A stretch of 64,000 nt of DNA, taken from Streptomyces sp. GS7. Its GTDB lineage: Bacteria > Actinomycetota > Actinomycetes > Streptomycetales > Streptomycetaceae. Below, piece by piece: positions 1-64,000 of the stretch (its first letter is position 1; the number at the start of each line of letters is the position of its first letter). The position numbers and the translations under genes are program-made. Where the stretch lies: NCBI RefSeq assembly GCF_009834125.1, contig NZ_CP047146.1:4891501-4955500 (forward strand). Reading direction: 5' to 3'. The notes beneath the pieces were generated by a model. It was given only the letters and a program-made list of their open reading frames with translations. It was not told where the DNA came from and made no database searches.

Positions 1-2
1 AG

Positions 3-653
3 CTCCTGGTGCGTGTTCCGGCGTCCGCCATACAGAAGGACCACAAGGTCCTGTCCGCGTCGGCCGTGGTGAGCAGGATGAGCGAGCAGCTGCCTGAGGA
101 CACCATCCTCTACGTCGACAACGGCAACTGCCTGAGCTGGGTCGGCCAGCACTACCGGTCCCGGCCCGACGGGCAGATCCACTTCTCCTTCAACGTCGCG
201 TCCATGGGGTACAGCACCGGGGCCGCCATCGGCGGCCAGCTCGCCCACCCGGGACGTACCGTCGTAGCGGTCACCGGCGATGCGGCATTCGCGATGAGCG
301 GGATGGAACTGCACACTGCCGCCGAACTCGGTCTCCCCGTCATCTGGGTCGTCCTCAACAACGGCGGCAACGCCATGGTCCTCAACATCCAGGAGAGCAT
401 CTACGGCCACGGATCCCGCTCGATGTACGACTGCCCCATCGACGCAGCAGCCATCGCCCGAGGACTCGGCGCCCAAGCCCGCACCGCAGCGGACCTGGAC
501 TCTTTCACCCAAGCCCTCGGCGAGGCCCTGGAAGCCGACAGCCCCTTCCTCATCGACGTTCACGTGGACCCCTCCGAGGTCCCCTGGGCACTCGGCACCC
601 GCGTCACCAGCCTGCGGTCGGCCCTCACCGACCGCCGCGCAGGCAGGTGGTGA
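3..653 (+). CDS. Thiamine pyrophosphate-dependent enzyme, C-terminal part (5' end outside window)
   Basis: The frame is open to the window edge, so this is the C-terminal part of a longer protein. It matches the C-terminal TPP-binding domain of the acetolactate synthase/benzoylformate decarboxylase superfamily: the GDAAFAMSGMEL stretch is the GDG-type Mg/TPP motif (GDA here), followed by the usual LPVIWVVLNNGG segment where a conserved Asn contacts the cofactor. Members perform C-C ligation or decarboxylation of 2-oxo acids. The N-terminal domains that would set substrate preference are not visible. Its stop overlaps the next gene by 7 nt, so the two are probably translationally coupled. The family is clear; the substrate is unknown. 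Confidence 0.8.
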   Translation, partial: LLVRVPASAIQKDHKVLSASAVVSRMSEQLPEDTILYVDNGNCLSWVGQHYRSRPDGQIHFSFNVASMGYSTGAAIGGQLAHPGRTVVAVTGDAAFAMSGMELHTAAELGLPVIWVVLNNGGNAMVLNIQESIYGHGSRSMYDCPIDAAAIARGLGAQARTAADLDSFTQALGEALEADSPFLIDVHVDPSEVPWALGTRVTSLRSALTDRRAGRW

Positions 654-1186
654 CCGCGGTGCGCCTGCCCTACCCACGCCCCGAGGACCACCCCGAGCCG
701 CTGAAGGAGGTGCCGCCGCTCAATCTGTTCCGCGCCTTCGGCAATGCCCCCGCCTACACCGGCGGCCTCATCGACCTCGGCCTCGTCGGCCTCGGCAAGC
801 TCGTCCTCACCCCACGGCAACGTGAACTGCTGATCCTCGATACCGCGACCAGCACCGGATCCGCCTACGTGACCCAGGCTCATGTCCCGTTCGGGCAAGC
901 CGTGGGCATCACCGGCGAGCAAGCGTCCTTCATTCGGCAGCGGGAACCACTGCCGGGCCCCTTCCTCCCAGAAGAAGCCGCGCTCCTGGCCGTGGGCCGT
1001 GAACTCCTCCAGAGCGCCACCTGCACGGGCGAGGCCATCCAGCGTGCACACCTGCTCTGCGGCGCCCGAGCAGTCACCGAGACCCTCATCCTGGTCGGCT
1101 ACTACCGTCTTGTCTGCGGCTTCGCCAACGCCCTGGACGTGGAGCCGGACGGCAAGTCCACCCACATGCTCCCCTACGCCTCCTGA
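647..1186 (+). CDS. Carboxymuconolactone decarboxylase (CMD/AhpD) family protein
   Basis: A 179-residue all-helical protein. The LTPRQRELLILDTATSTGSAY...TQAH region followed by a second helical half (GRELLQSATCTGEA...TETLILVGYYRLV) is the CMD-like fold. The CxxC pair of the AhpD peroxidase-reductase branch is missing, so a thiol-peroxidase role is unlikely; it is closer to the many uncharacterised CMD hydrolase-like proteins. The GTG start at 647 lies inside the end of the upstream TPP enzyme gene, which suggests they act on the same metabolite. Function beyond family membership is not known. Confidence 0.7.
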   Translation: MVTAVRLPYPRPEDHPEPLKEVPPLNLFRAFGNAPAYTGGLIDLGLVGLGKLVLTPRQRELLILDTATSTGSAYVTQAHVPFGQAVGITGEQASFIRQREPLPGPFLPEEAALLAVGRELLQSATCTGEAIQRAHLLCGARAVTETLILVGYYRLVCGFANALDVEPDGKSTHMLPYAS

Positions 1187-1421
1187 CCCCTACGCAGGTC
1201 TGCTCACGGGCATCACAGCCCGGGGACACCGCTCGTCCCCGTACGCCGGCGGGCGGACCTGCGACCCTGGTTCCGGCCGGACCGGTGGGCCGCGACCGTA
1301 GGCCCGCCGGGCGGTGGTGGGCCTGTCAGGAGGGCGCGCCGGCTCCATCACCAGGGCGTCCCGCTGGGACCTCCACCGTCGGAGACACCGGGCGAAACAC
1401 CCGCTCACCCCTCTGGGGCCT

Positions 1422-1553
1422 CGAGGCCCCGGTGTCCTCCTGGATGTGCGGGATGGCGATGCCGACGACGGTCACGTCCACCGCGTCCATGAAGGTCGCC
1501 ACGAGGAGGACGATCAGCGCCCCCCACCGGAGGGGATCCACCGCCGTCGGCAA
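1422..1553 (-). pseudogene. MFS (DHA2-type) transporter remnant, first helix only
   Basis: Read on the minus strand, this begins MPTAVDPLRWGALIVLLVAT and runs through a DVTVVGIAIPHIQEDTGAS motif. This is the typical N-terminus and first transmembrane helix of EmrB/QacA-type 14-TM drug exporters. After about 44 residues the similarity stops and low-complexity sequence follows to a stop at 1326. The rest of the transporter is absent, so this is a decayed or truncated gene. The remainder of 1187-1634 shows no other gene. Confidence 0.65.
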
Positions 1554-1634
1554 GGGAGCGACCGGCGCATCGGCAATCCGACGACTCCGCCGAGGATCAC
1601 CGGGATCTGCCGGAGAAGCCTGGGTCCGTGCTTC

Positions 1635-2054
1635 TCAGACCGCCGCGGCCCTCGGACTGCGTGACGTGTCACTGCCGGGCACCGGCTCGGAGGCGTCGGC
1701 ACCGAGGGCCACGATGCGGTTGTCCCCGTCGACGTGCACGACCTTCGGCCGCAGCGTACGGGCCTCCGCGTCGTCCACCTGCGCATAGCTGATCAGGATG
1801 ACCAGATCACCGGGATGAACCAGGTGTGCGGCGGCTCCGTTGATACCGATGACGCCCGAGCCCCGCTCGCCCTCGATGACGTACGTCTCCAGCCGGGCAC
1901 CGTTGTCGATGTCGACGATGTGGACGAGTTCGCCAGGCAGCAGGTCGGCGGCCTCCATCAGCCCAGCGTCGATCGTGACCGACCCCACGTAGTGCAGATC
2001 GGCCTCGGTCACGGTGGCCCGGTGGATCTTGGACTTGAACATGGTGCGCAGCAC
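1635..2054 (-). CDS. panD: Aspartate 1-decarboxylase (pyruvoyl enzyme)
   Basis: A 139-residue proenzyme. PanD converts L-aspartate to beta-alanine for pantothenate and CoA. The self-cleavage site is visible as Gly24-Ser25 in YVGSVTID, where Ser25 becomes the pyruvoyl cofactor; Lys9 and the [15 protein letters not shown] and [15 protein letters not shown] segments are family hallmarks. The C-terminal 20 residues extend a little beyond the usual fold. The GTG start at 2054 has AGGAG about 9 nt upstream. It stands alone here rather than with panC/panB. It could be a second panD copy supplying beta-alanine to a special pathway, but nothing nearby proves this. Confidence 0.93.
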
Positions 2055-2394
2055 AGCGTCACACTCCTGCCGAAGAAAGGTCGCGCCCTCACCGCGAGGT
2101 GCGCGCCGGACAAGCCATGCTAGCCGCGACGTCCTGGACGTGTCCCAGGCATTCCAGGCACCACCGCCACTGCGCTACTCTCCGTCACTCGCGCATTCCG
2201 AACGTAAGGTGCCCGGCGTTCTGTCGCGGCTGCCGCCGATCTCCGGAACCAACGGGAAGCGGGACGTCCGACGTCTTCGGAGTACCCGAGCCGAAGCCCT
2301 CACGGTGGGGCCGGGCCTCCTGCTCCACCGCCGCCTGTGGGGTGTTCGCCGAACCGGGCATCGGCTTCGTTCGGCGGCGGCCGGTGGGGCCCGT

Positions 2395-2432
2395 CTGCGG
2401 CCGGGAGGTCGCACATCACCTCCCGGCCGCAG
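2395..2432 (-). terminator. Strong 15-bp hairpin downstream of the VTC gene
   Basis: Arms CTGCGGCCGGGAGGT (2395-2409) and ACCTCCCGGCCGCAG (2418-2432) are perfectly complementary around an 8-nt loop. It lies 77 nt past the stop of the minus-strand gene at 2509. There is no T-run, as is common for Streptomyces terminators. The rest of 2055-2508, upstream of panD, contains no recognisable gene. Confidence 0.7.
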
Positions 2433-2508
2433 GGCTCTTCCCGGCGGCGGGGACTGTCGCGCCGCCGCGCTGTCACCGGCCGTTCAGCACGCCGGTTCCC
2501 GGGGCCGC

Positions 2509-3318
2509 CTAACCGAACGCACGGCGGGCCGCGCGACGCCAGCGGTTGGCGGGGAGAGCGGGGTGCAGTGCGGCGAAGGCTCCGCAGTACTTGGTGAAGA
2601 CGGCGGGGCGTATCCCGTGGGCGTGCAGCAGGAGGTCGGCCTCGGTGAGATGCCCGGTGGTCTTGGTCTCGACGAGCACGAGGTCGTCCGCGCACCGCAC
2701 GGTGTGTCCGGTGCGCAGGTCGTCGCAGACCAGTGCCGCGTCGCAGGTGATGCGCTCGCCGTCGGCCACGAAGGTGGCGCGGATGTAGTCGGTGCTCAGG
2801 GACGGTTCGAGGACGGCCGGGGCACCGATGCCGTACGCGGTCCGCAGGGTTTCGGCGAGGAACCCCCGGCAGTCCGGGTCGAGCGGCGTGCCGGCTCCGG
2901 TCAGCGGGCGACGGCGTTTGACGGTGTCGCCGCGCGGCCCCTTGAGCTTGATCTCGAACTGCCGCTCCCCCGTGTCCGCGTAGACCCGTTCCCGGATCTT
3001 GAAGCGGAGCCGGCGGCCCTGCCGGTGGTCGTGGAAGGAGCGGAGTTCGGGAGTGTCGTAGTAGACGGAGTGGTAGCGGAAGGCACGCCGGTCGTCGATG
3101 GCGAGGGCGCGGAAGGGGCGCCCGCCGGGCCGGCGCGGGTCTGTCAGCCGGCCGACGATGCGCAGGAAGGTGTCCGCGGGCACGAGATAGCTGTGGTCGA
3201 AGCGGGCGAGGAGGGCGGCCCGTTCGTTGAGTTCGTCGAGCGAGATGGGGCCGGCGCCGTCGGCGGCGTCGCCGATGGCGCGGACCGCGGCTGCGGAGCG
3301 GACCGGTGCGGTGGTCAT
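2509..3318 (-). CDS. VTC-domain polyphosphate polymerase-like protein
   Basis: A 269-residue protein with a VTC domain, the tunnel fold that in yeast Vtc4 makes polyphosphate from ATP. Visible tunnel-lining features are FDHSYLVPADTF near residue 40, RYHSVYYDTPEL near 95, the basic RRLRFKIRERVYADTG stretch, the EIKLKGPRGDTVKRR motif near 125 and VLVETKTTG near 210, which carry the Arg/Lys/Glu residues for triphosphate and metal binding. It overlaps the upstream DUF4956 membrane protein gene by 4 nt (ATGA). VTC/DUF4956 pairs recur in bacteria and may form a membrane-bound polyphosphate or phosphotransfer system. The actual product is not established. Confidence 0.85.
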   Translation of the reverse strand: MTTAPVRSAAAVRAIGDAADGAGPISLDELNERAALLARFDHSYLVPADTFLRIVGRLTDPRRPGGRPFRALAIDDRRAFRYHSVYYDTPELRSFHDHRQGRRLRFKIRERVYADTGERQFEIKLKGPRGDTVKRRRPLTGAGTPLDPDCRGFLAETLRTAYGIGAPAVLEPSLSTDYIRATFVADGERITCDAALVCDDLRTGHTVRCADDLVLVETKTTGHLTEADLLLHAHGIRPAVFTKYCGAFAALHPALPANRWRRAARRAFG

Positions 3319-3950
3319 ACCGTCTCCCAGGCGGGCGTGGTCCGGGGGGCGGGTCCGGCGGCGGGGACGGTGCCCCGCTCGGCCGGCGCCGCCGCGGGCT
3401 CGCGGTAGCGGACGTCGACGACGGTGAGGTCCCGGACGAAGTCCACTTCCATGACGGTCCAGTGGAGGGGTTCGCCCAGTCGCCGGGCGAGGTCGGCGCG
3501 GAGGGCGGCGGGGTCCTCGTGGACGGTGTCGAGGGTGACGACTGCGCGCCGAGTGCCGGCGAGGAGGCGGGGGTTGTCAGCCGCCCAGACAATGAGGAGC
3601 AGGGCGGCGCACAGTCCGGCGGTGAGGACGAACGGCAGCCTCGGCAGTCCGCAGAGCAAGCCGAGGACCAAGGTGGTGAAGTAGTAGGCGACTTCTTCGT
3701 GCTGCACGGCGTCGGAGCGGAGTCTGACGATCGAGAGCACGCCGAAGAGACCGAAGCCCAGGGCCGCTCCCCCGGCGCCGCGCACTTCGGCGAGGGCGGT
3801 GACGACCGTGAAGAGGCCGGTGTTCAGGGCGAGATAGGCCGGTACGAGGTCACGCCGGCGGTGCCGCGGATAGTAGATGGCGAAGGTCAGCACGCCGACG
3901 GCGGCGAGGTCGAGCCCGAGGTGGGCGATGAGGTGCCGTAACGATTCCAT
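3315..3950 (-). CDS. DUF4956 membrane protein
   Basis: A 211-residue membrane protein. Start chosen at ATG 3950 (GGGAG ribosome site 7 nt upstream); the longer open frame has unrelated low-complexity residues before it. Three or four hydrophobic helices span residues 8-110 (LGLDLAAVGVLTFAIYY, LALNTGLFTVVTALAEV, YYFTTLVLGLLCGLP, FVLTAGLCAALLLIVWA), with the conserved LGFGLFGVLSIVRLRSD motif between them. A soluble C-terminal domain of about 80 residues resembles an ACT/ferredoxin-like fold. First gene of a two-gene operon with the VTC protein. Function unknown; the partnership suggests it anchors or gates the VTC enzyme at the membrane. Confidence 0.8.
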   Translation of the reverse strand: MESLRHLIAHLGLDLAAVGVLTFAIYYPRHRRRDLVPAYLALNTGLFTVVTALAEVRGAGGAALGFGLFGVLSIVRLRSDAVQHEEVAYYFTTLVLGLLCGLPRLPFVLTAGLCAALLLIVWAADNPRLLAGTRRAVVTLDTVHEDPAALRADLARRLGEPLHWTVMEVDFVRDLTVVDVRYREPAAAPAERGTVPAAGPAPRTTPAWETV

Positions 3951-4445
3951 GGCTGTGCTCCCTGTCGGTGCGGAGATCGGACGGATCCGAGAGAACGGGA
4001 AGGAGAGACAGACGATAGGTAAACGTATGGCGAACATGCTTCCGCTTGTGGAGAAACGATGCGCCTCCTTGATGGCCCACGGCCGTAACTGACCTGAAGC
4101 ACACACCTCCTGTCGCATTCGCCGCTCTTGCCAGCCGCCTCCGGCGCCGCCCTGGGCGCGGGAGGCCGACGAGGGTGCGGTGTCCGAGGTCAGCGCCGCG
4201 GACTCCGTCCACCGAGGCCGGGCGGACCCACCCGCCGGCGGCGTGTGCGCCTTCGGCGCGTACGAGCCCCGCCACCGCGCGGGCTGGTGACCCGGCCGGG
4301 GCGCTCCCACCCAGGCTCGGACACCGCGGTCAGCGCGTCGATGGCGTCCGTCGCTCTGGGTGTCACGCGGGCTGCTCGGTGCCACTGACTACCGGTAAGC
4401 TGAGCCGGATCGCGTGAGGTGGTCGCCCGCTGGCACGCTGCACGC
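3951..4445. other. Intergenic region, divergent promoters
   Basis: A 495-nt space between the minus-strand DUF4956 gene and the plus-strand kinase gene. It should hold promoters for both. A locally AT-richer patch at about 4010-4050 is the likely minus-strand promoter area. No gene was recognised; the frames here are arginine- and proline-rich shadows. Confidence 0.5.
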
Positions 4446-5000
4446 ATGCATCACACAGAGGTACTGCTCATCGGAGGACGTGCTGGTGTCGGCAAGACGA
4501 CGGTGGGGTGGGAGGTTTCGGCGCTGCTGCGCTCCGAGTCGGTCGCTCACGCGATCATCGATGGTGACTTCATGGGGCAGGTACATCCGGCACCAGAGGG
4601 AGACCCTCACCGCGCGGAGGTCACCGAGAGCAATCTGACTGCCGTGTGGGCGAACTTCGCCCAGCGCGGCTACCGACGCCTGATCTATACGAACACCACG
4701 AGTGTGCTCCCGGAGGCGACGGGCATGTTCGAGCGTGCCATGGGGGCCGGAGTGGGGATCACACGAGTCCTGCTCACCGCCTCCGACGCCACCGCCCGCA
4801 CGCGGCTGGTGGGACGAGAACTCGGCTCGGAGCTGGAGCAGGAGCTGGAGGGAAGCATCCGCAAGGCACGGCTCCTGGACCAGCGGGCCCTCGGAGAGAC
4901 CGTGCGAGTGGCGACGGACGGACGGCTCGTCGTTGACATCGCGCGGGAGGTAGTGGCCGCCACCGGTTGGGCCGGGCCTCACGTCACCCGCAGATCATGA
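4446..5000 (+). CDS. Small P-loop kinase-like ATPase
   Basis: A 184-residue protein opening with MHHTEVLLIGGRAGVGKTTV, a perfect Walker A loop (GRAGVGKT). Helix-rich lid residues and a late TARTRLVGRELGSE motif place it with the AAA_33/APS-kinase/gluconate-kinase-like superfamily that phosphorylates small molecules or nucleotides. The ATG at 4446 is preferred over the upstream in-frame GTG at 4419 because the P-loop fold begins within five residues of it. The substrate cannot be deduced. It sits next to a transposase remnant and shows no operon partner. Confidence 0.65.
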   Translation: MHHTEVLLIGGRAGVGKTTVGWEVSALLRSESVAHAIIDGDFMGQVHPAPEGDPHRAEVTESNLTAVWANFAQRGYRRLIYTNTTSVLPEATGMFERAMGAGVGITRVLLTASDATARTRLVGRELGSELEQELEGSIRKARLLDQRALGETVRVATDGRLVVDIAREVVAATGWAGPHVTRRS

Positions 5001-5016
5001 TCCCGCTCGTCGGCAG

Positions 5017-5208
5017 GACACGTTCGAGTACCTGATGGGCCGCATCGCGTCGCGGTTCGCGCGGGTGGAACCGCGGTGCCGGGCAGGGGAGTTCGCGCTT
5101 GGCCCGTTGTCGGACCTGCCGCGCCGGAACTGCTGGACGCTCGCCGAGCAGGCAAGGAACGCGCCCCCGGACGGCTTGCAGCGTCTGCTGTCGGTGACCA
5201 GTTCCTGA
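5017..5208 (+). pseudogene. Transposase N-terminal remnant (IS701-like)
   Basis: Translation in this frame gives DTFEYLMGRIASRFARVEPR, then a segment ending in RNCWTLAEQARNAPPDGLQRLLS. This matches the N-terminal helical part of IS701-type DDE transposases, which typically read RRxARVEPRxRA...NGWQLAEAAGxxTPDGMQ. The frame stops at 5208, long before any DDE residues. It is a truncated relic, in frame with upstream sequence but without a credible start. Too short for a standard ORF list. Confidence 0.5.
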
Positions 5209-5217
5209 CGCGAAGAA

Positions 5218-5248
5218 GCCCCGCAGCTCCGGCCCGGAGCTGCGGGGC
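5218..5248 (-). terminator. 15-bp hairpin terminator
   Basis: GCCCCGCAGCTCCGG (5218-5232) and CCGGAGCTGCGGGGC (5234-5248) are perfect complements with almost no loop. It sits 24 nt past the stop of the secreted-protein gene ending at 5272 and should terminate it. Confidence 0.75.
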
Positions 5249-5271
5249 CCTGCTCGGCCCTCGCTTGTCTG

Positions 5272-5649
5272 CTAGGGGTGCAGCTCGACCCAGTCGACGA
5301 CCGTGTTGCCCGGTACGTTGGTGTAGTCGTCGCACTGGTCAGCCGCGTGCTGGAGCTTGCGCTGGTGCGGCTCTCCGGGGTTGGGGGCCCAGGCGTAGAC
5401 CGCCCAGCCGGAGTAGACGCAGACCTGACTGACGCCTGTGATGGGGCCGATGTCGTAGCTGCCTGCGTCGTTGTAGCAGTACTTGTTGCCGGGGGTGAAG
5501 ACGGCAAAGGCGCAGTCCGACGCGGCTGCGGCCTTCTTGGTGACGCGGACCCCGTCGTCAGCCGAGGCCGAGGAGGAGGTCATCCCCAGGAAACCGAGGC
5601 TCGCGGCGAGGACGGATGCGGTGGCGACGATTCTTCGCGGTGTATTCAC
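5272..5649 (-). CDS. Small secreted protein, two disulfides likely
   Basis: A 125-residue protein with a Sec signal peptide (MNTPRRIVATASVLAASLGF...SSASA, cleavage near residue 30). The mature part of about 95 residues has four cysteines (CAF, YCYN, QVCVYS, QCDDY), enough for two disulfides, and is rich in Tyr/Trp and Gly. No enzyme motif is visible. Similar small exported proteins are common and uncharacterised in Streptomyces. Single gene followed by its own terminator. Confidence 0.75.
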   Translation of the reverse strand: MNTPRRIVATASVLAASLGFLGMTSSSASADDGVRVTKKAAAASDCAFAVFTPGNKYCYNDAGSYDIGPITGVSQVCVYSGWAVYAWAPNPGEPHQRKLQHAADQCDDYTNVPGNTVVDWVELHP

Positions 5650-5851
5650 CGTGCTCCTTCAGATGCGGGCCGTCGGCGGCGTCCCCTCCGACGGCGGATC
5701 GGAATACGAGGAAGACGCGTCGGCCGCGTGACGACCTCGCGGCGCTTCAACAGACCTTCCCCCGTTGCGGGTTGACCGCAGTGCGGCACTCCGCGCGCCC
5801 CCTGGGAAGCGGGGCATGCATGATGCTGCCGTCCGTCCCGCGCCGCCGACA

Positions 5852-5880
5852 GGACGTCCAGCGGACGTTTAGCGGACGTT
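5852..5880. promoter_or_regulatory. Three GGACGT(C/T) heptamers at exact 11-bp spacing
   Basis: GGACGTC at 5852, GGACGTT at 5863 and GGACGTT at 5874 start exactly 11 bp apart, so they face the same side of the helix. This is the layout of operators for SARP-type activators (heptamer direct repeats, 11-bp period). The site is 88 nt before the start of the XRE-NB-ARC-TPR regulator and in the divergent space with the secreted-protein gene at 5649. Which gene it controls is inference. Confidence 0.55.
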
Positions 5881-5967
5881 CTCCCGGGTCGGCCACAGTG
5901 CCTCATCGGAAGTGAAGCCGTGTGGCCGGGGGCCGCGCGGTCCGGGCCCGCGGGGCGAGGAGAGGGC

Positions 5968-8343
5968 ATGCCGGAACGGTTCGACACAGTGCTGCGCGCC
6001 TACAGACGGCGGGCCGGGCTGACCCAGGAGGAGCTGTCGGAGCGGGCGGGGCTGTCGGCCCGGACCATCCGCGCGCTGGAGTCCGGGCAGGGACGGGTGC
6101 CCCGCATGGCCTCGGTGCGGGAGGTCGCGAAGGCACTCGGGTTGGGGGCGGACGACCAGCGGCGCCTGCTCGCCGCGGCCGACGAGCGGGAGGGGGCGGC
6201 GGGGTCCGTGTCCCTGGGGCGCCGACGGTATCTGCCTTATGACATACCGGACTTCACGGGGCGCACCGCCGAGGTGGCCCGGCTCGCGGAGCTCGTCGGC
6301 GGCGGCACCGCGAGCGCGGTGGTGGTGTCGGCGATCGACGGCATGGCGGGCGTCGGCAAGACCACGCTGGCGGTGCACGCCGCCCATCTCCTGGCCGACG
6401 GGTTCCCGGACGGCCAGTTCTACTGCGACCTCCACGGCTTCACCCCGGGGTACGACCCGGTGGGCCCGGCTTCGGCGCTGGAGGCGCTGCTGCGCATGGC
6501 CGGTGTCGACGGCGCACGCATCCCGCACACCCTGGAGGAGCGGTCGGCCCTGTGGCGTACCACGCTGTCGGACTGGCGGGCGCTGATGGTGCTGGACAAC
6601 GCCGCCGACGCGGCGCAGGTGCGTCCGCTGCTGCCCGGCTCCGCCTCGTGCGCGGTGCTGGTGACCTCGCGGCGGCGGCTCCTGGCACTGGAGGGTGCCG
6701 TCCCGCTCTCGCTCGGTGTGCTGTCCGAGGCGGAGGCGTGCGCGCTGGTGGCCCGGATCGCGGGACACGACCGGGTCGCCGACGCGCCCGAGGCCGTCGC
6801 CGAGATCGCCGAGCTGTGCGGCTACCTGCCGCTGGCCATCCGGATGGCAGCGGCCCGGCTCGCCCACCGGCCCGCGTGGACAGCGGAAGATCTCACCGCC
6901 GAGCTCCGCAGGGGCCGCCGCCGGTCCGGCCCCGGCGGCAACGATCAGGCGGTCAGCGCGGCCTTCGCCCTGTCCTATGCACGCCTGAGCCCGGGCCGTC
7001 AGCGGCTGTTCCGGCTGCTCGGCCTGCACCCCGGCGCCGATCTCGACGCGTACGCGGCCGCGGCCCTGGCGGGTACGGACGCGGTGACGGCACGGCAGTG
7101 GCTGGAGGAACTCGTCGACGTACACCTGCTGGAGCAGTACGAACCCCATCGCTACCAACTACACGATCTGCTCCGCCGACACACCCAGGAGGTCCTGCAC
7201 GAGACCGAGCCCCCCGCACAGCGGGAAGAGGCGGAACTCCGGCTCCTCGACCACTACCTGCACACCGCGCTGCACGCCCGCCCCCTGGTGGCACCGGGAC
7301 AGCGGCTGCTCCCCTTCGAGGTCGCCCGCCCACCGGCCGACACCCCGGACGTGAGCGACCGGGCCTCGGCCCTGGCCTGGTACGAGGCCGAGCACGCCAA
7401 CCTCGTCGCGATGATCACGCATGCCGCCGCGCGGGGCAGGAACGAGCATGTCTGGCAGTACACCCATCTCCTCCAGCATTTCTTCGACATCCGGGGGCGC
7501 ACCCTGGACTGGGTCAGCACCCACGAACTCGCCCTGGCCACCACTGGGGACCTCGACAACCGCCTGGCCCACGCCGAGATCCTGACCAGCCTCGGCGTCG
7601 CCTGCTGGCACGCCGGGCGCTACGAGGACGCCTTCAACCGGGGGCTGGAGGCGCTGGCCCTGTGCCGGGAGATCGGCGACGCATGGGGCGAGGCCGTCAT
7701 CCTCACCAACTTCGGCATCGTCCAAGGGCAGTTGGGGCAGAGCGAGGAGGCCATCGACCTTCACCAGCAGGCCCTGGCCCTCTACGGCGGCGTCGACGCC
7801 CCCTGGGGCGAGGCCCTGAGCCTGACCAGCCTGGGAACGGTCTACGCCCGGCTCGGGCGGGCAGCGGAGGCTCTCGACCACCACCGGCGGGCGCTCGACC
7901 GCTACCGGGGGATCGGTGACCCGTGGGGCGAGGCCCTCACCCTCACGAACATGGGCACCGGTTACCGGCAGTTGGGACAGTTCGGGGAGGCCGTCGACCA
8001 CCACGCACAGGCGCTCTCCCTCAGCCGCCGGATGGGCGACCGGCGCGCCGAGAGCGAGATCCTCAACGACCTCGGTGCCACCTACCACGCGGCCGGCCGC
8101 CGCGACGCCGCCCGCCGTCGACACCTGCGGGCGCTGGACATCGCCCGCGCCATCGACAGCAGCCCGCAAATCGCCCGCGCCCACCAGGGCATCGCCTACA
8201 CCCTGGCCCCGGACGACCCCGATTCCGCCCGCGACCACGCCGAGCGGGCGCTCGCGATCCACGGCGAGCTGAGCGCCCCCGAAACCGCCGAGCTCACCGC
8301 GTTCCTGGACGCTCTCGGTCAGGGCCCGGCCGCGGGGCACTGA
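5968..8343 (+). CDS. XRE-NB-ARC-TPR transcriptional regulator (STAND ATPase)
   Basis: A 791-residue regulator. Start placed at ATG 5968 after GGAGAG, where the HTH begins. Domains: HTH_XRE at about residues 6-60 (LRAYRRRAGLTQEELSERAG); NB-ARC ATPase from about 95, with P-loop GMAGVGKTTL at 125-134, Walker B LMVLDNA and the LVTSRR sensor; a winged-helix region ending LLRRHTQEVL; then TPR repeats from about 490 to the end (repeated WGEA...LTNLG, EA..HH..AL units). STAND proteins of this type switch on ATP binding and usually activate secondary-metabolism or differentiation genes. The 11-bp repeats upstream may be its own or a SARP's target. No partner gene on its strand. Confidence 0.88.
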   Translation: MPERFDTVLRAYRRRAGLTQEELSERAGLSARTIRALESGQGRVPRMASVREVAKALGLGADDQRRLLAAADEREGAAGSVSLGRRRYLPYDIPDFTGRTAEVARLAELVGGGTASAVVVSAIDGMAGVGKTTLAVHAAHLLADGFPDGQFYCDLHGFTPGYDPVGPASALEALLRMAGVDGARIPHTLEERSALWRTTLSDWRALMVLDNAADAAQVRPLLPGSASCAVLVTSRRRLLALEGAVPLSLGVLSEAEACALVARIAGHDRVADAPEAVAEIAELCGYLPLAIRMAAARLAHRPAWTAEDLTAELRRGRRRSGPGGNDQAVSAAFALSYARLSPGRQRLFRLLGLHPGADLDAYAAAALAGTDAVTARQWLEELVDVHLLEQYEPHRYQLHDLLRRHTQEVLHETEPPAQREEAELRLLDHYLHTALHARPLVAPGQRLLPFEVARPPADTPDVSDRASALAWYEAEHANLVAMITHAAARGRNEHVWQYTHLLQHFFDIRGRTLDWVSTHELALATTGDLDNRLAHAEILTSLGVACWHAGRYEDAFNRGLEALALCREIGDAWGEAVILTNFGIVQGQLGQSEEAIDLHQQALALYGGVDAPWGEALSLTSLGTVYARLGRAAEALDHHRRALDRYRGIGDPWGEALTLTNMGTGYRQLGQFGEAVDHHAQALSLSRRMGDRRAESEILNDLGATYHAAGRRDAARRRHLRALDIARAIDSSPQIARAHQGIAYTLAPDDPDSARDHAERALAIHGELSAPETAELTAFLDALGQGPAAGH

Positions 8344-8490
8344 TCGCCGACCCGCACACGCACCAGCGACTGCCCGCCCGCCCGCTCTCCCCGCGCAGCC
8401 TGCCGTCCGGCAGGCTGGTCGGCGTCGAGGGGGCGGGCAACTTGCACGAGCCCGGAGCGCCCTGGGCCACCATCGCGTCATCGACCTGCG

Positions 8491-9015
8491 TCAGCACGGG
8501 TCCTGACGCGCGAGTGCCTTCAGGGTCGCGTTCAACCAGCGCACCTCTGCCTGGCTTGTCGCACGCGCGATCTGCAGGATTCCCTGCCGGAACGGATCAC
8601 CCAACTCCTCAGCCCCCAGAGGTCGTTCGCCCTCGTAGAAGAAGCTGCTCGGCTCCCGGAGGAAGTCCAGTCGGCGCCGCAGCACGGCCGTCTGCTGATC
8701 CGGGTCATCGAGCTGCCGCAGGAAGGCCAGGACGGTGGACCAGTGGTTCTCGTCGCTGATCTCCACGCCGCGGGCTTCCCGCAGTCGACGCCGCAGCTCG
8801 TCCCGGCCCTCGTCGGTCAGGGTGAGCACATGCCGGGGAGCCGCTCGGCTTCCAGGCTCGGTCTGGCGGCTCAGCCAACCCGCCTTCTCCAGACGCTTGA
8901 TCGCCGGATACAGCGTGCCGTCCGCGATGGGACGGACATGACCGGTCAGGTGCGCAACGCACCGCTTCAGCTCGTAACCGCAGCGGCTACGGAACGCCCT
9001 GGCGCACCAGGTCAT
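8491..9015 (-). CDS. PadR-family transcriptional regulator, N-terminus shortened
   Basis: A 174-residue PadR-type winged-helix protein. The hallmark GYELKR...DGTLYPAIKRLEKAGWLSRQ recognition helix and wing (HVLTLTDEGRDELRRRL) are clear, followed by the PadR C-terminal dimer helices. ATG 9015 is the only good start close by, but just 13 residues precede GYELKR, where intact PadR proteins have a full first helix (ALLGLLAxxPxxGY). The first helix is therefore missing or scrambled, possibly by a small frameshift. Upstream frame residues do not restore it. The regulator may be non-functional. No divergent target gene is obvious. Confidence 0.7.
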   Translation of the reverse strand: MTWCARAFRSRCGYELKRCVAHLTGHVRPIADGTLYPAIKRLEKAGWLSRQTEPGSRAAPRHVLTLTDEGRDELRRRLREARGVEISDENHWSTVLAFLRQLDDPDQQTAVLRRRLDFLREPSSFFYEGERPLGAEELGDPFRQGILQIARATSQAEVRWLNATLKALARQDPC

Positions 9016-9145
9016 CGGCCGATGGTGGCGGCCGGCATCGTCGGCCGGATCCGTGGCCGGCTCGCCGGGCGGACGCGTCGGGAGGTGGGCCGAGGCCCGC
9101 ACCGTCGACCGGGCCGGCCGGGCGGGGTCCGCGCGGAGAAGGACC

Positions 9146-9853
9146 TCAGTCGAGGAGATGGCGCAGATAGGACTGCGGGGTGGCGAGAAAGCGGCGCCAG
9201 TGGTCGACCAGGGCGAGTTCGTCCCATGCCACCCGGCGCATACCGTGCTCGCCGACCTCGATGATGTCCGCACCCGGCAGCGCCGTCAGCAGCGGAGAGT
9301 GGGTGGCGCAGATGACCTGGCCCCCGTTCTTCACCAGCTGGTGGAGATGGCCGAGCAGTTCCAGGCAGGAGGCGAAGGAGAGCGCCGCCTCCGGCTCGTC
9401 CATCACATACAGCCCCGGCTGCAGGAACTTTCCTCGGAACGCGGCAAGGAAGCCCTCCCCATGGCTGACGGAATCCGGCGCGAACCCTTCCCGGCCCAAC
9501 GCGTCCAGGGCGGTCTCGGCGCGCAGGAAGAACCCCTTGCGGGCGGACCAACTGCCCAACATGCGCCGCCCCCGCGGTGCCGCGTCGAAGCGGATCCTCT
9601 CGCCGAGCACCGATTTGGGGCGGTGACTGGCATAGCGCCAGTCGTGCGAGCCGCCCCAGGAGTCCAGGCCGAAACCCTCCGCGAGGGCCTCGACCAAGGT
9701 CGATTTGCCCGAGCCGTTCTCGCCCACGAGAAAGGTCACCGGTGCGGTGAAACGCAGTCCGTCTGCCAGCAGCCCCCGCACACAGGGCACGGACCAGGGC
9801 CACTCCTCATCCTTCCGCGAAGCCACATGAGCGTACGCACGTTCGATAATCAT
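9146..9853 (-). CDS. AAA/ABC-like ATPase (AAA_23/AAA_21 type)
   Basis: A 235-residue stand-alone ATPase of the SMC/ABC-related class. The Walker A loop is VGENGSGKSTL (about residues 43-53), Walker B with the ABC-type acidic end is LYVMDEPEAAL (about 150), and the H-loop is CATHSPLL; an SHGEG stretch just before Walker B stands in for the signature motif. Proteins of this size are often annotated as hypothetical ATP-binding proteins and can be parts of defence or repair modules, but no nuclease or partner gene is adjacent. The ATG at 9853 lacks a strong ribosome site. Function unknown. Confidence 0.75.
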   Translation of the reverse strand: MIIERAYAHVASRKDEEWPWSVPCVRGLLADGLRFTAPVTFLVGENGSGKSTLVEALAEGFGLDSWGGSHDWRYASHRPKSVLGERIRFDAAPRGRRMLGSWSARKGFFLRAETALDALGREGFAPDSVSHGEGFLAAFRGKFLQPGLYVMDEPEAALSFASCLELLGHLHQLVKNGGQVICATHSPLLTALPGADIIEVGEHGMRRVAWDELALVDHWRRFLATPQSYLRHLLD

Positions 9854-9965
9854 GTGGCGAGTCTTTCACAGGGCACATCGATCAAGACATGCCGATACCG
9901 TGGCGTGGCCCCGCTCGCACAGACGGCGTGATCAACTTTTCCGACTGCGGGCGAAGGACACCCAC

Positions 9966-10145
9966 TCAGCCTCTGGGAGGCTCAAGAGCCATCGGGCCCG
10001 GACCGTCGGGAAGCGGTGTGCGCGGTTCGCGCACTCCAGCTTGGCCGCCGTCATCGTTGCCCTCGTCGGTGAAGTCCTCCGGGCGGAGCTCGGAACGGGA
10101 GGAACCGTACTTCAACCGGCGGGACACCTTCAGATACTTGGCCAC
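9966..10145 (-). CDS. Small hypothetical protein (59 aa) with strong RBS
   Basis: A GTG at 10145 follows GGAGG by 6 nt and opens a 59-codon frame starting VAKYLKVSRRLKYGSSRSEL, with typical high third-position GC over the first half. The N-terminal half is basic, then acidic (RPEDFTDEGNDDGG), then Pro/Gly-rich. An adjacent GTG at 10148 is an alternative start. No family recognised. The good ribosome site is the main reason to call it. The 298 nt between it and the next plus-strand gene hold the divergent promoters. Confidence 0.4.
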   Translation of the reverse strand: MAKYLKVSRRLKYGSSRSELRPEDFTDEGNDDGGQAGVREPRTPLPDGPGPMALEPPRG

Positions 10146-10446
10146 CACTGACCTCCGCAATACGTCTGCTTTGCAGGCGAGTTGGCATGCGCCGCCCGAC
10201 GTCCGTCTGACGTCCCAGGCTCTTGGATGGTTCCCGCGCACCGCCGCGGGTTCGTCCTCCGGTCGCGCCGCCGCCCCCGAGCGGAAGCGGAAGATCGTGG
10301 TCAGCCGCCGGCGCCGCCACGAGTGGCTGCGGCCGAGCGCCGGATGCCCAACTTGCCGTCCATCGTTGGGGACTTCCGCTGTGAGGCCGGTCAAGTCTCC
10401 TTAGAATGGGGCTTCTCGACTGTTCTTTCGAAAGGGACGGTGCCAG

Positions 10447-13400
10447 GTGACGGACGATCACCTCCAGGCAAGAGGTCTCAACCGGCGACAGTTATTGAAA
10501 CGCGGAGGGCAAGTAGCGTCCGGAGTGGGCGCGTTGTGGGCGGGCGACGCGCTGGGCTGGGCGGCTCCCGCGCAGGCGCGGGACGAAGGTGACCGGGAGC
10601 CGTCGGTGACGGTGTCGTCGGGCACGAATTTCGCCGCGGCGGTCTCACCGGACGGGCGATGGCTGGCACTCGACCTGTTCACGGTGGTCTGGCTGGTCCC
10701 CGTCGGCGGAGGCCGGGCCCGCCGCCTCACGGAGGACGCACAGGACGCGAGCCGGCCGAGTTGGTCGCCGGACGGGCAGCGCCTGGTCTTCCAGTCGTTC
10801 CGCGACGGGTACTACCAGCTGTGGCTGGTCAACACCGACGGCACCGGGCTGCGGCAGCTCACCGACGACCCCGCCGACCACCAGGAGCCCGCCTTCTCCC
10901 CGGACGGCCGGCACATCGCCTTCGCCTCCGACGCCGAGAACATGAACGCCATCTGGGTCATGGACCTGGGCGCCGGAACCAGCCGCCGCGTGACCACCGC
11001 CAAGGCCCGTGAGATCACGCCGACCTGGTCGCCTGACGGCCGGCGGATCGCCTTCACGGTCGGCGACACGGCGATCGACGTGGTCGAACTCGCCGGCGGC
11101 GCCCGCAGTACGGCGGTGACCGCGCCCACCGGCACCACCCTGTGCGGGCCGGCCTGGACCCCGGACGGCACACGGCTCGCCTACACCCGGTTCACCGGCC
11201 GCACCGCCGACCTGGTCGTCGGCGAGCGGACCCTGACCTCCGGCGAGGACGTCTTCGGGTTCCCTCCCACCTGGCTGTCCGGCACCGAACTCGTCTACAC
11301 CGCCGACGGCCTCATCCGACGCCGCACCCTCGACGGCTCCGTCCGCGAGATCGCGTTCACGGCGACCCTGCCCCTGGCCGCGCGCGACTACCGCAGACAG
11401 GTGCGCGACCTCACCTCGCCCGCGCCGCGCCCGGTACGCGGCATCGCTAGCCCCGTCCTGTCCCCCGACGGCCACAGCGTCGCGTTCCGGGCGCTGAACG
11501 CGCTGTGGGTGATGCCGGTCGGAGGCAGACCGACGGCACGGGTGTCGGACGGGTTCTTCAACACCGACCCCGATTTCCACCTGGACGGCACGAGCCTCGT
11601 CTACGGCAGCGACCGCTCCGGCACCGCGAACCTGTGGCGGCTGAACCTGGCCGATGGATCCTCCACCCAGCTCACCGACGTGCCCCGGGGCGCGATGACC
11701 CCGCGCTGGTCGCCGGACGGCGGCCGGATCGCCTACCAGGACGCGGACGGCGCCATATGGGTGCTGGCGGTCTCCGACGGGTCGGTGCGGCAGGTGCTGC
11801 CGGCGCTGTTCCAGCCGGGGCGGCCGGCCTGGTCGCCGGACGGCCGCACCCTCGCCGTCGCCGCCGTCAGACCGGCGTCCCTGCGCAACAAGTCCGGCAC
11901 CAACCAGATCCTCACCGTCGATCTGGAAACCGGCGCCACGACCTACGCCGAACCCGCCGCGCACCGCTCCGTCGCCACCCGCGGCGACGACGGCCCGCTC
12001 TGGACGCCGGACGGGCGGAGTCTGGTGTTCGTCATGGAAAGCACGGCCTGGGCGCTGCCCGTGGACGGCGCGGGCCGCGCCACCGGGCCGGCACGGCAGC
12101 TGACCCGGGAGGTCACCGACGCGGTCTCGGTCGGTGACCGGGGCCGGACGCTGATGTACCTGTCCAACGGCCTTCTGCGCACGGTGCCGCTGGCCGGCGG
12201 CACCCCGCGCACCGTGCCGGTCCCCCTGACATACCGGGTGCACGAGGGCACCGACCGACTCGTACTGCGGGCGGGCGCGCTGTGGGACGGCGTCTCCCGG
12301 CAACTGCGCCGTGACGTCGACGTGGTGATCGAGGGGACGAAGGTCGCGGGCGTCGTACCGGCCGGCTCGGCCGTCGGCGGCCGGATCGTGGACGCGTCCG
12401 GGCTGACCGTCATGCCGGGGCTGATCGACCTGCACACCCACTGGTTCATGCGGGGGCGCGGGTGGGGTGACCGCCAGGGCAGGCTGTGGCTGTCGTACGG
12501 CGTCACCACCGCACGCTCGGTCGCCGACCCGGTCTACCAGATGGTGGAGACCCGCGAATCGTCCGAGGCGGGCGTCAGGGTCATGCCGCGTTTCCTCGGC
12601 ACCGGCGAGGCGTTGGACGGCAACCGGGTGCTGTACAACGCGATGCGCCCGGTGCAGTCGGCGGCGCAGCTGGACCTGGAACTGTCCCGGGCCGAGGCGC
12701 TCGCCTACGACCTGCTCAAGTGCTACATCCGGCTCCCGGTCGCGCTCACCGAACCGGTCGTGGCCCGGGCCCACCGGATGGGGGTGCCGGTCACCTCGCA
12801 CTACGCCTACCCGGCCGCGCACACCGGCCTGGACGCGATGGAGCACGTCGGCGGCGGCAACCGCCTCGGCTACACCCACACGGTGAGCCGCCTGGGCCGT
12901 ACCTCGGACGGTGTGGTCGACCTGTTCGCGCGCTCGGGCATGCCCATCACCCCGACCCTGATCTACGCCGCCGTGCTGTACGCCGAGGACCGGTCGCTGC
13001 TGGAGGACCCGCGGACGAAGGCGCTCTTCCCGCTCTGGGAGTACGAGTTGGTGGAGCAGCTGGCGCGGAACGCGGTGGGGCCCGCGGCGGACACCCTCCG
13101 CTTCCTGCTGGCCGGCGCCGTCGACCTGCTCAAGCGGGTGCACGCGGCCGGCGGCCTGGTGGTGGCCGGGACCGACGCGCCGCTGGACACCCCGGCACTG
13201 GCGATGCACCTGAACCTGCGGGCCCTGGCGCAGGGCGGGTTGAGCACCTACGACGTCCTGCGCACGGCCACCGCGAACTCCGCGCGGGTGTTGGGGCTGG
13301 CCGACCGGCTCGGCACGGTGGAGCCGGGGCGCTTCGCCGATCTGGCCGTCGTGGCGGGCGATCCACTGGCGGACGTCAAGGCCGCGGCGGCCGTGCGCAT

Positions 13401-13587
13401 GGTCGTGACCGGTGGACGGCTGCACTCGGTGGACGACCTGCTCCGCCCGTTCCGGCAGGCGGCGGCCACGACGGTGCGGCGGAACCGGATCGCAGCACCG
13501 CTGCGGGGCGCGCAGGCGGACTTCAGCCACGACTGGCACCGGCCCGGCTGGGTCGAGACGTCCTGCTCCTGCGCGCCGCCGCGCTGA
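10447..13587 (+). CDS. Tat-exported beta-propeller/amidohydrolase fusion
   Basis: A 1046-residue protein from a GTG start. The N-terminus NRRQLLKRGGQVASG...AQA is a twin-arginine signal, so it is exported folded. Residues about 50-580 carry TolB/PD40-type propeller repeats (FSPDGRHIAFASD, WSPDGRRIAFTVGD, WSPDGGRIAYQDAD). From about 600 comes an amidohydrolase: VMPGLIDLHTHW with the HxH metal pair, a central Lys in LLKCYIRL, His in TSHYAY and EHVGGG, and the catalytic Asp in AGTDAPLDT, ending in the family's TVEPGRFADLAVV strand. Such fusions are thought to cleave cyclic amide or peptide-like bonds; the substrate is unknown. It converges on the biosynthetic operon with a 13-nt gap. Confidence 0.88.
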   Translation: MTDDHLQARGLNRRQLLKRGGQVASGVGALWAGDALGWAAPAQARDEGDREPSVTVSSGTNFAAAVSPDGRWLALDLFTVVWLVPVGGGRARRLTEDAQDASRPSWSPDGQRLVFQSFRDGYYQLWLVNTDGTGLRQLTDDPADHQEPAFSPDGRHIAFASDAENMNAIWVMDLGAGTSRRVTTAKAREITPTWSPDGRRIAFTVGDTAIDVVELAGGARSTAVTAPTGTTLCGPAWTPDGTRLAYTRFTGRTADLVVGERTLTSGEDVFGFPPTWLSGTELVYTADGLIRRRTLDGSVREIAFTATLPLAARDYRRQVRDLTSPAPRPVRGIASPVLSPDGHSVAFRALNALWVMPVGGRPTARVSDGFFNTDPDFHLDGTSLVYGSDRSGTANLWRLNLADGSSTQLTDVPRGAMTPRWSPDGGRIAYQDADGAIWVLAVSDGSVRQVLPALFQPGRPAWSPDGRTLAVAAVRPASLRNKSGTNQILTVDLETGATTYAEPAAHRSVATRGDDGPLWTPDGRSLVFVMESTAWALPVDGAGRATGPARQLTREVTDAVSVGDRGRTLMYLSNGLLRTVPLAGGTPRTVPVPLTYRVHEGTDRLVLRAGALWDGVSRQLRRDVDVVIEGTKVAGVVPAGSAVGGRIVDASGLTVMPGLIDLHTHWFMRGRGWGDRQGRLWLSYGVTTARSVADPVYQMVETRESSEAGVRVMPRFLGTGEALDGNRVLYNAMRPVQSAAQLDLELSRAEALAYDLLKCYIRLPVALTEPVVARAHRMGVPVTSHYAYPAAHTGLDAMEHVGGGNRLGYTHTVSRLGRTSDGVVDLFARSGMPITPTLIYAAVLYAEDRSLLEDPRTKALFPLWEYELVEQLARNAVGPAADTLRFLLAGAVDLLKRVHAAGGLVVAGTDAPLDTPALAMHLNLRALAQGGLSTYDVLRTATANSARVLGLADRLGTVEPGRFADLAVVAGDPLADVKAAAAVRMVVTGGRLHSVDDLLRPFRQAAATTVRRNRIAAPLRGAQADFSHDWHRPGWVETSCSCAPPR

Positions 13588-13600
13588 ACCCGGCGCCGGT

Positions 13601-14938
13601 CTACGGCAGGGCCCGCCGCCCTCGGCGCGGCGGGCCGGCGACCTCGCGGAGGAACTCCGCGAACCGCCCGATCCCCTCATCGATCCGATCGAGCGTCAGA
13701 TAGCTGCAGGACAGGCGAAGTTCGTCGGTCCCACCCCCGGAAAGGTAGAAGTGCTCCATCGGGGTCCACAGCACGCCGAACTCCGTGGCACACCACTCCA
13801 GTAGAGCGGTATCCACCCGGACGGGCAGCCGCACGCGGACGAAGAAGCCGCCGGACGGGCTGTTCCACCGCACGCCGGGAGGCGTCGCACCGCCCAGCTC
13901 GCGGTCGAGTGCGGCCAGCAGATGCGCCAGGTTGCGCCGGTAGTGCGCCGAGGTGGCATCGCCCAACGCGGCCAGCGACCCGCCGTGCGCGAGCAGCATC
14001 CCGCCGATGACCGCCTGGCACAGCGGCGAGGTGTTGACCGTGACCATGCCCTTGAGGACCGCCAGGTCGTCGGCGAGGACTCCCTCGGTGCCGTCGGCCC
14101 GTACGACCGGCTGGTCGGCGACGGCGAACCCGACCCGAGCGCCGGGCAGGCACACCTTGGCGAACGTGCCGAGGTGGACCACCCGGCAGTCGGTGTCGAG
14201 CGCCTTGAGCGAGGGCAGGGCATGGCCGGGCGGCGCGGTGAAGCCGTAGGCCGAGTCCTCGATCAGCACCAGGTCGTCGTGGTCGGCCACGGCCAGCAGC
14301 CGCTGCCGGGTCTCCAGGTCCAGCACACTGCCCGACGGGTTGGAGTAGTCCGGGGCGACGTACAGCGCGCGAATCCGCCGTCCCCGCTTGCGCGCCGCCG
14401 CGCAGGCACCGCGCAGGGCGTCGAGGTCGACCCCGTCGGCGGTCTCCGGGACCGGCACGAGGTCGACGTCGAGCAGCCGGGCGGCCCCCGTCATGCCGAC
14501 GTAGGCGGGTTCGACGACCGCGAGCAGGTCGTCGCGCGAGCGGCACAGCGCGCGCAGGGTGAGCAGCATGGCCTCCTGGGCGCCGACGGTGACCACCACG
14601 GACCGGGGCGGCACGTCGATGCCCTGGTCGTGGCGGAGCGCGGCGGCGATCAGGTCGTTGATGAGGCCGCGGCTCGGTCCGTACTCGTGCAGCAGGTTCC
14701 GGGCCCGCTCGGCCGTCGTGCCCCGGTCCTCGACCAGGTGCCGTTCGTAGCGCGCGGCGTACGCGGTGACGTCGACGTCGGCGAGGTGGGCGAGGTGCGG
14801 GGCGCCCGGGGCGAAGGAGATCGCCGACGGGTAGCGCGTCATCACCTCGTTGAGGAAGGCGACGGAGCCGAGCACCGGGTTCTCCAGGCTGGCGTGCAGG
14901 TCTCCCCCGGCCAGCACGAAGCCGGGCGCCGCACTCAT
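13601..14938 (-). CDS. Phenylglycine-type aminotransferase (HpgT/Pgat-like)
   Basis: A 445-residue fold-type I PLP aminotransferase. Lys261 in HLGTFAK is the Schiff-base lysine; YVAPDYSNPSGS and the later RLSCSYL (carboxylate-binding Arg) are family motifs shared with MocR/2-aminoadipate aminotransferases and with the glycopeptide-pathway HpgT. In the DPG pathway this enzyme converts 3,5-dihydroxyphenylglyoxylate, the DpgC product, to 3,5-dihydroxyphenylglycine. ATG 14938 overlaps the dpgC stop by 4 nt, so it is co-translated with dpgC, which strongly supports this role. It is the last gene of the operon. The preferred amino donor is not visible. Confidence 0.8.
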   Translation of the reverse strand: MSAAPGFVLAGGDLHASLENPVLGSVAFLNEVMTRYPSAISFAPGAPHLAHLADVDVTAYAARYERHLVEDRGTTAERARNLLHEYGPSRGLINDLIAAALRHDQGIDVPPRSVVVTVGAQEAMLLTLRALCRSRDDLLAVVEPAYVGMTGAARLLDVDLVPVPETADGVDLDALRGACAAARKRGRRIRALYVAPDYSNPSGSVLDLETRQRLLAVADHDDLVLIEDSAYGFTAPPGHALPSLKALDTDCRVVHLGTFAKVCLPGARVGFAVADQPVVRADGTEGVLADDLAVLKGMVTVNTSPLCQAVIGGMLLAHGGSLAALGDATSAHYRRNLAHLLAALDRELGGATPPGVRWNSPSGGFFVRVRLPVRVDTALLEWCATEFGVLWTPMEHFYLSGGGTDELRLSCSYLTLDRIDEGIGRFAEFLREVAGPPRRGRRALP

Positions 14939-16326
14939 GGCCGACCGCCCGCGCGGGACCAGGCGCGGTCCACCTTGCCGATGACGTCGAGGCTGTAGAG
15001 CCGGGTCGCCTGTACGTAGGCGAACTCCGCCATGTAGGTGCGGAACAGTTCCGGAGGTTCCTCGGCCAGCGTCAGCATCGCCCGGTTCGTCACCACGGCC
15101 GGGTTGTCGAGAGCCGACACCGCCTCCTCGATCGCGGTGTCCATCTCCTCCGGCGCCACGACCTGGTCGCACACCGCCGCGGCGCCCGGGTCGCCGGCCG
15201 CGATCCGGTCGCCCCACAGGATCACCCGGCGGGCCTGGCGGGCGCCGGCGCAACGGCTCAGGCGCAGGTTGCCCGCGCCGGGAACGATGCCCTCCTGTGC
15301 GGCGGGAAGGGCGAAGAACGCGCCGCGCTCGGCGATCACGCGGTCGAAGACCAGCAGCAGTTGCATGCCACCGCCGATGGCGAACGCGTCCACGGCGGCC
15401 ACCCACGGCTTCCCGGCGACGGCGCCGCCGGGGTGGTGCGTCCCGGCACCGGTGCGGTCCGGACGGTGCAGGCCGCGCTGGATCTTGCTGATGTAGCCCA
15501 GTTCGCGCTGCATCAGGAAGCCGGCGAAGGAGATGCGTCCCTCGTGCAGATGACGCAGATTGATTCCGGCGCTGAACACCCGCCGGCCCGCGTACTTCGG
15601 ATGCGTCATCACCCCGCCGCGCAGCACGCCGACACGGACCCGGTCGTCGAGCAGTGCCAGGTCGACCGCGGTCTCCATGTCCGCGATCAGGGTGTCGTCC
15701 TCGGCGTTGAGGCAGTGTTCGTTGTGCACGGTCAGGTGCGCGGCGGGGCCCCGGCGTTCGACGAGGACCGACTCCAGCTCGGCCCGGCCGGTCGCGGTGA
15801 AGTCCGCGAGCAGGTCCAGCGCCCGCCGTGAGGGTGTCCGCATCGCGTCGGTCAGATGGGCACCGGAGGCGGGATCGCGCAGGATCGCACGCAGGAAGAG
15901 CCCCTGGTCGATCTCCAGTCCCTCCTTGTGCGCCTGGATGTGCTTGCGCTCGGCGTCGAGTCGGGCCTCGGTGGGGACCAGGCCGGGCCACTGCTCACCG
16001 GCGGCGCGCAACAGTTCCGGGAGCCGGACGTGGTGGGTCCGGTCGCCGGTCAGGCTGCCGTACACCGCCTCGACGTGCCAGTCCAGGAAGGTGGCGCGCA
16101 GCCGGCGGGCTGCGGACAACACCCGTTCTGCCGCGGCCTGTTGGGGCGCGTCGCGCTCGGGGCGGGGCGGCAGGGCCGCGAGCGACCGGTCTGCTGCGGC
16201 GGCGTACTCCGCGAGGGTCGCAGCGTCTTCGACGAGGTTCCCGGTCAGGGGCGGTTCGGGAGCGGGCCCGAGGTCCGCGCCGGTGCCGGTGGCGGGCGGG
16301 GTGGGCGGGTGGGCGTCGGCGCTCAC
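14935..16326 (-). CDS. dpgC: DpgC-like 3,5-dihydroxyphenylacetyl-CoA 1,2-dioxygenase
   Basis: A 463-residue protein, close to the usual DpgC length. A helical N-terminal domain of about 200 residues is followed by a crotonase fold carrying the DpgC signatures: AGINLRHLHEGRISFAGFL with an ELGYI helix after it, the AIGGGMQLLLVFD oxyanion-hole region and AAQEGIVPGAGNLRLSR. DpgC is a cofactor- and metal-free dioxygenase that turns 3,5-dihydroxyphenylacetyl-CoA plus O2 into 3,5-dihydroxyphenylglyoxylate and CoA. Start placed at GTG 16326, overlapping the dpgB stop by 4 nt (GTGA); the longer frame upstream is not DpgC-like. Confident call. Confidence 0.93.
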   Translation of the reverse strand: MSADAHPPTPPATGTGADLGPAPEPPLTGNLVEDAATLAEYAAAADRSLAALPPRPERDAPQQAAAERVLSAARRLRATFLDWHVEAVYGSLTGDRTHHVRLPELLRAAGEQWPGLVPTEARLDAERKHIQAHKEGLEIDQGLFLRAILRDPASGAHLTDAMRTPSRRALDLLADFTATGRAELESVLVERRGPAAHLTVHNEHCLNAEDDTLIADMETAVDLALLDDRVRVGVLRGGVMTHPKYAGRRVFSAGINLRHLHEGRISFAGFLMQRELGYISKIQRGLHRPDRTGAGTHHPGGAVAGKPWVAAVDAFAIGGGMQLLLVFDRVIAERGAFFALPAAQEGIVPGAGNLRLSRCAGARQARRVILWGDRIAAGDPGAAAVCDQVVAPEEMDTAIEEAVSALDNPAVVTNRAMLTLAEEPPELFRTYMAEFAYVQATRLYSLDVIGKVDRAWSRAGGRP

Positions 16327-17060
16327 GGACGTACCTCCCGGAGTTCGCCGGCGCGCATCCGCTGGAGTTCGCGATCGCACGCGGCCAGGTGCGCGCCCAG
16401 AGCGTCCTCGAAGGTGGCGTCATGGGCCTCCAGCAGCAGCCGGCGCCGGATGGCCCAGTCCGTCCCGGACACGGTGCGCAGCGTCGCCAGCGCCGCGTCG
16501 AGCGCCGCCTGGGGCTCGTCGGTGACCTCGTCGACCAGGCCCATGGCCAGGGCGCGTTCGGCGGTGAGTCGGGCCTCGCAAAGTACGATGCGCCGGCTCC
16601 GGGCGACGCCGTACTGATGGACGAGCCGGTACAGCGCCATGCCCGGCCAGCAGCGGTCGTCGTTGCGCGGCAGCGCGATCCGCAGGTCGGTACGGGCGAT
16701 GCGGACGTCGGCAACCAGCAGCATGTCCGCGGCGGGCCCGGCGCAGCTCCCCTCGGCCACCGCGACGACCGGCGCGTCCAGCCGCTCGACCCGGCGCAGC
16801 GCCCGCTCCCACTTGTTGACCTCGTGTACGGCGACGCCGGGGCCCGGCCAGGGCGCCGTGGTGGCGGGCCCCAGGGCCAGTACGAGCACCGCGCCCGCGC
16901 CGGCGTCCTCGACCCGCTCCCGGGCGGCGTCGAGGTCGGCGATCAGCGCGGGGAGGGGCTGGCCGTGCGTGTGCACCCGGTGGTCGGCGGCCGGTCCCGG
17001 AGGTGCCTGGCCGTCCGTGCCCACCTGGTGGTCGGCGCGAGAATCGTTCTTGCGGGTCAT
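16323..17060 (-). CDS. dpgB: DpgB-like crotonase-family protein
   Basis: A 245-residue crotonase homologue. It carries the DpgB-type VNKWERALRRVERLDAPVVAV stretch, the oxyanion loop GSCAGPAADMLLVADVRIA and a C-terminal helix bundle. In glycopeptide pathways DpgB works with DpgA (and DpgD) to raise the output of 3,5-dihydroxyphenylacetyl-CoA, helping dehydration and aromatisation of the tetraketide. ATG 17060 with AAGGA about 10 nt upstream is preferred; an in-frame ATG at 17123 that overlaps the dpgA stop is a plausible alternative and would couple translation. The first 40 residues are low complexity. Distinction from DpgD rests on the WERALRR motif and length, so it is slightly uncertain. 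Confidence 0.8.
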   Translation of the reverse strand: MTRKNDSRADHQVGTDGQAPPGPAADHRVHTHGQPLPALIADLDAARERVEDAGAGAVLVLALGPATTAPWPGPGVAVHEVNKWERALRRVERLDAPVVAVAEGSCAGPAADMLLVADVRIARTDLRIALPRNDDRCWPGMALYRLVHQYGVARSRRIVLCEARLTAERALAMGLVDEVTDEPQAALDAALATLRTVSGTDWAIRRRLLLEAHDATFEDALGAHLAACDRELQRMRAGELREVRP

Positions 17061-17116
17061 CGTGCGTGCGTCCTTTCGCTGCGTCGCCGTGTCGGTCCTC
17101 GTGGTGCCCGCCGCGG

Positions 17117-18238
17117 TCACCATCGCGCCAGTGCCGTCTCGATCGTCGATCCCGGACCCATCGTCATCAGCACCCCGAGATCGCCCCGCGCCACCGTTCC
17201 CTCGGCGACCAGGCGCTCGTAGGAGAAAAGGAAGGAGCCGCTGGAGAGGTTGCCGTAGTCGCGCAGCACGCCGGTGGTGTGGCGTACGTCGTGCTTGGTG
17301 AGGCCCAGGTTGACCCGGACCGAGTCGATGACCTTCTTGCCACCGGAGTGCACCACCCAGTGGTCGACGTCCGTCCGGCGCAGGCCCGCCCCGGCCAGCA
17401 GCGCGTCAACGGCTTCCTCGGCGTGGGCGCCGACCACGTAGGGCACGTCGCGGTCGAGGAAGAAGCTGAACTTGCCCTCGTCGTCGTCCCAGTCGTAGCG
17501 CATGGCGTCAGCGGCCTCGGGGATGATCCGGCTGGAGAAGCCCGCCAGCGCGGGGCCGCTGGTGTCCTGGCCGGGCGCGTCGCCGGCCTCGACGAGAATT
17601 GCCGCGGCGCCGTCGCCGAAGAGGCTGTTGACGACCGACGTACGCATGGTGCCGTCGAAGACGTACGCCGAGGAGCAGGACTCCACGCACACCATGGCGG
17701 CCCGCTGGCCCGGGTGTGCGGCGGCCCAGCCGGCCACGGCGGTCAGGGCGTTGAGCCCGGCGTTGCAGCCCATCCCGACCACGTCCAGTCGGGAGCAGTC
17801 CACCCGGAGCCCGAGTTCCCGGATCAACAGGGCGCTGAAGCCGGGGGTGAGGAAGCCGGTGGAGGTGACGCAGCACAGGTAGCGGATGTCGGAGAGGCCG
17901 GCTCCCGCTTCCTTCACGCAGGTCTCCAGAGCGCGGGAGCCCATGTCGATTCCGGTGTTGACGTGCTTGCGCAGCAGTTCGCCCTGCGTCTCGACGCGCC
18001 GTTCGCGGTTCGGACCGGGCGGCGGCAGGGTCAGGTGCCGGGTGTTGATCGCGCTGTTGAGGAAGACGGAACGGATGCGCTCGTCGGTGACACCGAAGAT
18101 GTCGAGGATGTCCTGCTGGGTGTACGACTCGGGCGGCACCGCGGTGCCCACGGCGCGGATCCGTGGCAGCACTCCGGACGGTAACGTGCCGTTGTGCACG
18201 GCCGGTTGGGTATGGGGAGGTGCGAGCATGACGGTCAT
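17117..18238 (-). CDS. dpgA: DpgA-like type III polyketide synthase
   Basis: A 373-residue chalcone synthase-fold enzyme with the full catalytic triad: Cys158 in VVGMGCNAGL, His297 in WVVHSGG and Asn330 in YGNLSSGSF, plus the closing TMGPGSTIE loop. DpgA joins four malonyl-CoA to 3,5-dihydroxyphenylacetyl-CoA, the only type III PKS reaction that uses malonyl-CoA as both starter and extender for this product. The order dpgA-B-C-aminotransferase downstream, with 56-nt and 4-nt junctions, supports the specific assignment over a general resorcinol or naphthalene synthase. It follows the 27-residue peptide gene by 27 nt. Confidence 0.92.
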   Translation of the reverse strand: MTVMLAPPHTQPAVHNGTLPSGVLPRIRAVGTAVPPESYTQQDILDIFGVTDERIRSVFLNSAINTRHLTLPPPGPNRERRVETQGELLRKHVNTGIDMGSRALETCVKEAGAGLSDIRYLCCVTSTGFLTPGFSALLIRELGLRVDCSRLDVVGMGCNAGLNALTAVAGWAAAHPGQRAAMVCVESCSSAYVFDGTMRTSVVNSLFGDGAAAILVEAGDAPGQDTSGPALAGFSSRIIPEAADAMRYDWDDDEGKFSFFLDRDVPYVVGAHAEEAVDALLAGAGLRRTDVDHWVVHSGGKKVIDSVRVNLGLTKHDVRHTTGVLRDYGNLSSGSFLFSYERLVAEGTVARGDLGVLMTMGPGSTIETALARW

Positions 18239-18265
18239 GTGTTCTCCGGTCTGTGCGGTCGGGGG

Positions 18266-18349
18266 TCAGTGCGCGAGGATCGCGAAACCGCGGTAGCGCG
18301 GGATGCGGCGGCTGGCCGCGATGGCGCCGGTGCTCTGCGGTGTGCTCAT
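18266..18349 (-). CDS. 27-residue basic peptide in the DPG operon; possible precursor peptide
   Basis: This short gene is below usual length cut-offs. ATG 18349 has an excellent ribosome site (AGGAGAGGAGGAGA, 6 nt spacing) and the frame ends at TGA 18266-18268. The peptide begins MSTPQSTGAI and ends RYRGFAILAH. It is basic (five Arg, one C-terminal His), has no Asp, Glu or Cys, and has a hydrophobic tail. It lies in the same direction between the MFS exporter and dpgA, 27 nt before dpgA. Because the operon also encodes an ATP-grasp ligase, it could be a ribosomal substrate joined to a DPG-derived unit, as in pheganomycin. A translational leader for dpgA is the main alternative. Confidence 0.6.
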   Translation of the reverse strand: MSTPQSTGAIAASRRIPRYRGFAILAH

Positions 18350-18442
18350 GCCGTCTCCTCCTCTCCTGGCGAGAAGTCTGGTCGGAAGGCCGTCGGGCGG
18401 GTCGCCGGCGGGAAGGGGGGTGTCGTGTTCACCGTGTTCGCG

Positions 18443-19669
18443 TCATGCCACCTCTCGGGCGGAGACTGCTCGGTCGATGCCGTATCCGGCGGCGGCGAAG
18501 CCGGCCAGCACGACCACGGCCACCGCCATGGCCGACGCGGTCGCCGAGGGCAGCAGGTCGTCCGCGTTGCGCACGATCCAGCCGGCTGCCACGTTGCCCG
18601 CCATCTCGCCGACCGCGCTCATGATGGTGACCAGCGACAGCATCGCGGACACCTGCTCCTTGGCCACGGCCTTCCCGGCGTCGACCTGTGACTGCGGCAG
18701 CGCGAGACATTCGGCGAAGGCGAACAGCGCGAGGCCGAGCAGGACCAGGACGAGCGACGAGGTGAACGACAGCAGCACCCCGGTCCCGCAGGTGATCGCG
18801 GCCCCGGCGTACACCGCCCTGCGGCCGGTCTGGGCGAGGACCGGCATCATCGCCAGCTGGATCACGATCAGCGCCAGCGGCTCGAAGCTCAGGAACAGCT
18901 CCCGGTAGCCCGACAAGGCCGGGTTGACCTCGTCGTACAGCAGGAACATGGCCATGATGAACCCCATGGCGAAGTACGCGACCAGCGTGTACGCCAGCAC
19001 CGCCACCGGTCCGGGGCGCAGCAGCAGCCCGAGGCCGCCTCCGACGGCGAGCCGTTTGGCCTTCCCGGTGTCCGAGGTCAGCCGTCGCGCGGTCGCGCCG
19101 GCCCAGGCACCGCCCGCCAGTTCCAGCAGGAGCAGGAGCACCAGTGCGTACCGTGCCACGTGGAACCGGTCGGCGGCCTCGGCGGCCAGCGGGGCCAGCA
19201 GCAGCGCCACGTTCATGACCACGAAGAACAGCTGGAACGCCCTGGCCCGGTCCTTCTCCACGGTGGCGTCGGTCAGCAGCACCCGCACCGCGACCTTCGA
19301 GACCCCGCGGCCGAACCCCGCGAGCACCGCGAAGACGAACAGTCCCGGCGGATGCACCGTGGCCAGCAGCGCCACGAAACCGGCCGATTTCAGCAGTGCG
19401 GAGATGGACAGCATCCAGCCGCTGTTCACGCCGCGGAAGACCATCGGTACGACGATGCCGCCGATCAGCGAGGCGACGACCTGGATGGACAGGGCGAGGG
19501 AGAACGTCAGCGGGGCGACCCGGGTACCGCCGAAGACCGCCACGGGCAGCATGGTCAGCACGGTGGTCATGTCGATGTTCGTGACGAACGTGAACACCAG
19601 CGCGGCCAGGACCGATCCGCGGTCGCTGGTCTGCGTGGGCTGAGGAGGCGTCGTCTCAGCGGCCTGCAT
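18443..19669 (-). CDS. MFS transporter, probable product exporter
   Basis: A 408-residue protein with about twelve hydrophobic helices, starting SVLAALVFTFVTNIDMTTVLT. A basic loop typical of MFS proteins follows helix 4 (VLLTDATVEKDRARAFQ). No sugar- or amino-acid-specific motif is visible, so an efflux role is inferred from its place within the biosynthetic operon. ATG 19669 overlaps the O-methyltransferase stop by 14 nt, indicating coupled translation. 93 nt separate it from the small peptide gene, the second-longest spacer inside the operon and a possible place for an internal promoter. Confidence 0.82.
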   Translation of the reverse strand: MQAAETTPPQPTQTSDRGSVLAALVFTFVTNIDMTTVLTMLPVAVFGGTRVAPLTFSLALSIQVVASLIGGIVVPMVFRGVNSGWMLSISALLKSAGFVALLATVHPPGLFVFAVLAGFGRGVSKVAVRVLLTDATVEKDRARAFQLFFVVMNVALLLAPLAAEAADRFHVARYALVLLLLLELAGGAWAGATARRLTSDTGKAKRLAVGGGLGLLLRPGPVAVLAYTLVAYFAMGFIMAMFLLYDEVNPALSGYRELFLSFEPLALIVIQLAMMPVLAQTGRRAVYAGAAITCGTGVLLSFTSSLVLVLLGLALFAFAECLALPQSQVDAGKAVAKEQVSAMLSLVTIMSAVGEMAGNVAAGWIVRNADDLLPSATASAMAVAVVVLAGFAAAGYGIDRAVSAREVA

Positions 19670-20699
19670 GGGGTTCGGGCCTCTCCGGTGCGGGAAGGGA
19701 CAGCTCCACCACCGACAGAGGGGTACCGGTGGCGGTGACGTGGGCCGGGAGGAACCCCGCGGCGGTGCCGAGGGCGGAGAAGTCCGCCGCGGTGCGTTCC
19801 CGGCCCGCCATCAGGATCATCATCAGGACGTCCAGGGACCGCCCGACGGGGACGCGGCGGTCGTCGTCGAGCACCATGTCGACGACCACGACGCGTCCGC
19901 CGGGCGCCAGCGCGTCCCGGCAGCGGCCCAGGATCTGCGAGGCCCGCTCGTCGTCCCAGTCGTGCAGGACACGCTTGAGAACGTGGACGTCCCCACCGGG
20001 GGGCACCCCGTCGAAGAACGAACCGCGCTCCACCCGGGCGCGTCCCGCGGCGATCAGCGCGGCCAGCGCGGGGACCACCTCGGTCTTCTCCCGCGGCAGT
20101 TCGAACAGGATGCCGCGCGCCCCCGGGCTGGCCGTCAGCAGCGCCGCCAGCAGCGAGCCGTCACCGCCGCCGACATCGACGACGGTCTGGCCCGGCCGCA
20201 GCGGGATGGCCGCCGCCAGTCCGCCGTCCAGGTCGCGCGAACCGTCCCGCATGGTCGCGTCGAACAGGTCGCTGATCTCCGGTGACCGGGCGAGCCACTC
20301 GAAGAAGCGCTCCTGATGGGTCAGCTCGAACGCCGGGGTGCCGGTGCGCAGTTGCTCCACGAGCCGGTCCCAGCTGTGCCAGTAGCCCTCCTGCAGCTCG
20401 CAGCGCACCCAGTTGGCGATCCCGTCCGGCGCGTCCCGGCACAGCAGCCGGGACGCCTCGGTGCCGACGTATGCGCCGGACGCGTCGAGCCCCAGGGCCT
20501 CGGCCACCACCAGGTGATCGAGGACCCTGCGCAACGGGTCGACTTCGGTCCGGGTCTCGGCGGCCAGTTCAGCGGCGGTCATCGGGCGCCGTGCCAGCAG
20601 GTCCGGGATGCCCAACTCGACCGCCGCGTACAGGCACTTGCTGGTGCGATAGGCGGTGATCTGTCCGATCAGCCGACGCCGTACCCCGTCGCCGCTCAC
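19656..20699 (-). CDS. SAM-dependent O-methyltransferase (caffeate OMT type)
   Basis: A 347-residue class I methyltransferase with an N-terminal dimerisation winged helix (ELGIPDLLARRPMTAAELA) and a C-terminal Rossmann domain. The SAM motif is VVDVGGGDGSLL; FELPREKTEV, the catalytic-type LKRVLHDWDDE (His base) and GRVVVVDMVL follow. This family methylates phenolic hydroxyls on aromatic natural products. In this operon the obvious acceptor is the resorcinol ring of a DPG-derived intermediate. The GTG start at 20699 shares GTGA with the stop of the ATP-grasp gene. Family call is firm; the substrate is inferred. Confidence 0.87.
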   Translation of the reverse strand: MSGDGVRRRLIGQITAYRTSKCLYAAVELGIPDLLARRPMTAAELAAETRTEVDPLRRVLDHLVVAEALGLDASGAYVGTEASRLLCRDAPDGIANWVRCELQEGYWHSWDRLVEQLRTGTPAFELTHQERFFEWLARSPEISDLFDATMRDGSRDLDGGLAAAIPLRPGQTVVDVGGGDGSLLAALLTASPGARGILFELPREKTEVVPALAALIAAGRARVERGSFFDGVPPGGDVHVLKRVLHDWDDERASQILGRCRDALAPGGRVVVVDMVLDDDRRVPVGRSLDVLMMILMAGRERTAADFSALGTAAGFLPAHVTATGTPLSVVELSLPAPERPEPHAGR

Positions 20700-21661
20700 C
20701 GCTCCCCCACCCCGGTCAGCATGCGGTGGGCCCACTGGAAGAAGGCGTCGGCCACCTTGGTCCGCGCCGGTTCCGGCATCAGCGAGAAGCCGGCCAGCGC
20801 GGTGCCCCACTCGCCCAGCACCGGGCCGTTCTCGGTCATCAGCCAGTCCACGTGCAGATAGCCGGCGTCCAGGCTCCCGGCGATACGCAGGCACATCTCC
20901 CGTACGCCGGCGATGTCCGGGTCCAGTTCGGCGACACCGCCCTGCCGCAGGTTGGCCCGGTACCGGCCCGCGGCCGGACGGCGCAGCAGCGAGACCAGCA
21001 CCTCACCGCCGACCAGCATCACCCGCAGGTCGCCGGTGATCGGCAGGCACTCCTGGACCAGGTAGTTCTGGCCGGTCTGGGCGACCACGTCCAACGCCGC
21101 CGACAACTGCTCGGGGGTGTCCACGCGCAGTACCGCCGCGCCCATCCCCATCTCCCGGGGCTTGACCACGTACGGGCCGTCGCCGACGACCTCGCGCACC
21201 ACAGGCAGTGCCTGGCGGGCGTAGCGGCCGAACGGCACGGCCACCGTCCGCGGGGTCGGCACGTCCAGGCTCGCCGCCCGCAGCATCATCGCCAGTTTGT
21301 CGCGCTCCAGGCACTCGGGGCCCCGCAACGCCCTGTTCAGCAGGACCGAATCGCTGGCATCCACCGTGCGATAGAGAGCCCGCAGGAAGTGGGCGGCCTG
21401 CGGGTCGGCACTGACGTCGTCGACGAGGTAGCAGTGCCGGCGCGCCAGCAGGTCCTCGCCGCGGTGCAGCAGCCGCGGCCGGTCGGCCACGACGGGGACG
21501 AGTTCGTTGGCCGGCAGGAACCGGAAGGTGAATCCGTTGCGTTCGGCGGCGGCGGTGTACTCCTTGGTCATGTCCGCCTCGATGGCGGCGGCGTAGTCGG
21601 GCGTCAGGTCGTCGGGGTGGCAGATCCAGGTCAGTACGGGTTCGGTGGGCCGTCGGGTCAT
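20696..21661 (-). CDS. RimK-like ATP-grasp ligase
   Basis: A 321-residue ATP-grasp enzyme. Start placed at ATG 21661 with AGGAG 5 nt upstream. ATP-binding lysines appear in PYVVKPREMGMGAAVLRVDT, and the core GDLRVMLVGGEVLVSLLRRP...YRANLRQGG is the RimK/LysX-type motif with metal- and substrate-binding Arg/Asn. These enzymes make an acyl-phosphate from a carboxylate and join it to an amine, typically adding amino acids to peptides or carrier amines. In this operon it most likely forms an amide between a DPG-derived unit and an amino acid, an amine or the 27-residue peptide. It is shorter than the PGM1 ligase of pheganomycin and is not clearly orthologous to it. Confidence 0.83.
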   Translation of the reverse strand: MTRRPTEPVLTWICHPDDLTPDYAAAIEADMTKEYTAAAERNGFTFRFLPANELVPVVADRPRLLHRGEDLLARRHCYLVDDVSADPQAAHFLRALYRTVDASDSVLLNRALRGPECLERDKLAMMLRAASLDVPTPRTVAVPFGRYARQALPVVREVVGDGPYVVKPREMGMGAAVLRVDTPEQLSAALDVVAQTGQNYLVQECLPITGDLRVMLVGGEVLVSLLRRPAAGRYRANLRQGGVAELDPDIAGVREMCLRIAGSLDAGYLHVDWLMTENGPVLGEWGTALAGFSLMPEPARTKVADAFFQWAHRMLTGVGER

Positions 21662-21695
21662 GTCTCCTGGTTTCCGTACGTCCATGGGGTGCTGG

Positions 21696-22928
21696 TCAGT
21701 CGAGATCTCCGAGCGCTTCGGCGGCGCGGGCGATCTGCTCGTCGGTGTGCAGCGCGGATACGGCGAACCGCACCAGGCCCGTGCCTCGGGCGACGGTGGG
21801 GTAGAAGGCCGGGGTCACCAGGATCCCGGCCTTCCGCAGCCGTTCGGCCGCGGCCAGCGCGTCGGCCTCGGCGGCGAAGGCCGCGCCCCGTACCGGCGAG
21901 CGTTCACCGGCGTTGACCAGTCGGCCGTAGGTGTGCTGGTCGAACAGCTCGGTGTTCTGCCACAACCGGTCCTGCAACGGGACCACCGCACCGTTCAGGT
22001 GCAGCCGGGCCGAGGCCAGGTTGGCGCTGACCATGGGCAGGGCGATGGGGCCGCCGAAGATCAGCGGGTTGCCGAACTTGCGCAGCACCTTGGTGTCCGC
22101 GCGGTCGCGCAGCACGCCGAATCCGCCGGCGCCGCCGAACGCCTTGGACAGCGAGCCGACCAGGATCACCGAGTCGGGCAGGTCCGTGCCGAACGCCTCG
22201 TGCGCGTAGCCGCCGCCCTGGGGGCCGGCGATCGAGATCCCGTGCGCGTCGTCGACGTAGAGGTAGCCGCCCGCGGCCGCGGTCAGGGCGTTGAGTTCGA
22301 CGACGTCGATCAGCCCGCCCATCGAGCCGATGCCGTCGACCAGCACGATCGGGGTCCGTCCCGCGTCCACCGCCTCGTCGAGCAGGGCGCCGAGCCCGGC
22401 GGTGTCGTGCGCGTCGAACCGGCTGACCGGGCCGATCTGTTCGAAGATGCCGCGCAGTACCTGGATCGAGGCGTGCGCGGTGCGGTCGACGAGGAACACC
22501 GGTCCGGCCTCGGCCATCGGGTAGCTGGGCAGCGCGTCGGCCGCCAGCAGCGGCAGCACACCGAGGTGGACGTTGCCGACAGAGGTGAAGGCCGTGACCG
22601 ATCGCAGACCGTAGATGCGGTCCAGGATCGATTCCAGTTCCTCCAGGTCGTCCAGCCGCATCCGGGTCCGTGCGGAGGCGAAGTGCACGCCGGCGCGGTC
22701 GATGGCCTCCTTCGCGCTGTGCAGGAGCTGGGGGTGCACTTCCAACCCCAGGTAGGAGCAGGAGACGAACTCGACGGCCTCGCTGCCGTCGGCCAGTTCG
22801 ACCACCTTGCCCCGGCGGCAGTGGAAGACGTGCGAGGTCAGGTCGCGCTCGGTGGCGAGGGCGAGCGCGTCGGTCGTGTTCTCAAGGCGGTTGGTCAGCC
22901 AGTTCTTGGAGATCTCCAGCAGGGCCAC
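21696..22928 (-). CDS. Alpha-oxoamine synthase (AONS/CqsA-like)
   Basis: A 410-residue PLP enzyme of the 8-amino-7-oxononanoate synthase family. Motifs: EFVSCSYLGLEVHP, the cofactor-stacking His in RTAHASI, YVDDAHGISIAG, and the Schiff-base Lys262 in VGSLSKAFGG. The family condenses an amino acid with an acyl-thioester, losing CO2, to give an alpha-amino ketone (KAPA, ALA, sphinganine base, CAI-1). No bioF neighbours are present, so a biotin role is unlikely. In this operon the acyl donor could be 3,5-dihydroxyphenylacetyl-CoA or an acyl group activated by the adjacent PaaK-like ligase. GTG start 22928 has GAGGA 7 nt upstream. Confidence 0.88.
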   Translation of the reverse strand: MALLEISKNWLTNRLENTTDALALATERDLTSHVFHCRRGKVVELADGSEAVEFVSCSYLGLEVHPQLLHSAKEAIDRAGVHFASARTRMRLDDLEELESILDRIYGLRSVTAFTSVGNVHLGVLPLLAADALPSYPMAEAGPVFLVDRTAHASIQVLRGIFEQIGPVSRFDAHDTAGLGALLDEAVDAGRTPIVLVDGIGSMGGLIDVVELNALTAAAGGYLYVDDAHGISIAGPQGGGYAHEAFGTDLPDSVILVGSLSKAFGGAGGFGVLRDRADTKVLRKFGNPLIFGGPIALPMVSANLASARLHLNGAVVPLQDRLWQNTELFDQHTYGRLVNAGERSPVRGAAFAAEADALAAAERLRKAGILVTPAFYPTVARGTGLVRFAVSALHTDEQIARAAEALGDLD

Positions 22929-23000
22929 AGACAGTCCTCAGATGAGTGGGAACGTTCGAGTGCCGGAGTGGGGGGGGTGGATCCGGACTTGGGTCGGCGG

Positions 23001-24341
23001 TCAGAGCTCGACGAAGAACGGAGTCTTGCCGCGTGTGTTGCGCACGAAGTCCGCTGTGGGAACGTGCCGCAGGGTGAAGCCCCGGAAGCCCGGCATGGCA
23101 AAGACCCGGCCGAGGTGGTAACCCTCGCGCAGCCGCCGGAGCACCTCGTCGCCGGTGGGGCGGACGGCGAGCCGGTCGGCGAGCAGGAGGACGACGTCGA
23201 ATCCGCGGTCGGGGGCGCGCCGTACCTGGAACTGGCAGTCGGCCGGGTCGGCCACTCCGAGGCCGCGCAGCTGAGCCATGACCAGGTCCTGGGAGATCGT
23301 CGCGCCGTCGACGTTGAGCGAGCGGGGCACGCGTCCGGTCAGCGTGATCCGCGAGGTGGGGCTGCCGCAGGCGCAGCCGCCGGTGGTGTGCCGTATCGCA
23401 CGGTCGCCCATCCGAAAGCGCACCAGGGGCATCCCGGTGTCGGTCAGCGTGGTGGTGATGACCTCGCCTTCCTCGCCGTCGGCCACCTCGGCGCCGGTCT
23501 CCGGGTCGACCACCTCGACGAACATCGCGTCGTCGTGCACATGGTGGGTGCCGTCGCCCTGAAAGGGGCACTGGTAGCCGATGGGGCCCGTCTCGCTGGT
23601 CGAGTAGGACAGCGACCTCACCCGCAATCCGGGGATCGCCTCGGTCATGACCGCCGCGCGGGCCGCTCCGAGGTTCTCGCCGATGTACAGGTAGGTACGC
23701 AGCGACGCCAGCGACGCCAGGTTCGCCGGGTCGGACAGCAGGTCGGCGCCCATCGCGGGCGAGCCGATCAGCGTGTCGATTCGGTGTTCGCGGATGACCT
23801 CCAGCAGTTCCTCCGTGCGCATCGAGGTCCCCAGGGGATACGTCTGCGCGCCGAGGCGCCGGGTGAGGTCCTGGGCGAAGGAGAACGCCCCGTTCAGTTC
23901 ACCGGGGTAGAGGCAGTTGCCCACCCGGCTCGGGGCCGTCGTCAGCGCGGCGCGTACGCCCCGTGCGCCGAGGTGGGTGACCCGGACGTCGAACTCCCAG
24001 GAGTGGTAGAGGACTTTGCGCTTTCCCGAGGTGCCGCTGGAGCGCAGCACCATTCCGCTGTCGGCGCTGTCGAGCACCAGATCGGTCACCGCGGGCGGGC
24101 ACAAGTCCTCAAGCGTGTCGGGCGACATGAGGGGTAGTTCGGACAGGTCGTCCGCGGTACGGACGCCCTCGATACCAGGCCATCGGGCTGCCGCGGCGGG
24201 ACGTTTCACGATGGCGTCCACCGTCGCCAACAGGTTGTCGCTACGCAGGCGCGCGAGTTCGTCTGCTCCGAGAGCCTCCAGGTCGTCCGCTAGTTGAACA
24301 CGCGAATTGCTTGATCTTAAAGGGCGAACAGAGATCGACAC
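23001..24341 (-). CDS. PaaK-like adenylate-forming enzyme (acyl-CoA ligase type)
   Basis: A 446-residue member of the phenylacetate-CoA ligase branch of the adenylation superfamily. Visible cores: A3 loop SSGTSGKRKVLYHSW near residue 105, YSTSETGPIGYQCP (A5, aromatic substrate region), PLVRFRMGDRAI (A7), a cysteine pair CACG typical of the PaaK zinc-like loop, and TGRVPRSLNVDGATI (hinge). It should activate a carboxylic acid as an adenylate and pass it to CoA or an amine. It is the first gene of the operon and so likely supplies its starter acid; which acid is unknown. GTG start at 24341. A gap of 72 nt leads to the oxoamine synthase gene. Confidence 0.83.
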   Translation of the reverse strand: MSISVRPLRSSNSRVQLADDLEALGADELARLRSDNLLATVDAIVKRPAAAARWPGIEGVRTADDLSELPLMSPDTLEDLCPPAVTDLVLDSADSGMVLRSSGTSGKRKVLYHSWEFDVRVTHLGARGVRAALTTAPSRVGNCLYPGELNGAFSFAQDLTRRLGAQTYPLGTSMRTEELLEVIREHRIDTLIGSPAMGADLLSDPANLASLASLRTYLYIGENLGAARAAVMTEAIPGLRVRSLSYSTSETGPIGYQCPFQGDGTHHVHDDAMFVEVVDPETGAEVADGEEGEVITTTLTDTGMPLVRFRMGDRAIRHTTGGCACGSPTSRITLTGRVPRSLNVDGATISQDLVMAQLRGLGVADPADCQFQVRRAPDRGFDVVLLLADRLAVRPTGDEVLRRLREGYHLGRVFAMPGFRGFTLRHVPTADFVRNTRGKTPFFVEL

Positions 24342-25475
24342 TTCCGCTTCCCCCGTCGTTCTTCACCGGGCATCCGCCTGCGCCCGTCGGCGCTTACGCT
24401 ACGCGGAGCCCGAGCGGCCCGGGCTAGCGAAATTGAGCCAACTCCCGACATGATCTTCGACAAAACCATCGCATGCGGAATCGGATGCTCCACCCGGCAT
24501 GATCACGCTATTCAGCAACCGGCACACAAGGCTGCAGCCCCCACGTTGACGTGCACTCCAACCACTTCCACACACAAGCGATTTGCCCCTGGAACACATT
24601 CCCTGAACAACGATCACACTTAAGCAACTCCAGCCGCATTTCTTGATCACGACCTCTCCGACACGTCGCCGCCGCGGCGACATTTCCCCAGCGGCGGCAT
24701 TTCCCCGTATCCCATACGGTCTTCCACATACCCCTGGTAAACCGGAGTGGCATGCTCCATGACCCTTCATTCCCTTCATTCCCTTCACTCCCCGCCCGGC
24801 TCCATCACCGGTCCACGACGCACACTCGACGCGCAGACGCACAGCGTGGGCAGCTGCCACAGCGCGGGTCGGCTGTAGACCGGTTGCGGGCCGGTCGCGA
24901 ACCGGCACGACGAACGATCGGACTGATGCCGGCCGGACACGACGACCGGGAGCGTATCCGCGCCACACGCGAAGCACGGCGCCCCAGACGAAGCCGGCAA
25001 CAGCGCGCTCACGAACCTTCGATGACGCGCCGGCTGTCCGGTATCCGCCCCTCGGCGTCCGCGAGGGCTGAACGGCCGCCGCACCGAGAAAATCGCGCAC
25101 GCCCCGGCCCGACGCGGACAGTCGTGGGCGAGCCGCTACGGGCACGGCCGGCGGGGCCCACGCGTCAGACATCCATCGCACAGCGCCCGCCGATGCCGCA
25201 CGGCTCCAAGGTCGCCCCCACTCACAAAGAGGGCCCACCCGCCGAAGCCAGTGACTCCGGCGGTCGGAAGCTCAACTCCCTTGCACCGTAAGGGCCCGCC
25301 AAAGGCAGGACGTTCCGCTCCCTCTCCGGATCCGCCACTCACGTCGTCGGCGGCAAGCGCGCTGCGGTGTGCCGTCGCACCGCATTAGCCGTCCGTTAGC
25401 AGAACGCCAACCCGGTCTTCGAAGCTGATTTTCGTCCGGAGTGAGAGACAAGAGAACACAGCAACGGGAGACCTG
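24342..25475. promoter_or_regulatory. Long upstream region of the biosynthetic operon with repeated motifs
   Basis: No convincing gene lies in these 1134 nt; open frames here have odd composition. Positions 24420-24720 are clearly AT-richer than the surroundings, as expected for a regulatory region. CCCG(A/G)CATGATC occurs at 24444-24455 and 24493-24504, 49 bp apart. TGATCACG occurs at 24500 and 24644, with a near copy (CGATCACA) at 24611. A 9-bp unit CCCTTCATT is repeated three times at 24763-24789, the last copy with one change. These could be operators for the operon's promoter. No regulator gene is found within the operon itself. Confidence 0.45.
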
Positions 25476-26081
25476 ATGAACACCGCCACCACCCGCTTCC
25501 GCGGCCGTGCCGGCCGCCGCCTCGCCGCCACCGTCGTCGCCACCGCGGCGCTGGGGCTGGGTGCCACCGCCTGCGGGCAGGGCTCCGGGACAACGGGCGC
25601 CGCCGGCCCCTCGGCCTCGGCCCAGCCCACGAGCGGCTCTCCCTCCGACAAGTCCAACTCGCAGGGCCACAACGGCGGCAAGTCCACCGCGGCGCCGTCC
25701 GCCGCCCGGGGCTCGGGCACCGGCGGCAGCACCGGCGGCAAGCCCGCCTCCACCGGGGGCGGCGTCGCCCACGCCGGTAACCACCGCACGATCGTCGGCA
25801 CGCTGAACTACCTCGCGCCCGGTAAACTGATCGTCAAGCCCCAGGGAGGCGGCACCGACCAGGCATTCCTGATCTCCAACGCCACGCGGATCCTCGGCGC
25901 GGCCGCGATCTGCTCCGACTCCGACGGCAGCGTGACCATCGGCAGGGACGGCTACGGCACCTCGAAGTGCACCGTGAACCAACTGGAGACGGCTGCGAAG
26001 ACCAACAGCGTCACCGTCCGCGTCACCATGAACCCCAAGTCCGGCGGTGCCGAGACGGTCGAGGAGAAGTACCACCCGTAA
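25476..26081 (+). CDS. Lipoprotein with Ser/Gly linker
   Basis: A 201-residue protein whose signal peptide ends in a lipobox (LGATAC, Cys33). A low-complexity Ser/Gly/Ala/Pro linker of about 65 residues follows, then a compact domain of about 100 residues starting HRTIVGTLNYLAPGKLIV. This last part resembles small beta-barrel/OB-like exported domains, with two cysteines (AAAICSDSDG, GTSKCTVN) able to form a disulfide. The linker would let the domain reach through the cell wall. Function unknown. GTG/ATG choice is not in doubt: the ATG at 25476 precedes the signal directly. Confidence 0.78.
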   Translation: MNTATTRFRGRAGRRLAATVVATAALGLGATACGQGSGTTGAAGPSASAQPTSGSPSDKSNSQGHNGGKSTAAPSAARGSGTGGSTGGKPASTGGGVAHAGNHRTIVGTLNYLAPGKLIVKPQGGGTDQAFLISNATRILGAAAICSDSDGSVTIGRDGYGTSKCTVNQLETAAKTNSVTVRVTMNPKSGGAETVEEKYHP

Positions 26082-26115
26082 GCCCCGGCACCCCTTCGCC
26101 GCGGCCACCACCCGT

Positions 26116-26253
26116 TCGACCAACGTCTACGCCAACGTGCTGTGCCCGGACCCCAGCGCCCTGTTCACCTACCTCACCACCAGGGTCGCGGCGCTGCCCT
26201 CGATCCAGCACATGGAGACCGCAGCGGTCACCCAGACCATCAAGACCCTCTGA
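26116..26253 (+). pseudogene. Lrp/AsnC-family regulator C-terminal remnant
   Basis: The frame reads NVYANVLCPDPSALFTYLTT then RVAALPSIQHMETA and ends TIKTL at a stop. This is the last part of the RAM effector domain of Lrp/AsnC regulators, which normally reads ANVLCRDPAALYRYLTERIGALPGV. The HTH domain and most of the effector domain are missing, so it is a decayed gene. It begins about 35 nt after the lipoprotein stop. Confidence 0.65.
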
Positions 26254-26646
26254 CGCACGGATCGGAACCGCCCGCGGACGTGACCGTACGCCTCGCGCTT
26301 CCGCCTGGCCCGGCGTCCAGGAAGTGATCACATGAGCAGCAAGCGCCTCCGACCGGCAACACCATTGACATGGCGGACAGTTCGATCGCCTGACCTGTGC
26401 AATGGCCGCCCTGCGGTGACCCGACAGCCGCCGACTGTCGGACAGGGCAACGCGGTTGTCCGCCGGGAACCTGCCGGGGAAGCGGTGCCGCGGCGGCCGG
26501 ATGGGGAGCAGCAGGGCAGCCAGCGTGGCGTGAGCATGGCTCGATGGCTCCGCACCATGCGTACATGCCGCCAGCGCGACAGCAGGGCTCGTCGTAGCAC
26601 CGAGACAGCGGACTTCCCGAGGGGAGTCCGGCCGGGGCCGAACTCC

Positions 26647-26691
26647 GGCCGCCGGCCGGGCTTCCCCGAGAAGCCCGGCCGGCGGCCTTTT
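26647..26691 (+). terminator. Intrinsic terminator, 18-bp stem with T-run
   Basis: GGCCGCCGGCCGGGCTTC (26647-26664), a 5-nt loop, then GAAGCCCGGCCGGCGGCC (26670-26687) and TTTTCTT. The T-run orients it to the plus strand. The nearest plus-strand gene, the lipoprotein, ends 565 nt earlier, so it may be a relic of the lost AsnC-type gene's transcription unit or block read-through into the opposing gene. The rest of 26254-26786 holds no recognisable gene. Confidence 0.8.
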
Positions 26692-26786
26692 CTTCCGACT
26701 GCGGGTCGAGCAGTGCCCCGCGGTCTGGCCCTTCAGAGGCCGAAAGGGTCCGGGACCGGCCTGTGGCGCGGACGCCGGGCCCGGTG

Positions 26787-27356
26787 TTATTCCCCGGCGC
26801 CCCCACCCACCGCACGTACCGGGCCTTCCCCGCCTTCCTTGGCTTCCCCGGCTTCCTTGCCTCCCTTGCCTTCCCTGCCCTCCGAGCCCCCGCTCTTACC
26901 TTCATCGCCCCCCTTGTCTCCCCTGTCTCCCTTGTCGCCCTCGTCCCCCTTGCCTTCCCGGCCCTCCGAGCCTCCGGCCTTGCCTTCGTCGCCCCTCTTG
27001 TCTCCCCTGCCTTCCCTGCCCTCCGAACCTCCGCTCCTGCCTTCGCCGCCCCCCTTGTCACCCATGAAGTCGACGCTGTTGTCGCAGCCCATGGACGAGC
27101 CCATCCTGGTGCTCTGCGCACCGGGGGAGCCCTCGCCGCCGAGCGCGTTACCCAGCACGCCGTTGAGGATCCCGACCTCGCCGAGGACGTCGACGTTCGT
27201 GTCGTGCGACCGGCACTGGCTGCCCTGCCTGACCTCGAAGTCGGTGCCGCCCCTCCCGCCTTCCTTCTCGCCATGGGCGTACGCGGTGCCGGCGCCCACG
27301 AAGCCGAAGCTGCCGAGGACGGCGGCCACGACTGCGGCCTTCTGAAGCTTGCGCAT
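26787..27356 (-). CDS. Secreted protein with charged Gly-rich repeats
   Basis: A 189-residue protein; start placed at ATG 27356 where the signal peptide begins (MRKLQKAAVVAAVLGSFGF...AYA). The first mature segment of about 70 residues has two cysteines (SQCRSHD and MGCDNS) and the NVDVLGEVGILNGVLGN stretch, a pattern recurring in small exported Streptomyces proteins. From about residue 105 the sequence becomes repeats of GGSEGREG(K/R)G with GDKGD/GDEGK spacers, three clear copies, almost only Gly, Glu, Lys, Asp and Arg. The DNA mirrors this as imperfect tandem repeats at about 26820-27055. A disordered, wall- or matrix-associated tail is likely. Function unknown. Confidence 0.72.
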   Translation of the reverse strand: MRKLQKAAVVAAVLGSFGFVGAGTAYAHGEKEGGRGGTDFEVRQGSQCRSHDTNVDVLGEVGILNGVLGNALGGEGSPGAQSTRMGSSMGCDNSVDFMGDKGGGEGRSGGSEGREGRGDKRGDEGKAGGSEGREGKGDEGDKGDRGDKGGDEGKSGGSEGREGKGGKEAGEAKEGGEGPVRAVGGGAGE

Positions 27357-27619
27357 TTTTTCTCCGGTGGTCGAACGGATGCAATCCGTGATATAGCGAC
27401 TTCGTACAGTCATAGGAGGCTAATACGAAATATTCCGGAGGTAATCGATGACGCGCCGGATTCACGGCCGTTGCGAACGAGCAGCTGTCGGGAGCCGCCC
27501 TGCGCCCTGGGCAGGACGGGCATCGACTGGCCGCGACAGGTGCAGACACTCCGCTCCAACAGCCCTGACCCCAGGGGCCGGCGTGCGCGCCACACATGGC
27601 GTCGCTCCTGCGCCCGCCA
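27357..27619. other. Intergenic region, no recognised gene
   Basis: Contains the promoter area of the minus-strand repetitive secreted protein, with an AT-rich stretch at about 27385-27440. Open frames here do not match any family. Confidence 0.4.
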
Positions 27620-28120
27620 TCACAGCCGGCGGAGCCCACGAACACAGGACCTCACACTCGTGCTTGCCCAGGTGAGCCAGCTCCGGACGGCGCAGCTCGT
27701 GATCCGGGGGGAATGCGTTGAGCCAGCGCCTGATCGCCACTGTGCCGCGCCGCGCTCCGCCATCTCGCGTACCCGCATCCATCCGCTTCGCTGCTGAGGG
27801 ACGGGGGCGCCGTACGGCTTGGTGCTCGCCGCGACGATCCGTAGGCCGTCCTTCCCAGCGGAGGCGTGGCCTTTCCCGGCTGCTCGCTCCGTAGCCAGGG
27901 GGCCGGACCCCGCCCGCTCCGCGGAGAGGTGGAGCACGGTCGGGGAGCTGTCCACGGTGATGGCGCTCGGCGTCTTCCCTGGTGCAGTCCGGGCCACCGT
28001 GGCCTCTTCGTCCGTCTTGGCGCCTGCCCCATCAGGGGTGGGAGGCAGAGCGGGCCGTGCCTGGACCAGAATCACTACGCGGTGCGTGGTCTCCGTTCCG
28101 GTGCCCTGCCGTGCGCTCAT
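27620..28120 (-). CDS. Hypothetical protein, weak gene call
   Basis: A 166-codon frame from ATG 28120, preceded by AGGGAGGG about 6 nt upstream, with about 80% third-position GC over the first 110 codons. The sequence is Thr/Ala/Pro-rich with a DGLRIVAAS segment that faintly recalls the GLGLV region of small HATPase anti-sigma proteins, but no ATP-binding motif is complete. The last 40 residues look unlike coding sequence. It may be a degraded gene or not a gene at all. Confidence 0.3.
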   Translation of the reverse strand: MSARQGTGTETTHRVVILVQARPALPPTPDGAGAKTDEEATVARTAPGKTPSAITVDSSPTVLHLSAERAGSGPLATERAAGKGHASAGKDGLRIVAASTKPYGAPVPQQRSGWMRVREMAERGAAQWRSGAGSTHSPRITSCAVRSWLTWASTSVRSCVRGLRRL

Positions 28121-28686
28121 CGTTCCGCCCTCCCTCACTCGCTGCTGACGACCACCGGATGGAAGCTGACCGCCCGTCCGTGACATGAGGTCGATGTGAT
28201 GCACAACACAGGGCGGGGTGGGGACCGTTGAGGTGGTGTCGCATGACGTCCCCCGGGCTGCTGCAGACGGTCAACAGTCCTGTCGCTTATGCAGGTTGAC
28301 GCCGGGATCGGCGGCGTCCACTGGATGCCGTGGGCTTCCACATGACTGGGGCACGGCGGCCGAGGGGCACGCGGTGGTCGGCCGGACCGGTCGGGACGGC
28401 ACACCGATCCGACCGCGCGGCACCGTCGCGCCAGGGCATCCCCGTTCCTTCACTTGGTGGAACGGGAACCTCGCACGGAGTGCGCCGGACCGGCAGGCCG
28501 GATGCTGTGCCGGCGTGCCAGGCTGAGGGCTGCCGGTCGTCGTGCATCACCGGGTGCGGCGCCGCGCGCGTGAATCGCCGGGTGCGGCGCGTTGCGCCTC
28601 GTGAAGGGCTTGTCTGTCCAGAGCGGACGATCACGGCAGAGGGCAGTACCCACTACTCCTTGCCACTCTCAACATATAGCGGACTG

Positions 28687-28707
28687 GGGGCCTTGCGGCA
28701 AGGCCCC
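28687..28707. promoter_or_regulatory. Rifamycin-associated element (RAE)
   Basis: A perfect inverted repeat: arms GGGGCCTTGC and GCAAGGCCCC around one central G. This matches the known RAE found upstream of rifamycin-inducible resistance genes in actinobacteria, including helR. It lies 207 nt before the start of the helicase gene, with AT-rich promoter-like sequence just before it (TTGCCACTCTCAACATATAG at about 28660-28679). The rest of 28121-28914 has no recognised gene. Confidence 0.85.
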
Positions 28708-28914
28708 GGTCATACCGCACAATCGCTGACCTCAGCCAGAACCTTCGGTAATGGGGGCTTTTCCAAGTGCATGTGTTGTTCTCGGCCTGTGGGTCGTGTG
28801 GCGGTGGCGAGCCGGCGTTGGGACTCCATCCGCGATCGCGGGCGCTCGGCGCCGAGGTGCGCGCAGATGCGCCGTTGGACCTCGCGGGCGCGACCTCGGA
28901 TCGGAGCTGGTGAC

Positions 28915-31065
28915 GTGAATCCCCTGAGCACCAGCGTGTTCGACCTTCCCGACCGCCTCTCCCCCAAGGCCGACCCGACACTGATAGCCGGCGACGAGCT
29001 GCACTTCGCGGCCATCGCGGAGAGCCTTGAGCAGTCGATCGCCGAACTGTCCGACCGCCTCGACGCCGAGCTGAGGGCGCCCGGCGGCATCGGCCGCCAG
29101 GCGATGGACCGGGACGCGGAGGTCCAGCGACTGACCGGGCGCCTGCGCGCCCTGCGTCGCTTCGGATGGGATCTGTGCCTCGGGCGCGTCGTCGGCGCGG
29201 ACGACCCCGAGCCCGTGTACATCGGACGGCTCGGCCTCACCGACAGCACGGGACGTCGGCTGCTGGTCGACTGGCGCTCCCCCGCGGCCGCATCGTTCTT
29301 CGCGGCGACCCACGCCAACCCGATGGGTCTGGCGAGCCGCCGCAGGTACCGCTGGACGAGCGGCCGGATCAGCGACTACTGGGACGAGGTGTTCACCGCC
29401 GACGGACTGGACGGGCATTCCGCACTGGATGACCAGTCCGCGTTCATCGCCAGTCTGGGCAGCACCCGGTCGTCCCGGATGCGCGACGTGCTGGCCACCA
29501 TCCAGGCCGACCAGGACGCCATCATCCGGGCGGGATCCCGGGGCGCTCTCGTCGTCGACGGCGGTCCGGGTACGGGCAAGACCGTGGTCGCTCTGCATCG
29601 GACCGCCCACCTCCTCTACTCCGACCCTCGCCTCGGCCACCGTCACGGCGGCGTGCTGTTCGTCGGTCCGCACCAGCCCTACCTGGCCTATGTCGAGGAC
29701 GTCCTGCCCAGTCTCGGGGAGGAGGGCGTGCAGACCTGCACCGTACGGGACCTCGTCGCCGAAGGGGCCGGAGCGGCGGTCGAGGCCGACCCGGACGTCG
29801 CCCTGCTGAAGTCGTCCGCGGACATGGTCAAGGCAATCGAGGCGGCCGTCAGGTTCTACGAGGAGCCGCCGGCCGAGGGGATGACGGTCACGACCGACTG
29901 GGCCGACATCTGGCTGAGCGCGGACGACTGGGCCGAGGCGTTCGACGCGCCGGATCCCAGCACTGAGCACAACGAGGCGCGCGAGCAGATCTGGGAGGAA
30001 CTGGTCACGATCCTGCTGGACAAGCTCGACGGCGATGTCTCGCCCGACGTGTTCCACAGCTCGCTGCGGCACGACGAGGAGCTGGTCACCGCCCTCAACC
30101 GCGCATGGCCCCTGCTCGAAGCGACCGACCTCGTCGGAGACCTGTGGTCGGTCCCCGCGTATCTGCGGCTGTGCGCTCCCTGGCTCAGCCGCGATGAGGT
30201 GCGCAGGCTGCAGCGCAAGGAGGCGCCCCAGGCATGGACGGTGTCCGACCTGCCGCTCCTGGACGCGGCGCGGCAGCGGCTCGGCGACCCGGAGGCGGCA
30301 CGTCGCAAGCGCCGGCAGGAGGCCGCCGTCGCCGCCGAACGCGCCCGCATGGCCGACGTCATCGACAACGTGCTGGCGGCCGATGACGACGGTGAAGGCG
30401 CAGTGACGATGCTGCGCGGACAGGATCTGCGGGACAGGCTGATCGACCGGACCGCCGTGCCCGGCGCCGACCCGGACCGGCTCGCCGGCCCGTTCGCGCA
30501 CATCGTCGTGGACGAGGCGCAGGAACTGACCGACGCGGAGTGGCAGATGCTGCTGCTGCGCTGTCCGTCCCGAAGCTTCACCATCGTCGGGGACCGCGCC
30601 CAGGCCAGGCGCGGGTTCACGGAGTCGTGGCAGGAACGGCTGAAGCGGATCGGGCTCGACCGGATCGAGGTGGCCTCCCTGAGCGTCAACTACCGTACGC
30701 CGGAAGAGGTCATGGCGGAGGCCGAGCCGTTCATCCGGGCCGAGCTCCCCGACGCCAACGTGCCGACGTCCATCCGCAGCGGCGGTGTACCCGTCACCTA
30801 CGGATCCGTTGCGGATCGGGAGTCGATCCTCGGCGCCTGGCTCGCCGCGCATGCCGATGGGATCGCCTGCGTCATCGGCGATCCCACGTTCCAGGCGACG
30901 TCCCGTGTGCGGTCGCTGACCCCGGAACTTTCGAAGGGGCTGGAGTTCGACCTGGTCGTTGTCGTCGACCCGGAGGAGTTCGGCAAGGGCATCGAAGGAG
31001 CGGTCGATCGCTATGTCGCGATGACCCGGGCGACCCGGCAACTCGTCATCCTGACGAGCTCCTGA
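28915..31065 (+). CDS. helR: HelR-type RNA polymerase-recycling helicase, rifamycin resistance
   Basis: A 716-residue UvrD/HelD-like superfamily 1 ATPase. An N-terminal helical hairpin (about residues 28-85) is the arm that enters the RNA polymerase secondary channel. Walker A GGPGTGKT is at 216-223; DEAQELTDAEWQML is the Walker B/motif II region, GDRAQ motif III, SVNYRT motif IV, and the C-terminal LSKGLEFDLVVVVD and YVAMTRATRQLVIL are motifs V and VI. HelD/HelR proteins remove stalled RNA polymerase from DNA; HelR also displaces rifamycins. GTG 28915 is chosen for its GGAGC ribosome site and homology, though the frame is open far upstream. The RAE supports HelR over plain HelD. Confidence 0.87.
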   Translation: MNPLSTSVFDLPDRLSPKADPTLIAGDELHFAAIAESLEQSIAELSDRLDAELRAPGGIGRQAMDRDAEVQRLTGRLRALRRFGWDLCLGRVVGADDPEPVYIGRLGLTDSTGRRLLVDWRSPAAASFFAATHANPMGLASRRRYRWTSGRISDYWDEVFTADGLDGHSALDDQSAFIASLGSTRSSRMRDVLATIQADQDAIIRAGSRGALVVDGGPGTGKTVVALHRTAHLLYSDPRLGHRHGGVLFVGPHQPYLAYVEDVLPSLGEEGVQTCTVRDLVAEGAGAAVEADPDVALLKSSADMVKAIEAAVRFYEEPPAEGMTVTTDWADIWLSADDWAEAFDAPDPSTEHNEAREQIWEELVTILLDKLDGDVSPDVFHSSLRHDEELVTALNRAWPLLEATDLVGDLWSVPAYLRLCAPWLSRDEVRRLQRKEAPQAWTVSDLPLLDAARQRLGDPEAARRKRRQEAAVAAERARMADVIDNVLAADDDGEGAVTMLRGQDLRDRLIDRTAVPGADPDRLAGPFAHIVVDEAQELTDAEWQMLLLRCPSRSFTIVGDRAQARRGFTESWQERLKRIGLDRIEVASLSVNYRTPEEVMAEAEPFIRAELPDANVPTSIRSGGVPVTYGSVADRESILGAWLAAHADGIACVIGDPTFQATSRVRSLTPELSKGLEFDLVVVVDPEEFGKGIEGAVDRYVAMTRATRQLVILTSS

Positions 31066-31593
31066 CGGGCTCCTGACGTCGACCCGTTGTGGGCCACGTC
31101 CCCGATCCGCCACCGGGCCGCCGCTCCTCGTGGCGCCCCGGCTTGACCGGTTCCTCGTAGCGCTCCCGGGTCCCACGGCCGATCATCTCGGACATCACCC
31201 CCGCGGACCCGGGTGCGACACCCCTCTGTGCCGCCAACTCGCCCAGAACACCCGCCCATTGACACCATGCGGCGGCCTACCCGGGCCGGGCAGGGTGCCT
31301 GGGAACGGCGCGTGAAGCCGTCCTGCCCCTGCCGCCAGTGCGTGGAACGGCAAACCACCCAACAGAACACCGGCGGCATCAGCGGACCACGCACCCACGG
31401 ACAACCCCGGTCCCGCGTCATCACCGGCGACGACGCATCGGCGCGCATCGCGCGCGCGGGAGCGTGTGTCGAGCGGGCCGGCCATGGGGAACATGCGGCC
31501 ACGGGCCGGGCGGCACCGGCCTGCCCAAGACCACCGTCCACCGCCTGCCGGCGTCGATGTGCGACGCCGGGCGACACCAATTGCCGGAGGCTC
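31066..31593. other. Intergenic region with possible IclR remnant
   Basis: No intact gene. At 31512-31571 the plus strand encodes GTGLPKTTVHRLPASMCDAG, very like the recognition helix of IclR-family HTH domains (TGLPKSTVHRLL), but nothing on either side continues the domain. It may be a tiny relic or chance. Confidence 0.3.
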
Positions 31594-32226
31594 TTACAAG
31601 CGCTGACCCGGTGAGCCGAGTTCGGCCTGCCGAAGACTGCGGAACACCGCGGGGGTCGCCCAGCCGCGCAGCATGGCGTGAATCGTCGATCGGAATGCCG
31701 CCTCGGCCGTGTGGGCGTCGAAGCCCCCAGCCAGTTCGAGCGTCACGAGCCCGTGCAGGGTCACCCAGAGCGAGAGGGCGATCGACGTCACTTCGCCGGC
31801 GAGGACGGACCCTTCCACACCCCGGTCGATCGCCGCGATGAGCGGCCGGATGGGGTCACGGGCGCCGACCGCCCCCGACGGCTCGAAGGACTGCACCCCT
31901 CCGAACAGCACCATGTACAGGTGCCTGTGTCCGCATCCCCATCGCCGGTACGCGACGGCCAGTGCGTACATGTCGGCGAGGGGGTCCTGAGAAGTCGGCA
32001 CCGCCGACAGGTCCTGGAACAGGCTGGCGACGGCTCGGTCGCGCACCGCCCCGATCAACCCGTCCTTACCGCCGAACAGGGAGTACACCGCCGTCGTCGA
32101 CGCGCCGGCGGCAGCCGCCACGGCGCGGACTGTGACCGACTCCCGCGGACCCGTGGCGAGCAGCTCGGTCGCGCACTCCACAAGCCGCTCTTTGACCGTC
32201 TCGTCGTTCGTCCTGGGCCTACCCAC
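31594..32226 (-). CDS. TetR-family repressor
   Basis: A 210-residue regulator. The HTH spans residues 8-55 (ERLVECATELLATGPRESVTVRAVAAAAGASTTAVYSLFGGKDGL), followed by an all-helical ligand domain of the TetR_C_13/33 kind. GTG 32226 gives the usual short lead (VGRPRTNDETVKERL); the longer frame upstream is not TetR-like. It is divergent from the alpha/beta hydrolase gene, with a 22-bp palindrome in the shared space. It therefore probably represses itself and the hydrolase until a ligand binds. Confidence 0.87.
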   Translation of the reverse strand: MGRPRTNDETVKERLVECATELLATGPRESVTVRAVAAAAGASTTAVYSLFGGKDGLIGAVRDRAVASLFQDLSAVPTSQDPLADMYALAVAYRRWGCGHRHLYMVLFGGVQSFEPSGAVGARDPIRPLIAAIDRGVEGSVLAGEVTSIALSLWVTLHGLVTLELAGGFDAHTAEAAFRSTIHAMLRGWATPAVFRSLRQAELGSPGQRL

Positions 32227-32250
32227 GACGAGAAGCCTACCTCCTCTGAT

Positions 32251-32272
32251 AACGTCGTTTTGAAACGGCGTT
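32251..32272. promoter_or_regulatory. Palindromic operator between TetR and hydrolase genes
   Basis: AACGTCGTTT-TG-AAACGGCGTT is a 10-bp inverted repeat with one mismatch. It lies midway between divergent starts at 32226 and 32294 and overlaps the AT-rich promoter area, as expected for an autoregulated TetR operator. Confidence 0.65.
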
Positions 32273-32293
32273 CCGAAACTCCGGGGGTCCATC

Positions 32294-33628
32294 TTGCCCA
32301 CATTCGCCCTGCGCCTTGTCCGCTTCGCCGGACGCTTACTACTGGCGCTGACTGCCGTCACAACGCTGGTTGTTGTCTTTCTCGTACTGATCGTCCTCAC
32401 GGACGGGGCCGGCTCGGGACTCGCCGCATGGCTCACGACCCTTGGACTCGCTTCTGCCGCCGCACTGTGGCGGGGCCGCGGCCGTACCCGGGCGGCGCGA
32501 CTCGTGCCGTTCCTACCGGTGGTTGTCGCGGCGGCACTGACGGCGTCGGTCTGCATCCCTACCGTGCCCACGACCCGGCGGTACCCGCCCGCCCTGCCGT
32601 TCGTGGCCACACAGCACTGGAAACTGGCCACAGGCAGCCAGGTCGCGGTGTACCACTACCCGCCCGCAGCACCCAGAACTCGACACCCCATCCCGCTCGT
32701 GTACCTCAACGGTGGACCAGTCCGCGGCATATCGGTACTCGACCACCGGTTCCTGCAACTCCTGGCGCGCCAGGGCTACGACGTCTACGCCTACGAACAG
32801 GCCGGCGGCGGCCGCAGCGACCTGCTCTCCATGGACCAGTACACGATCTCCAGATCAGTCCGTGACCTCGACGCCTTCACCCGCCGTCTGGACAGGGGCA
32901 AGGTCGACGTCCTCGGCTTCTCGTCAGGCGCGGTCGTGGTCACACGTGCCCTGGCCGCCCCCTCCGTCGCCGCACATCTGCACCGGGCGATCATCGCTGA
33001 GCCCGGCCCGATGGACGGCTCCACGTCGAGGATCACCGGGCACCAGGGACGCCCATCCGCACGCGGTCTCGCGCCGGGCATGACCGGACCACGATCAACG
33101 CAACTCCCCCGGTACGCCGTGGCATTCGGACTCATGCGACTCGGGCTCCTCACCCCTGACACCGGACTGATCGGACAGGCTGAAGGCGACAACGCATTCA
33201 CCGCCGCAGACCTCGGCAGCGACACCGCGTCCGCCTACTGCGCGCGCGACGCGCACCGCATCCCGACCGAAGACACGGCACAGAACTTCTCCTTCAGCTC
33301 CGCTCCCAGCCTCCACATCCAGCAGACGGTGAAGGACTCACCCTCCAGCGCCCCGCAACTGAGGCGCTCCAAGACGCCCGCCATGCTGATGATCGCCGAG
33401 TGCTCTTCCCAGGTTCGCCAATGGGAGACCACCATCCTTGCCAACGACCCCGCTGTCCAACGCACGCAGTACATGCCGGAAGTCGGGCATCACATGTGGA
33501 ACGGTCTGGATGACAACAACGACCGAGCCGCCGCCGTCATCACCTCGTTCCTTCAAGGCAAGCCGGCCCCCCTGCCGAACTACCCCACCCGCGACGAGAT
33601 CCCCGCCTTCCTACGCGACCACAAGTGA
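32294..33628 (+). CDS. Membrane-anchored alpha/beta hydrolase
   Basis: A 444-residue protein. The N-terminus has three hydrophobic segments (about residues 13-36, 43-58 and 70-88), so the enzyme is tethered to the membrane. The alpha/beta-hydrolase core follows: oxyanion region LVYLNGGPVRG near 140, nucleophile elbow LGFSSGAVV with the central Ser, and a late VGHHMW His near the C-terminus. This resembles proline iminopeptidase/lysophospholipase-like hydrolases. The start is uncertain: the annotated TTG at 32294 follows GGGGG by 6 nt. Probably controlled by the divergent TetR. Substrate unknown. Confidence 0.8.
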   Translation: MPTFALRLVRFAGRLLLALTAVTTLVVVFLVLIVLTDGAGSGLAAWLTTLGLASAAALWRGRGRTRAARLVPFLPVVVAAALTASVCIPTVPTTRRYPPALPFVATQHWKLATGSQVAVYHYPPAAPRTRHPIPLVYLNGGPVRGISVLDHRFLQLLARQGYDVYAYEQAGGGRSDLLSMDQYTISRSVRDLDAFTRRLDRGKVDVLGFSSGAVVVTRALAAPSVAAHLHRAIIAEPGPMDGSTSRITGHQGRPSARGLAPGMTGPRSTQLPRYAVAFGLMRLGLLTPDTGLIGQAEGDNAFTAADLGSDTASAYCARDAHRIPTEDTAQNFSFSSAPSLHIQQTVKDSPSSAPQLRRSKTPAMLMIAECSSQVRQWETTILANDPAVQRTQYMPEVGHHMWNGLDDNNDRAAAVITSFLQGKPAPLPNYPTRDEIPAFLRDHK

Positions 33629-34069
33629 CGCCCCCAGCCCGTCCCCGGCAGCTGCGCGTCAACGATGGAAGCTGCATGGGTCCCACCTCCAGTACAGCCA
33701 CCGAGTGCTCCCCAGAAGAGACGCCCCTTGTTCGGGCCGGCCTTCGGCCCGATGATGCAGGCACGGCGGTTCGGCAGTGCCCTGGGCGTTCCTCTGCCTC
33801 GACGGCCCGGCCATCACCGCCGGCGCCGTGCTCGCCACCAGGGACGGCACGGCGACAGCGAAGCAATGGCATAGCTGCACAGTTCAGTGAATTCGGCCCG
33901 ACCGAGGCCGCGACCATCTGCTCGCGGCAGGACCTCGGCGCCAGTCCGGCATCCACCGGCATTCCGGCATCCGCCGGAACGCATCTCACGCCATCCGAAG
34001 GGGAACGGCCAGGAACCGGACCGTAGGTCAGCGCGTCACAGTGGCGTGCGGTGGTGGAAGGGAGGAGCA
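33629..34069. other. Intergenic region, no recognised gene
   Basis: Short open frames only. A frame near 33770-33890 has ordinary codon use (AFLCLDGPAITAGAVLATRDG) and could be a decayed gene fragment, but no family was recognised. Confidence 0.35.
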
Positions 34070-34609
34070 GTGGCGGCGGAATACGGGAGACGCAGTGCGT
34101 CGCATGGGATGGCCTGGCCTTGGTTCGGGGCTGCGCTGGTTGCCGTTTCCTGCGTCCTGACCGCCTGCGGAGGCGGCGGCAGCGGCTCGGGGACGCGCTC
34201 CGCACCGTCGCGCCGTTCCGTCGATCCGCTCACCGCGACGCCGGCGCCGTCTCCCCCGGCGGGAACCTCGGCGTCCCCCGGGACGGCCTCCGCGTCACCG
34301 GACTGTGTCGCCGGCGGCTCCGCCACCGTCACCCACGGCCCTGGGGACGCCTCCGTCCGGGACCTCTGTGTGCGCGCCGGCGCGACGGTCACCGTGGTTC
34401 TGGGGCCTCGCTCGGGGAGCGCCTGGCCGCGGCCGCACAGCAGCAATCCCATGCTGGCCGTGGTGACTTCGACCGCCACCGGCCGGAACGGCGCCACCCA
34501 GGTCACCGTGCGGGCCGCGCGCACCGGCCTGGTGACGGTGACCTGGGGTCCGGACGACACTCCTGTCTTCGCCCTCCGGCTGAACGTGGCGGGGTATCCG
34601 GTGCAGTGA
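34070..34609 (+). CDS. Lipoprotein, hypothetical
   Basis: A 179-residue protein from GTG 34070 with GGAGG 5 nt upstream; the longer frame is not supported. The signal peptide ends in LTAC (Cys33), then a Gly run and a Ser/Thr/Pro-rich linker to about residue 80. The final domain of about 95 residues (CVAGGSATVTHGPGDASVRDL...VTWGPDDTPVFALRLNVAGYP) looks like an all-beta, Ig-like fold with two cysteines. Anchored outside the cell membrane. Function unknown. Converges on the large secreted protein gene. Confidence 0.77.
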   Translation: MAAEYGRRSASHGMAWPWFGAALVAVSCVLTACGGGGSGSGTRSAPSRRSVDPLTATPAPSPPAGTSASPGTASASPDCVAGGSATVTHGPGDASVRDLCVRAGATVTVVLGPRSGSAWPRPHSSNPMLAVVTSTATGRNGATQVTVRAARTGLVTVTWGPDDTPVFALRLNVAGYPVQ

Positions 34610-34685
34610 TCGGGACGCGCACGGCCGGTGCGCGTCCCGCAGGTGGGGTGCGCACCGGCCGCCGGGTGACGGTGATCCGTCGTGG

Positions 34686-37361
34686 TCAGTCGTTACGGGT
34701 GGCCACGAGGCGCCGTACGTCGAGGGACCATATGCCGCGACCGTGGGTGGCGGCGTACAGCTTGCCGTCCGGGCCGAGTCGCAGTTGCATCACGGCCGCG
34801 GTGGGGAGGTCGTGCCCTGCCACCTGCCACCGGGTGGCACCGGCGGGCCGGTAGAAGGTGGCCAGGTCGGTGCCGAGGGCGAGGCCGCCGTTCGGGAGCA
34901 GCTTCACCGTGTTGGCGGGTACGTCGGGCAGGTTCGCCGAGATGTCCGTCCAGTCGGTGCCGCCGTTCTTCGACTCGAAGACGTGGCCGACGCCTGCGCC
35001 GGGTCCTTCGGTCCACTTGCGGGAGAAGCCGTTGACGGCCACATACACATGCCGGGCGTTGGCCGGGTCGACCTCGAAGCCGGAGAGGTAGCGGTTGGGG
35101 AGGGTGCCGTCGACCGGGAGGGTGAGCTGGTGCCAGCCGGTGCCGTCGGCGTTGCCGACCGCGATGCCCCGGCTGAAGCCCTTGCTGTCGCAGGGGCCGC
35201 ACCAGCCGGCGTACACGGTGCCGCCCGAGGACGTCACGGCGGTGGCCACGTGGCCGTCGCCGAGGTCGTAGGCGTTCTTCCACTCCGTCCGGGACCGGAT
35301 CGCGAAGCCCTTGTTCTGCACCCATACATGCCGGCCACCGGCCACCCAGGTGTTGCCGTCCTTGGTGTCGGCGGTGATCGGGGCGATGAAGCGGGCGCCG
35401 GCACCGCCCAGGTCCTTGTCCGGCGGGGCGACCTCGTACTCGGTGGCCTTGGTCGGGTCCGTGTTCCACGAGCCGTCGTTGACACCGCAGTTCTGGGTGA
35501 CCCACATGTCGAGGTAGACGTACTCCGCCGCGATGTTGCAGCCGTTGGCGGGGTCGGCGATGGTGTCGGCGCCGTCGCCGCCGAAGTTGGAACCCATGAC
35601 CTTGTCCCGGCCGCGCAGGATCGACTGGCCGTTGTCCTGGAGGCCGCCGGTCACGGAGACGCCGCCGTGGGCGAGGTCCTTGCCGACGCCCACCGAGTAG
35701 TACTGGAGGGTGTCGAGGGTGCCGTCGTTGAGGGACTGCCAGTCCTTCGCGTGGCCGCCCGAGTCGACCGCACCGTTGAGCGGACGGCGGTAGATGCCGC
35801 CGTCGTTGCCGACGTACGCCCAGGTCTTGCCGTGGTAGCTGCCGATCGCGACCGCGTGCTGATCGGAGTGGGTGGTCTGCGAGCAGTCGCCGGTCTGCTT
35901 GGCCGGGTCGATGCTCCAGCAGGGGAAGGGGAAGTTCCAGTACGGGCCGGGTGTGGTCCAGCTCGTACCGCCGTTCTTGGTCTCGAAGACCTCTTCCAGG
36001 CCCAGGTACACGTGGTCGGCATTGGCGGGGTCGACCTGGAGGAACTGGTTGTACCAGGACTGGATGCCGGGCTGGTAGCCCGCGCTCTGGAGCGCGGACC
36101 CGGATGCCTTGAGCTTGGTGTAGTCGGCGACCTGCGTCCACGGCCCGAACGGCGAGCCGTTCTTCGACACGTACACGCCCTTGAGGCCGCTGTCCGGGTT
36201 GGCGGTGGTCTGCGCCGGCGACTGGTCGATGGCGTACAGCCGCGAGCCGTCGGCAGCGGCGGCGAACGTCATGTTGCCGACGTCGGCACTGCCGGTCGGC
36301 AGGTCGCCGAGCCCGCTGACCGGCTTCCAGCCGCCGTCCTGCTTGGCGTACAGCCCGTTGTAGGTGTCTCCGCCGCGCCAGCCGACGGCGAGCAGGACCT
36401 TGGACGGGTCCTTCGGGTCGACGGCGATGTCATTGGCGATGTTCTTGTACGGGGCGCTCGGGTCGGACGCCTTCGAACCGTCCGGCAGATAGTCCGGGTT
36501 GGGGGCGAACTCCAGCTTCCACGGACCGGACAGGGTGGTGGTCGAGTGCGACCACACGCCGCGGCTGGTCGCCGCCCAGACCGTGCCGCCCACGAACCGC
36601 AACGCGTGGATGACGGTGCTCTCCAGCTCGGCGCCGCCCACCCGGTTGCCGGGCCGGAACTGCCCGTGCCGCGGATCGCCCAGAACGTAGACGCCGGTAC
36701 CTACGAAGGCGGTTGCCCCCGTGTTCGACTCGCCGGTGGCGTACCAGAGGCGCTTCTTGCCGTCCAGGGCCAGGGTCCCCGTGGACAGCGAGGGGAGTTT
36801 GTCGGCGATCGGCTCCCAGCGTCCGCCGCCGGTCTTCGACCGGAAGACGCCGCCGTTGGCGCCGCCCGCATACACATACCCCTGGTCGTCGGCTGCGATC
36901 CCGGTGATCCGACCGGTCACCTTCCCGAAGCCGCCGCTGGAGTTGGAGTTCACGTCGCGGTAGCGGGGGTCGTCGGCGTTGTACGCCTTCTTGGTGACGT
37001 GATCCCAGTCGCCTGGCGTGTGGCGCATCGACTGGAGCTGCTGCCAAGCGGCTCCGTAGGCACCCGGCGCGACCACACCGGGGGCCGTGCGTGCCTCGGT
37101 GAACTGGGCAGTGGCTTCGGCGGAGTTCTCCGCCTCGTCGGAGTCGCCCTCCGAGCCGCCCGGGGTGGCGGCAGCGGACTTTCCCCGACCGGCGTGCGCC
37201 GCCTTGATGTGCTGCCGACCGATGTCGGCCTGGTGGCGCGCGTTCCAGGGCCGGGGTCTGGACTCACCTGACGCCGCGAACGACTGGGTGGTCGCCAGTC
37301 CGAACGCGGCGGCTACGGCGGCGCAGGTGATGAACCGCCGACGATGCCGTTGGGGCACCAT
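34686..37361 (-). CDS. Large secreted BNR/sortilin-like beta-propeller protein
   Basis: An 891-residue exported protein. ATG 37361 has GGGAGGAG just upstream, and the first 30 residues (RRRFITCAAVAAAFGLATTQSFA) form a signal peptide. A linker rich in Glu/Ala precedes the propeller from about residue 130. Blades carry BNR Asp-box-like motifs: GGVFRSKTGGGRWEPIAD, VFETKNGGTSWTTPG and HVFESKNGGTDWTDIS. The pattern is like VPS10/sortilin and xyloglucanase GH74 propellers. No catalytic pair was identified, so binding rather than hydrolysis is possible. Single gene; substrate unknown. Confidence 0.78.
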   Translation of the reverse strand: MVPQRHRRRFITCAAVAAAFGLATTQSFAASGESRPRPWNARHQADIGRQHIKAAHAGRGKSAAATPGGSEGDSDEAENSAEATAQFTEARTAPGVVAPGAYGAAWQQLQSMRHTPGDWDHVTKKAYNADDPRYRDVNSNSSGGFGKVTGRITGIAADDQGYVYAGGANGGVFRSKTGGGRWEPIADKLPSLSTGTLALDGKKRLWYATGESNTGATAFVGTGVYVLGDPRHGQFRPGNRVGGAELESTVIHALRFVGGTVWAATSRGVWSHSTTTLSGPWKLEFAPNPDYLPDGSKASDPSAPYKNIANDIAVDPKDPSKVLLAVGWRGGDTYNGLYAKQDGGWKPVSGLGDLPTGSADVGNMTFAAAADGSRLYAIDQSPAQTTANPDSGLKGVYVSKNGSPFGPWTQVADYTKLKASGSALQSAGYQPGIQSWYNQFLQVDPANADHVYLGLEEVFETKNGGTSWTTPGPYWNFPFPCWSIDPAKQTGDCSQTTHSDQHAVAIGSYHGKTWAYVGNDGGIYRRPLNGAVDSGGHAKDWQSLNDGTLDTLQYYSVGVGKDLAHGGVSVTGGLQDNGQSILRGRDKVMGSNFGGDGADTIADPANGCNIAAEYVYLDMWVTQNCGVNDGSWNTDPTKATEYEVAPPDKDLGGAGARFIAPITADTKDGNTWVAGGRHVWVQNKGFAIRSRTEWKNAYDLGDGHVATAVTSSGGTVYAGWCGPCDSKGFSRGIAVGNADGTGWHQLTLPVDGTLPNRYLSGFEVDPANARHVYVAVNGFSRKWTEGPGAGVGHVFESKNGGTDWTDISANLPDVPANTVKLLPNGGLALGTDLATFYRPAGATRWQVAGHDLPTAAVMQLRLGPDGKLYAATHGRGIWSLDVRRLVATRND

Positions 37362-37747
37362 GCCCTCTCCTCCCTGCGCCGAGTATGGGGGGCTCGACGC
37401 GGAGGAGATCTTGGCGTGCCCGCGACAGCGCTGCGAAGGGGGCCGCAGGAAAAATGGTGCGGAGTTTACGTTTGCGGCCCGCTCGGCTCGAAACTCCCCT
37501 AACTTCCCGTTGACAACTGCTAGTTGATGTTGCCCACGGTGCCCGCGGAGTCGGCGGGACCGGCCGCCGGCAACCCGAGCGAGTCCGGCACAGCGGCTGG
37601 CGAGCGGACGGCGGCGCCGGTAGGGCTGCGGTGCCGGTGGGGCGCCGGTGCCGCTTGCGGCTCCTTATCTTCCCCCCGTCCCCTCACGCATCACTCACGC
37701 ACGTGCCGGAAAGCCCGCGGCCGTCAGGTCCCGCCACCCACCGGCGC
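37362..37747. other. Intergenic region
   Basis: Upstream region of the secreted BNR protein and downstream of the LLM gene. A plus-strand TTGACA at 37510 is followed by a small inverted repeat CAACT-GCT-AGTTG (37514-37526). No gene was recognised downstream of it on that strand. Confidence 0.35.
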
Positions 37748-38671
37748 TCAACCGGCGAGTCCCCCGAGCAGTGCCCAAGTACGGCGCCGGTCGGCGTCTC
37801 CGGCGATCTCCGTCCCGGAGAACACCACCTCCGTCGCCCCGGCGTCCCGATAGCGCCGCACCTCGGCGGCGACCGTCTTCTCGTCGCCGATCACCGCCAC
37901 ATCGGCCGCCCGTCGGCCGCCGGAGAGTTCGATGACCCGCGCATAGGACGGGATCCGCTCGTAGAACGCGAGCTGCTCGACGGCCTTCTCCCGCACAGAG
38001 TCCACATCGTCGGTCACCACGCCCTGCACCAGCGCGACGATCCGGGGCGCGGGCCGGCCGGCTGCCGATGCGGCCGCCGTGACGGCCGGAACGATGTGCT
38101 CGCTCAGGGCGCGCGGCCCGGCCAGATAGGGCAGGATCCCATCCGCCAGCTCACCGCTGACGCGTAGCGCCTGGGGCCCCATCGCGGCGACGAGCAACGG
38201 CACGCCCGCCTCGGCGCCCGGCACCCGGGCGGGGATCGGCGTCCTCGCGGTGAGCAGTTCGCCGTGGAAGTCGGCGGTACCGGTCTCGGTCAACTGCCGC
38301 AGCGCGGTGAGGAATTCGCGCAGCCGCGCGATGGGCCGCTCGAAGGGGACACCGAAGCCCCCCTCGGTCAGGAGCTTGGTACCGAGCGCCAGTCCGAGGT
38401 GGTAGCGGCCGTGCGTGGCCGCCTGGGCCGTCAGGGCCTGGCTGGAGACCACCAGCGGGTGGCGGCCGAAGACGGGAATGGCGGACGTACCCACGTGCAG
38501 GCCGGGCACTTCCCGCCCGACGACCGCCGCGAGCTGGGGTGAGTCCACACCGAAGGTCTGCCCGAACCAGGCCGACCGCAGTCCGGCGGCCGCGGCCTCG
38601 TGCGCGAGCCGCACGGTGGCGTCGATCTGGTTGTCGGCATCGATCGCGTTGAGCGCTACTCCTGTCACCAT
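37748..38671 (-). CDS. F420-type LLM-class oxidoreductase
   Basis: A 307-residue luciferase-like monooxygenase-fold protein. ATG 38671 starts the family's first strand (MVTGVALNAIDADNQIDATV). Core signatures: GLRSAWFGQTFGVDSPQLAA, VGTSAIPVFGRHPLVVSSQALT, RYHLGLALG and VPLLVAAMGPQALRVSGELADG, as in the F420-dependent subfamily of LLM proteins common in actinobacteria. It probably uses F420H2 rather than FMN, but cofactor choice cannot be proved here. Substrate unknown. A 12-bp hairpin separates it from the isochorismatase gene upstream on the same strand. Confidence 0.83.
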   Translation of the reverse strand: MVTGVALNAIDADNQIDATVRLAHEAAAAGLRSAWFGQTFGVDSPQLAAVVGREVPGLHVGTSAIPVFGRHPLVVSSQALTAQAATHGRYHLGLALGTKLLTEGGFGVPFERPIARLREFLTALRQLTETGTADFHGELLTARTPIPARVPGAEAGVPLLVAAMGPQALRVSGELADGILPYLAGPRALSEHIVPAVTAAASAAGRPAPRIVALVQGVVTDDVDSVREKAVEQLAFYERIPSYARVIELSGGRRAADVAVIGDEKTVAAEVRRYRDAGATEVVFSGTEIAGDADRRRTWALLGGLAG

Positions 38672-38748
38672 GCCCCTGCAAACCGGCGGAGCCTGCCGGG
38701 TATTCCGGTTTTTTCGCAGCGGATCGGGGAGTTCAGGATGACGAGTCG

Positions 38749-38791
38749 GGCTGGGTGAACTGCTCCTGAAGAAGCGGATGTTCACCCAGCC
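38749..38791 (-). terminator. 12-bp inverted repeat between isochorismatase and LLM genes
   Basis: GGCTGGGTGAAC (38749-38760) and GTTCACCCAGCC (38780-38791) are perfect complements with a 19-nt loop. It lies 105 nt past the isochorismatase stop and 78 nt before the LLM start, so it could end the first transcript or act as an attenuator or operator for the second. Confidence 0.5.
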
Positions 38792-38895
38792 ACACCTTGG
38801 CCTCGGGGGCGTTACGGTGGGCCGGCTTCGACCGCACGAGGCCCCCGGGTCACGAGATCGGACCGCGGACTCAGGGGCGCGGGTGTTCCGTCACG

Positions 38896-39465
38896 TCACC
38901 CCTGCTGTGGTGCAATGGCTGTCAGCCAGTCCTCGATGGTCACCACATCCGCCCACTGCGGGAACAGCTTTTCCGTGAGGGTCCGGTGCACCCCGGGGTC
39001 GGTGTCCAGGCAGCCGTCCGCCAGGACGGTGAGGCCGAAGTCCATGTCGTTGGCCTGGCACAGGGTGTACAGCACCACACCGCTGGTGGCGATGCCGGCG
39101 AGAACAAGACTGTCGATGCCACGGGCCCTGAGCACCAGGTCGAGATCGCTGCCCGAGAAGGCGCTTGCCCGCCTCTTGGTGACCACCACCTCCCCCTCCT
39201 CGGGTGCGACGTCCTGGTGGATCTCCGTACCGGGGTCCCCCTCGACGTACCGGCCCTCCCGCACCGCTGCGGACAGCACCCTGTTACGCGTACTGACGTC
39301 GGCACTGACCGGACGTAACCCGATGACCACGTAGATCACGGGGATGCCGGCCGCCCGGGCACCGTCGATCGCCCTGCGCAGGCGCACCGGATATCCCGAG
39401 CCGTCGTCCACGATATCCACGATGTCCCGTTGGACGTCCATCACGAGGAGGGCGCTGTTTGCCAT
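38896..39465 (-). CDS. Isochorismatase-family cysteine hydrolase
   Basis: A 189-residue hydrolase. ALLVMDVQRDIVDIV gives the catalytic Asp, the TKRRASAFSGSDLDLVLRARG segment the Lys and substrate loop, and VLAGIATSGVVLYT the cis-peptide preceding the nucleophile position. The position normally held by the catalytic Cys reads Thr-Leu-Cys (VVLYTLCQAND), so Cys is three residues on from the usual place; this should be checked by alignment. The family includes nicotinamidases, isochorismatases and N-carbamoyl amidases. ATG 39465. The substrate is unknown. Confidence 0.78.
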   Translation of the reverse strand: MANSALLVMDVQRDIVDIVDDGSGYPVRLRRAIDGARAAGIPVIYVVIGLRPVSADVSTRNRVLSAAVREGRYVEGDPGTEIHQDVAPEEGEVVVTKRRASAFSGSDLDLVLRARGIDSLVLAGIATSGVVLYTLCQANDMDFGLTVLADGCLDTDPGVHRTLTEKLFPQWADVVTIEDWLTAIAPQQG

Positions 39466-39884
39466 GGTCGCTGTCCTTGTCTTCTCCGGGGAACGTCGCC
39501 GAACCGTTCGGCGTGCCCCGCTCCACGGTGTACGAACGTCCGGCAGGACCACGACTGTTCCCCGCCGGCCCGAGAAAACCGCGGCCACGGGCGTGATCCC
39601 CGCAAGGACTCCACGGTCACCGTACGACGCCGACCACCCGTTGTGGCGCGGCAGCCGCCCTTGCCTGCAGGGGTGCTGAGTTGCCCCGCACCAGGAGCGA
39701 AAGGCTACGTGCCTGGGGGGGCGGTCGGTCACACCGGGTTGGGGGCAGCGGCGGCGCGGTGTCGACGGACGAGTTCGCGCCGGTGGTAGCGGGCGAAGAG
39801 GCGGTTGAGCAGATCGTCGTCCATGGGGTGGCGGGAGCGCTGGGGATAGGCGGTCTCACGGCGGCTCATTTTGACAGAGACGAC

Positions 39885-40115
39885 CCGTCGGACACGCCCT
39901 GCCGGGACCAGCGGGCCAACCACCCACCGCACGTCGGCCGGGGCAGACGTCCCGCCGACTTCGACCGGGCGCGCAACGCCCGCAGGAACGAAGTCGAACG
40001 GGCCGTCAACGCTCTCGGAAGCATCCGGGCCACAGCGACCCGATACGGCAAGAGGGCAGATGTCTTTCACGGAGCGGTCACCGTCATGGCAATCCGGCTG
40101 TGGCTCCGCCGATAA
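39885..40115 (+). pseudogene. IS5-type transposase C-terminal remnant
   Basis: The frame carries RRPADFDRARNARRNEVERA then VNALGSIRATATRYGKRADV and ends AVTVMAIRLWLRR. This matches the C-terminus of IS5/IS427-type transposases, which typically read RRNxVERCFNRLKxFRxxATRYDKxA...F.LWxR and include the last catalytic Glu. Nothing upstream (39466-39884) restores the N-terminus. A truncated insertion-sequence relic. Confidence 0.68.
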
Positions 40116-40130
40116 CCCGTCGAACAGTCG

Positions 40131-40361
40131 TCAGCTTGAGCTGAGCAGGCCCTTGAGCCCATCCCCCAACCCACTCGCGGTCGATCCCACGGCCTGGTCC
40201 ACCTTGCCTCCGGGAGTACCTGGGTCGAACAGTGTGCCGACCGCATTGGTCAGACTCTTACCTGGTTCAATCTTGGCCGGGTCGCCTTCGGCGTTGGCGG
40301 CGGGGGCGCCGAGAGCGAGGAGTGCGGCGGCACTGAGGGCGACCGTAGCGATGCCTCGCAT
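40131..40361 (-). CDS. Small secreted protein (76 aa)
   Basis: Signal peptide MRGIATVALSAAALLALGAPAANA is followed by a 52-residue mature part without cysteine, rich in Gly/Ser/Asp and ending GLKGLLSSS. Start ATG 40361 has a GAAGGGAAG ribosome site. Similar tiny exported proteins are common in Streptomyces and uncharacterised. The 323 nt upstream of it (40362-40684) contain no other recognised gene. Confidence 0.65.
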   Translation of the reverse strand: MRGIATVALSAAALLALGAPAANAEGDPAKIEPGKSLTNAVGTLFDPGTPGGKVDQAVGSTASGLGDGLKGLLSSS

Positions 40362-40684
40362 GAACTTCCCTTCACTTAGGAAACGTTGGGAACTGACTAC
40401 GACTGTCCGGCCGTGGAGACACGGGTGGATCGCCACTATCACTCGCTTGGGGCCGCCGAAAAGGTCAAGCTCGATCGCGAACAGTCGCCCAGGCAGCAGG
40501 CCAACGAGCGCAGGGGAAGAAGAGCGGCCAAGCAGCGGACCCGTCGGGCACGCCCGAGCCGTCAGTCCCCGTACGACCGCCGACCGGGCCCGCACAGTCC
40601 AGGCCATGACCTGCTCGAACGAACCCGGTTCAGTCATCGACGTACCCGGCGGTGGTCGTGAAGGCCGGCGGCCGGCCCGGCCCA

Positions 40685-42070
40685 TCACACGCTGGATGGA
40701 TCTTCGTGGTCGGCCCGCCGCGGGGCGTCCTTGAGACGGCCGGTCACCACCAGGTTGCCGTCCGGGGTGCGCCGCGCGAGGTCACCGGTACGGAAGTAGC
40801 CGTCGGTGGTGAAGGAGCGTGCGTTGTGGTCGGGCGCCCGATAGTAGCCCCGCAGGGTATACGGACCGCGGGCGAGGAGTTCCCCGGGCTCCCCGTCGGG
40901 CACGTCCTTCCCCTCGACATCGACGATGCGGATCTCGTCGTCGGGCGAGAGCGGGCGGCCCTGCGTGGTGAGCACGGTCTCGTCCGGATCAGCGGGCCCG
41001 GTGAGGGTGAGCAGCCCCTCAGCCCTGCCGAAGACCTGCTGCAGACAACAGCCCCATGCGGGGCCTGTCCGTTCGGCGGTCGCCCGGTGCGAGGGCGCGC
41101 CAACGATCTGCACGAGACGCAGACTGCTCAAGTCGGCCTGGGCCGTGGGAAGTAGGTCGAGCCAGAGCCGGGCGGCGGCGGGCACCACCGATGTGATGGT
41201 GACCCGCTCTCGTCCGATGACCGGAAGACATTCGGCGGGATCCGGGTTCTCGACCAGGACGACGGTGCCGCCGACGGAGAGGGTGCCGACGATGCCGGGG
41301 CAGCCGAAGGCGAAGTTGGACTCGGCGGGCAGCGCGGCGAGATACACGTCGTTCTCGGTGAGCGACACCAGCTCGGCGGCGGCCCGCGCCTGGTAGGCGT
41401 AGTCGTCGTGGGTGCGCGGAATGATCCTGGGCGCGGTGGTGTCACCGGAGAGAAGGAAGAACGCCACCTGGTCGGCGCTCTGCGCAGGCGACGGCGCGGG
41501 CGGGGCATCGATGGAGCCCAGGGGGAAGTAGTGGCAGCCCGACCGGTCGGCCGAAAGGCCGCCGTACGGGGACGCGGTGCCCGGCAGCTCATGGGTGAAC
41601 ACCCGTCGCAGAAAGGGCCCTTGCGCCGCGATGTCCGCGGCCATCGCCGTGTGGTCGAAGCCCTGGTACGTCGAGGGACCGACGTAGCCGGTCGCCTCGG
41701 TGACCCGCACGATGGGGGACACCTCGGGCGTGCGGTGCGAGACCGGGCAGAACACGGGGAGCGCGCCGACGCGCATCAGCGCGAAGACGGTGATGACGAA
41801 CTCGGGAACGTTGGGTAGCTGGACGACGACCCGTTGCCCGGGCCGGAGGCCGCGCAGCCGGAATCCGGCGGCCATGCGGTCCACGCGCCGGTTCAGGTTC
41901 GCGTACGTGATGCGGGTGCCTCCGTGTACGAGGGCGGTCCGCGCTCCGTATTGCAGCGCCCAGCCCCGCAGCAGGTTGTCCAGCGTATTGCCACGCCAGT
42001 GCCCGGCCGCCCAGTAGCGGTCGACGAACTCCTCGGGCCAGGGAGTGCAGCCGTCGAGCATGGATGACAT
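40685..42070 (-). pseudogene. DhbE/EntE-like aryl-AMP ligase, truncated and with damaged P-loop
   Basis: 461 codons matching 2,3-dihydroxybenzoate/salicylate-AMP ligases from the first residue (LDGCTPWPEEFVDRYWAAGHW) through A5-A7 (QVFGRAEGLLTLT, YFRTGDLARRTPDGNLVVTGRLKD). Two lesions argue against activity. The A3 loop, normally SGGTTGxPKLIPRTHDDY, reads SGDTTAPRIIPRTHDDY, with a residue lost and Lys replaced. The protein stops 13 residues after GRLKD, so the C-terminal subdomain of about 90 residues with the catalytic lysine is missing. No siderophore genes are nearby. It is probably a decaying gene, although the frame is otherwise intact. Confidence 0.8.
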
Positions 42071-42500
42071 TCGCCTTCTCCTACGCCGGTTTCCGAACCG
42101 GAAGCCGTGCGGGTCGTGTGTCGCCGTGACGGCGCGCGGTAGCGGTGATCTCGACGGCCGCGGGCCCGGCCTCCGTCACCCCCATCGCCCCCATCTACCC
42201 CTCCTCAACGCCGGGGGCGATCCCTTCCCTCTTGACCTTGACCACCCAATCTCTCAACACCCCTCTACGCAATGCGCTTTCCCGACCATGGACCCGGAAC
42301 TCCCTCAGCAGAAAGTCCAATGAGCGCCGCTGGCCAGGAGGAATGGTCGGGGTTCGAGCACCGCTCACGGCTCATCGATCAGACCTGGGGCCCGACCCCG
42401 ACCCACGATGCCGGCGATGCCGGCCGGGGGCGCGGATCCGCCGGTGCCGGCCAGAGCCTTGGCCGTCCCCACCGCCTGCTCGTGCGGTCTCCGGGCCTGT
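42071..42500. other. Intergenic region, no recognised gene
   Basis: 430 nt between two minus-strand genes. It contains the promoter region for the EntE-like gene at the left. Open frames are short or arginine/proline-rich. Confidence 0.4.
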
Positions 42501-43322
42501 TCAGCTTCGCTCCTCATTGCGGCCTGGGCCGGGAGGAGTCTGTACGGCGAGGAGCTGTGGGCGTTTTGCGGTGTGGCCGTCGCCGCTTGAGCGGCCACGC
42601 AGGCGTCTGCCCAGCCAGGGTCCGAGGAAGGCGGCGACCCAGCGCAGTTCGGCGGCGGCGGCGTTCCATCCGGTGGGTGCGGGCGTTGCGAGAGGGGGCA
42701 GGGGGTGTGTCCAGGTGTCGTCGCTGCCGGGCAGTGCGAGGGCGTGGGCGACGGCGGCGGCGATCCGCTGGTGGCCGAGTGGGCTGGCGTGGAGGCGGTC
42801 CGGGCTCCACAGGCGGGGGTCGGTGACCACGGGGTGGTGGCTGGTCTCGGCGACGGCGACCCCGTGGCGTCGGGCTGCCTGGCGGATGCGGTCGTTGAGG
42901 GTGGTGACGCGGCGACTGAGCGGCCGGGCGAGCGGGGTGATGCGTGCGATGTCGGGGAAGGTGAGAGTGGCGACGCGAGCGCCTTGGGCGGTGAGTGCGG
43001 CGAACATCGCCTCCAGGTGGCCGGCGACCTCGTCGGCGTCGAACCGCGGCCGCAGCAGGTCGTTGACCCCGGCGACCACAGTGGCCAGGTCGGGCCGCAG
43101 TGCGAGGGCAGGGGCAAGTTGCTCGGTGTGGACGTGGCGGGCCAGGCGTCCTCGTACGGCCAGGTTGGCGTACTGCAGACCGGGGTTGTGCGGTGCGAGG
43201 TGTTCGGCGAGCCGGTCGGCCCAGCCGCGCAGCCCCGCTGTGTCGTCGCCGTCGCCGAGTCCCTCGGTCTGGCTGTCGCCGAGGGCGACGTAGCGCGCGT
43301 ATCGCGGATCAGAACCGGGCAC
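42501..43322 (-). CDS. SGNH-family esterase/lipase
   Basis: A 273-residue GDSL hydrolase with all four blocks: YVALGDSQTEGLGD (Ser), YANLAVRG (Gly), VAGVNDLLR (Asn) and SPDRLHASPLGH (Asp and His). No signal peptide, so intracellular. GTG 43322 begins PGSDPRYARYVALGDS and overlaps the upstream PadR gene by 14 nt, making a regulator-esterase operon. The last 75 residues are Pro/Arg-rich and may be a flexible tail. Substrate unknown; relatives act on acyl esters of sugars or lipids. Confidence 0.87.
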   Translation of the reverse strand: MPGSDPRYARYVALGDSQTEGLGDGDDTAGLRGWADRLAEHLAPHNPGLQYANLAVRGRLARHVHTEQLAPALALRPDLATVVAGVNDLLRPRFDADEVAGHLEAMFAALTAQGARVATLTFPDIARITPLARPLSRRVTTLNDRIRQAARRHGVAVAETSHHPVVTDPRLWSPDRLHASPLGHQRIAAAVAHALALPGSDDTWTHPLPPLATPAPTGWNAAAAELRWVAAFLGPWLGRRLRGRSSGDGHTAKRPQLLAVQTPPGPGRNEERS

Positions 43323-43878
43323 GGGCCGCCTGCCTTTCCTGCAGGACCGTGATGGTGCGCTCGCACCAGTCACGGTTGCCCTGCTCGAAGGCGAGCCCAC
43401 GAAGGCAGGTCAGGTAGGGGCCGATGCGCTCGCTGTGGCGTAGGAACTCCGCTTCGGTACGGTCGCCGCGCATGGTGTGCAGCAGCTTGCCGAACAGGTC
43501 GATCCTGGCCTGGGCGAAGGCGGCGCGCTCGGTGAGCCGCTCCGTCAGGTCCCCGATGTCGACGTGGTCGGCGGCCTGGACCTTGACCAGCAGGTCGTCG
43601 CGGATGAAGGAGGGCTTGCCGGCCGTGGCGGTGAAGCGCTCCAATTCGGCCAGGCCGGCGTCGGTGACCTGGAACAGGCGCTTGTTGGGCCGGTTGTCCT
43701 GGACGACTTCCCGGCCCGTGACCAGCCCGTCCTTCTCCAGCCGGGTCAGCTCGGCGTACAACTGCTGCGGCTGTGCGTGCCAGAAGTTGGCCACCCCGAG
43801 GTCGAACGCCTTGGTCAGCTGGTATCCACTCAGCTCCTCGTCGAGCAGCGCCGCCAGCACGGCATGGCGCAAGGCCAT
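43309..43878 (-). CDS. PadR-family transcriptional regulator
   Basis: A 189-residue intact PadR protein: MALRHAVLAALLDEELSGYQLTK is the first helix and turn, QQLYAELTRLEKDGLV the recognition helix, and LFQVTDAGLAEL the wing, followed by the PadR C-terminal coiled-coil dimer domain (Vir_act_alpha_C). ATG 43878 has GGAGG 7 nt upstream. Divergent from the SnoaL-like gene and upstream of the SGNH esterase, so it likely controls both. A perfect 15-bp dyad lies in the shared promoter space. Confidence 0.88.
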   Translation of the reverse strand: MALRHAVLAALLDEELSGYQLTKAFDLGVANFWHAQPQQLYAELTRLEKDGLVTGREVVQDNRPNKRLFQVTDAGLAELERFTATAGKPSFIRDDLLVKVQAADHVDIGDLTERLTERAAFAQARIDLFGKLLHTMRGDRTEAEFLRHSERIGPYLTCLRGLAFEQGNRDWCERTITVLQERQAARARF

Positions 43879-43948
43879 CGGATCGCCTCCGCTTCTTCGT
43901 CTTCTTCGTGTTGTTCGCCCTGCTTGGCCCTGTCCAGGGTTCCGCTTG

Positions 43949-43963
43949 CCATGATACTCATGG
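43949..43963. promoter_or_regulatory. PadR operator candidate
   Basis: CCATGA-TAC-TCATGG is a perfect inverted repeat, in an AT-rich promoter stretch, 70 nt from the PadR start and 38 nt from the SnoaL start. The size and symmetry fit known PadR operators (ATGxAT-type dyads). Confidence 0.6.
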
Positions 43964-44000
43964 ATCTGATTAATCTTATTCGTGAACATGAGGGGAAGTC

Positions 44001-44432
44001 ATGGACGCAGCAGAACGCTTCCGCGCCGCCGTCGACCGCCGCGACCTCGCAGCGATGGAGGACCTGTTCACCGACGACATCCGCCTCTACAGCCCCGTGA
44101 AGTTCCAGCCCTTCGAGGGCAAGCCGATGGTGCTGGGCCTCTTCGGGGTCCTGCTCCGGACCTTCGAGAACTTCCGCTACATCGGCCGGTTCGCCGGCAC
44201 CGCCGAGACGAGCGCCGACGGCACCGCTTCCCCGTCGGCGGCCCTGCTCTTCCGCACCACCGTGGGCGGCAAGCAGATCCACGGCATCGACCTGCTGCAC
44301 TTCGACGGCGACGGCCGGATCAAGGAATTCACCGTCATGGTCCGGCCGCAGTCCGCCGTCCAAGCCCTGGGCGAGGCGGTTCTCGCCGGGCTGATCGATG
44401 ACGGTCTGGTCCCGGCACCCGCCGATCAGTGA
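44001..44432 (+). CDS. SnoaL/NTF2-like protein
   Basis: A 143-residue cone-shaped NTF2-like fold: AAERFRAAVDRRDLAAMEDLFTDD opens with the first helices, then strands (IRLYSPVKFQPFEGKPMVLGLFGVLLRTF...FRYIG) and a closing IHGIDLLHFDGDGRIKEFTVMVRP sheet. Family members range from polyketide cyclases to isomerases or plain binding proteins. No catalytic Asp/His pair of SnoaL is certain. GAGGGGAAG precedes ATG 44001. Regulated, by inference, by the divergent PadR. Confidence 0.8.
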   Translation: MDAAERFRAAVDRRDLAAMEDLFTDDIRLYSPVKFQPFEGKPMVLGLFGVLLRTFENFRYIGRFAGTAETSADGTASPSAALLFRTTVGGKQIHGIDLLHFDGDGRIKEFTVMVRPQSAVQALGEAVLAGLIDDGLVPAPADQ

Positions 44433-44712
44433 CGAGGGTGCCCCTGGTTCGCCCGCCGGAGAGCGGTCGTCGTTGCGGCCACGATGGCGGGCACAACCGG
44501 GGCACGGCACAACGGAAATCTCGGAGGGCACCGGCAGCTCCCGGTGTCGATACCGTCGTACGTCTCGCGCCGCTGCCTCACCCCTCCAGGCAACCAGCCA
44601 CGGACGACCGGGCATTGCGGTAGGGCACGCGTGGCGTCTCTCCTCACGCCCGGGGTTCGTCACCCCCCGCTGGGCCGAGTACCGGTGCCGCCGGCCGATG
44701 CCTGCCGCCCGA
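44433..44712. other. Convergent intergenic region
   Basis: 280 nt between the SnoaL gene and the TetR gene ends. Nothing recognised; no strong hairpin with a T-run seen. Confidence 0.35.
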
Positions 44713-45321
44713 TCAGGACCGACCCTCGGCGAAACCTCGTTCGAGGGCATCGAGCGCTGCGCCCACCGTGGCGTTGAGTCGCCGCCGGACACCGACCGGC
44801 GAGCGTCCCGCGAGGAGCCCGTCCTGGACGACCGAGTGCCGCAGGATGAGCACACCCGTCGCCGCCGCGGCCCACGCCGTCGATCCGCTCGCCTCCGCCA
44901 GCGGTGTGAGCCACGACTGGAGGAGGGAAGCCCGTCGGGCGGTCAGTGTCGGTGAGTCCCGTTCGCACTGTGCGAAGGTGCGCATGGCGGCCCATATCGT
45001 TTCGTCGACCGCTCCCCATGAGCACGGGCCGGCGAGGATGGGGCCGCTCACCACCAGGGGGCGGATCGCAGTGGTCGCGGAGGTGGTCCCGCGATCGGCG
45101 ACCGTTGCCACCAGCTGCTCCAGAACAGCCGGCTCGGCATCGAAGAACAACTCCTCCTTCGCGCCGAAGTAGTTGACGACCGTCTTGACCGACACGTCAG
45201 CGGCGGCAGCGACGTCGGCGAGCGTCACCGACTCGAACCCTCGCCGCTCGAACAGTCGGGTCGCACAGTCGGAGATCCGCTGTCGCGTCTCCGCTCGCTT
45301 GCGCTCACGAATACCTACCAT
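44713..45321 (-). CDS. TetR-family repressor divergent from SDR gene
   Basis: A 202-residue regulator with HTH at about residues 10-55 (ETRQRISDCATRLFERRGFESVTLADVAAAADVSVKTVVNYFGAKEEL), then a helical ligand domain. The ATG at 45321 lies inside a palindrome CTACCATGGTAG, and a second related dyad sits just upstream, so binding would directly cover its start: tight autoregulation. It is divergent from an SDR gene, a typical repressor/enzyme pair in which the enzyme removes or makes the ligand. Confidence 0.88.
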   Translation of the reverse strand: MVGIRERKRAETRQRISDCATRLFERRGFESVTLADVAAAADVSVKTVVNYFGAKEELFFDAEPAVLEQLVATVADRGTTSATTAIRPLVVSGPILAGPCSWGAVDETIWAAMRTFAQCERDSPTLTARRASLLQSWLTPLAEASGSTAWAAAATGVLILRHSVVQDGLLAGRSPVGVRRRLNATVGAALDALERGFAEGRS

Positions 45322-45346
45322 GGTAGAAAGTTTACCAGCATGGTAA
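45315..45346. promoter_or_regulatory. Twin TetR operators
   Basis: CTACCATGGTAG (45315-45326, perfect palindrome) and TTACCA-GCA-TGGTAA (45332-45346, perfect 6-bp arms) share the TACCA/TGGTA half-site. They lie in the divergent space between the TetR start (45321) and the SDR start (45367). Confidence 0.72.
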
Positions 45347-45366
45347 GAATCTTGAAAGGCGGAGCC

Positions 45367-46200
45367 ATGGATGGACAGTTGCGCTGGCTGGTGACAGGCG
45401 CCAGTTCGGGCCTGGGAGCGGCAGTTGCCGAAGCTGCGATCGCGCGTGGGGACGAGATCATCGCGACCGCTCGCGACGCGGCACGGCTGGACCGTCTCGT
45501 CGGCCGAGCCGCCGACCGGGTGCGTGTGGTCGAGCTGGACCTGGCCGACCCGGCGGGAGCACGGGCGGCGATCGCCGACATCGCACGGACGGGGATCGAC
45601 GTTCTGGTGAACAACGCCGGCTACGGGCTCATAGGCGCCTTCGAGGAGGCCACCGATGGGCAACTGCGTGAGGCATTCGAGGTCAACCTCTTCGGCGGCC
45701 TCGAACTGACCCGGGCCCTCCTGCCCGGCATGCGCGAGCGGAGCTGGGGGCGCATCGTGCAGATGTCGTCGATCGTCGGTGTCACCTCCGGGCTCGGCGG
45801 CGCGGGGTATGCAGGCCCCAAGGCGGCCCTCGAAGCCGTGTCGGACTCGATCGCGGCCGAGGTCGCACCGTTCGGCATCCACCTCACGATCGTCGAACCC
45901 GGCGCGTTCCGCACGGACTTCGGCGGGCGGTCGCTGCGCCTGACCGACCAGCTTCCCGCGTACCGGTCGATCGTCGGGCCACCCCGCGACGCGTTCCTCG
46001 CCCACCACGGCACCCAGCGGGGCAACCCCGAGCGCGCCGCCCAGGCCATCCTCGACGCGGTCCTGTCGCCGCGGCCCCCGCGACGACTACCGCTTGGCCC
46101 GGACGCCTTCGGCGTGCTCCGCGCCCACTACACGGCACGGCTGTCCGAACTCGACGCTCTGGAGCCGACCGCCGCGGTGACCGACTACCCCAGGTCCTGA
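45367..46200 (+). CDS. Short-chain dehydrogenase/reductase
   Basis: A 277-residue classical SDR: LVTGASSGLG for NAD(P) binding, VELDLADP, VNNAGYG, Ser in QMSSIVGV and the catalytic YAGPK (Tyr-x-x-x-Lys). The ATARDAARLDRL stretch after strand 2 carries Arg residues that favour NADPH. Start set at ATG 45367 after AAAGGCGGAG; an in-frame ATG at 45340 sits inside the operator and is less likely. It is the probable target of the divergent TetR repressor. Substrate unknown. Confidence 0.87.
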   Translation: MDGQLRWLVTGASSGLGAAVAEAAIARGDEIIATARDAARLDRLVGRAADRVRVVELDLADPAGARAAIADIARTGIDVLVNNAGYGLIGAFEEATDGQLREAFEVNLFGGLELTRALLPGMRERSWGRIVQMSSIVGVTSGLGGAGYAGPKAALEAVSDSIAAEVAPFGIHLTIVEPGAFRTDFGGRSLRLTDQLPAYRSIVGPPRDAFLAHHGTQRGNPERAAQAILDAVLSPRPPRRLPLGPDAFGVLRAHYTARLSELDALEPTAAVTDYPRS

Positions 46201-46309
46201 CCCGGCGGGCTGCCCGATCCCGACCGATCCAGTCCGGTCCGGTCCGGTAAGTCCGGCCGGCTCGCGGACCGGTAGGGCCGTGCCGTCCCGACCGCGCCCG
46301 TACACCGTA

Positions 46310-46355
46310 TTGCTTGGGCGAGCAAACCGCGCTACCGTCTTGCTCATGCAAGCAA
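46310..46355. promoter_or_regulatory. Two TTGCT-N6-AGCAA operators 30 bp apart
   Basis: TTGCT-N6-AGCAA occurs at 46310-46325 and again at 46340-46355, exactly 30 bp apart (about three helical turns). The second copy contains the ATG of the following TetR gene. Strong sign of an autoregulatory operator pair. Confidence 0.72.
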
Positions 46356-46990
46356 GAAATGGCTCGTCCAAGCAAAACGCGGGAGGCAAGGCCAAGCGCT
46401 CCTTCACGGAGACGGGCCGTCGCGCCCAGATCGTCACCGCGGCGATCGACGTCATCGCCGAAGTCGGTTACCACCGGGCCTCGTTCGCGAAGATCGCCGA
46501 GCGCGCCGGGCTGAGGAGCACGGGGATGATCTCCTACCACTTCGACGGGCGGGACGACCTGATGCGCGAGGTCGTCGCCGAGGTACTGCGGATCGCGGAG
46601 GGACACCTCCGCCCCCGCATCGAGGCCCACGAGAGCTACGCGGCCCGCCTGCGCGCCTCCATCGAGGGCAACCTGGATCTGTGCGCCGAGTACCCGAACC
46701 ACCTCGCGGCGATCACCGAGATCCTCACCAACCTCCCCGGCGGCTCCCCCGGCATGGCGGCCTTCCTCGACACCACGGAGGCGAACCTCACCGTCCAGGT
46801 GGAGCAGATCCGCAAGGGGCAACGCGCGGGCGAGTTCTGCGACTTCGACCCGTGGGTGATGATGCGCGCGATCCGCGCCGCCATCGATGACGTGGTACGC
46901 CGCGCCACCCGCGATCCCGATCTCGATGTACGGGCCGCCGGCCGGGAGTTGGCCGACCTGTTCGACCGGGCCACCAGAAGCACGTCATGA
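46346..46990 (+). CDS. TetR-family repressor
   Basis: A 214-residue TetR protein from ATG 46346. A basic lead (SSKQNAGGKAKRSF) precedes the HTH (RRAQIVTAAIDVIAEVGYHRASFAKIAERAGLRSTGMISYHFDGRDDL), then a BetI/TetR_C_6-like helical domain. Its start codon lies within an inverted-repeat operator, so it should repress its own transcription. The stop overlaps the next membrane protein gene by 4 nt (ATGA), so repressor and membrane protein form one operon. Confidence 0.87.
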   Translation: MQARNGSSKQNAGGKAKRSFTETGRRAQIVTAAIDVIAEVGYHRASFAKIAERAGLRSTGMISYHFDGRDDLMREVVAEVLRIAEGHLRPRIEAHESYAARLRASIEGNLDLCAEYPNHLAAITEILTNLPGGSPGMAAFLDTTEANLTVQVEQIRKGQRAGEFCDFDPWVMMRAIRAAIDDVVRRATRDPDLDVRAAGRELADLFDRATRSTS

Positions 46991-47700
46991 CCACAGCGAA
47001 AACGGGGGAACACGCCATGGCAACACAGCAGGCACCGCAGACCGACACCGACGGGGCCGCCGCAGCGCCCGCCCGACGCCGCACCGCGGCGCTGCGCCGT
47101 CGACTCGCCGCGCAGCTGCTCTTCGAACTCGTCATCCCGCTCGGCTCCTATTACGGGCTGCGCGCGGCCGGCGCCGGCCAGTGGCTCTCGATGGCCGTAG
47201 GCGGCCTGCTGTTGCTGCCGTGGATCGGTTACGGCATCGTGCGGCAGCGGCGGGTGGAGGCGATGGCGGTGTTCACGCTGAGCCTGGTGGTGGTCGGAAC
47301 GCTGCTGTCCCTGATCACCGGCAGCCCACGGGTGCTCATGATCAGGGACAGCTGGCTGACCGCCGCGATCGGACTCTGGGTGCTCGGCACACTGCTCACC
47401 CGGCGTCCGTTCATCATGACGACCTCGCGCGGCATCGTCATCGCCAAGGTCGGCGAGGCCGGACTGGTCGCATGGGAGGCGCGGTGGGACGTGGAACCGA
47501 TGTTCCGTCACCACCTGCGACTGGTCACGGCGGTGTGGGGCGCGGTCTTCCTCCTCGACGCGGTGCTGCGGGTGGTGCTGGCGTACACGATCCCGGTGGA
47601 CGCCTTCCCGCTGACCAGCACCGTGCTCTGGCTGGTGCTGCTCGGCGGGCTGCTCACGTTCCACAACTGGTACATCACGCGGCACGGCCTCAAGCTGTAG
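46987..47700 (+). CDS. VC0807-family integral membrane protein
   Basis: A 237-residue protein with about six hydrophobic helices: LLFELVIPLGSYYGLRAAGAG, LSMAVGGLLLLPWIGYGI, VFTLSLVVVGTLLSLITGS, SWLTAAIGLWVLGTLL, VTAVWGAVFLLDAVLRVVLAY and STVLWLVLLGGLLTFHNW. This matches the VC0807 family, whose function is unknown. It is translationally coupled to the TetR gene, so its level follows the repressor's ligand; an efflux or stress role is possible but unproven. The first 35 residues are low complexity and an in-frame ATG at 47017 is an alternative start. The 237 nt after it (47701-47937) hold no gene. Confidence 0.72.
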   Translation: MTTAKTGEHAMATQQAPQTDTDGAAAAPARRRTAALRRRLAAQLLFELVIPLGSYYGLRAAGAGQWLSMAVGGLLLLPWIGYGIVRQRRVEAMAVFTLSLVVVGTLLSLITGSPRVLMIRDSWLTAAIGLWVLGTLLTRRPFIMTTSRGIVIAKVGEAGLVAWEARWDVEPMFRHHLRLVTAVWGAVFLLDAVLRVVLAYTIPVDAFPLTSTVLWLVLLGGLLTFHNWYITRHGLKL

Positions 47701-47937
47701 GGGGAGCCACGGGCACCGACGTCGGGGGGCTCATCCCGTGGAGGTGCTCATCGCGCGAGGGCCGCCGGCCCTCGTCTGTCCGTTGCTCGCAGGGATGGGT
47801 TGCTGTTGTCCGTCGGCCTGGGTGCGGCAGGGCCTCAAGCCGTTGGACGGCGGTCGTGGAGAGCCTTCGCAACCACCTGCGTTCGAGGCCCGTAGTCGGG
47901 GAGCGGAACCGCTCGGTTGCCGCGTCCGGCCACGGGC

Positions 47938-48984
47938 TCAGCGGGCAGATCCGCTGCTCGGAGCGGACTGGGTGAGGATGCGCCGAAGCCAGCGGGAACG
48001 GGCGTTGCCGGCGTCCTGGCTGAGGACTGCCTGTGGGGCGAAGGTGTCGAAGCCATGGAACGCTCCGGGCCACACGTGCAGTTCGGCCTGGCCACCGGCC
48101 TGCCAGATCGCCTGGGCATAGGCCACGTCCTCGTCCCGGAAGGTCTCGGCCGACCCGACCTCGATGTAGGCCGCAGGGAGCCCGGACAGATCCGTGGCGC
48201 GGCCGGGAGCGGCGTAGGGCGGCAGGTCCGCTGCGCCGTACCGGTCGCCCAGCAGCGCCTGCCACGCAGTGGTGTTGGAGGATCGGTCCCAGGTGTCGAT
48301 GCCGGCCATCTGGTGACTGGAGAAGGTGTCGTTGCGGTCGTCGAGCATCGGGGACAGAAGCAGCTGTCCGATCGGTGTGGGCCCGCCTCGGTCACGGGTG
48401 AGCAGGGCGAGCGCCGCGGCGAGTCCGCCACCGGCACTCTTTCCTCCCACGATGATCCGGCCCGCGTCGATGCCCAGTTGGGCCGCTTGCCCGGCCACCC
48501 AGACGAATCCGGCGTAACAGTCCTCCACCGGTGCCGGATACTGCGCCTGCGGCGCCAACCGGTACTCGACGGAGACGACGGCCAACTCCATTGTGAGAGC
48601 CCACTCGCGCAGCAGTCGCGGAAGAACCGACCACGCGTTGCCCGCGATCATCCCTCCGCCGTGCATGTAGTACAGCAGGGGCAACGGCCCGGCGATCCCG
48701 GCGGGCCGTGCGCTCACCAGCGTGACGTCCTGCCCGCCCGACGCTCCCGGTACACGCAGCTCGGTCACCTCGAAGCGGCCGTCGGCCCGGAGATCCCGGA
48801 CCGTCGGCCTGGGCCGGGCCGCGGCATCCCGCTGCTGCCGGGCCGCAAGGTTCTCCAGGGTGATCGGCTCCCTCGCCTCGTCCCCCAAAGCCGCCAGCGC
48901 CACCCTCAGTTCGGGGTCGAACGGGGGCGCGTCCCCGGCCGTCGAGACCGGGCCGGGCTCCGGCGGCATGCCACCGGCACTCAT
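47938..48984 (-). CDS. HSL-family alpha/beta-hydrolase (esterase)
   Basis: A 348-residue esterase of the hormone-sensitive lipase (GDSAG/HGGG) family. LYYMHGGGMIAG is the oxyanion motif, GKSAGGGLAAAL carries the nucleophile Ser, and the later ETFRDEDVAYA and FHGFDTF contain the Asp and His. ATG 48984 follows GGAGG by 8 nt; the longer frame upstream is not family-like. No signal peptide. Typically hydrolyses short acyl esters; natural substrate unknown. No evident operon partner. Confidence 0.88.
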   Translation of the reverse strand: MSAGGMPPEPGPVSTAGDAPPFDPELRVALAALGDEAREPITLENLAARQQRDAAARPRPTVRDLRADGRFEVTELRVPGASGGQDVTLVSARPAGIAGPLPLLYYMHGGGMIAGNAWSVLPRLLREWALTMELAVVSVEYRLAPQAQYPAPVEDCYAGFVWVAGQAAQLGIDAGRIIVGGKSAGGGLAAALALLTRDRGGPTPIGQLLLSPMLDDRNDTFSSHQMAGIDTWDRSSNTTAWQALLGDRYGAADLPPYAAPGRATDLSGLPAAYIEVGSAETFRDEDVAYAQAIWQAGGQAELHVWPGAFHGFDTFAPQAVLSQDAGNARSRWLRRILTQSAPSSGSAR

Positions 48985-49263
48985 GCCAGGCCCTCCCGTC
49001 GGGCGAGGGGAAACCGGCCGGCGTCCCGACCGCAACGGCTCGTCAGCGTGTCCGGGCGTGTGGGGAAGGCGCGCGTGAGGTCCATGCGGCATAGTCAATC
49101 ACCTGGGGGCCGGTGTGGGTGGTGGGCCGGGTACTCGTACTGGTCGGGGGCGGGGGCGGTTGTCCTGCACCGTCGGCTGCCGAGTCTCCACCCGTGGGTG
49201 GAACCCTCCATATCAACCCCTGGGTGGTCGCCATCGGCTCCGCGCGAGGCGCAACCTTGACCC

Positions 49264-49875
49264 ATGCACTCACTGCACTCCGCACTTGTCGCTCTCACCG
49301 GCGCCTGTGTCCTGATCTTCACCGGGGCCTGGGTCGTGGGTGGTGTCTATTTCGGCGTGAGGAGCCAGGCCGGCCCGGGCGGCTGGGTGCGCGGTATGCG
49401 TCGCACCCTGCCGCGCAGGGTCCTGCTGATCGCGGGCGCCTATGCGTTCTCCGAGCTGGTGAGACACACCCCACAGGTGTGGCATCACCTCCAGTACTGG
49501 CAGCCCGAGCTGGCTCTGCTGGGTGCCCTGCTCGCCGTCGCCTCCACCGCGTTGCTGCTGTGGGCGCGATGGGTTCTGGGCACCATGTGGGCCAGCATCC
49601 CCATGGTCAAGGAGCACCACGAGCTGCGTACCGACGGCCCCTACCGGCTGGTGCGCCATCCCATCTACACCGGCTTCCTCGGCCTGGTCGTCGGCGGCAT
49701 GCTGGCCTGCGGCTTCGGTGTCTGGATTGCCTTCCTCGTGATCGCCGTCCCCTGGCTGCTCCGTCGGGTCCGGGTCGAAGACGGCCTCATGGCCCGCCAG
49801 TTCGGTCCCGCCTACGCGCTCTACCGCACGCGCGTGCCGGCGTTGATACCGTGGACTCGCCCCGCCCGTCGGTAA
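49264..49875 (+). CDS. ICMT-family membrane methyltransferase-like protein
   Basis: A 203-residue membrane protein with five hydrophobic helices, carrying the isoprenylcysteine carboxyl methyltransferase signature in its C-terminal half: HHELRTDGPYRLVRHPIYTGFLG (SAM-binding RHPxY motif) and later DGLMARQFGPAYALYRTRVPALIPW (E/D-x-x-L...F...Y..Y..R..R.IP). Bacterial members methylate small lipophilic acids or are uncharacterised. ATG 49264. Ends opposite a methyltransferase gene with paired hairpins between. Confidence 0.85.
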   Translation: MHSLHSALVALTGACVLIFTGAWVVGGVYFGVRSQAGPGGWVRGMRRTLPRRVLLIAGAYAFSELVRHTPQVWHHLQYWQPELALLGALLAVASTALLLWARWVLGTMWASIPMVKEHHELRTDGPYRLVRHPIYTGFLGLVVGGMLACGFGVWIAFLVIAVPWLLRRVRVEDGLMARQFGPAYALYRTRVPALIPWTRPARR

Positions 49876-49910
49876 GCGCCCCTCCCACCGACGGTCGCCA
49901 CCCCGACACG

Positions 49911-49970
49911 CCTGCCGGAGTCCCATCCGGCAGGGCGCCTGCCGGGTTCCGGCCTCGCGAAGAGGCCGGA
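49911..49970. terminator. Two adjacent hairpins between convergent genes
   Basis: CCTGCCGGA/TCCGGCAGG (49911-49934, 6-nt loop) and TCCGGCCTC/GAGGCCGGA (49948-49970, 5-nt loop). They sit between the ICMT-like gene (end 49875) and the minus-strand methyltransferase gene (end 49987) and probably end both transcripts. Confidence 0.7.
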
Positions 49971-49986
49971 GCGGCACCACCAGGGG

Positions 49987-50844
49987 TCAGGTGGTGGCCA
50001 GCAGCACGTCCTCTCCGCTCGACGGGCGGAGTCCGTCGGTGCGGTCGGCGAAGTAGCGCTCGGCGAGTGCCTCCCCCGACACGTGCCGGACGTCCGCGAA
50101 GCCGGCGTCGCGGGCCACTGCCAGCATCTCGGGCGGGGTGTAGAAGCTGATGAACGGCGTTCCGGATGCCTGCGCGCCCTTCTCGCTCCTCCGGAGGCCG
50201 GGGCGGTCGGCGTCGTCGAGCAGTTCGGTCGGCAGCAGGAAGGTCATGGCGAGCGTCGAGCCGGGGGCGAGCCCGGCGACCTGGCGCAGTGTGGTCGCCG
50301 TGGCGTCTTTGGTGAGGTACATGGTGACGCCGGTCGAGACGATGACCGCCGGCCGACCGGAGTCGAAGCCGGCGGCGGCCAGCTTCTCCAGCCAGTCTTC
50401 GCTCGCCTCGAAGTCGACCGGCACCAGGTGCAGCCAGTCGGGGATGCCGTAGCCGAGTTCGGCCAGGCGGCGGCGCTTCCATGCCTGGGTGCCCGGCTGG
50501 TCGACCTCGAAGACCCGTAGGCGGGAGGCGACCTCCGGCCTGCGCTGGGCGAAGGTGTCCAGGCCGGCTCCCAGGATGACGTACTGGGTCACGCCGCGGT
50601 CGGCCTGCTCCTCGATCAGGTCCTCGACGAAACGGGCGCGGGCCACGATGGCCGCCCGGAACCCCACGGTGGCCTGCGGGTCCATGTCGGGGCGGTGGCG
50701 CCAGTCGTCGTCGGGGGCCGCCAGCTCCAGGCCGGTCTCGTCCCTGAGCACGTGCGGCGGCGGGTCGAGCTGGACGTGCAATGCCCGCCACAGGGCGGTC
50801 CGCACCGCGGTGTTGTCCGGCTCCCCGATCTGCTCGTCTGCCAT
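49987..50844 (-). CDS. SAM-dependent methyltransferase (TIGR00027/PPM1-like)
   Basis: A 285-residue methyltransferase of the leucine carboxyl methyltransferase-like family abundant in actinobacteria. FRAAIVARARFVEDLIEEQADRGVTQYVILGAGLDTFAQRRP contains the Arg and the GAGLDT SAM motif; FEVDQPGTQAWKRRRL is the acidic ribose-binding strand, and PVDFEASEDW and STGVTMYL complete the set. Third gene of an RHH-VOC-methyltransferase operon (21-nt gap from the VOC gene). The substrate, probably a small-molecule carboxylate or hydroxyl, is unknown. Confidence 0.87.
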   Translation of the reverse strand: MADEQIGEPDNTAVRTALWRALHVQLDPPPHVLRDETGLELAAPDDDWRHRPDMDPQATVGFRAAIVARARFVEDLIEEQADRGVTQYVILGAGLDTFAQRRPEVASRLRVFEVDQPGTQAWKRRRLAELGYGIPDWLHLVPVDFEASEDWLEKLAAAGFDSGRPAVIVSTGVTMYLTKDATATTLRQVAGLAPGSTLAMTFLLPTELLDDADRPGLRRSEKGAQASGTPFISFYTPPEMLAVARDAGFADVRHVSGEALAERYFADRTDGLRPSSGEDVLLATT

Positions 50845-50865
50845 GGTGTTCCCCTTTCGCCTCGG

Positions 50866-51210
50866 TCAGTTACCGGCGGGGGCCTGGAGGCTCCACAGAC
50901 GCCCGTCGGGGTCGCGGACGGTCATCTCCCTGGTTCCGTAATGGGTGTCCTCGAACGGCGTCACCACCTCGACGGCAGGATCGGGGCGGAACGCGTCCGC
51001 GTCCGGAACCTTCAACACGACCTGCGTCCGGGGCTCCTGGTCCTCGGGCACCTCGGCGATGAAGACGTACGGCCCGTCGCCGTTGCGGAGCCGGCCGGAG
51101 TTGTGGTCGGTCGAGAACTCCAACTCGTAGCCCAGCCCCTGGAAGAACTTCGCCGCCCTGCCCCAGTTGTGGGTCGTCAGGAACACGGCCTCGATTCCTT
51201 CGGTCGCCAT
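50866..51210 (-). CDS. VOC-family (glyoxalase/bleomycin-resistance fold) protein
   Basis: A 114-residue single VOC domain: MATEGIEAVFLTTHNWGRAAKFFQGLGYELEF opens, and PYVFIAEVP...VVLKVPDADAFRPDP with the closing GTREMTVRDPDGRLWSL supplies the metal-site Glu and the usual final strand. ATG 51210 has AGGAG about 7 nt upstream and begins one nt after the RHH stop. VOC proteins bind or open metal-chelating small molecules (antibiotics, methylglyoxal, dioxygenase substrates). The operon with a methyltransferase and an RHH regulator suggests a small regulated detoxification unit, by inference. Confidence 0.83.
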   Translation of the reverse strand: MATEGIEAVFLTTHNWGRAAKFFQGLGYELEFSTDHNSGRLRNGDGPYVFIAEVPEDQEPRTQVVLKVPDADAFRPDPAVEVVTPFEDTHYGTREMTVRDPDGRLWSLQAPAGN

Positions 51211-51211
51211 G

Positions 51212-51391
51212 TCAGGTCTCCTTCCCGGTCGATTGACCTGTCTGGCCTTGGGCGTCGTCGAGGTAGGCACGCAGGGCGTCGGCAACCAATGCCGACAACG
51301 ACATGCCCGACTCAATGGCGCGGTACTTGACCTGCTTGATCAGCCCGATCGGCAGGTACACGTTGAACTGCTTGACTTCCTCATCACCCAC
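51212..51391 (-). CDS. Ribbon-helix-helix (CopG-like) regulator, 59 aa
   Basis: This small gene is easily missed. From GTG 51391 (an in-frame TAG lies 24 nt upstream) it encodes [20 protein letters not shown] then [20 protein letters not shown] and a short polar tail. FNVYLP is the DNA-binding ribbon, [28 protein letters not shown] the two helices of an RHH_1 domain. The stop is one nt before the VOC start, so it heads that operon. A 12-bp palindrome with direct repeats lies just before the start, the usual site for RHH autoregulation. It resembles antitoxin-type RHH proteins, but no toxin gene follows. Confidence 0.78.
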
Positions 51392-51397
51392 GAGCGC

Positions 51398-51417
51398 GAT
51401 GCTAGCATCCTAGCAAG
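51398..51417. promoter_or_regulatory. RHH operator: palindrome with TAGCA direct repeats
   Basis: GATGCTAGCATC (51398-51409) is a perfect palindrome, and TAGCA is repeated 8 bp apart (TAGCATCCTAGCA). It is 7 nt upstream of the RHH gene's GTG start at 51391. Confidence 0.65.
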
Positions 51418-51749
51418 CTATTCGCCCGTCGATACGGCGAACCGGTCCAGGAGGCTCAGGGCGTCGGCGTCGGCACTCGTCGCCCCCAGGCGCGGCGTCG
51501 CCGGACTAGGCGCGGGGGGTCGTGGGCGCGTAGGCAGGGGGTCGCCGGCGCAGGCACGGCGAGGCTCAGGCATGGGTGATCTGCGGCCCCGCGTAGGACA
51601 GCGCCGCCGGAACGCGTCGCCTGCGGCGTCGCGGTGCTTGAGGCCGGCGGGACTCCCCCGCTCGCTCCGGCACCGTGTGCCCGTTGCGGGTCCTGATGGA
51701 GGTGTCCGCGCGGCGAGCCGCCGAGGGGGCGCGCCGTCGCAGCGCGCTC
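51418..51749. other. Intergenic region, no recognised gene
   Basis: Between the RHH promoter and the end of the GspS-like gene. Open frames on both strands are Gly/Arg/Pro-rich and unlike known families. Confidence 0.4.
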
Positions 51750-52940
51750 TCAGCGGATGAGGTGCGGCAGGAAACGTGCGTACCCGTCGGTGACCAGACC
51801 CGCTGATTCGCGGATGCCGAGTCCGGCGGCCTCCTCTTCGACGACCCAGGCGCCGAGCACCACGCGGTTTCCGTCGAAGTCGGGCAGCGGCGCCAACTCC
51901 TGGTAGCAGCAGGGCTCTTCGGGCTGCGCGGGGGCGGATCCCGGCGGGTGGACGGTGACGCCCGCACCCTCCCGGCCCAGCAGGGGCTTGGCGACATAGC
52001 CGGGACCGTCCGGGGCGGCCAGCTGGCGGGGGCCGTCCAGGTAGGCGGGCAGAAGGTGGGGATGGCCGGGGAAGAGCTCCCAGAGAATGGCCAGCAGGGC
52101 CTTGTTGGAGAGCAGCATCTTCCAGGCGGGCTCGATCCACAGGGTGGTGCCGGTGGCGCCGCCGTTGTCGAGGGTGTCCAGGACGTACGGGCCGAACGCG
52201 TCGGCGGCCAGCCACTCCCAGGGGTAGAGCTTGAAGCAGGCCCGGACGAAGCGCAGCCGCTGGTCGACGAAGCGGCCGGAGAGCCGGTCCCAGCCGATCT
52301 CCTCCACGGAGATCGCCTCGGTCGTCAGGCCCGCCTGCTCGGCCGTCTCGCGCAGGTAGGCGACCGTCATCAGGTCCTCGCCCAGCTCGTCGGCGGCCGA
52401 GTGCGCGAAGTGCAGCGGGGCGCCGGGCGGCAGCAGGGCCGCCTGCCGCTTCCAGGCGTCGACCAGCCGCTCGTGCAGCGAGTTCCACTGGTCGGCGGCC
52501 GGGAACCGGTCCTCCATCCAGAACCACTGCGGGCTTGCGGCCTCCACCAGGGAGGTGGGGGTGTCGGCGTTGTACTCCAGCATCTTGGCCGGGCCGGTGC
52601 CGTCGTAGCGGAGGTCGAAACGTCCGTAGAGGGAGGGGAGTTCGGCGCGGCGGCGCCATGCCTCGGCGACCCTGGCGGCCAGGCGCGGATCGGTGATGCC
52701 GAGGTCGGCGAACCGCTCGTGGGTGACGATGTGCTCGGCGGCGGCCAGGCACATGCCGTGCAGTTCCTCGACGACTTCCTCCAGCGACTCGATCTCGGCG
52801 GCCGAGAAGGAGTAGTACGCGCTCTCGTCCCAGTAGGGGCGCAGGGAGTCGTCGGGGTAGCGGGTGAGGGGATAGATCAGGCCCTGGGCCTCGACGATGG
52901 TCTGCCAGTCGGGGCGGGGCTCGATGGTGTGGCGGTGCAT
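51750..52940 (-). CDS. Glutathionylspermidine synthase-like ATP-grasp amidase/ligase (YgiC-type)
   Basis: A 396-residue member of the GSP_synth family (YgiC/YjfC type, without the N-terminal amidase of GspS). ATG 52940; the longer frame adds low-complexity residues. Features: the RFDLRYDGTGPAKMLEYNADTPTSLVEA metal and ATP site, SPQWFWMEDRFP, FHFxHS-like APLHFAHSAADELGEDL, GYVAKPLLGREGAG (ATP-grasp Lys) and a final CCYQELAPLPDFDG. Members form an amide between a peptide-like acid and an amine. The adjacent lipoprotein, 7 nt upstream, is the usual partner. Actinobacteria lack glutathione, so the substrate must differ. Confidence 0.85.
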   Translation of the reverse strand: MHRHTIEPRPDWQTIVEAQGLIYPLTRYPDDSLRPYWDESAYYSFSAAEIESLEEVVEELHGMCLAAAEHIVTHERFADLGITDPRLAARVAEAWRRRAELPSLYGRFDLRYDGTGPAKMLEYNADTPTSLVEAASPQWFWMEDRFPAADQWNSLHERLVDAWKRQAALLPPGAPLHFAHSAADELGEDLMTVAYLRETAEQAGLTTEAISVEEIGWDRLSGRFVDQRLRFVRACFKLYPWEWLAADAFGPYVLDTLDNGGATGTTLWIEPAWKMLLSNKALLAILWELFPGHPHLLPAYLDGPRQLAAPDGPGYVAKPLLGREGAGVTVHPPGSAPAQPEEPCCYQELAPLPDFDGNRVVLGAWVVEEEAAGLGIRESAGLVTDGYARFLPHLIR

Positions 52941-52947
52941 GGTGCGG

Positions 52948-53280
52948 TCAGCCGCCCGAGGAGCCGCGCCCGGAGCCGAAGCCCCCGCGCTCCACCACCG
53001 CACTCTTGCTGAAGCTGCCGCCCTTCACGTACCGACCGGAGCCGCCGGAGCCGTAGTACCACTGGCCGACCGGGCCGCCGTGCGTTCCCTTGCCCTCGCA
53101 CTGCGAGGGGCTGAGCACGCGGTACCCCTGGGCCTTGTCGTGACTTTTAGGGTCTACGCACCGCTTGTCCGGTTCGCTCCCGCAGGAGGTGAGGGCCGCG
53201 GCCAGCACCCCCATCCCACCGAGGATCACGGCACCGGAGCGCAGCCGCCGCGCCGTGTCCGAATCCGTCTTCCGCGCCAC
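52948..53280 (-). CDS. Lipoprotein partner of the GspS-like ligase (YgiB-like)
   Basis: A 110-residue lipoprotein from GTG 53280: signal VARKTDSDTARRLRSGAVIL...ALTSC (lipobox Cys33). The mature part has two further cysteines (KRCVDPKS, SQCEG), a tyrosine/glycine-rich stretch (PVGQWYYGSGGSG) and the ending KGGSFSKSAVVERGGFG then SGRGSSGG. The last motif resembles the C-terminal RGGFG tail of YgiB/DUF1190 proteins that pair with YgiC. It lies 7 nt before the ligase start, so the two form an operon. The tail could be the ligase's substrate or docking site. Confidence 0.72.
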   Translation of the reverse strand: MARKTDSDTARRLRSGAVILGGMGVLAAALTSCGSEPDKRCVDPKSHDKAQGYRVLSPSQCEGKGTHGGPVGQWYYGSGGSGRYVKGGSFSKSAVVERGGFGSGRGSSGG

Positions 53281-53533
53281 TGCAACCCCCGTCGATCTGT
53301 ATACGAACAACTGCGCCCACCCACCCTACGACGCCGTCCCGCCGGGGGACGCAGCGGGAGGTCGGGCGGCGCCCCGCGGGGGACGGGCCGGCACAACGGC
53401 ACCCCGGCCGTGGATCGCCGCCCGATGCGTTCAGGCGGCGATCCAGGGAGCTGGCGGCCGGGTGGGCGGTCACGGTCCGGGGAACGGGAGTGCGTGGGGA
53501 CCGGAGAGCGCCGGACGCGTCCGCAGTGGCACG
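53281..53533. other. Intergenic region
   Basis: Promoter region for the lipoprotein/GspS operon; the part near 53290-53330 is AT-richer. No gene recognised. Confidence 0.35.
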
Positions 53534-54523
53534 TCAGGCCCTGTGGGAGCCCTTCTGGAAGTCGGCGGTGAACGCCTTCTCGATGCCCTTGACGACCGCG
53601 GAGTCGGAGACGATGAGGCCCAGTTCGCGGTTGTGGTTGAGCGAGTTGCTGGAGAAGTTCTCCGAGCCGGCGAACACCTTCGCGGCGGACGTGCCGTAGT
53701 CGGCGACGATCGCCTTGGCGTGGATGTAGTAGCCGGTGGAACTCGTGTAGGTGGCCACCTTGCCGCCAGCGGCGGTGACCTTCTTGAGCTGCTTGTTGTA
53801 CTTCGCGTGCTGGTTTTCGGCGACGACGCGAACGGTGACGCCGCGCTTGGCGTCCGCGATGATCGCATTCACCAGCGCGGCGTCGCCGAACTCCTCCTGC
53901 TGGATGTCGAGGCTGTGCTTGGCTCCCTTGATCAGGGCCAGCAGGTGGCTCTGCGAGTCGGTGGGCGACCAGACCAGGTCGGTGCCGTCGGACGGGGTGA
54001 CGGAGGTCTTCGCGAAGTCGGCGTTGAAGACCTTCTCTATCGCCGCGACATCGGCCTTGTCGTTGTCGAAGACACCGTAGTCGCGCGAGGTCGCGTAGTA
54101 CTTCGTGTCGAAGTTGCCGGTGCTGATGTACGACTTGGCCCCGTCGACAGTGATCGTCTTCTGGTGGGTGTACACGTACGCCGAGGACGAGTACGTCACC
54201 CCGGCGCCGGCCGCGGACAGCGCCTTGTAGGCGGCACCGTCGATGGACGCGTGCTGGGAGTCGAAGACCACGCGGACCTTCACGCCCGCCTTCTGCTTCT
54301 TCACCAGGTCGTTGACCAGGGTGGTGTCGCGCAGCTCGTAGATCGTCACGTCGACCGACTTCTTCGCCGAGTTGACGAAGTCGTAGATCGCGCCCTCCTT
54401 CTGGTCCGGCAGGATCACCAGGGAGAAGGGGCTGGCGGCGTGGGCGGTGGCCGGCACGACGGCAGCCGCCGCGGCCAACGCGCCTACGGCCAGGGTGGGT
54501 ATGAGACGGCGGGTGGGGGTCAC
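53534..54523 (-). CDS. Secreted phospholipase D-like protein
   Basis: A 329-residue exported protein. GTG 54523 (AGGAG 8 nt upstream) starts a signal peptide ending ATAHAA. It has two HKD motifs: VYTHQKTITVDG with STGNFD, and YYIHAKAIVADYG with AGSENFS, each HxKxxxxD plus a GSxN-like motif, so both halves of the active site are present. PLD-superfamily enzymes cleave phosphodiesters (phospholipids, or DNA in Nuc-type members). At about 300 mature residues it is smaller than the classical Streptomyces PLD of about 500, so the substrate is open. Single gene. Confidence 0.87.
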   Translation of the reverse strand: MTPTRRLIPTLAVGALAAAAAVVPATAHAASPFSLVILPDQKEGAIYDFVNSAKKSVDVTIYELRDTTLVNDLVKKQKAGVKVRVVFDSQHASIDGAAYKALSAAGAGVTYSSSAYVYTHQKTITVDGAKSYISTGNFDTKYYATSRDYGVFDNDKADVAAIEKVFNADFAKTSVTPSDGTDLVWSPTDSQSHLLALIKGAKHSLDIQQEEFGDAALVNAIIADAKRGVTVRVVAENQHAKYNKQLKKVTAAGGKVATYTSSTGYYIHAKAIVADYGTSAAKVFAGSENFSSNSLNHNRELGLIVSDSAVVKGIEKAFTADFQKGSHRA

Positions 54524-55082
54524 CGGAACTCTCCTGACGTAGTGGGAGGGGGGTGCGCTCAACGCGCGTAGCGCACCCCAGTAAGACACAGTGCCGGTGC
54601 CTGCTGAAGCTCAGTTGAGTGAACAGAAGGGCAGCGTTGTGCAAAGCAGCCCCGGCGCCCCCTCGTGGATCAACTGTCCCTGGAATTGGCGTAGTTAGGA
54701 ACTCGACAGGCCATGAGATCGACCATCCGGAGACTTGACCTGCGTCGCCGGACCGACGCCGCCGCAGCCCGCCCGGGCAAACGGCCTGGCCGACGATCCG
54801 AGCCGGAGTGCCGCTCGGGACGAGCCGCTCGCCAGGCCGACCGCAGCATCCGGTCATCCCGAGTGCACTCATTGCCAACAGCTGTGGACTGTGCGCCAAC
54901 GACGTCCCGGCGACTTCCGGCAAAGATGAAGGCCAGACGGTGCAGGTGACACACCGACGACAGTCGATGAGCGCCGAGGTCCAGGGACGCGCTCGACGGC
55001 GTTGCCACTGCGGCACGGCGCAAACTCACCGCCAGATCAAGGAAATCCCCAGGAAGACGAAAGAAAGGGAAACAGGAGAAAA
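54524..55082. other. Intergenic region, no firm gene
   Basis: 559 nt of divergent promoter space. A plus-strand frame at about 54760-54930 reads DDPSRSAARDEPLARPTA then HPECTHCQQLWTVRQ, with a CxxC pair, and could be a remnant of a small zinc-type protein. No start with a ribosome site was found. Confidence 0.35.
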
Positions 55083-55424
55083 ATGGCCACCTCTCGCATA
55101 CTCAGGAATTCGGCGATCATCGCCGTAGCCCTGGCCGGATTCACGGCCCTGTCGACTCCGGCGCAGGCTTCGGGCCCCGCTTCGCCGCAGTCCTACGTGT
55201 TCATGACCGCCCTCGACGCCACGCCCGAGTACGCCAAACCCGACTCCTCGTCCCACCGCTATGACGTGGCGCCGGCAGGCACGCCCATCAGGATCGACTG
55301 CGAAACCACCGAGACGCCTTCGGGCTACCTCTGGTACCGGGTAGCCGATGTGCAACCTGACGAAACGTGGGTCTGGTCAGGCCACTTCGCCTCGCCGGTA
55401 CACCCGCCCAAGTCCTGCTACTAG
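55083..55424 (+). CDS. Secreted SH3-like small protein
   Basis: A 113-residue protein from ATG 55083 (AGGAG 5 nt upstream). Signal peptide MATSRILRNSAIIAVALAGF...AQA. The mature part of about 85 residues (ALDATPEYAKPDSSSHRYDVAPAGTPIRIDCETTETPSGYLWYRVADVQPDETWVWSGHF) follows the strand pattern of bacterial SH3 domains, which bind peptidoglycan or proteins. Two cysteines may pair. The longer frame upstream has no signal. Function unknown. Confidence 0.75.
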   Translation: MATSRILRNSAIIAVALAGFTALSTPAQASGPASPQSYVFMTALDATPEYAKPDSSSHRYDVAPAGTPIRIDCETTETPSGYLWYRVADVQPDETWVWSGHFASPVHPPKSCY

Positions 55425-55548
55425 CAAGCCCCGTTGCGGTGCGCCGGCGTCGCCGGTCAGGAACCTCTTCGGAGGGTGCCGAAACCTTCGGAGGGAACTG
55501 GGCCGACATGCCCTCATGCGACAGGAGTTCATGACCGGCGGCGGCTGA

Positions 55549-56526
55549 TCAGCGTTGCCGTGCCTGCTCCCGGTAGTCCCTGGGAGCCACGTCGTAGGCG
55601 GCACGGAACACACGACTGAACTCTGCGGCACGGGGAAAGCCCCAGCGCGTCGCGACGGCGTGGATCGGTGTGTCACTCAACGCCCTGTCGGCCAGGTCCC
55701 GGCGAGCACGTTCCAGACGGAGGCGACGGATCATGGCGGCCACCGTCTCGTGTTCCCCTTCGAAGAGACGGTGCAGGTAACTGACGGAGATATGGTGCGC
55801 GGCGGCGACGGTCCGGGGCGTCAGCCCGGGATCGCCCAGCCGCTGCCGGATGAACGCCTGGATGCGTAAGGCCAGGGTCCTCCGACGGGATTCCGGCGTC
55901 AGATGGTTGTCGGCGTCGAGAGTGTGGGCGAACAGCGCCGCGATCAGATCGGTCAGGATCGGTTCCAGTCGTGGCCCGTCGCATGGCTGGTACGAACCGC
56001 TGTCGTTGACGACCTGGAGCAGGAACTGGGTCAGGAGGGCTCCGACCCCCTGGCGCCCCGGCATTGCCCGTCCGAATAATCGATCCACCCGGCCCGGCGG
56101 TAACGGCAGCAGCGCCTTGGGGACTTCGACTCCCACCCCCGAGTAGCACCCGTGGTCATTGACGGTATAGGCGTCGAAGACCTGTGAACTGTCGTAGAGA
56201 TGCAACTCGTAGGGACCGAACTCGGCTTTCCGGTCGTCCCAGGACAGCCGGTTGACGCCCATGAGGGGAAGCGCGAGGTGATACTGCTCGGGGTCGGACC
56301 GGCGGACCATCTTCAGCGTCCGGTGGTACCCCAACAATCGGTACGTCGTCGCCGGCCACACCCGAATCGCACCCAGTTCCAGGACACGTTGATGCGCCCG
56401 GTGGTCCGCCTCGACATCACAGCTGAGCTCCACGGGCGCGTGAGTCCGGCCAATGAGATCACGCCAGACTTCGAACCGATCCCCCGCAGGGAAATCCTCA
56501 CTCCGAAAGACGCTCTCCGGCAACAT
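55549..56526 (-). CDS. AraC-family regulator (AraC_binding_2 type)
   Basis: A 325-residue protein. Residues 1-190 form the AraC-binding-like N-terminal domain (SEDFPAGDRFEVWRDLIGRTHAPVELS); residues about 220-320 are the double HTH: IQAFIRQRLGDPGLTPRTVAAAHHISVSYLHRLFEGE and then the second HTH ending WGFPRAAEFSRVFRAAYDVAPRDYR. ATG 56526 is chosen as the N-terminal domain begins there. Divergent from a TetR gene with a 380-nt space, so they may regulate each other. Ligand and targets unknown. Confidence 0.87.
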   Translation of the reverse strand: MLPESVFRSEDFPAGDRFEVWRDLIGRTHAPVELSCDVEADHRAHQRVLELGAIRVWPATTYRLLGYHRTLKMVRRSDPEQYHLALPLMGVNRLSWDDRKAEFGPYELHLYDSSQVFDAYTVNDHGCYSGVGVEVPKALLPLPPGRVDRLFGRAMPGRQGVGALLTQFLLQVVNDSGSYQPCDGPRLEPILTDLIAALFAHTLDADNHLTPESRRRTLALRIQAFIRQRLGDPGLTPRTVAAAHHISVSYLHRLFEGEHETVAAMIRRLRLERARRDLADRALSDTPIHAVATRWGFPRAAEFSRVFRAAYDVAPRDYREQARQR

Positions 56527-56868
56527 GCGCCAACACCCCGTCTCTTCCCACGCTTCCCACGTGCTTGCCCCGGCACCCCACGTCATCCCACACGCCACCC
56601 GGACCCGACTCGGATGAGCCGCGACGGGCCGTGACATCACGGCTCCGGACTCCTTCTCTCCCCGCGTCCCGTCCCGGGCCCGAGGAGAGACGATGCGACG
56701 AAGAGCGGGGTTCCCGTGGGCGGTTGGGCGCGGGGAGGCTTCGGAACACCGCGTCTCCCCCGCCGCCGACCGCCCCCGATCACACCCTTCGCAGCACGCA
56801 CCGTTGGCCGTTCAGGTATGTCACTGCCTTGGATGTCAGGATTCCAGCGTTATCTGCCAGGTGTATTA

Positions 56869-56885
56869 TGTCAAGCGTATTGACA
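56869..56885. promoter_or_regulatory. TetR operator candidate
   Basis: TGTCAA-GCGTA-TTGACA is a perfect 6-bp inverted repeat, 24 nt before the TetR start. The right arm is also a consensus -35 hexamer, but it is too close to the start to act as one for this gene. The remaining 56527-56868 shows no gene. Confidence 0.6.
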
Positions 56886-56908
56886 GGGGAGCAACGGAGA
56901 AGCCGACG

Positions 56909-57547
56909 ATGCCGAAGCAGGTGGATCACCACGAACGCCGCGAAGTGATCGCGCGAGCGCTGTGGCGGGTGGTCGAGCAGCACGGCGTCTCGCATCTGTC
57001 CCTGCGCGAGGTCGCGAAGGAGGCAGGCATCTCCCACGGGGCGCTGCAGCACTACTTCGCCTCCCGGGAGGCGATGCTCTCCTTCGCCATGGACCTCGCC
57101 TACGAGCAGAAGTCGCTGCGTGTCAGCCAGGGCCTCAAGGAACTCGGTGACCGGCCGCACCCCCGCGACGTGCTCCGGGTGATGCTCACGGAGCTGCTCC
57201 CGCTGCACTCCGACGCCCGCGCGGCCAGCCGGATGAGCGCCGCCTACGTCCTGGAGGCGCTGCACAACGAGACGATCCACGCCCAGGCACGCGACGGCAT
57301 CACCCAAGGGCGCCTGGTCTTCGAGCAGTTGATCCGCCAGGCGATCGCCGACGGGCACATCGGCCCCGACCGCGACCCGGTGGCCGAGACCCATCTGCTC
57401 CTCGCCCTCACCGGCTTCACCACCCTCATCGAACTGGACGTGGTCACGCCTCAGGAGGCACTCACCGCCGTCGAGCAGCACCTGGACAGGCTGTTCACCG
57501 GAGACGAGCAGCGTGAGGGGGACGGGGAGGGCGGCGGCGGGAGGTGA
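56909..57547 (+). CDS. TetR-family repressor (BetI/QacR-like C-terminus)
   Basis: A 212-residue regulator from ATG 56909 with GGAGA about 8 nt upstream. The HTH (HERREVIARALWRVVEQHGVSHLSLREVAKEAGISHGALQHYFASREAM) is followed by a TetR_C_6/BetI-type ligand domain and a Gly/Glu-rich tail. A dyad lies immediately upstream. Divergent from the AraC gene and convergent with the PAP2 gene, so it has no clear enzyme partner. Confidence 0.86.
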   Translation: MPKQVDHHERREVIARALWRVVEQHGVSHLSLREVAKEAGISHGALQHYFASREAMLSFAMDLAYEQKSLRVSQGLKELGDRPHPRDVLRVMLTELLPLHSDARAASRMSAAYVLEALHNETIHAQARDGITQGRLVFEQLIRQAIADGHIGPDRDPVAETHLLLALTGFTTLIELDVVTPQEALTAVEQHLDRLFTGDEQREGDGEGGGGR

Positions 57548-57729
57548 CGCGCGACGTGGTCCGGGACCGTGACGGCCGGAACCGAGGCGGATGACGACTG
57601 CCGGAACGAGTGGCCTCCTGCCCCCCCACCGGCTCGCGGGGCAGGTGCAGTTCGCGGTCCGGGCCGCCGAGGAAGGGCTCGCCGCTTGGCGGCCCGGGCG
57701 CCCGTTCCGCCATGGCTGCGCGCCCCGGC

Positions 57730-58323
57730 TCAGCCGGCCAGCCACAGCACCGCGGCAGTGAGCCCGGCGCCCAGCAAACAGCCCGCCCACACCTGACGCG
57801 CCGTATGCGCTCCGATCCGCACCCGCGACCAGCCGATGAGCGCCAGCAGGGGAACCCCGACCACCGCACACCACCCGCTCACCTCGAACGAGAGCAGGGC
57901 GACCCCGCCCGCGGCAGCGCTGGTGTGCAGCGACACCTTGCCCCGGCGGGTGCACACCAGGAACGCCGCGCCGCCGAGCGGGGCGAGCGACGCCGGCACC
58001 AGCAGTTCACGCGGGGCACCGAGCCACCAGCAGGCCAGCCACACGACCAGGGCACCGGCCGTTGCACAGGCGAGCGGCACCGGGCGTTCGGCCCGGCGGC
58101 TCAACTCCCAGTCCGACCACCAGCCCCGGCGTACCCCCAGGGCGATGACCGTCACCCCCAGCGCCGCGCAGCCGGCTGCGGTGATTCCCCACGCGAGCAG
58201 GGCCGCCCGCCAGCTGAGTGCGCACCCGGCGGCCACCGGAAGCACGGGGGGCGCGAACAGCCTGCCCGTCCAAAGGGCCATCCGATCCGGCGCGTTACCG
58301 CTGCGCGTGCGCTTCTCCACCAC
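57730..58323 (-). CDS. PAP2-superfamily membrane phosphatase
   Basis: A 197-residue membrane protein with about five hydrophobic helices. Diagnostic motifs: KVSLHTSAAAG (K-x-S-x-H, the PSGH-like second motif) and the third motif SRVRIGAHTARQVWAG (S-R-x-x-x-x-x-H-x-x-x-Q), where His forms the phospho-enzyme. The first motif (K-x6-RP) is seen only as SRRAERPVP. The PAP2 fold removes phosphate from lipid diphosphates. Its position divergent from a cis-prenyltransferase gene suggests it acts on polyprenyl (di)phosphates. Confidence 0.77.
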   Translation of the reverse strand: MVEKRTRSGNAPDRMALWTGRLFAPPVLPVAAGCALSWRAALLAWGITAAGCAALGVTVIALGVRRGWWSDWELSRRAERPVPLACATAGALVVWLACWWLGAPRELLVPASLAPLGGAAFLVCTRRGKVSLHTSAAAGGVALLSFEVSGWCAVVGVPLLALIGWSRVRIGAHTARQVWAGCLLGAGLTAAVLWLAG

Positions 58324-58419
58324 AACTCACCAACGATTCGCCCGACCGGATGGTTTGGGGCATGTGACGTCCGCCTTCCAGGTAACGCTTCACACGGGAG
58401 CGCGCTCAGGGGGTAGCTG

Positions 58420-59235
58420 ATGGACAGACTCTCGAAATGGCGGATATCCATGGCGACATGGCTGCTCCGCGGCGCGGACGCGCGGGCCGAGGGAGCGGTG
58501 GGGATCCCGCCGCGGCCCCCGGCAGGGAACGGCCGCCCCCTCCATATCGCCATCATCATGGACGGCAACGGGCGGTGGGCGACCGCCCGAGGGCTGCCCC
58601 GGATCAAGGGCCACGAGGCGGGCGCGCATGCGGTCCGGTCCGTGCTGGACGCGGCACTCGACGAGGGCGTCGGCCATCTGTCGTTCTTCGTCTTCTCCAC
58701 CGAGAACTGGCGCCGGCCCAAAGCCGAGGTGGTCGCCCTGATGCGGCTGGCCGCCGACGGCATCCGGTGGGCCGCCGACCACCTGGACTACGCCGAGCGC
58801 GGCCTTCGCCTGAGGTGGTGCGGGATACAGGCAGGGCTGGCTCCCGAGTTGGTCGAAGCACTGGGCGAGGCGGAGCTGCGGACCCGGAACGGCCGGTCGA
58901 TGACCGTCGTCTTCTGCCTCAACTACGGTGGCCGCGCCGAGATCACGAGCGCGGCCGCGGCCATGGCCCGCTCCACGCTGGCCGGGCGGCTGGAACCGGA
59001 TGCCATCGACGAGCAGGTCTTCGCCCGCTACCTGCTGCTGCCCGACCTGCCCGATGTGGACATGCTCGTCCGTACCTCGGGAGAGCAGCGGATCTCCAAC
59101 TTCCTCCTGTGGCAGTCGGCCTATGCGGAGTTCTTCTTCGTGGAAACCCTCTGGCCCGACTTCACCGGTGACCAACTCCGGCTCCTCATCCGGGCGTTCG
59201 CCGCCCGTAAGCGACGTTTCGGCGCGGTTCCCTAG
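58420..59235 (+). CDS. uppS: cis-Prenyltransferase (isoprenyl diphosphate synthase, UppS-type)
   Basis: A 271-residue cis-prenyltransferase with every family block: IAIIMDGNGRWATARGLPRIKGHEAG (Asp and P-loop), SFFVFSTENWRRP, FCLNYGGRAEI and DMLVRTSGEQRISNFLLWQSAYAEFFF. It adds isopentenyl units to an allylic diphosphate in Z configuration. It may be an extra, short-chain member rather than the housekeeping undecaprenyl synthase, since it sits with a PAP2 phosphatase and the DUF6230/DUF6114 operon. Chain length cannot be read from the sequence. ATG 58420. Confidence 0.9.
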   Translation: MDRLSKWRISMATWLLRGADARAEGAVGIPPRPPAGNGRPLHIAIIMDGNGRWATARGLPRIKGHEAGAHAVRSVLDAALDEGVGHLSFFVFSTENWRRPKAEVVALMRLAADGIRWAADHLDYAERGLRLRWCGIQAGLAPELVEALGEAELRTRNGRSMTVVFCLNYGGRAEITSAAAAMARSTLAGRLEPDAIDEQVFARYLLLPDLPDVDMLVRTSGEQRISNFLLWQSAYAEFFFVETLWPDFTGDQLRLLIRAFAARKRRFGAVP

Positions 59236-59322
59236 ACACGGTGACGGTCATCGGTGCGGTGCGACGCCACGGTCTCCGGCGCTATATGGCTTCCCGGGCA
59301 CCCGTGCTGTACGCGTTCACGG

Positions 59323-59796
59323 TCACCGGTGCTGTACGACTTCCCGGAGTCGGCCGCCCTGTACGGAGAAGCCGTCGACGGTGGCGGCCACATCGGTCAG
59401 CGCCAGTGACGGAGCGACGGCGGCCGGCAGCGGCAGCGTGGCGTCCCAGTGCACCGGCAGCACGCCGAAGAGCCGGCCGCCGACGGCCGTGAGATCCACC
59501 TCGGCGGCACCGGGGAGTTCGGCACGGTCGCACTCCACCGTGACATCGCCGTCAGGGGTGCGAGCGGTGACCTGCACCCCGGTGAGTGCGAGGCGGGTGA
59601 ACCGGCAGTGCAGCAACGGGTGCCGGCCGTCCGCCCGCAGGACGCAGTGGGTGGGCCCGGCGCTGACGGTCCGGGCACGCACCGTCAGCGGCGCGAACGC
59701 CGGGGACGGGGCCCGGCCGACAGCCGGGACCGGCCCGGGACCCGACACGACTGCGGTGCTGAGCAGGACCGTCGCCGCCCACCCGATCCGCTTCAC
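59323..59796 (-). CDS. Secreted protein of the DUF6230/DUF6114 operon
   Basis: A 157-residue exported protein from GTG 59796 (signal VKRIGWAATVLLSTAVVSG). The mature part is beta-rich: LTVRARTVSAGPTHCVLRAD, RFTRLALTGVQVTARTPDGDVTVECDRAELPGAAEVDLTAVGG and LALTDVAATVDGFS. The alternating pattern is similar to that of the DUF6230 protein two genes upstream. GTGA overlap with the DUF6114 gene. Function unknown; probably acts outside the membrane as part of the same assembly. Confidence 0.7.
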   Translation of the reverse strand: MKRIGWAATVLLSTAVVSGPGPVPAVGRAPSPAFAPLTVRARTVSAGPTHCVLRADGRHPLLHCRFTRLALTGVQVTARTPDGDVTVECDRAELPGAAEVDLTAVGGRLFGVLPVHWDATLPLPAAVAPSLALTDVAATVDGFSVQGGRLREVVQHR

Positions 59797-60152
59797 GTGC
59801 GCTCCGCGGCAGCGGGCGGCAGCCAGGCGAATCCCCATACGCCGCCGACGGCGGCCAGGCCGCTGCCCACCAGCAGGCCCCCCGCGTTGCAGGTCACCAG
59901 GGCGACCAGCGCGAGCGCCAGCACCACCAGCCCCAGCGGCGTGTGGAAGTGCGGGTGCGTGATCAGCATCAGGGAGGCCGCCAGCAGGGGCACGCTGGTG
60001 GAGAACCCCGCGCCGCCGACGATCCCGGCCACGGTCACCGTCGCCGGGCCGCCGGAGAACGGCAGCAGCAGCATCTCCGCCGACCCCAGCACGGCCAGCA
60101 CGGCGGCGCCCCACGGGCGGCCGCGCCGCCACGCCCGATCACCCAGCCGCAT
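59793..60152 (-). CDS. DUF6114 membrane protein
   Basis: A 119-residue protein with three to four hydrophobic helices (PWGAAVLAVLGSAEMLLLPF, TVTVAGIVGGAGFSTSVPLLAASLML, LVVLALALVALVTCNAGGLLVGSGLAAVGG). MRLGD at 60152 or an alternative ATG at 60161 (overlapping the upstream stop by 10 nt) is the start. The family is found mainly in actinobacteria next to DUF6230 proteins; function unknown. Middle gene of a coupled three-gene operon. Confidence 0.75.
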   Translation of the reverse strand: MRLGDRAWRRGRPWGAAVLAVLGSAEMLLLPFSGGPATVTVAGIVGGAGFSTSVPLLAASLMLITHPHFHTPLGLVVLALALVALVTCNAGGLLVGSGLAAVGGVWGFAWLPPAAAERT

Positions 60153-60736
60153 CAGTAGCATTCCGCCCGGCCGGGCTTGACGGTGACGTCCAGATCGTGC
60201 ACCCGGAAGCTGCCCACCGTGGCGAGCGAGGAGGTGAACCGGGTCCGGGACACGGCCGTATGCCCGGCCCGGACACCGATGCCGCCCTTCGGCAGAAGCC
60301 CCACGCGCAGGCCGGTGAAGGTGGCGTCGGTGCCGTTGACGTGATCGGTGTCGACCATCAGCCCCGTCGCCTGGACGGGGGCGGTGCGTCCCGCAGCTCC
60401 CCGCAGGGTGAAGGGGCCGAACGGCGTGGGCACCAGCAGGCTGGCGCACAGCCCCCGGACCGACGCCCGTTCCGTGCTCACCACCGCCACCGGGTGATGG
60501 GTCCCGTCCTGCTCCACCACGGAATCGGTCACCTCCGTGACCCCGTCGCCGTCCAGTTGCTCGCCGGACACCTTGAAGGCACCGCCCGACCCCGCCACGG
60601 ACACCGCCAACACCCCGTGAGCCATGCACAGCAGCAACCCGCCCGCACCGGCCAGCGCTATGACCGAGGCCGCGGCCAGCCGCCGCCGGTTGAGCCGGTG
60701 GTCCGCCCTTCCCACACTGCGCGCATCTTCCACCAC
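60152..60736 (-). CDS. DUF6230 protein, single N-terminal anchor
   Basis: A 194-residue protein from GTG 60736. A basic lead (NRRRLAAASVIALAGAGGLLLC) forms one membrane anchor; the outer part of about 155 residues is beta-rich (FKVSGEQLDGDGVTEVTDSVVEQDG...VAVVSTERASVRGLCASLLVPTPFGPFTLRG, then ending SFRVHDLDVTVKPGRAECY). The family occurs with DUF6114 in Streptomyces and has no known function. First gene of the operon; its stop overlaps the DUF6114 start. Confidence 0.77.
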   Translation of the reverse strand: MVEDARSVGRADHRLNRRRLAAASVIALAGAGGLLLCMAHGVLAVSVAGSGGAFKVSGEQLDGDGVTEVTDSVVEQDGTHHPVAVVSTERASVRGLCASLLVPTPFGPFTLRGAAGRTAPVQATGLMVDTDHVNGTDATFTGLRVGLLPKGGIGVRAGHTAVSRTRFTSSLATVGSFRVHDLDVTVKPGRAECY

Positions 60737-61093
60737 AGCCTCATTGAACTACCGAAGGCAGCCCCGGTTGCCCCTGGCAGCCCGGCGCGTGGAGGCCCAC
60801 GCGGGCTGCTCGGAGCGCACAGGGGCGCGCGAAGTGCGTGAAGCCTGGCCAAGGTTTCTCCGCACCGTACCGAAGGCAGTGCCGCACCGGCGGATTCCGC
60901 GAACAGCGCGGCGATCGGCAGAAGTTGAAGCGTTCGGCATCAGAGAGCGGTCACAGAGCGCTCAGTTGCCCCAAGGACACCGCGACCTTGGCGAAAACTC
61001 TTGACGCACCCTTCACTTAGATGAAGCATTCCCGGGCAACAGAGCGCTCCCTCCGCCTTTATCGTTCAATTCCTGAACTCGGAGAGTCCCCTC
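60737..61093. promoter_or_regulatory. Divergent intergenic region with CTTCA-N6-TGAAG dyad
   Basis: Between the DUF6230 gene and the Tat-exported protein gene. CTTCA-CTTAGA-TGAAG at 61011-61026 is a small dyad just after TTGACG at about 61002, so it could overlay a promoter for the rightward gene. No gene recognised. Confidence 0.4.
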
Positions 61094-62893
61094 ATGCCCA
61101 CACCCCCCACCCAAGCCGCGGCATCCCCCAAAACCCCCACCCCCACCCGCCGCACCCTCCTCGGCGCCATGGCGGCCGCCACCGCGGCACCGGCCGCACT
61201 CGCCCTCGCCTCCACCGCGTCCGCCCTGCCGGGCGCCGCGCAGCCACTGCCGGGCGGCGGCGACCTCGGCCCGAACGTACTGGTCTTCGATCCGTCCACG
61301 CCCGGTATCCAGGCACAACTGGACCAGGTCTTCCGGCAGCAGGAATCCGCGCAGTTCGGCACCGGCCGCTACGCGCTGCTGTTCAAGCCCGGTACCTACA
61401 GCGGGCTCAACGCCCAGCTCGGCTTCTACACGTCCATCGCCGGTCTCGGCCTGTCCCCCGACGACACGACCATCAACGGTGATGTGACCGTCGACGCGGG
61501 CTGGTTCAACGGAAACGCCACACAGAACTTCTGGCGTTCGGCGGAGAACCTGGCGCTCAACCCCGCCAACGGCACCAACCGCTGGGCCGTCGCCCAGGCC
61601 GCCCCCTTCAGACGCATGCACGTCAGGGGCGGACTCACCCTCGCGCCCAGCGGCTACGGCTGGGCCAGCGGCGGCTACATCGCCGACAGCCGCATCGACG
61701 GCACGGTCAGCCCGTACTCCCAGCAGCAGTGGTACACCCGCGACAGCGCGGTGGGCGGCTGGACCAACGGCGTCTGGAACATGGTGTTCTCCGGTGTACA
61801 GGGCGCTCCCCCGCAGGGTTTTCCCAACCCGCCGTACACCACGCTGGCCACCACCGCCGTCTCCCGGGAGAAGCCCTTCCTCTATCTCTCCGGCAGTGAA
61901 TACCGGGTGTTCCTGCCCGAGAAGCGCACCGACGCCAGTGGCCCCACCTGGGGCAGCGGCACACCGCGGGGCACCTCGCTGCCGCTCGGCCAGTTCTACG
62001 TCGCCAAGCCCGGTGTCACGGCGGCCACGCTCAACGCCGCCCTGGCCCAGGGCCTCCACCTGCTCCTCACCCCCGGCATCTACCACCTCGACCGCGCACT
62101 GGAGGTCAACCGCGCCAACACCGTGGTCCTCGGCCTCGGTTACGCCACACTCATCCCTGACAACGGTGTCATCGCCGTGACGGTCGCCGACGTCGACGGG
62201 GTCCGGCTGGCCGGGTTCCTCATCGAGGCCGGCCCGGTCAACTCTCCCGTCCTCCTCCGGATCGGTCCGCAGGGGGCCGCCACCGACCACTCCGCCAACC
62301 CGACCACCGTGCAGGACGTGTTCGTGCGGATAGGCGGCGCGGGCCCCGGCAAGGCCACCACGAGCATCGAGGTCAACAGCCGCCACACGGTCATCGACCA
62401 CACCTGGGTCTGGCGCGCCGACCACGGCAGCGGCGTCGGCTGGGACGTCAACCGTGCCGACTACGGCATCCGCGTCAACGGCGACGACGTCTTCGCGACC
62501 GGCCTGTTCGTCGAGCACTTCAACAAGTACGACGTCCAGTGGTACGGCCAGCGCGGGCGCACCGTCTTCTTCCAGAACGAGAAGGCGTACGACGCCCCCG
62601 ACCAGGCCGCGATCCAGGACGGCACCGTCCGGGGCTACGCCGCCTACAAGGTCGGCGACTCCGTAACGACCCACGAGGCATGGGGGCTTGGCAGCTACTG
62701 CTACTACACCGCCGACCCCGGCATCCGCCAGGACCACGGCTTCGCGGCGCCGGACGCTCCCGGCGTGAGGTTCCACGACCTGCTGGTCGTCTCGCTCGGC
62801 GGCAAGGGCCAGTACGAGCACGTCATCAACGCCACCGGCGCCCCCACTTCAGGCGCGTCCACCACGCCGTCGACTGTCGTCACCTACCCCTGA
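61094..62893 (+). CDS. Tat-exported right-handed beta-helix-like protein
   Basis: A 599-residue protein from ATG 61094 (GGAGAG upstream). Twin-arginine signal TRRTLLGAMAAATAAPAALALA. The mature protein opens with NVLVFDPSTPGIQAQLDQVF and LLFKPGTYSGLNAQLGFYTSIAG, the start of a pectate-lyase/GH55-like parallel beta-helix; later segments (LLLTPGIYHLDRALEVN, VADVDGVRLAGFLIEAGP, EVNSRHTVIDHTWVWRAD) are successive coils. Homologues are often labelled adenylyl cyclase, which the sequence does not support. Probably polysaccharide binding or cleaving; substrate unknown. Confidence 0.8.
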   Translation: MPTPPTQAAASPKTPTPTRRTLLGAMAAATAAPAALALASTASALPGAAQPLPGGGDLGPNVLVFDPSTPGIQAQLDQVFRQQESAQFGTGRYALLFKPGTYSGLNAQLGFYTSIAGLGLSPDDTTINGDVTVDAGWFNGNATQNFWRSAENLALNPANGTNRWAVAQAAPFRRMHVRGGLTLAPSGYGWASGGYIADSRIDGTVSPYSQQQWYTRDSAVGGWTNGVWNMVFSGVQGAPPQGFPNPPYTTLATTAVSREKPFLYLSGSEYRVFLPEKRTDASGPTWGSGTPRGTSLPLGQFYVAKPGVTAATLNAALAQGLHLLLTPGIYHLDRALEVNRANTVVLGLGYATLIPDNGVIAVTVADVDGVRLAGFLIEAGPVNSPVLLRIGPQGAATDHSANPTTVQDVFVRIGGAGPGKATTSIEVNSRHTVIDHTWVWRADHGSGVGWDVNRADYGIRVNGDDVFATGLFVEHFNKYDVQWYGQRGRTVFFQNEKAYDAPDQAAIQDGTVRGYAAYKVGDSVTTHEAWGLGSYCYYTADPGIRQDHGFAAPDAPGVRFHDLLVVSLGGKGQYEHVINATGAPTSGASTTPSTVVTYP

Positions 62894-62924
62894 CCCGAGT
62901 GGGACCGGGCGGCCGGCCGTCGCC

Positions 62925-63902
62925 TCAGCGCCCGGCCGCCCAGCGGGAGTACGGGGTCTTGAACCCGTCCGTGTCCTTCTGGGCGTAGGCGTAGAAGGCA
63001 CGCAGGAAGGCCGCCCGTTCACGGGCCTCGGGCTTGTCGGAGTGCGCTTCCGAGGTCAGGTCCTTGCCGCCGATCAGTGCCTGGCGCCGCAGGATGTCGT
63101 CGAGGGAGACCCGTCGGGCGTTGCGCATCATGTCGTACATCGCCATGAAGGTGGTGGTGCGCCCCACTCCCGCACGGCAGTGGAAGTGCAGCCAGGTGCC
63201 CTGCGGCAGGCTGCGGACGAAGGCGACGAAACGATCCACCTCGTCGTTCTGCGGCCGGTGATGGTCGGGCACGGTGAGCCGGACGTAGCGCCAGCCCGCC
63301 TGCTCGACCACATCGGCCTCGGTGCGGACCGTCTTGGGATCGCGCACCGGGCCGTCGGGTTTCACCGACTTGCCCGGTATCCAGTCGAAGCTCACCGGGC
63401 CGGTCCGCTCCAGCTGCTCCTGTCGGCGTTGTTCGTCGGCCAGTACCCGGCCGTGGCTCAGCCCGATGTTGGCGTCGTCCTTGTCCCCGAACCAGCTGAC
63501 CGGCATCCCGTTGACGTACAGGTGTGATTCCTGGCGCAGGTCCACATCGACCACGGGGCCGTGTCCGGCGGGCAGGTGGTCGTTGACCGTCCGCAGACCG
63601 GCCGTGGAGAAGACACCGCTCCCCGAAGCGTGCAGGGTGGCCAGTCCCTCCAACGACGGGGCCTTGCTGCCCGGCTCGGGCTTGGCCACGGCGCCGGCCA
63701 CACGGAAGTTCTTGGGCAGTGCAGGGGTGTCGGCGATGTCGATGATCTGTCGGACCTGCCGTGGGGCCGTGGAACCGCGGGCCGCCGGGCCGCCGTTCGC
63801 ACAGCCCGCCACGGTCGGCAGTGCGGCGAGCGCGGTCAGCAGGGCCGCCAACGCGCGGGTCCGCAGCCGGCGTTGACGGCAGCGCCGTGGATGTCCTGTC
63901 AT
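62925..63902 (-). CDS. PTP-like phytase-family phosphatase, lipoprotein
   Basis: A 325-residue exported phosphatase. Lipobox VAGC (Cys34) anchors it outside the membrane. The cysteine-phosphatase loop is LHFHCRAGVGRTTT: Cys242 nucleophile, Arg248 transition-state binder. VPDHHRPQNDEVD just before it supplies the general acid (Asp213), as in PTP-like inositol phosphatases and phytases, where HCxAGVGRT follows a DHxxP loop. An N-terminal partial beta-barrel (NFRVAG...GLRTVNDHLPAG, VVDVDLRQESHLYVNG) is also typical. It may dephosphorylate inositol phosphates or phosphopeptides. ATG 63902; the last 98 nt of the window show nothing further. Confidence 0.85.
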   Translation of the reverse strand: MTGHPRRCRQRRLRTRALAALLTALAALPTVAGCANGGPAARGSTAPRQVRQIIDIADTPALPKNFRVAGAVAKPEPGSKAPSLEGLATLHASGSGVFSTAGLRTVNDHLPAGHGPVVDVDLRQESHLYVNGMPVSWFGDKDDANIGLSHGRVLADEQRRQEQLERTGPVSFDWIPGKSVKPDGPVRDPKTVRTEADVVEQAGWRYVRLTVPDHHRPQNDEVDRFVAFVRSLPQGTWLHFHCRAGVGRTTTFMAMYDMMRNARRVSLDDILRRQALIGGKDLTSEAHSDKPEARERAAFLRAFYAYAQKDTDGFKTPYSRWAAGR

Positions 63903-64000
63903 GTGTGTCTCCCCTTCCCCCGGGCCGTCCGGCCGCCGGGCCGGTGGTGAAGACGACCATGGGGGCCGGGAGGTTCGTCCCGGACGGCGATCGGAGCCCG

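Follow-up and report, generated by a model that had tools for sequence, protein, structure and literature searches.

The papABCDEF operon of Pseudomonas fluorescens SBW25, which was reportedly described by Masuo et al. in 2020, encodes what we take to be an alpha-oxoamine synthase (AONS), PapD, and the product of an FAD gene, PapF. According to excerpts of two sources, papABC make 4-aminophenylalanine, and a C-acetyltransferase acting on this amino acid yields an aminoketone, which condenses spontaneously to a dihydropyrazine that is oxidized to a pyrazine (PMC9814548, PMC9700740). Another aryl amino acid, 3,5-dihydroxyphenylglycine (DPG), is supplied in glycopeptide clusters by DpgA, DpgB, DpgC, and an HpgT-like aminotransferase. 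An earlier note on the DNA studied here held that, in known clusters, DPG feeds glycopeptide or related NRPS lines; DPG-type genes do, however, have precedents outside the glycopeptides. The venemycin and kendomycin clusters have such genes, and their glyoxylate product is proposed to be converted into 3,5-dihydroxybenzoate, which then serves a type I PKS (PMC5132015, in excerpt). Pheganomycin loci carry type III PKS genes, and their ATP-grasp ligase, PGM1, couples a dihydroxyphenyl amino acid with a core peptide (PMC8939145, in excerpt; pheganomycin is also mentioned in an excerpt of PMC6511847). The literature searched by title and abstract opening contained no paper joining DPG genes with an AONS and no characterized cluster with the gene set described below, as the earlier note had supposed, and the excerpted text of a pyrazine review that cites Masuo et al. 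offered nothing closer (PMC11314619).

Here we report the analysis of a 64-kb window, the whole stretch of DNA examined, which corresponds to positions 4891501-4955500 of the 9.07 Mb single-contig genome of Streptomyces sp. GS7. Its minus strand carries, at 24341-13601, ten tightly packed genes with the order ligase, AONS, ATP-grasp ligase, O-methyltransferase (19656-20699; PF00891, Methyltransf_2, 135.6 bits; PF08100), MFS exporter (18443-19669; PF07690), 27-codon ORF, DpgA, DpgB, DpgC, and HpgT-like aminotransferase. All are intact frames with high third-position GC, separated by -14 to +93 nt, and this inventory agrees with that of the earlier note, as does the lack of any NRPS or PKS module in the window. 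It holds no condensation domain (16 genome-wide, the nearest ending ~69 kb from the operon) and no ketoacyl synthase domain (64 genome-wide, the nearest ending ~53 kb away). DPG appears to go to the C-C bond-forming AONS and not to a peptide assembly line, the product therefore probably being a small aminoketone, and we give roughly even chances to the reading that the aminoketone pathway familiar from pap clusters is here fed with DPG.

The genes for DPG supply match those of glycopeptide clusters, although in contrast to such clusters there is no NRPS condensation domain within ~69 kb. DpgA (17117-18238; NF042429, 632 bits against a cut-off of 425), the predicted type III PKS for 3,5-dihydroxyphenylacetyl-CoA, DpgB (16323-17060; NF042431, 215 bits against 140), and DpgC (14935-16326; NF042432, 571.5 bits against 530), the predicted dioxygenase that gives 3,5-dihydroxyphenylglyoxylate, all exceed the curated NCBIfam cut-offs, and the solved DpgC structure 2np9 matches the window protein with 456 bits over most of its length. 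The HpgT-like aminotransferase (13601-14938; PF00155) matched no equivalog model above cut-off in the NCBIfam search. Among 29 DpgA loci from Streptomycetaceae (L032-L060), eight have a homologue of this enzyme within the short DpgA flanks, with identities of 48-51% in seven of them and a partial match at 63% in L052; from this homology and the adjacency to DpgA, the aminotransferase is presumed to convert the glyoxylate to DPG. The route to DPG looks complete, and the phylogenetic check of the type III PKS, of which a placement outside the DpgA clade would have told against the earlier assignment, put the enzyme among the DpgA homologues and far from the lone outgroup (39 rows, 37 different, the single outgroup row being on a very long branch). 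The DpgA proteins of AONS-linked DPG clusters are scattered in this tree, where the label needs four changes, and were not found to form a single clade. Among 394 sampled Streptomycetaceae genomes, DpgA was found in 61, the window genome having one match at E <= 1e-60, and AONS at E <= 1e-100 in seven. The AONS search within the DpgA survey covered 63 genomes, two of them without DpgA; the only close AONS among the 61 DpgA genomes was the window's own, with a 35% relative in genome G380, so that the pairing of DPG genes with AONS is rare in the Streptomycetaceae.

The defining enzyme of the cluster is the AONS (21696-22928; NF005697, 379.5 bits against a cut-off of 342), which belongs to a family with ties to the papABCDEF-type pathway; the earlier note had named the gene without noticing these ties. 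Its model matches alpha-oxoamine synthases, and its fold and PLP-site residues agree with this assignment. The presumed catalytic residues, to which we assign PLP-site roles by assumption, are invariant among 34 members, and the closest structure is Alb29, solved with L-glutamate. A scan with an alignment of three AONS against 84,980 species genomes gave 97 relatives, of which 80 loci were kept. By tblastn, 71 of these have an aminodeoxychorismate synthase beside the AONS, indicating a 4-aminophenylalanine-type supply, and most of the 71 also have mutase and prephenate dehydrogenase genes. DpgA is found in four loci, from S. albospinus (L063), S. odonnellii (L067), Streptomyces sp. NP-1717 (L068), and Micromonospora sp. 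HM5-17 (L070); four loci have neither gene (L064, L138, L139, and L142), and in L077 a fragment of the synthase is cut by the contig end. Beside the window AONS, tblastn found no aminodeoxychorismate synthase; DpgA is there instead. The 71 loci of the one kind against four of the other suggest that a constant AONS is combined with exchangeable supplies of the aryl amino acid.

In the AONS tree, the DPG-type enzymes fall outside a 73-row branch (100/99) of the 4-aminophenylalanine type, which puts the window AONS in the same family as the pap-type enzymes but in a different clade, at 46-50% identity to the aligned proteobacterial proteins. Positions 293-294 are GP in all five DPG-type AONS versus H/Q and S/T in 71 of 71. 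The DPG-type enzymes form a grade that requires two changes on the tree, and they too were not found as a single clade.

The pap-type operons proper are represented by 32 proteobacterial loci from Pseudomonas, Photorhabdus, Photobacterium, Vibrio, and Paucimonas, all of which have ThiO-like FAD, PrmC-like, AONS, chorismate mutase-like, and aminodeoxychorismate synthase genes; prephenate dehydrogenase and MFS genes are present in all except L117, which is cut. This content agrees with what the excerpted sources give for papABCDEF of P. fluorescens SBW25. The 80 loci include ten from Photorhabdus (L096, L100, L103, L105, L106, L110, L111, L118, L121, and L132), each of which carries a pap-type operon, and no paper naming it in this genus was found in the literature searched. 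Like the SBW25 operon, the window combines an AONS of this family with dedicated genes for an aryl amino acid, but it has DPG genes in place of those for 4-aminophenylalanine, lacks the PrmC-like gene and the ThiO-like oxidase gene (which we took as the dihydropyrazine oxidase and which had no match in the window), and adds the ligase, ATP-grasp, O-methyltransferase, and amidohydrolase genes. With the venemycin and kendomycin clusters it shares the employment of DpgA-C homologues outside glycopeptides, but it has an HpgT-like aminotransferase and an AONS, and no PKS module nearby.

Four further loci combine DPG genes with the AONS. The S. albospinus locus is ~94-95% identical to the window at the DNA level and therefore provides little independent evidence. 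The Micromonospora locus (L070) has nine genes in the window's order, the small ORF being missing; in it, the genes for the ligase and an aspartate decarboxylase overlap, so that beta-alanine may enter the pathway. In L067 and L068, which are rearranged, the ATP-grasp and MFS genes lie further upstream, separated from the rest by the gene of a LuxR-type regulator; an enoyl-CoA hydratase gene precedes the ligase. A tblastn search of the four DPG loci with a PKS protein gave no match. The AONS of L064 (Amycolatopsis anabasis) has the GP signature in a locus without DPG genes, and the idea that the signature predicts such genes for L064 was rejected: the DpgA of this genome (70% identity) is on another contig, adjoining a giant gene of which the first third, the part scanned, encodes a modular type I PKS as in kendomycin-type clusters, and so hardly supports DPG supply to L064. 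Upstream of the AONS-MFS-ligase-amidohydrolase set, L064 carries at 176-6469 LysX-, LysY-, and LysZ-like genes, a second ATP-grasp gene, and an aminotransferase-like gene (the LysZ-like and aminotransferase-like names were assigned by eye), perhaps for the supply of another amino acid. A short contig labelled Melainabacteria (L138, 1-4283) encodes a ligase and an AONS 63% and 73% identical to those of the window, by either contamination or transfer. DAHP synthase genes beside the AONS clusters of L076 (15215-16255) and L091 (1918-3360) are in line with an extra chorismate supply.

The first gene of the operon (23001-24341) encodes a PaaK-like AMP-forming ligase, supported by PF00501 and NCBIfam ligase matches below cut-off. 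Its nearest solved chains are AjiA1, PaaK-like, and phenylacetate-CoA ligases, and it carries an SSGTSGK motif and a C-terminal GKTPFF. The ATP-grasp ligase (20696-21661) is nearest to RimK and LysX, PGM1 being absent among the matches listed. Genes for the ligase, the ATP-grasp protein, and the MFS protein are kept in the window and in all four DPG loci, and the ligase is absent from the 32 pap-type proteobacterial loci. A second AMP-ligase gene occurs in 26 loci (L069, L071-L079, L081-L084, L086, L088-L090, L092, L137, L141, and others), and a Mycolicibacterium member scores 358.6 bits against the AvaA6 diazotase model, below its cut-off of 975. Elsewhere in the window, the minus-strand stretch 40727-41983, within a 461-codon ORF (40685-42070), shows 28% identity over 429 residues to the start of the giant L152 PKS protein and, by its place, probably encodes an AMP-forming ligase.

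The gene list given earlier overlooked a gene at 10447-13587 on the plus strand, which is convergent with the operon and lies 13 nt from the stop of the HpgT-like gene. It encodes a TolB-propeller/amidohydrolase (PD40 repeats, Amidohydro_1) with a twin-arginine motif seen by eye at the N terminus, from which Tat export is predicted. The gene is present in 24 of 83 AONS loci (the 80 scanned plus L061, L062, and the window, L061 being nearly identical to L137), being convergent in the window and L063 and downstream on the same strand in L064, L068, and L070; the L067 stretch ends before this position could show. Of 57 genomes checked, including the window's own, a match to the amidohydrolase part at >=50% identity was found in all seven with AONS versus none of the 50 without, 21 of which have a more distant relative at 36-41% identity; three of the seven carry it ~26-30 kb away from the AONS. 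A GNAT acetyltransferase gene (PF13302 in the four representatives checked) accompanies 19 of the 24 amidohydrolase loci, and the five loci without it, the window, L063, L064, L068, and L070, all have an ATP-grasp gene, which gave rise to the idea of a cap that is added, exported, and removed. The split is not clean, since six of the 24 loci have both genes and another 13 possess GNAT but none of the ATP-grasp types searched for, although other types could escape such a search. The amidohydrolase is therefore not a strict partner of ATP-grasp. Some 8 kb beyond the amidohydrolase gene, the window contains an aspartate decarboxylase gene, panD (1635-2054, minus strand), which we rejected as a cluster gene since it is the genome's only copy; panD genes also occur near the AONS in L070, L089, and L137.

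In the pathway that we propose, DpgA, DpgB, DpgC, and the HpgT-like enzyme would make DPG, their identities resting on sequence and their chemistry on the known families, and DPG would replace 4-aminophenylalanine as the substrate of the AONS. By analogy with its family, the AONS would decarboxylate DPG and link its alpha carbon to an acyl group, yielding a 1-amino-1-(3,5-dihydroxyphenyl)alkan-2-one; the donor may be acetyl-CoA or an acyl-CoA from the PaaK-like ligase. The O-methyltransferase would then methylate a resorcinol hydroxyl, and the RimK-like ligase would probably cap the amine with an amino-acid or other acyl group, which would block spontaneous dimerization to a pyrazine. The MFS protein would export the product, and the Tat-exported amidohydrolase may act on it outside, perhaps by removing the cap, which is the weakest step. 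The DPG-fed pathway is favored by the exchanged aryl amino acid supply, by the pap-type gene content of the proteobacterial loci, by the invariant AONS residues, by the separate position of the DPG-type AONS and their GP signature, by the same gene order in L070, and by the distribution of the amidohydrolase and of the GNAT and ATP-grasp genes beside it. It is disfavored by the 46-50% identity to the proteobacterial AONS, by the GP signature of L064 in a locus without DPG genes, by the aspartate decarboxylase gene of L070, by the distance of the amidohydrolase from the AONS in three genomes, by the absence of the pap oxidase and PrmC-like genes, by the grade formed by the DPG-type AONS and the scatter of DpgA, and by the absence of the ligase from the pap-type proteobacterial loci. 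The cap model is weakened by the amidohydrolase loci in which GNAT accompanies ATP-grasp (6 of 24) or occurs without it (13 of 24), and by six further loci with GNAT and ATP-grasp genes and no amidohydrolase within the stretch examined. We advance only as a tentative and rather doubtful extension that resorcinol aminoketones form a new class, which would be capped inside the cell by ATP-grasp enzymes (GNAT in sister clusters) and, once exported, would have the cap removed by a dedicated amidohydrolase that itself leaves the cell by the Tat route, in a scheme common to a large unrecognized group of actinobacterial clusters with exchangeable 4-aminophenylalanine or DPG supply.

The roles of the substrates could also be reversed, with ligase-activated DPG or 3,5-dihydroxyphenylacetyl-CoA as the acyl donor and the AONS joining another amino acid to give a ketone-containing pseudo-dipeptide, of the kind exemplified by ketomemicin and arphamenine. 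We consider this unlikely, though it agrees with the ligase being present in the window and all four DPG loci, with several matched solved ligases being named phenylacetate-CoA ligase, and with L-glutamate in the Alb29 structure. The 32 pap-type proteobacterial loci use the AONS family without a ligase, the CoA ester is consumed by DpgC, and an excerpt on the pap pathway reports that it is the aryl amino acid that becomes acetylated (PMC9700740). A little less likely still is a bis(3,5-dihydroxyphenyl)pyrazine formed by dimerization, for which the ATP-grasp protein and the ligase would merely serve decoration or detoxification. The related pap pathway does end in a pyrazine (PMC9814548, PMC9700740, in excerpt), but the pap-type FAD oxidase gene is absent from the window and the DPG loci examined, and the ligase, ATP-grasp, and MFS genes are retained throughout.

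Far less probable is a pheganomycin-like peptide, in which the ATP-grasp ligase would join a DPG unit to a 27-residue ribosomal peptide encoded by the small ORF (18266-18349, minus strand), which the earlier note had counted as a component of the cluster. The window resembles pheganomycin loci, as excerpted in PMC8939145, in combining DPG-type genes with an ATP-grasp ligase outside a glycopeptide context, and the ORF follows a strong SD-like stretch, AGGAGAGGAGGAGA, just upstream of its start (18349-18266) and may be translated, since, of the changes that separate it from its L063 counterpart, four are synonymous and one alters an amino acid. However, a search over 82 loci, the window excluded, returned L063 at 81 bits and nothing else above 28 bits; the scanned intergenic stretches of L067, L068, and L070 contain no similar ORF, and in L070 the MFS and DpgA genes are only 3 nt apart. 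Among these loci, the ORF has no counterpart beyond this genome and S. albospinus, and we rejected it as a precursor for this lack of conservation; it is lineage-specific and probably has no role in the pathway. The ATP-grasp ligase of the window is RimK/LysX-like, and the window differs from pheganomycin loci in having an AONS and in lacking a conserved peptide and a nearby amidinotransferase gene, the sole genome match to the amidinotransferase-type family PF02274 being at position 6922475, ~2 Mb from the operon. Equally remote is the reading in which the operon does nothing more than provide DPG for an NRPS encoded at another site; the genome has NRPS genes, but the nearest condensation domain is ~69 kb off, and the AONS, ligase, ATP-grasp, and MFS genes of four further DPG loci would be left unexplained.

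If the DPG-fed aminoketone pathway is correct, decarboxylative C-C bond formation would join peptide assembly and benzoate starter units as a third fate of DPG-type units, and a large actinobacterial AONS family is linked to a pathway reported in Pseudomonas. The contrast at AONS positions 293-294, GP versus mostly HS, constitutes a natural comparison for testing substrate choice, and the co-occurrence of the amidohydrolase suggests that a processing or self-protection step, undescribed in the literature searched, is conserved.
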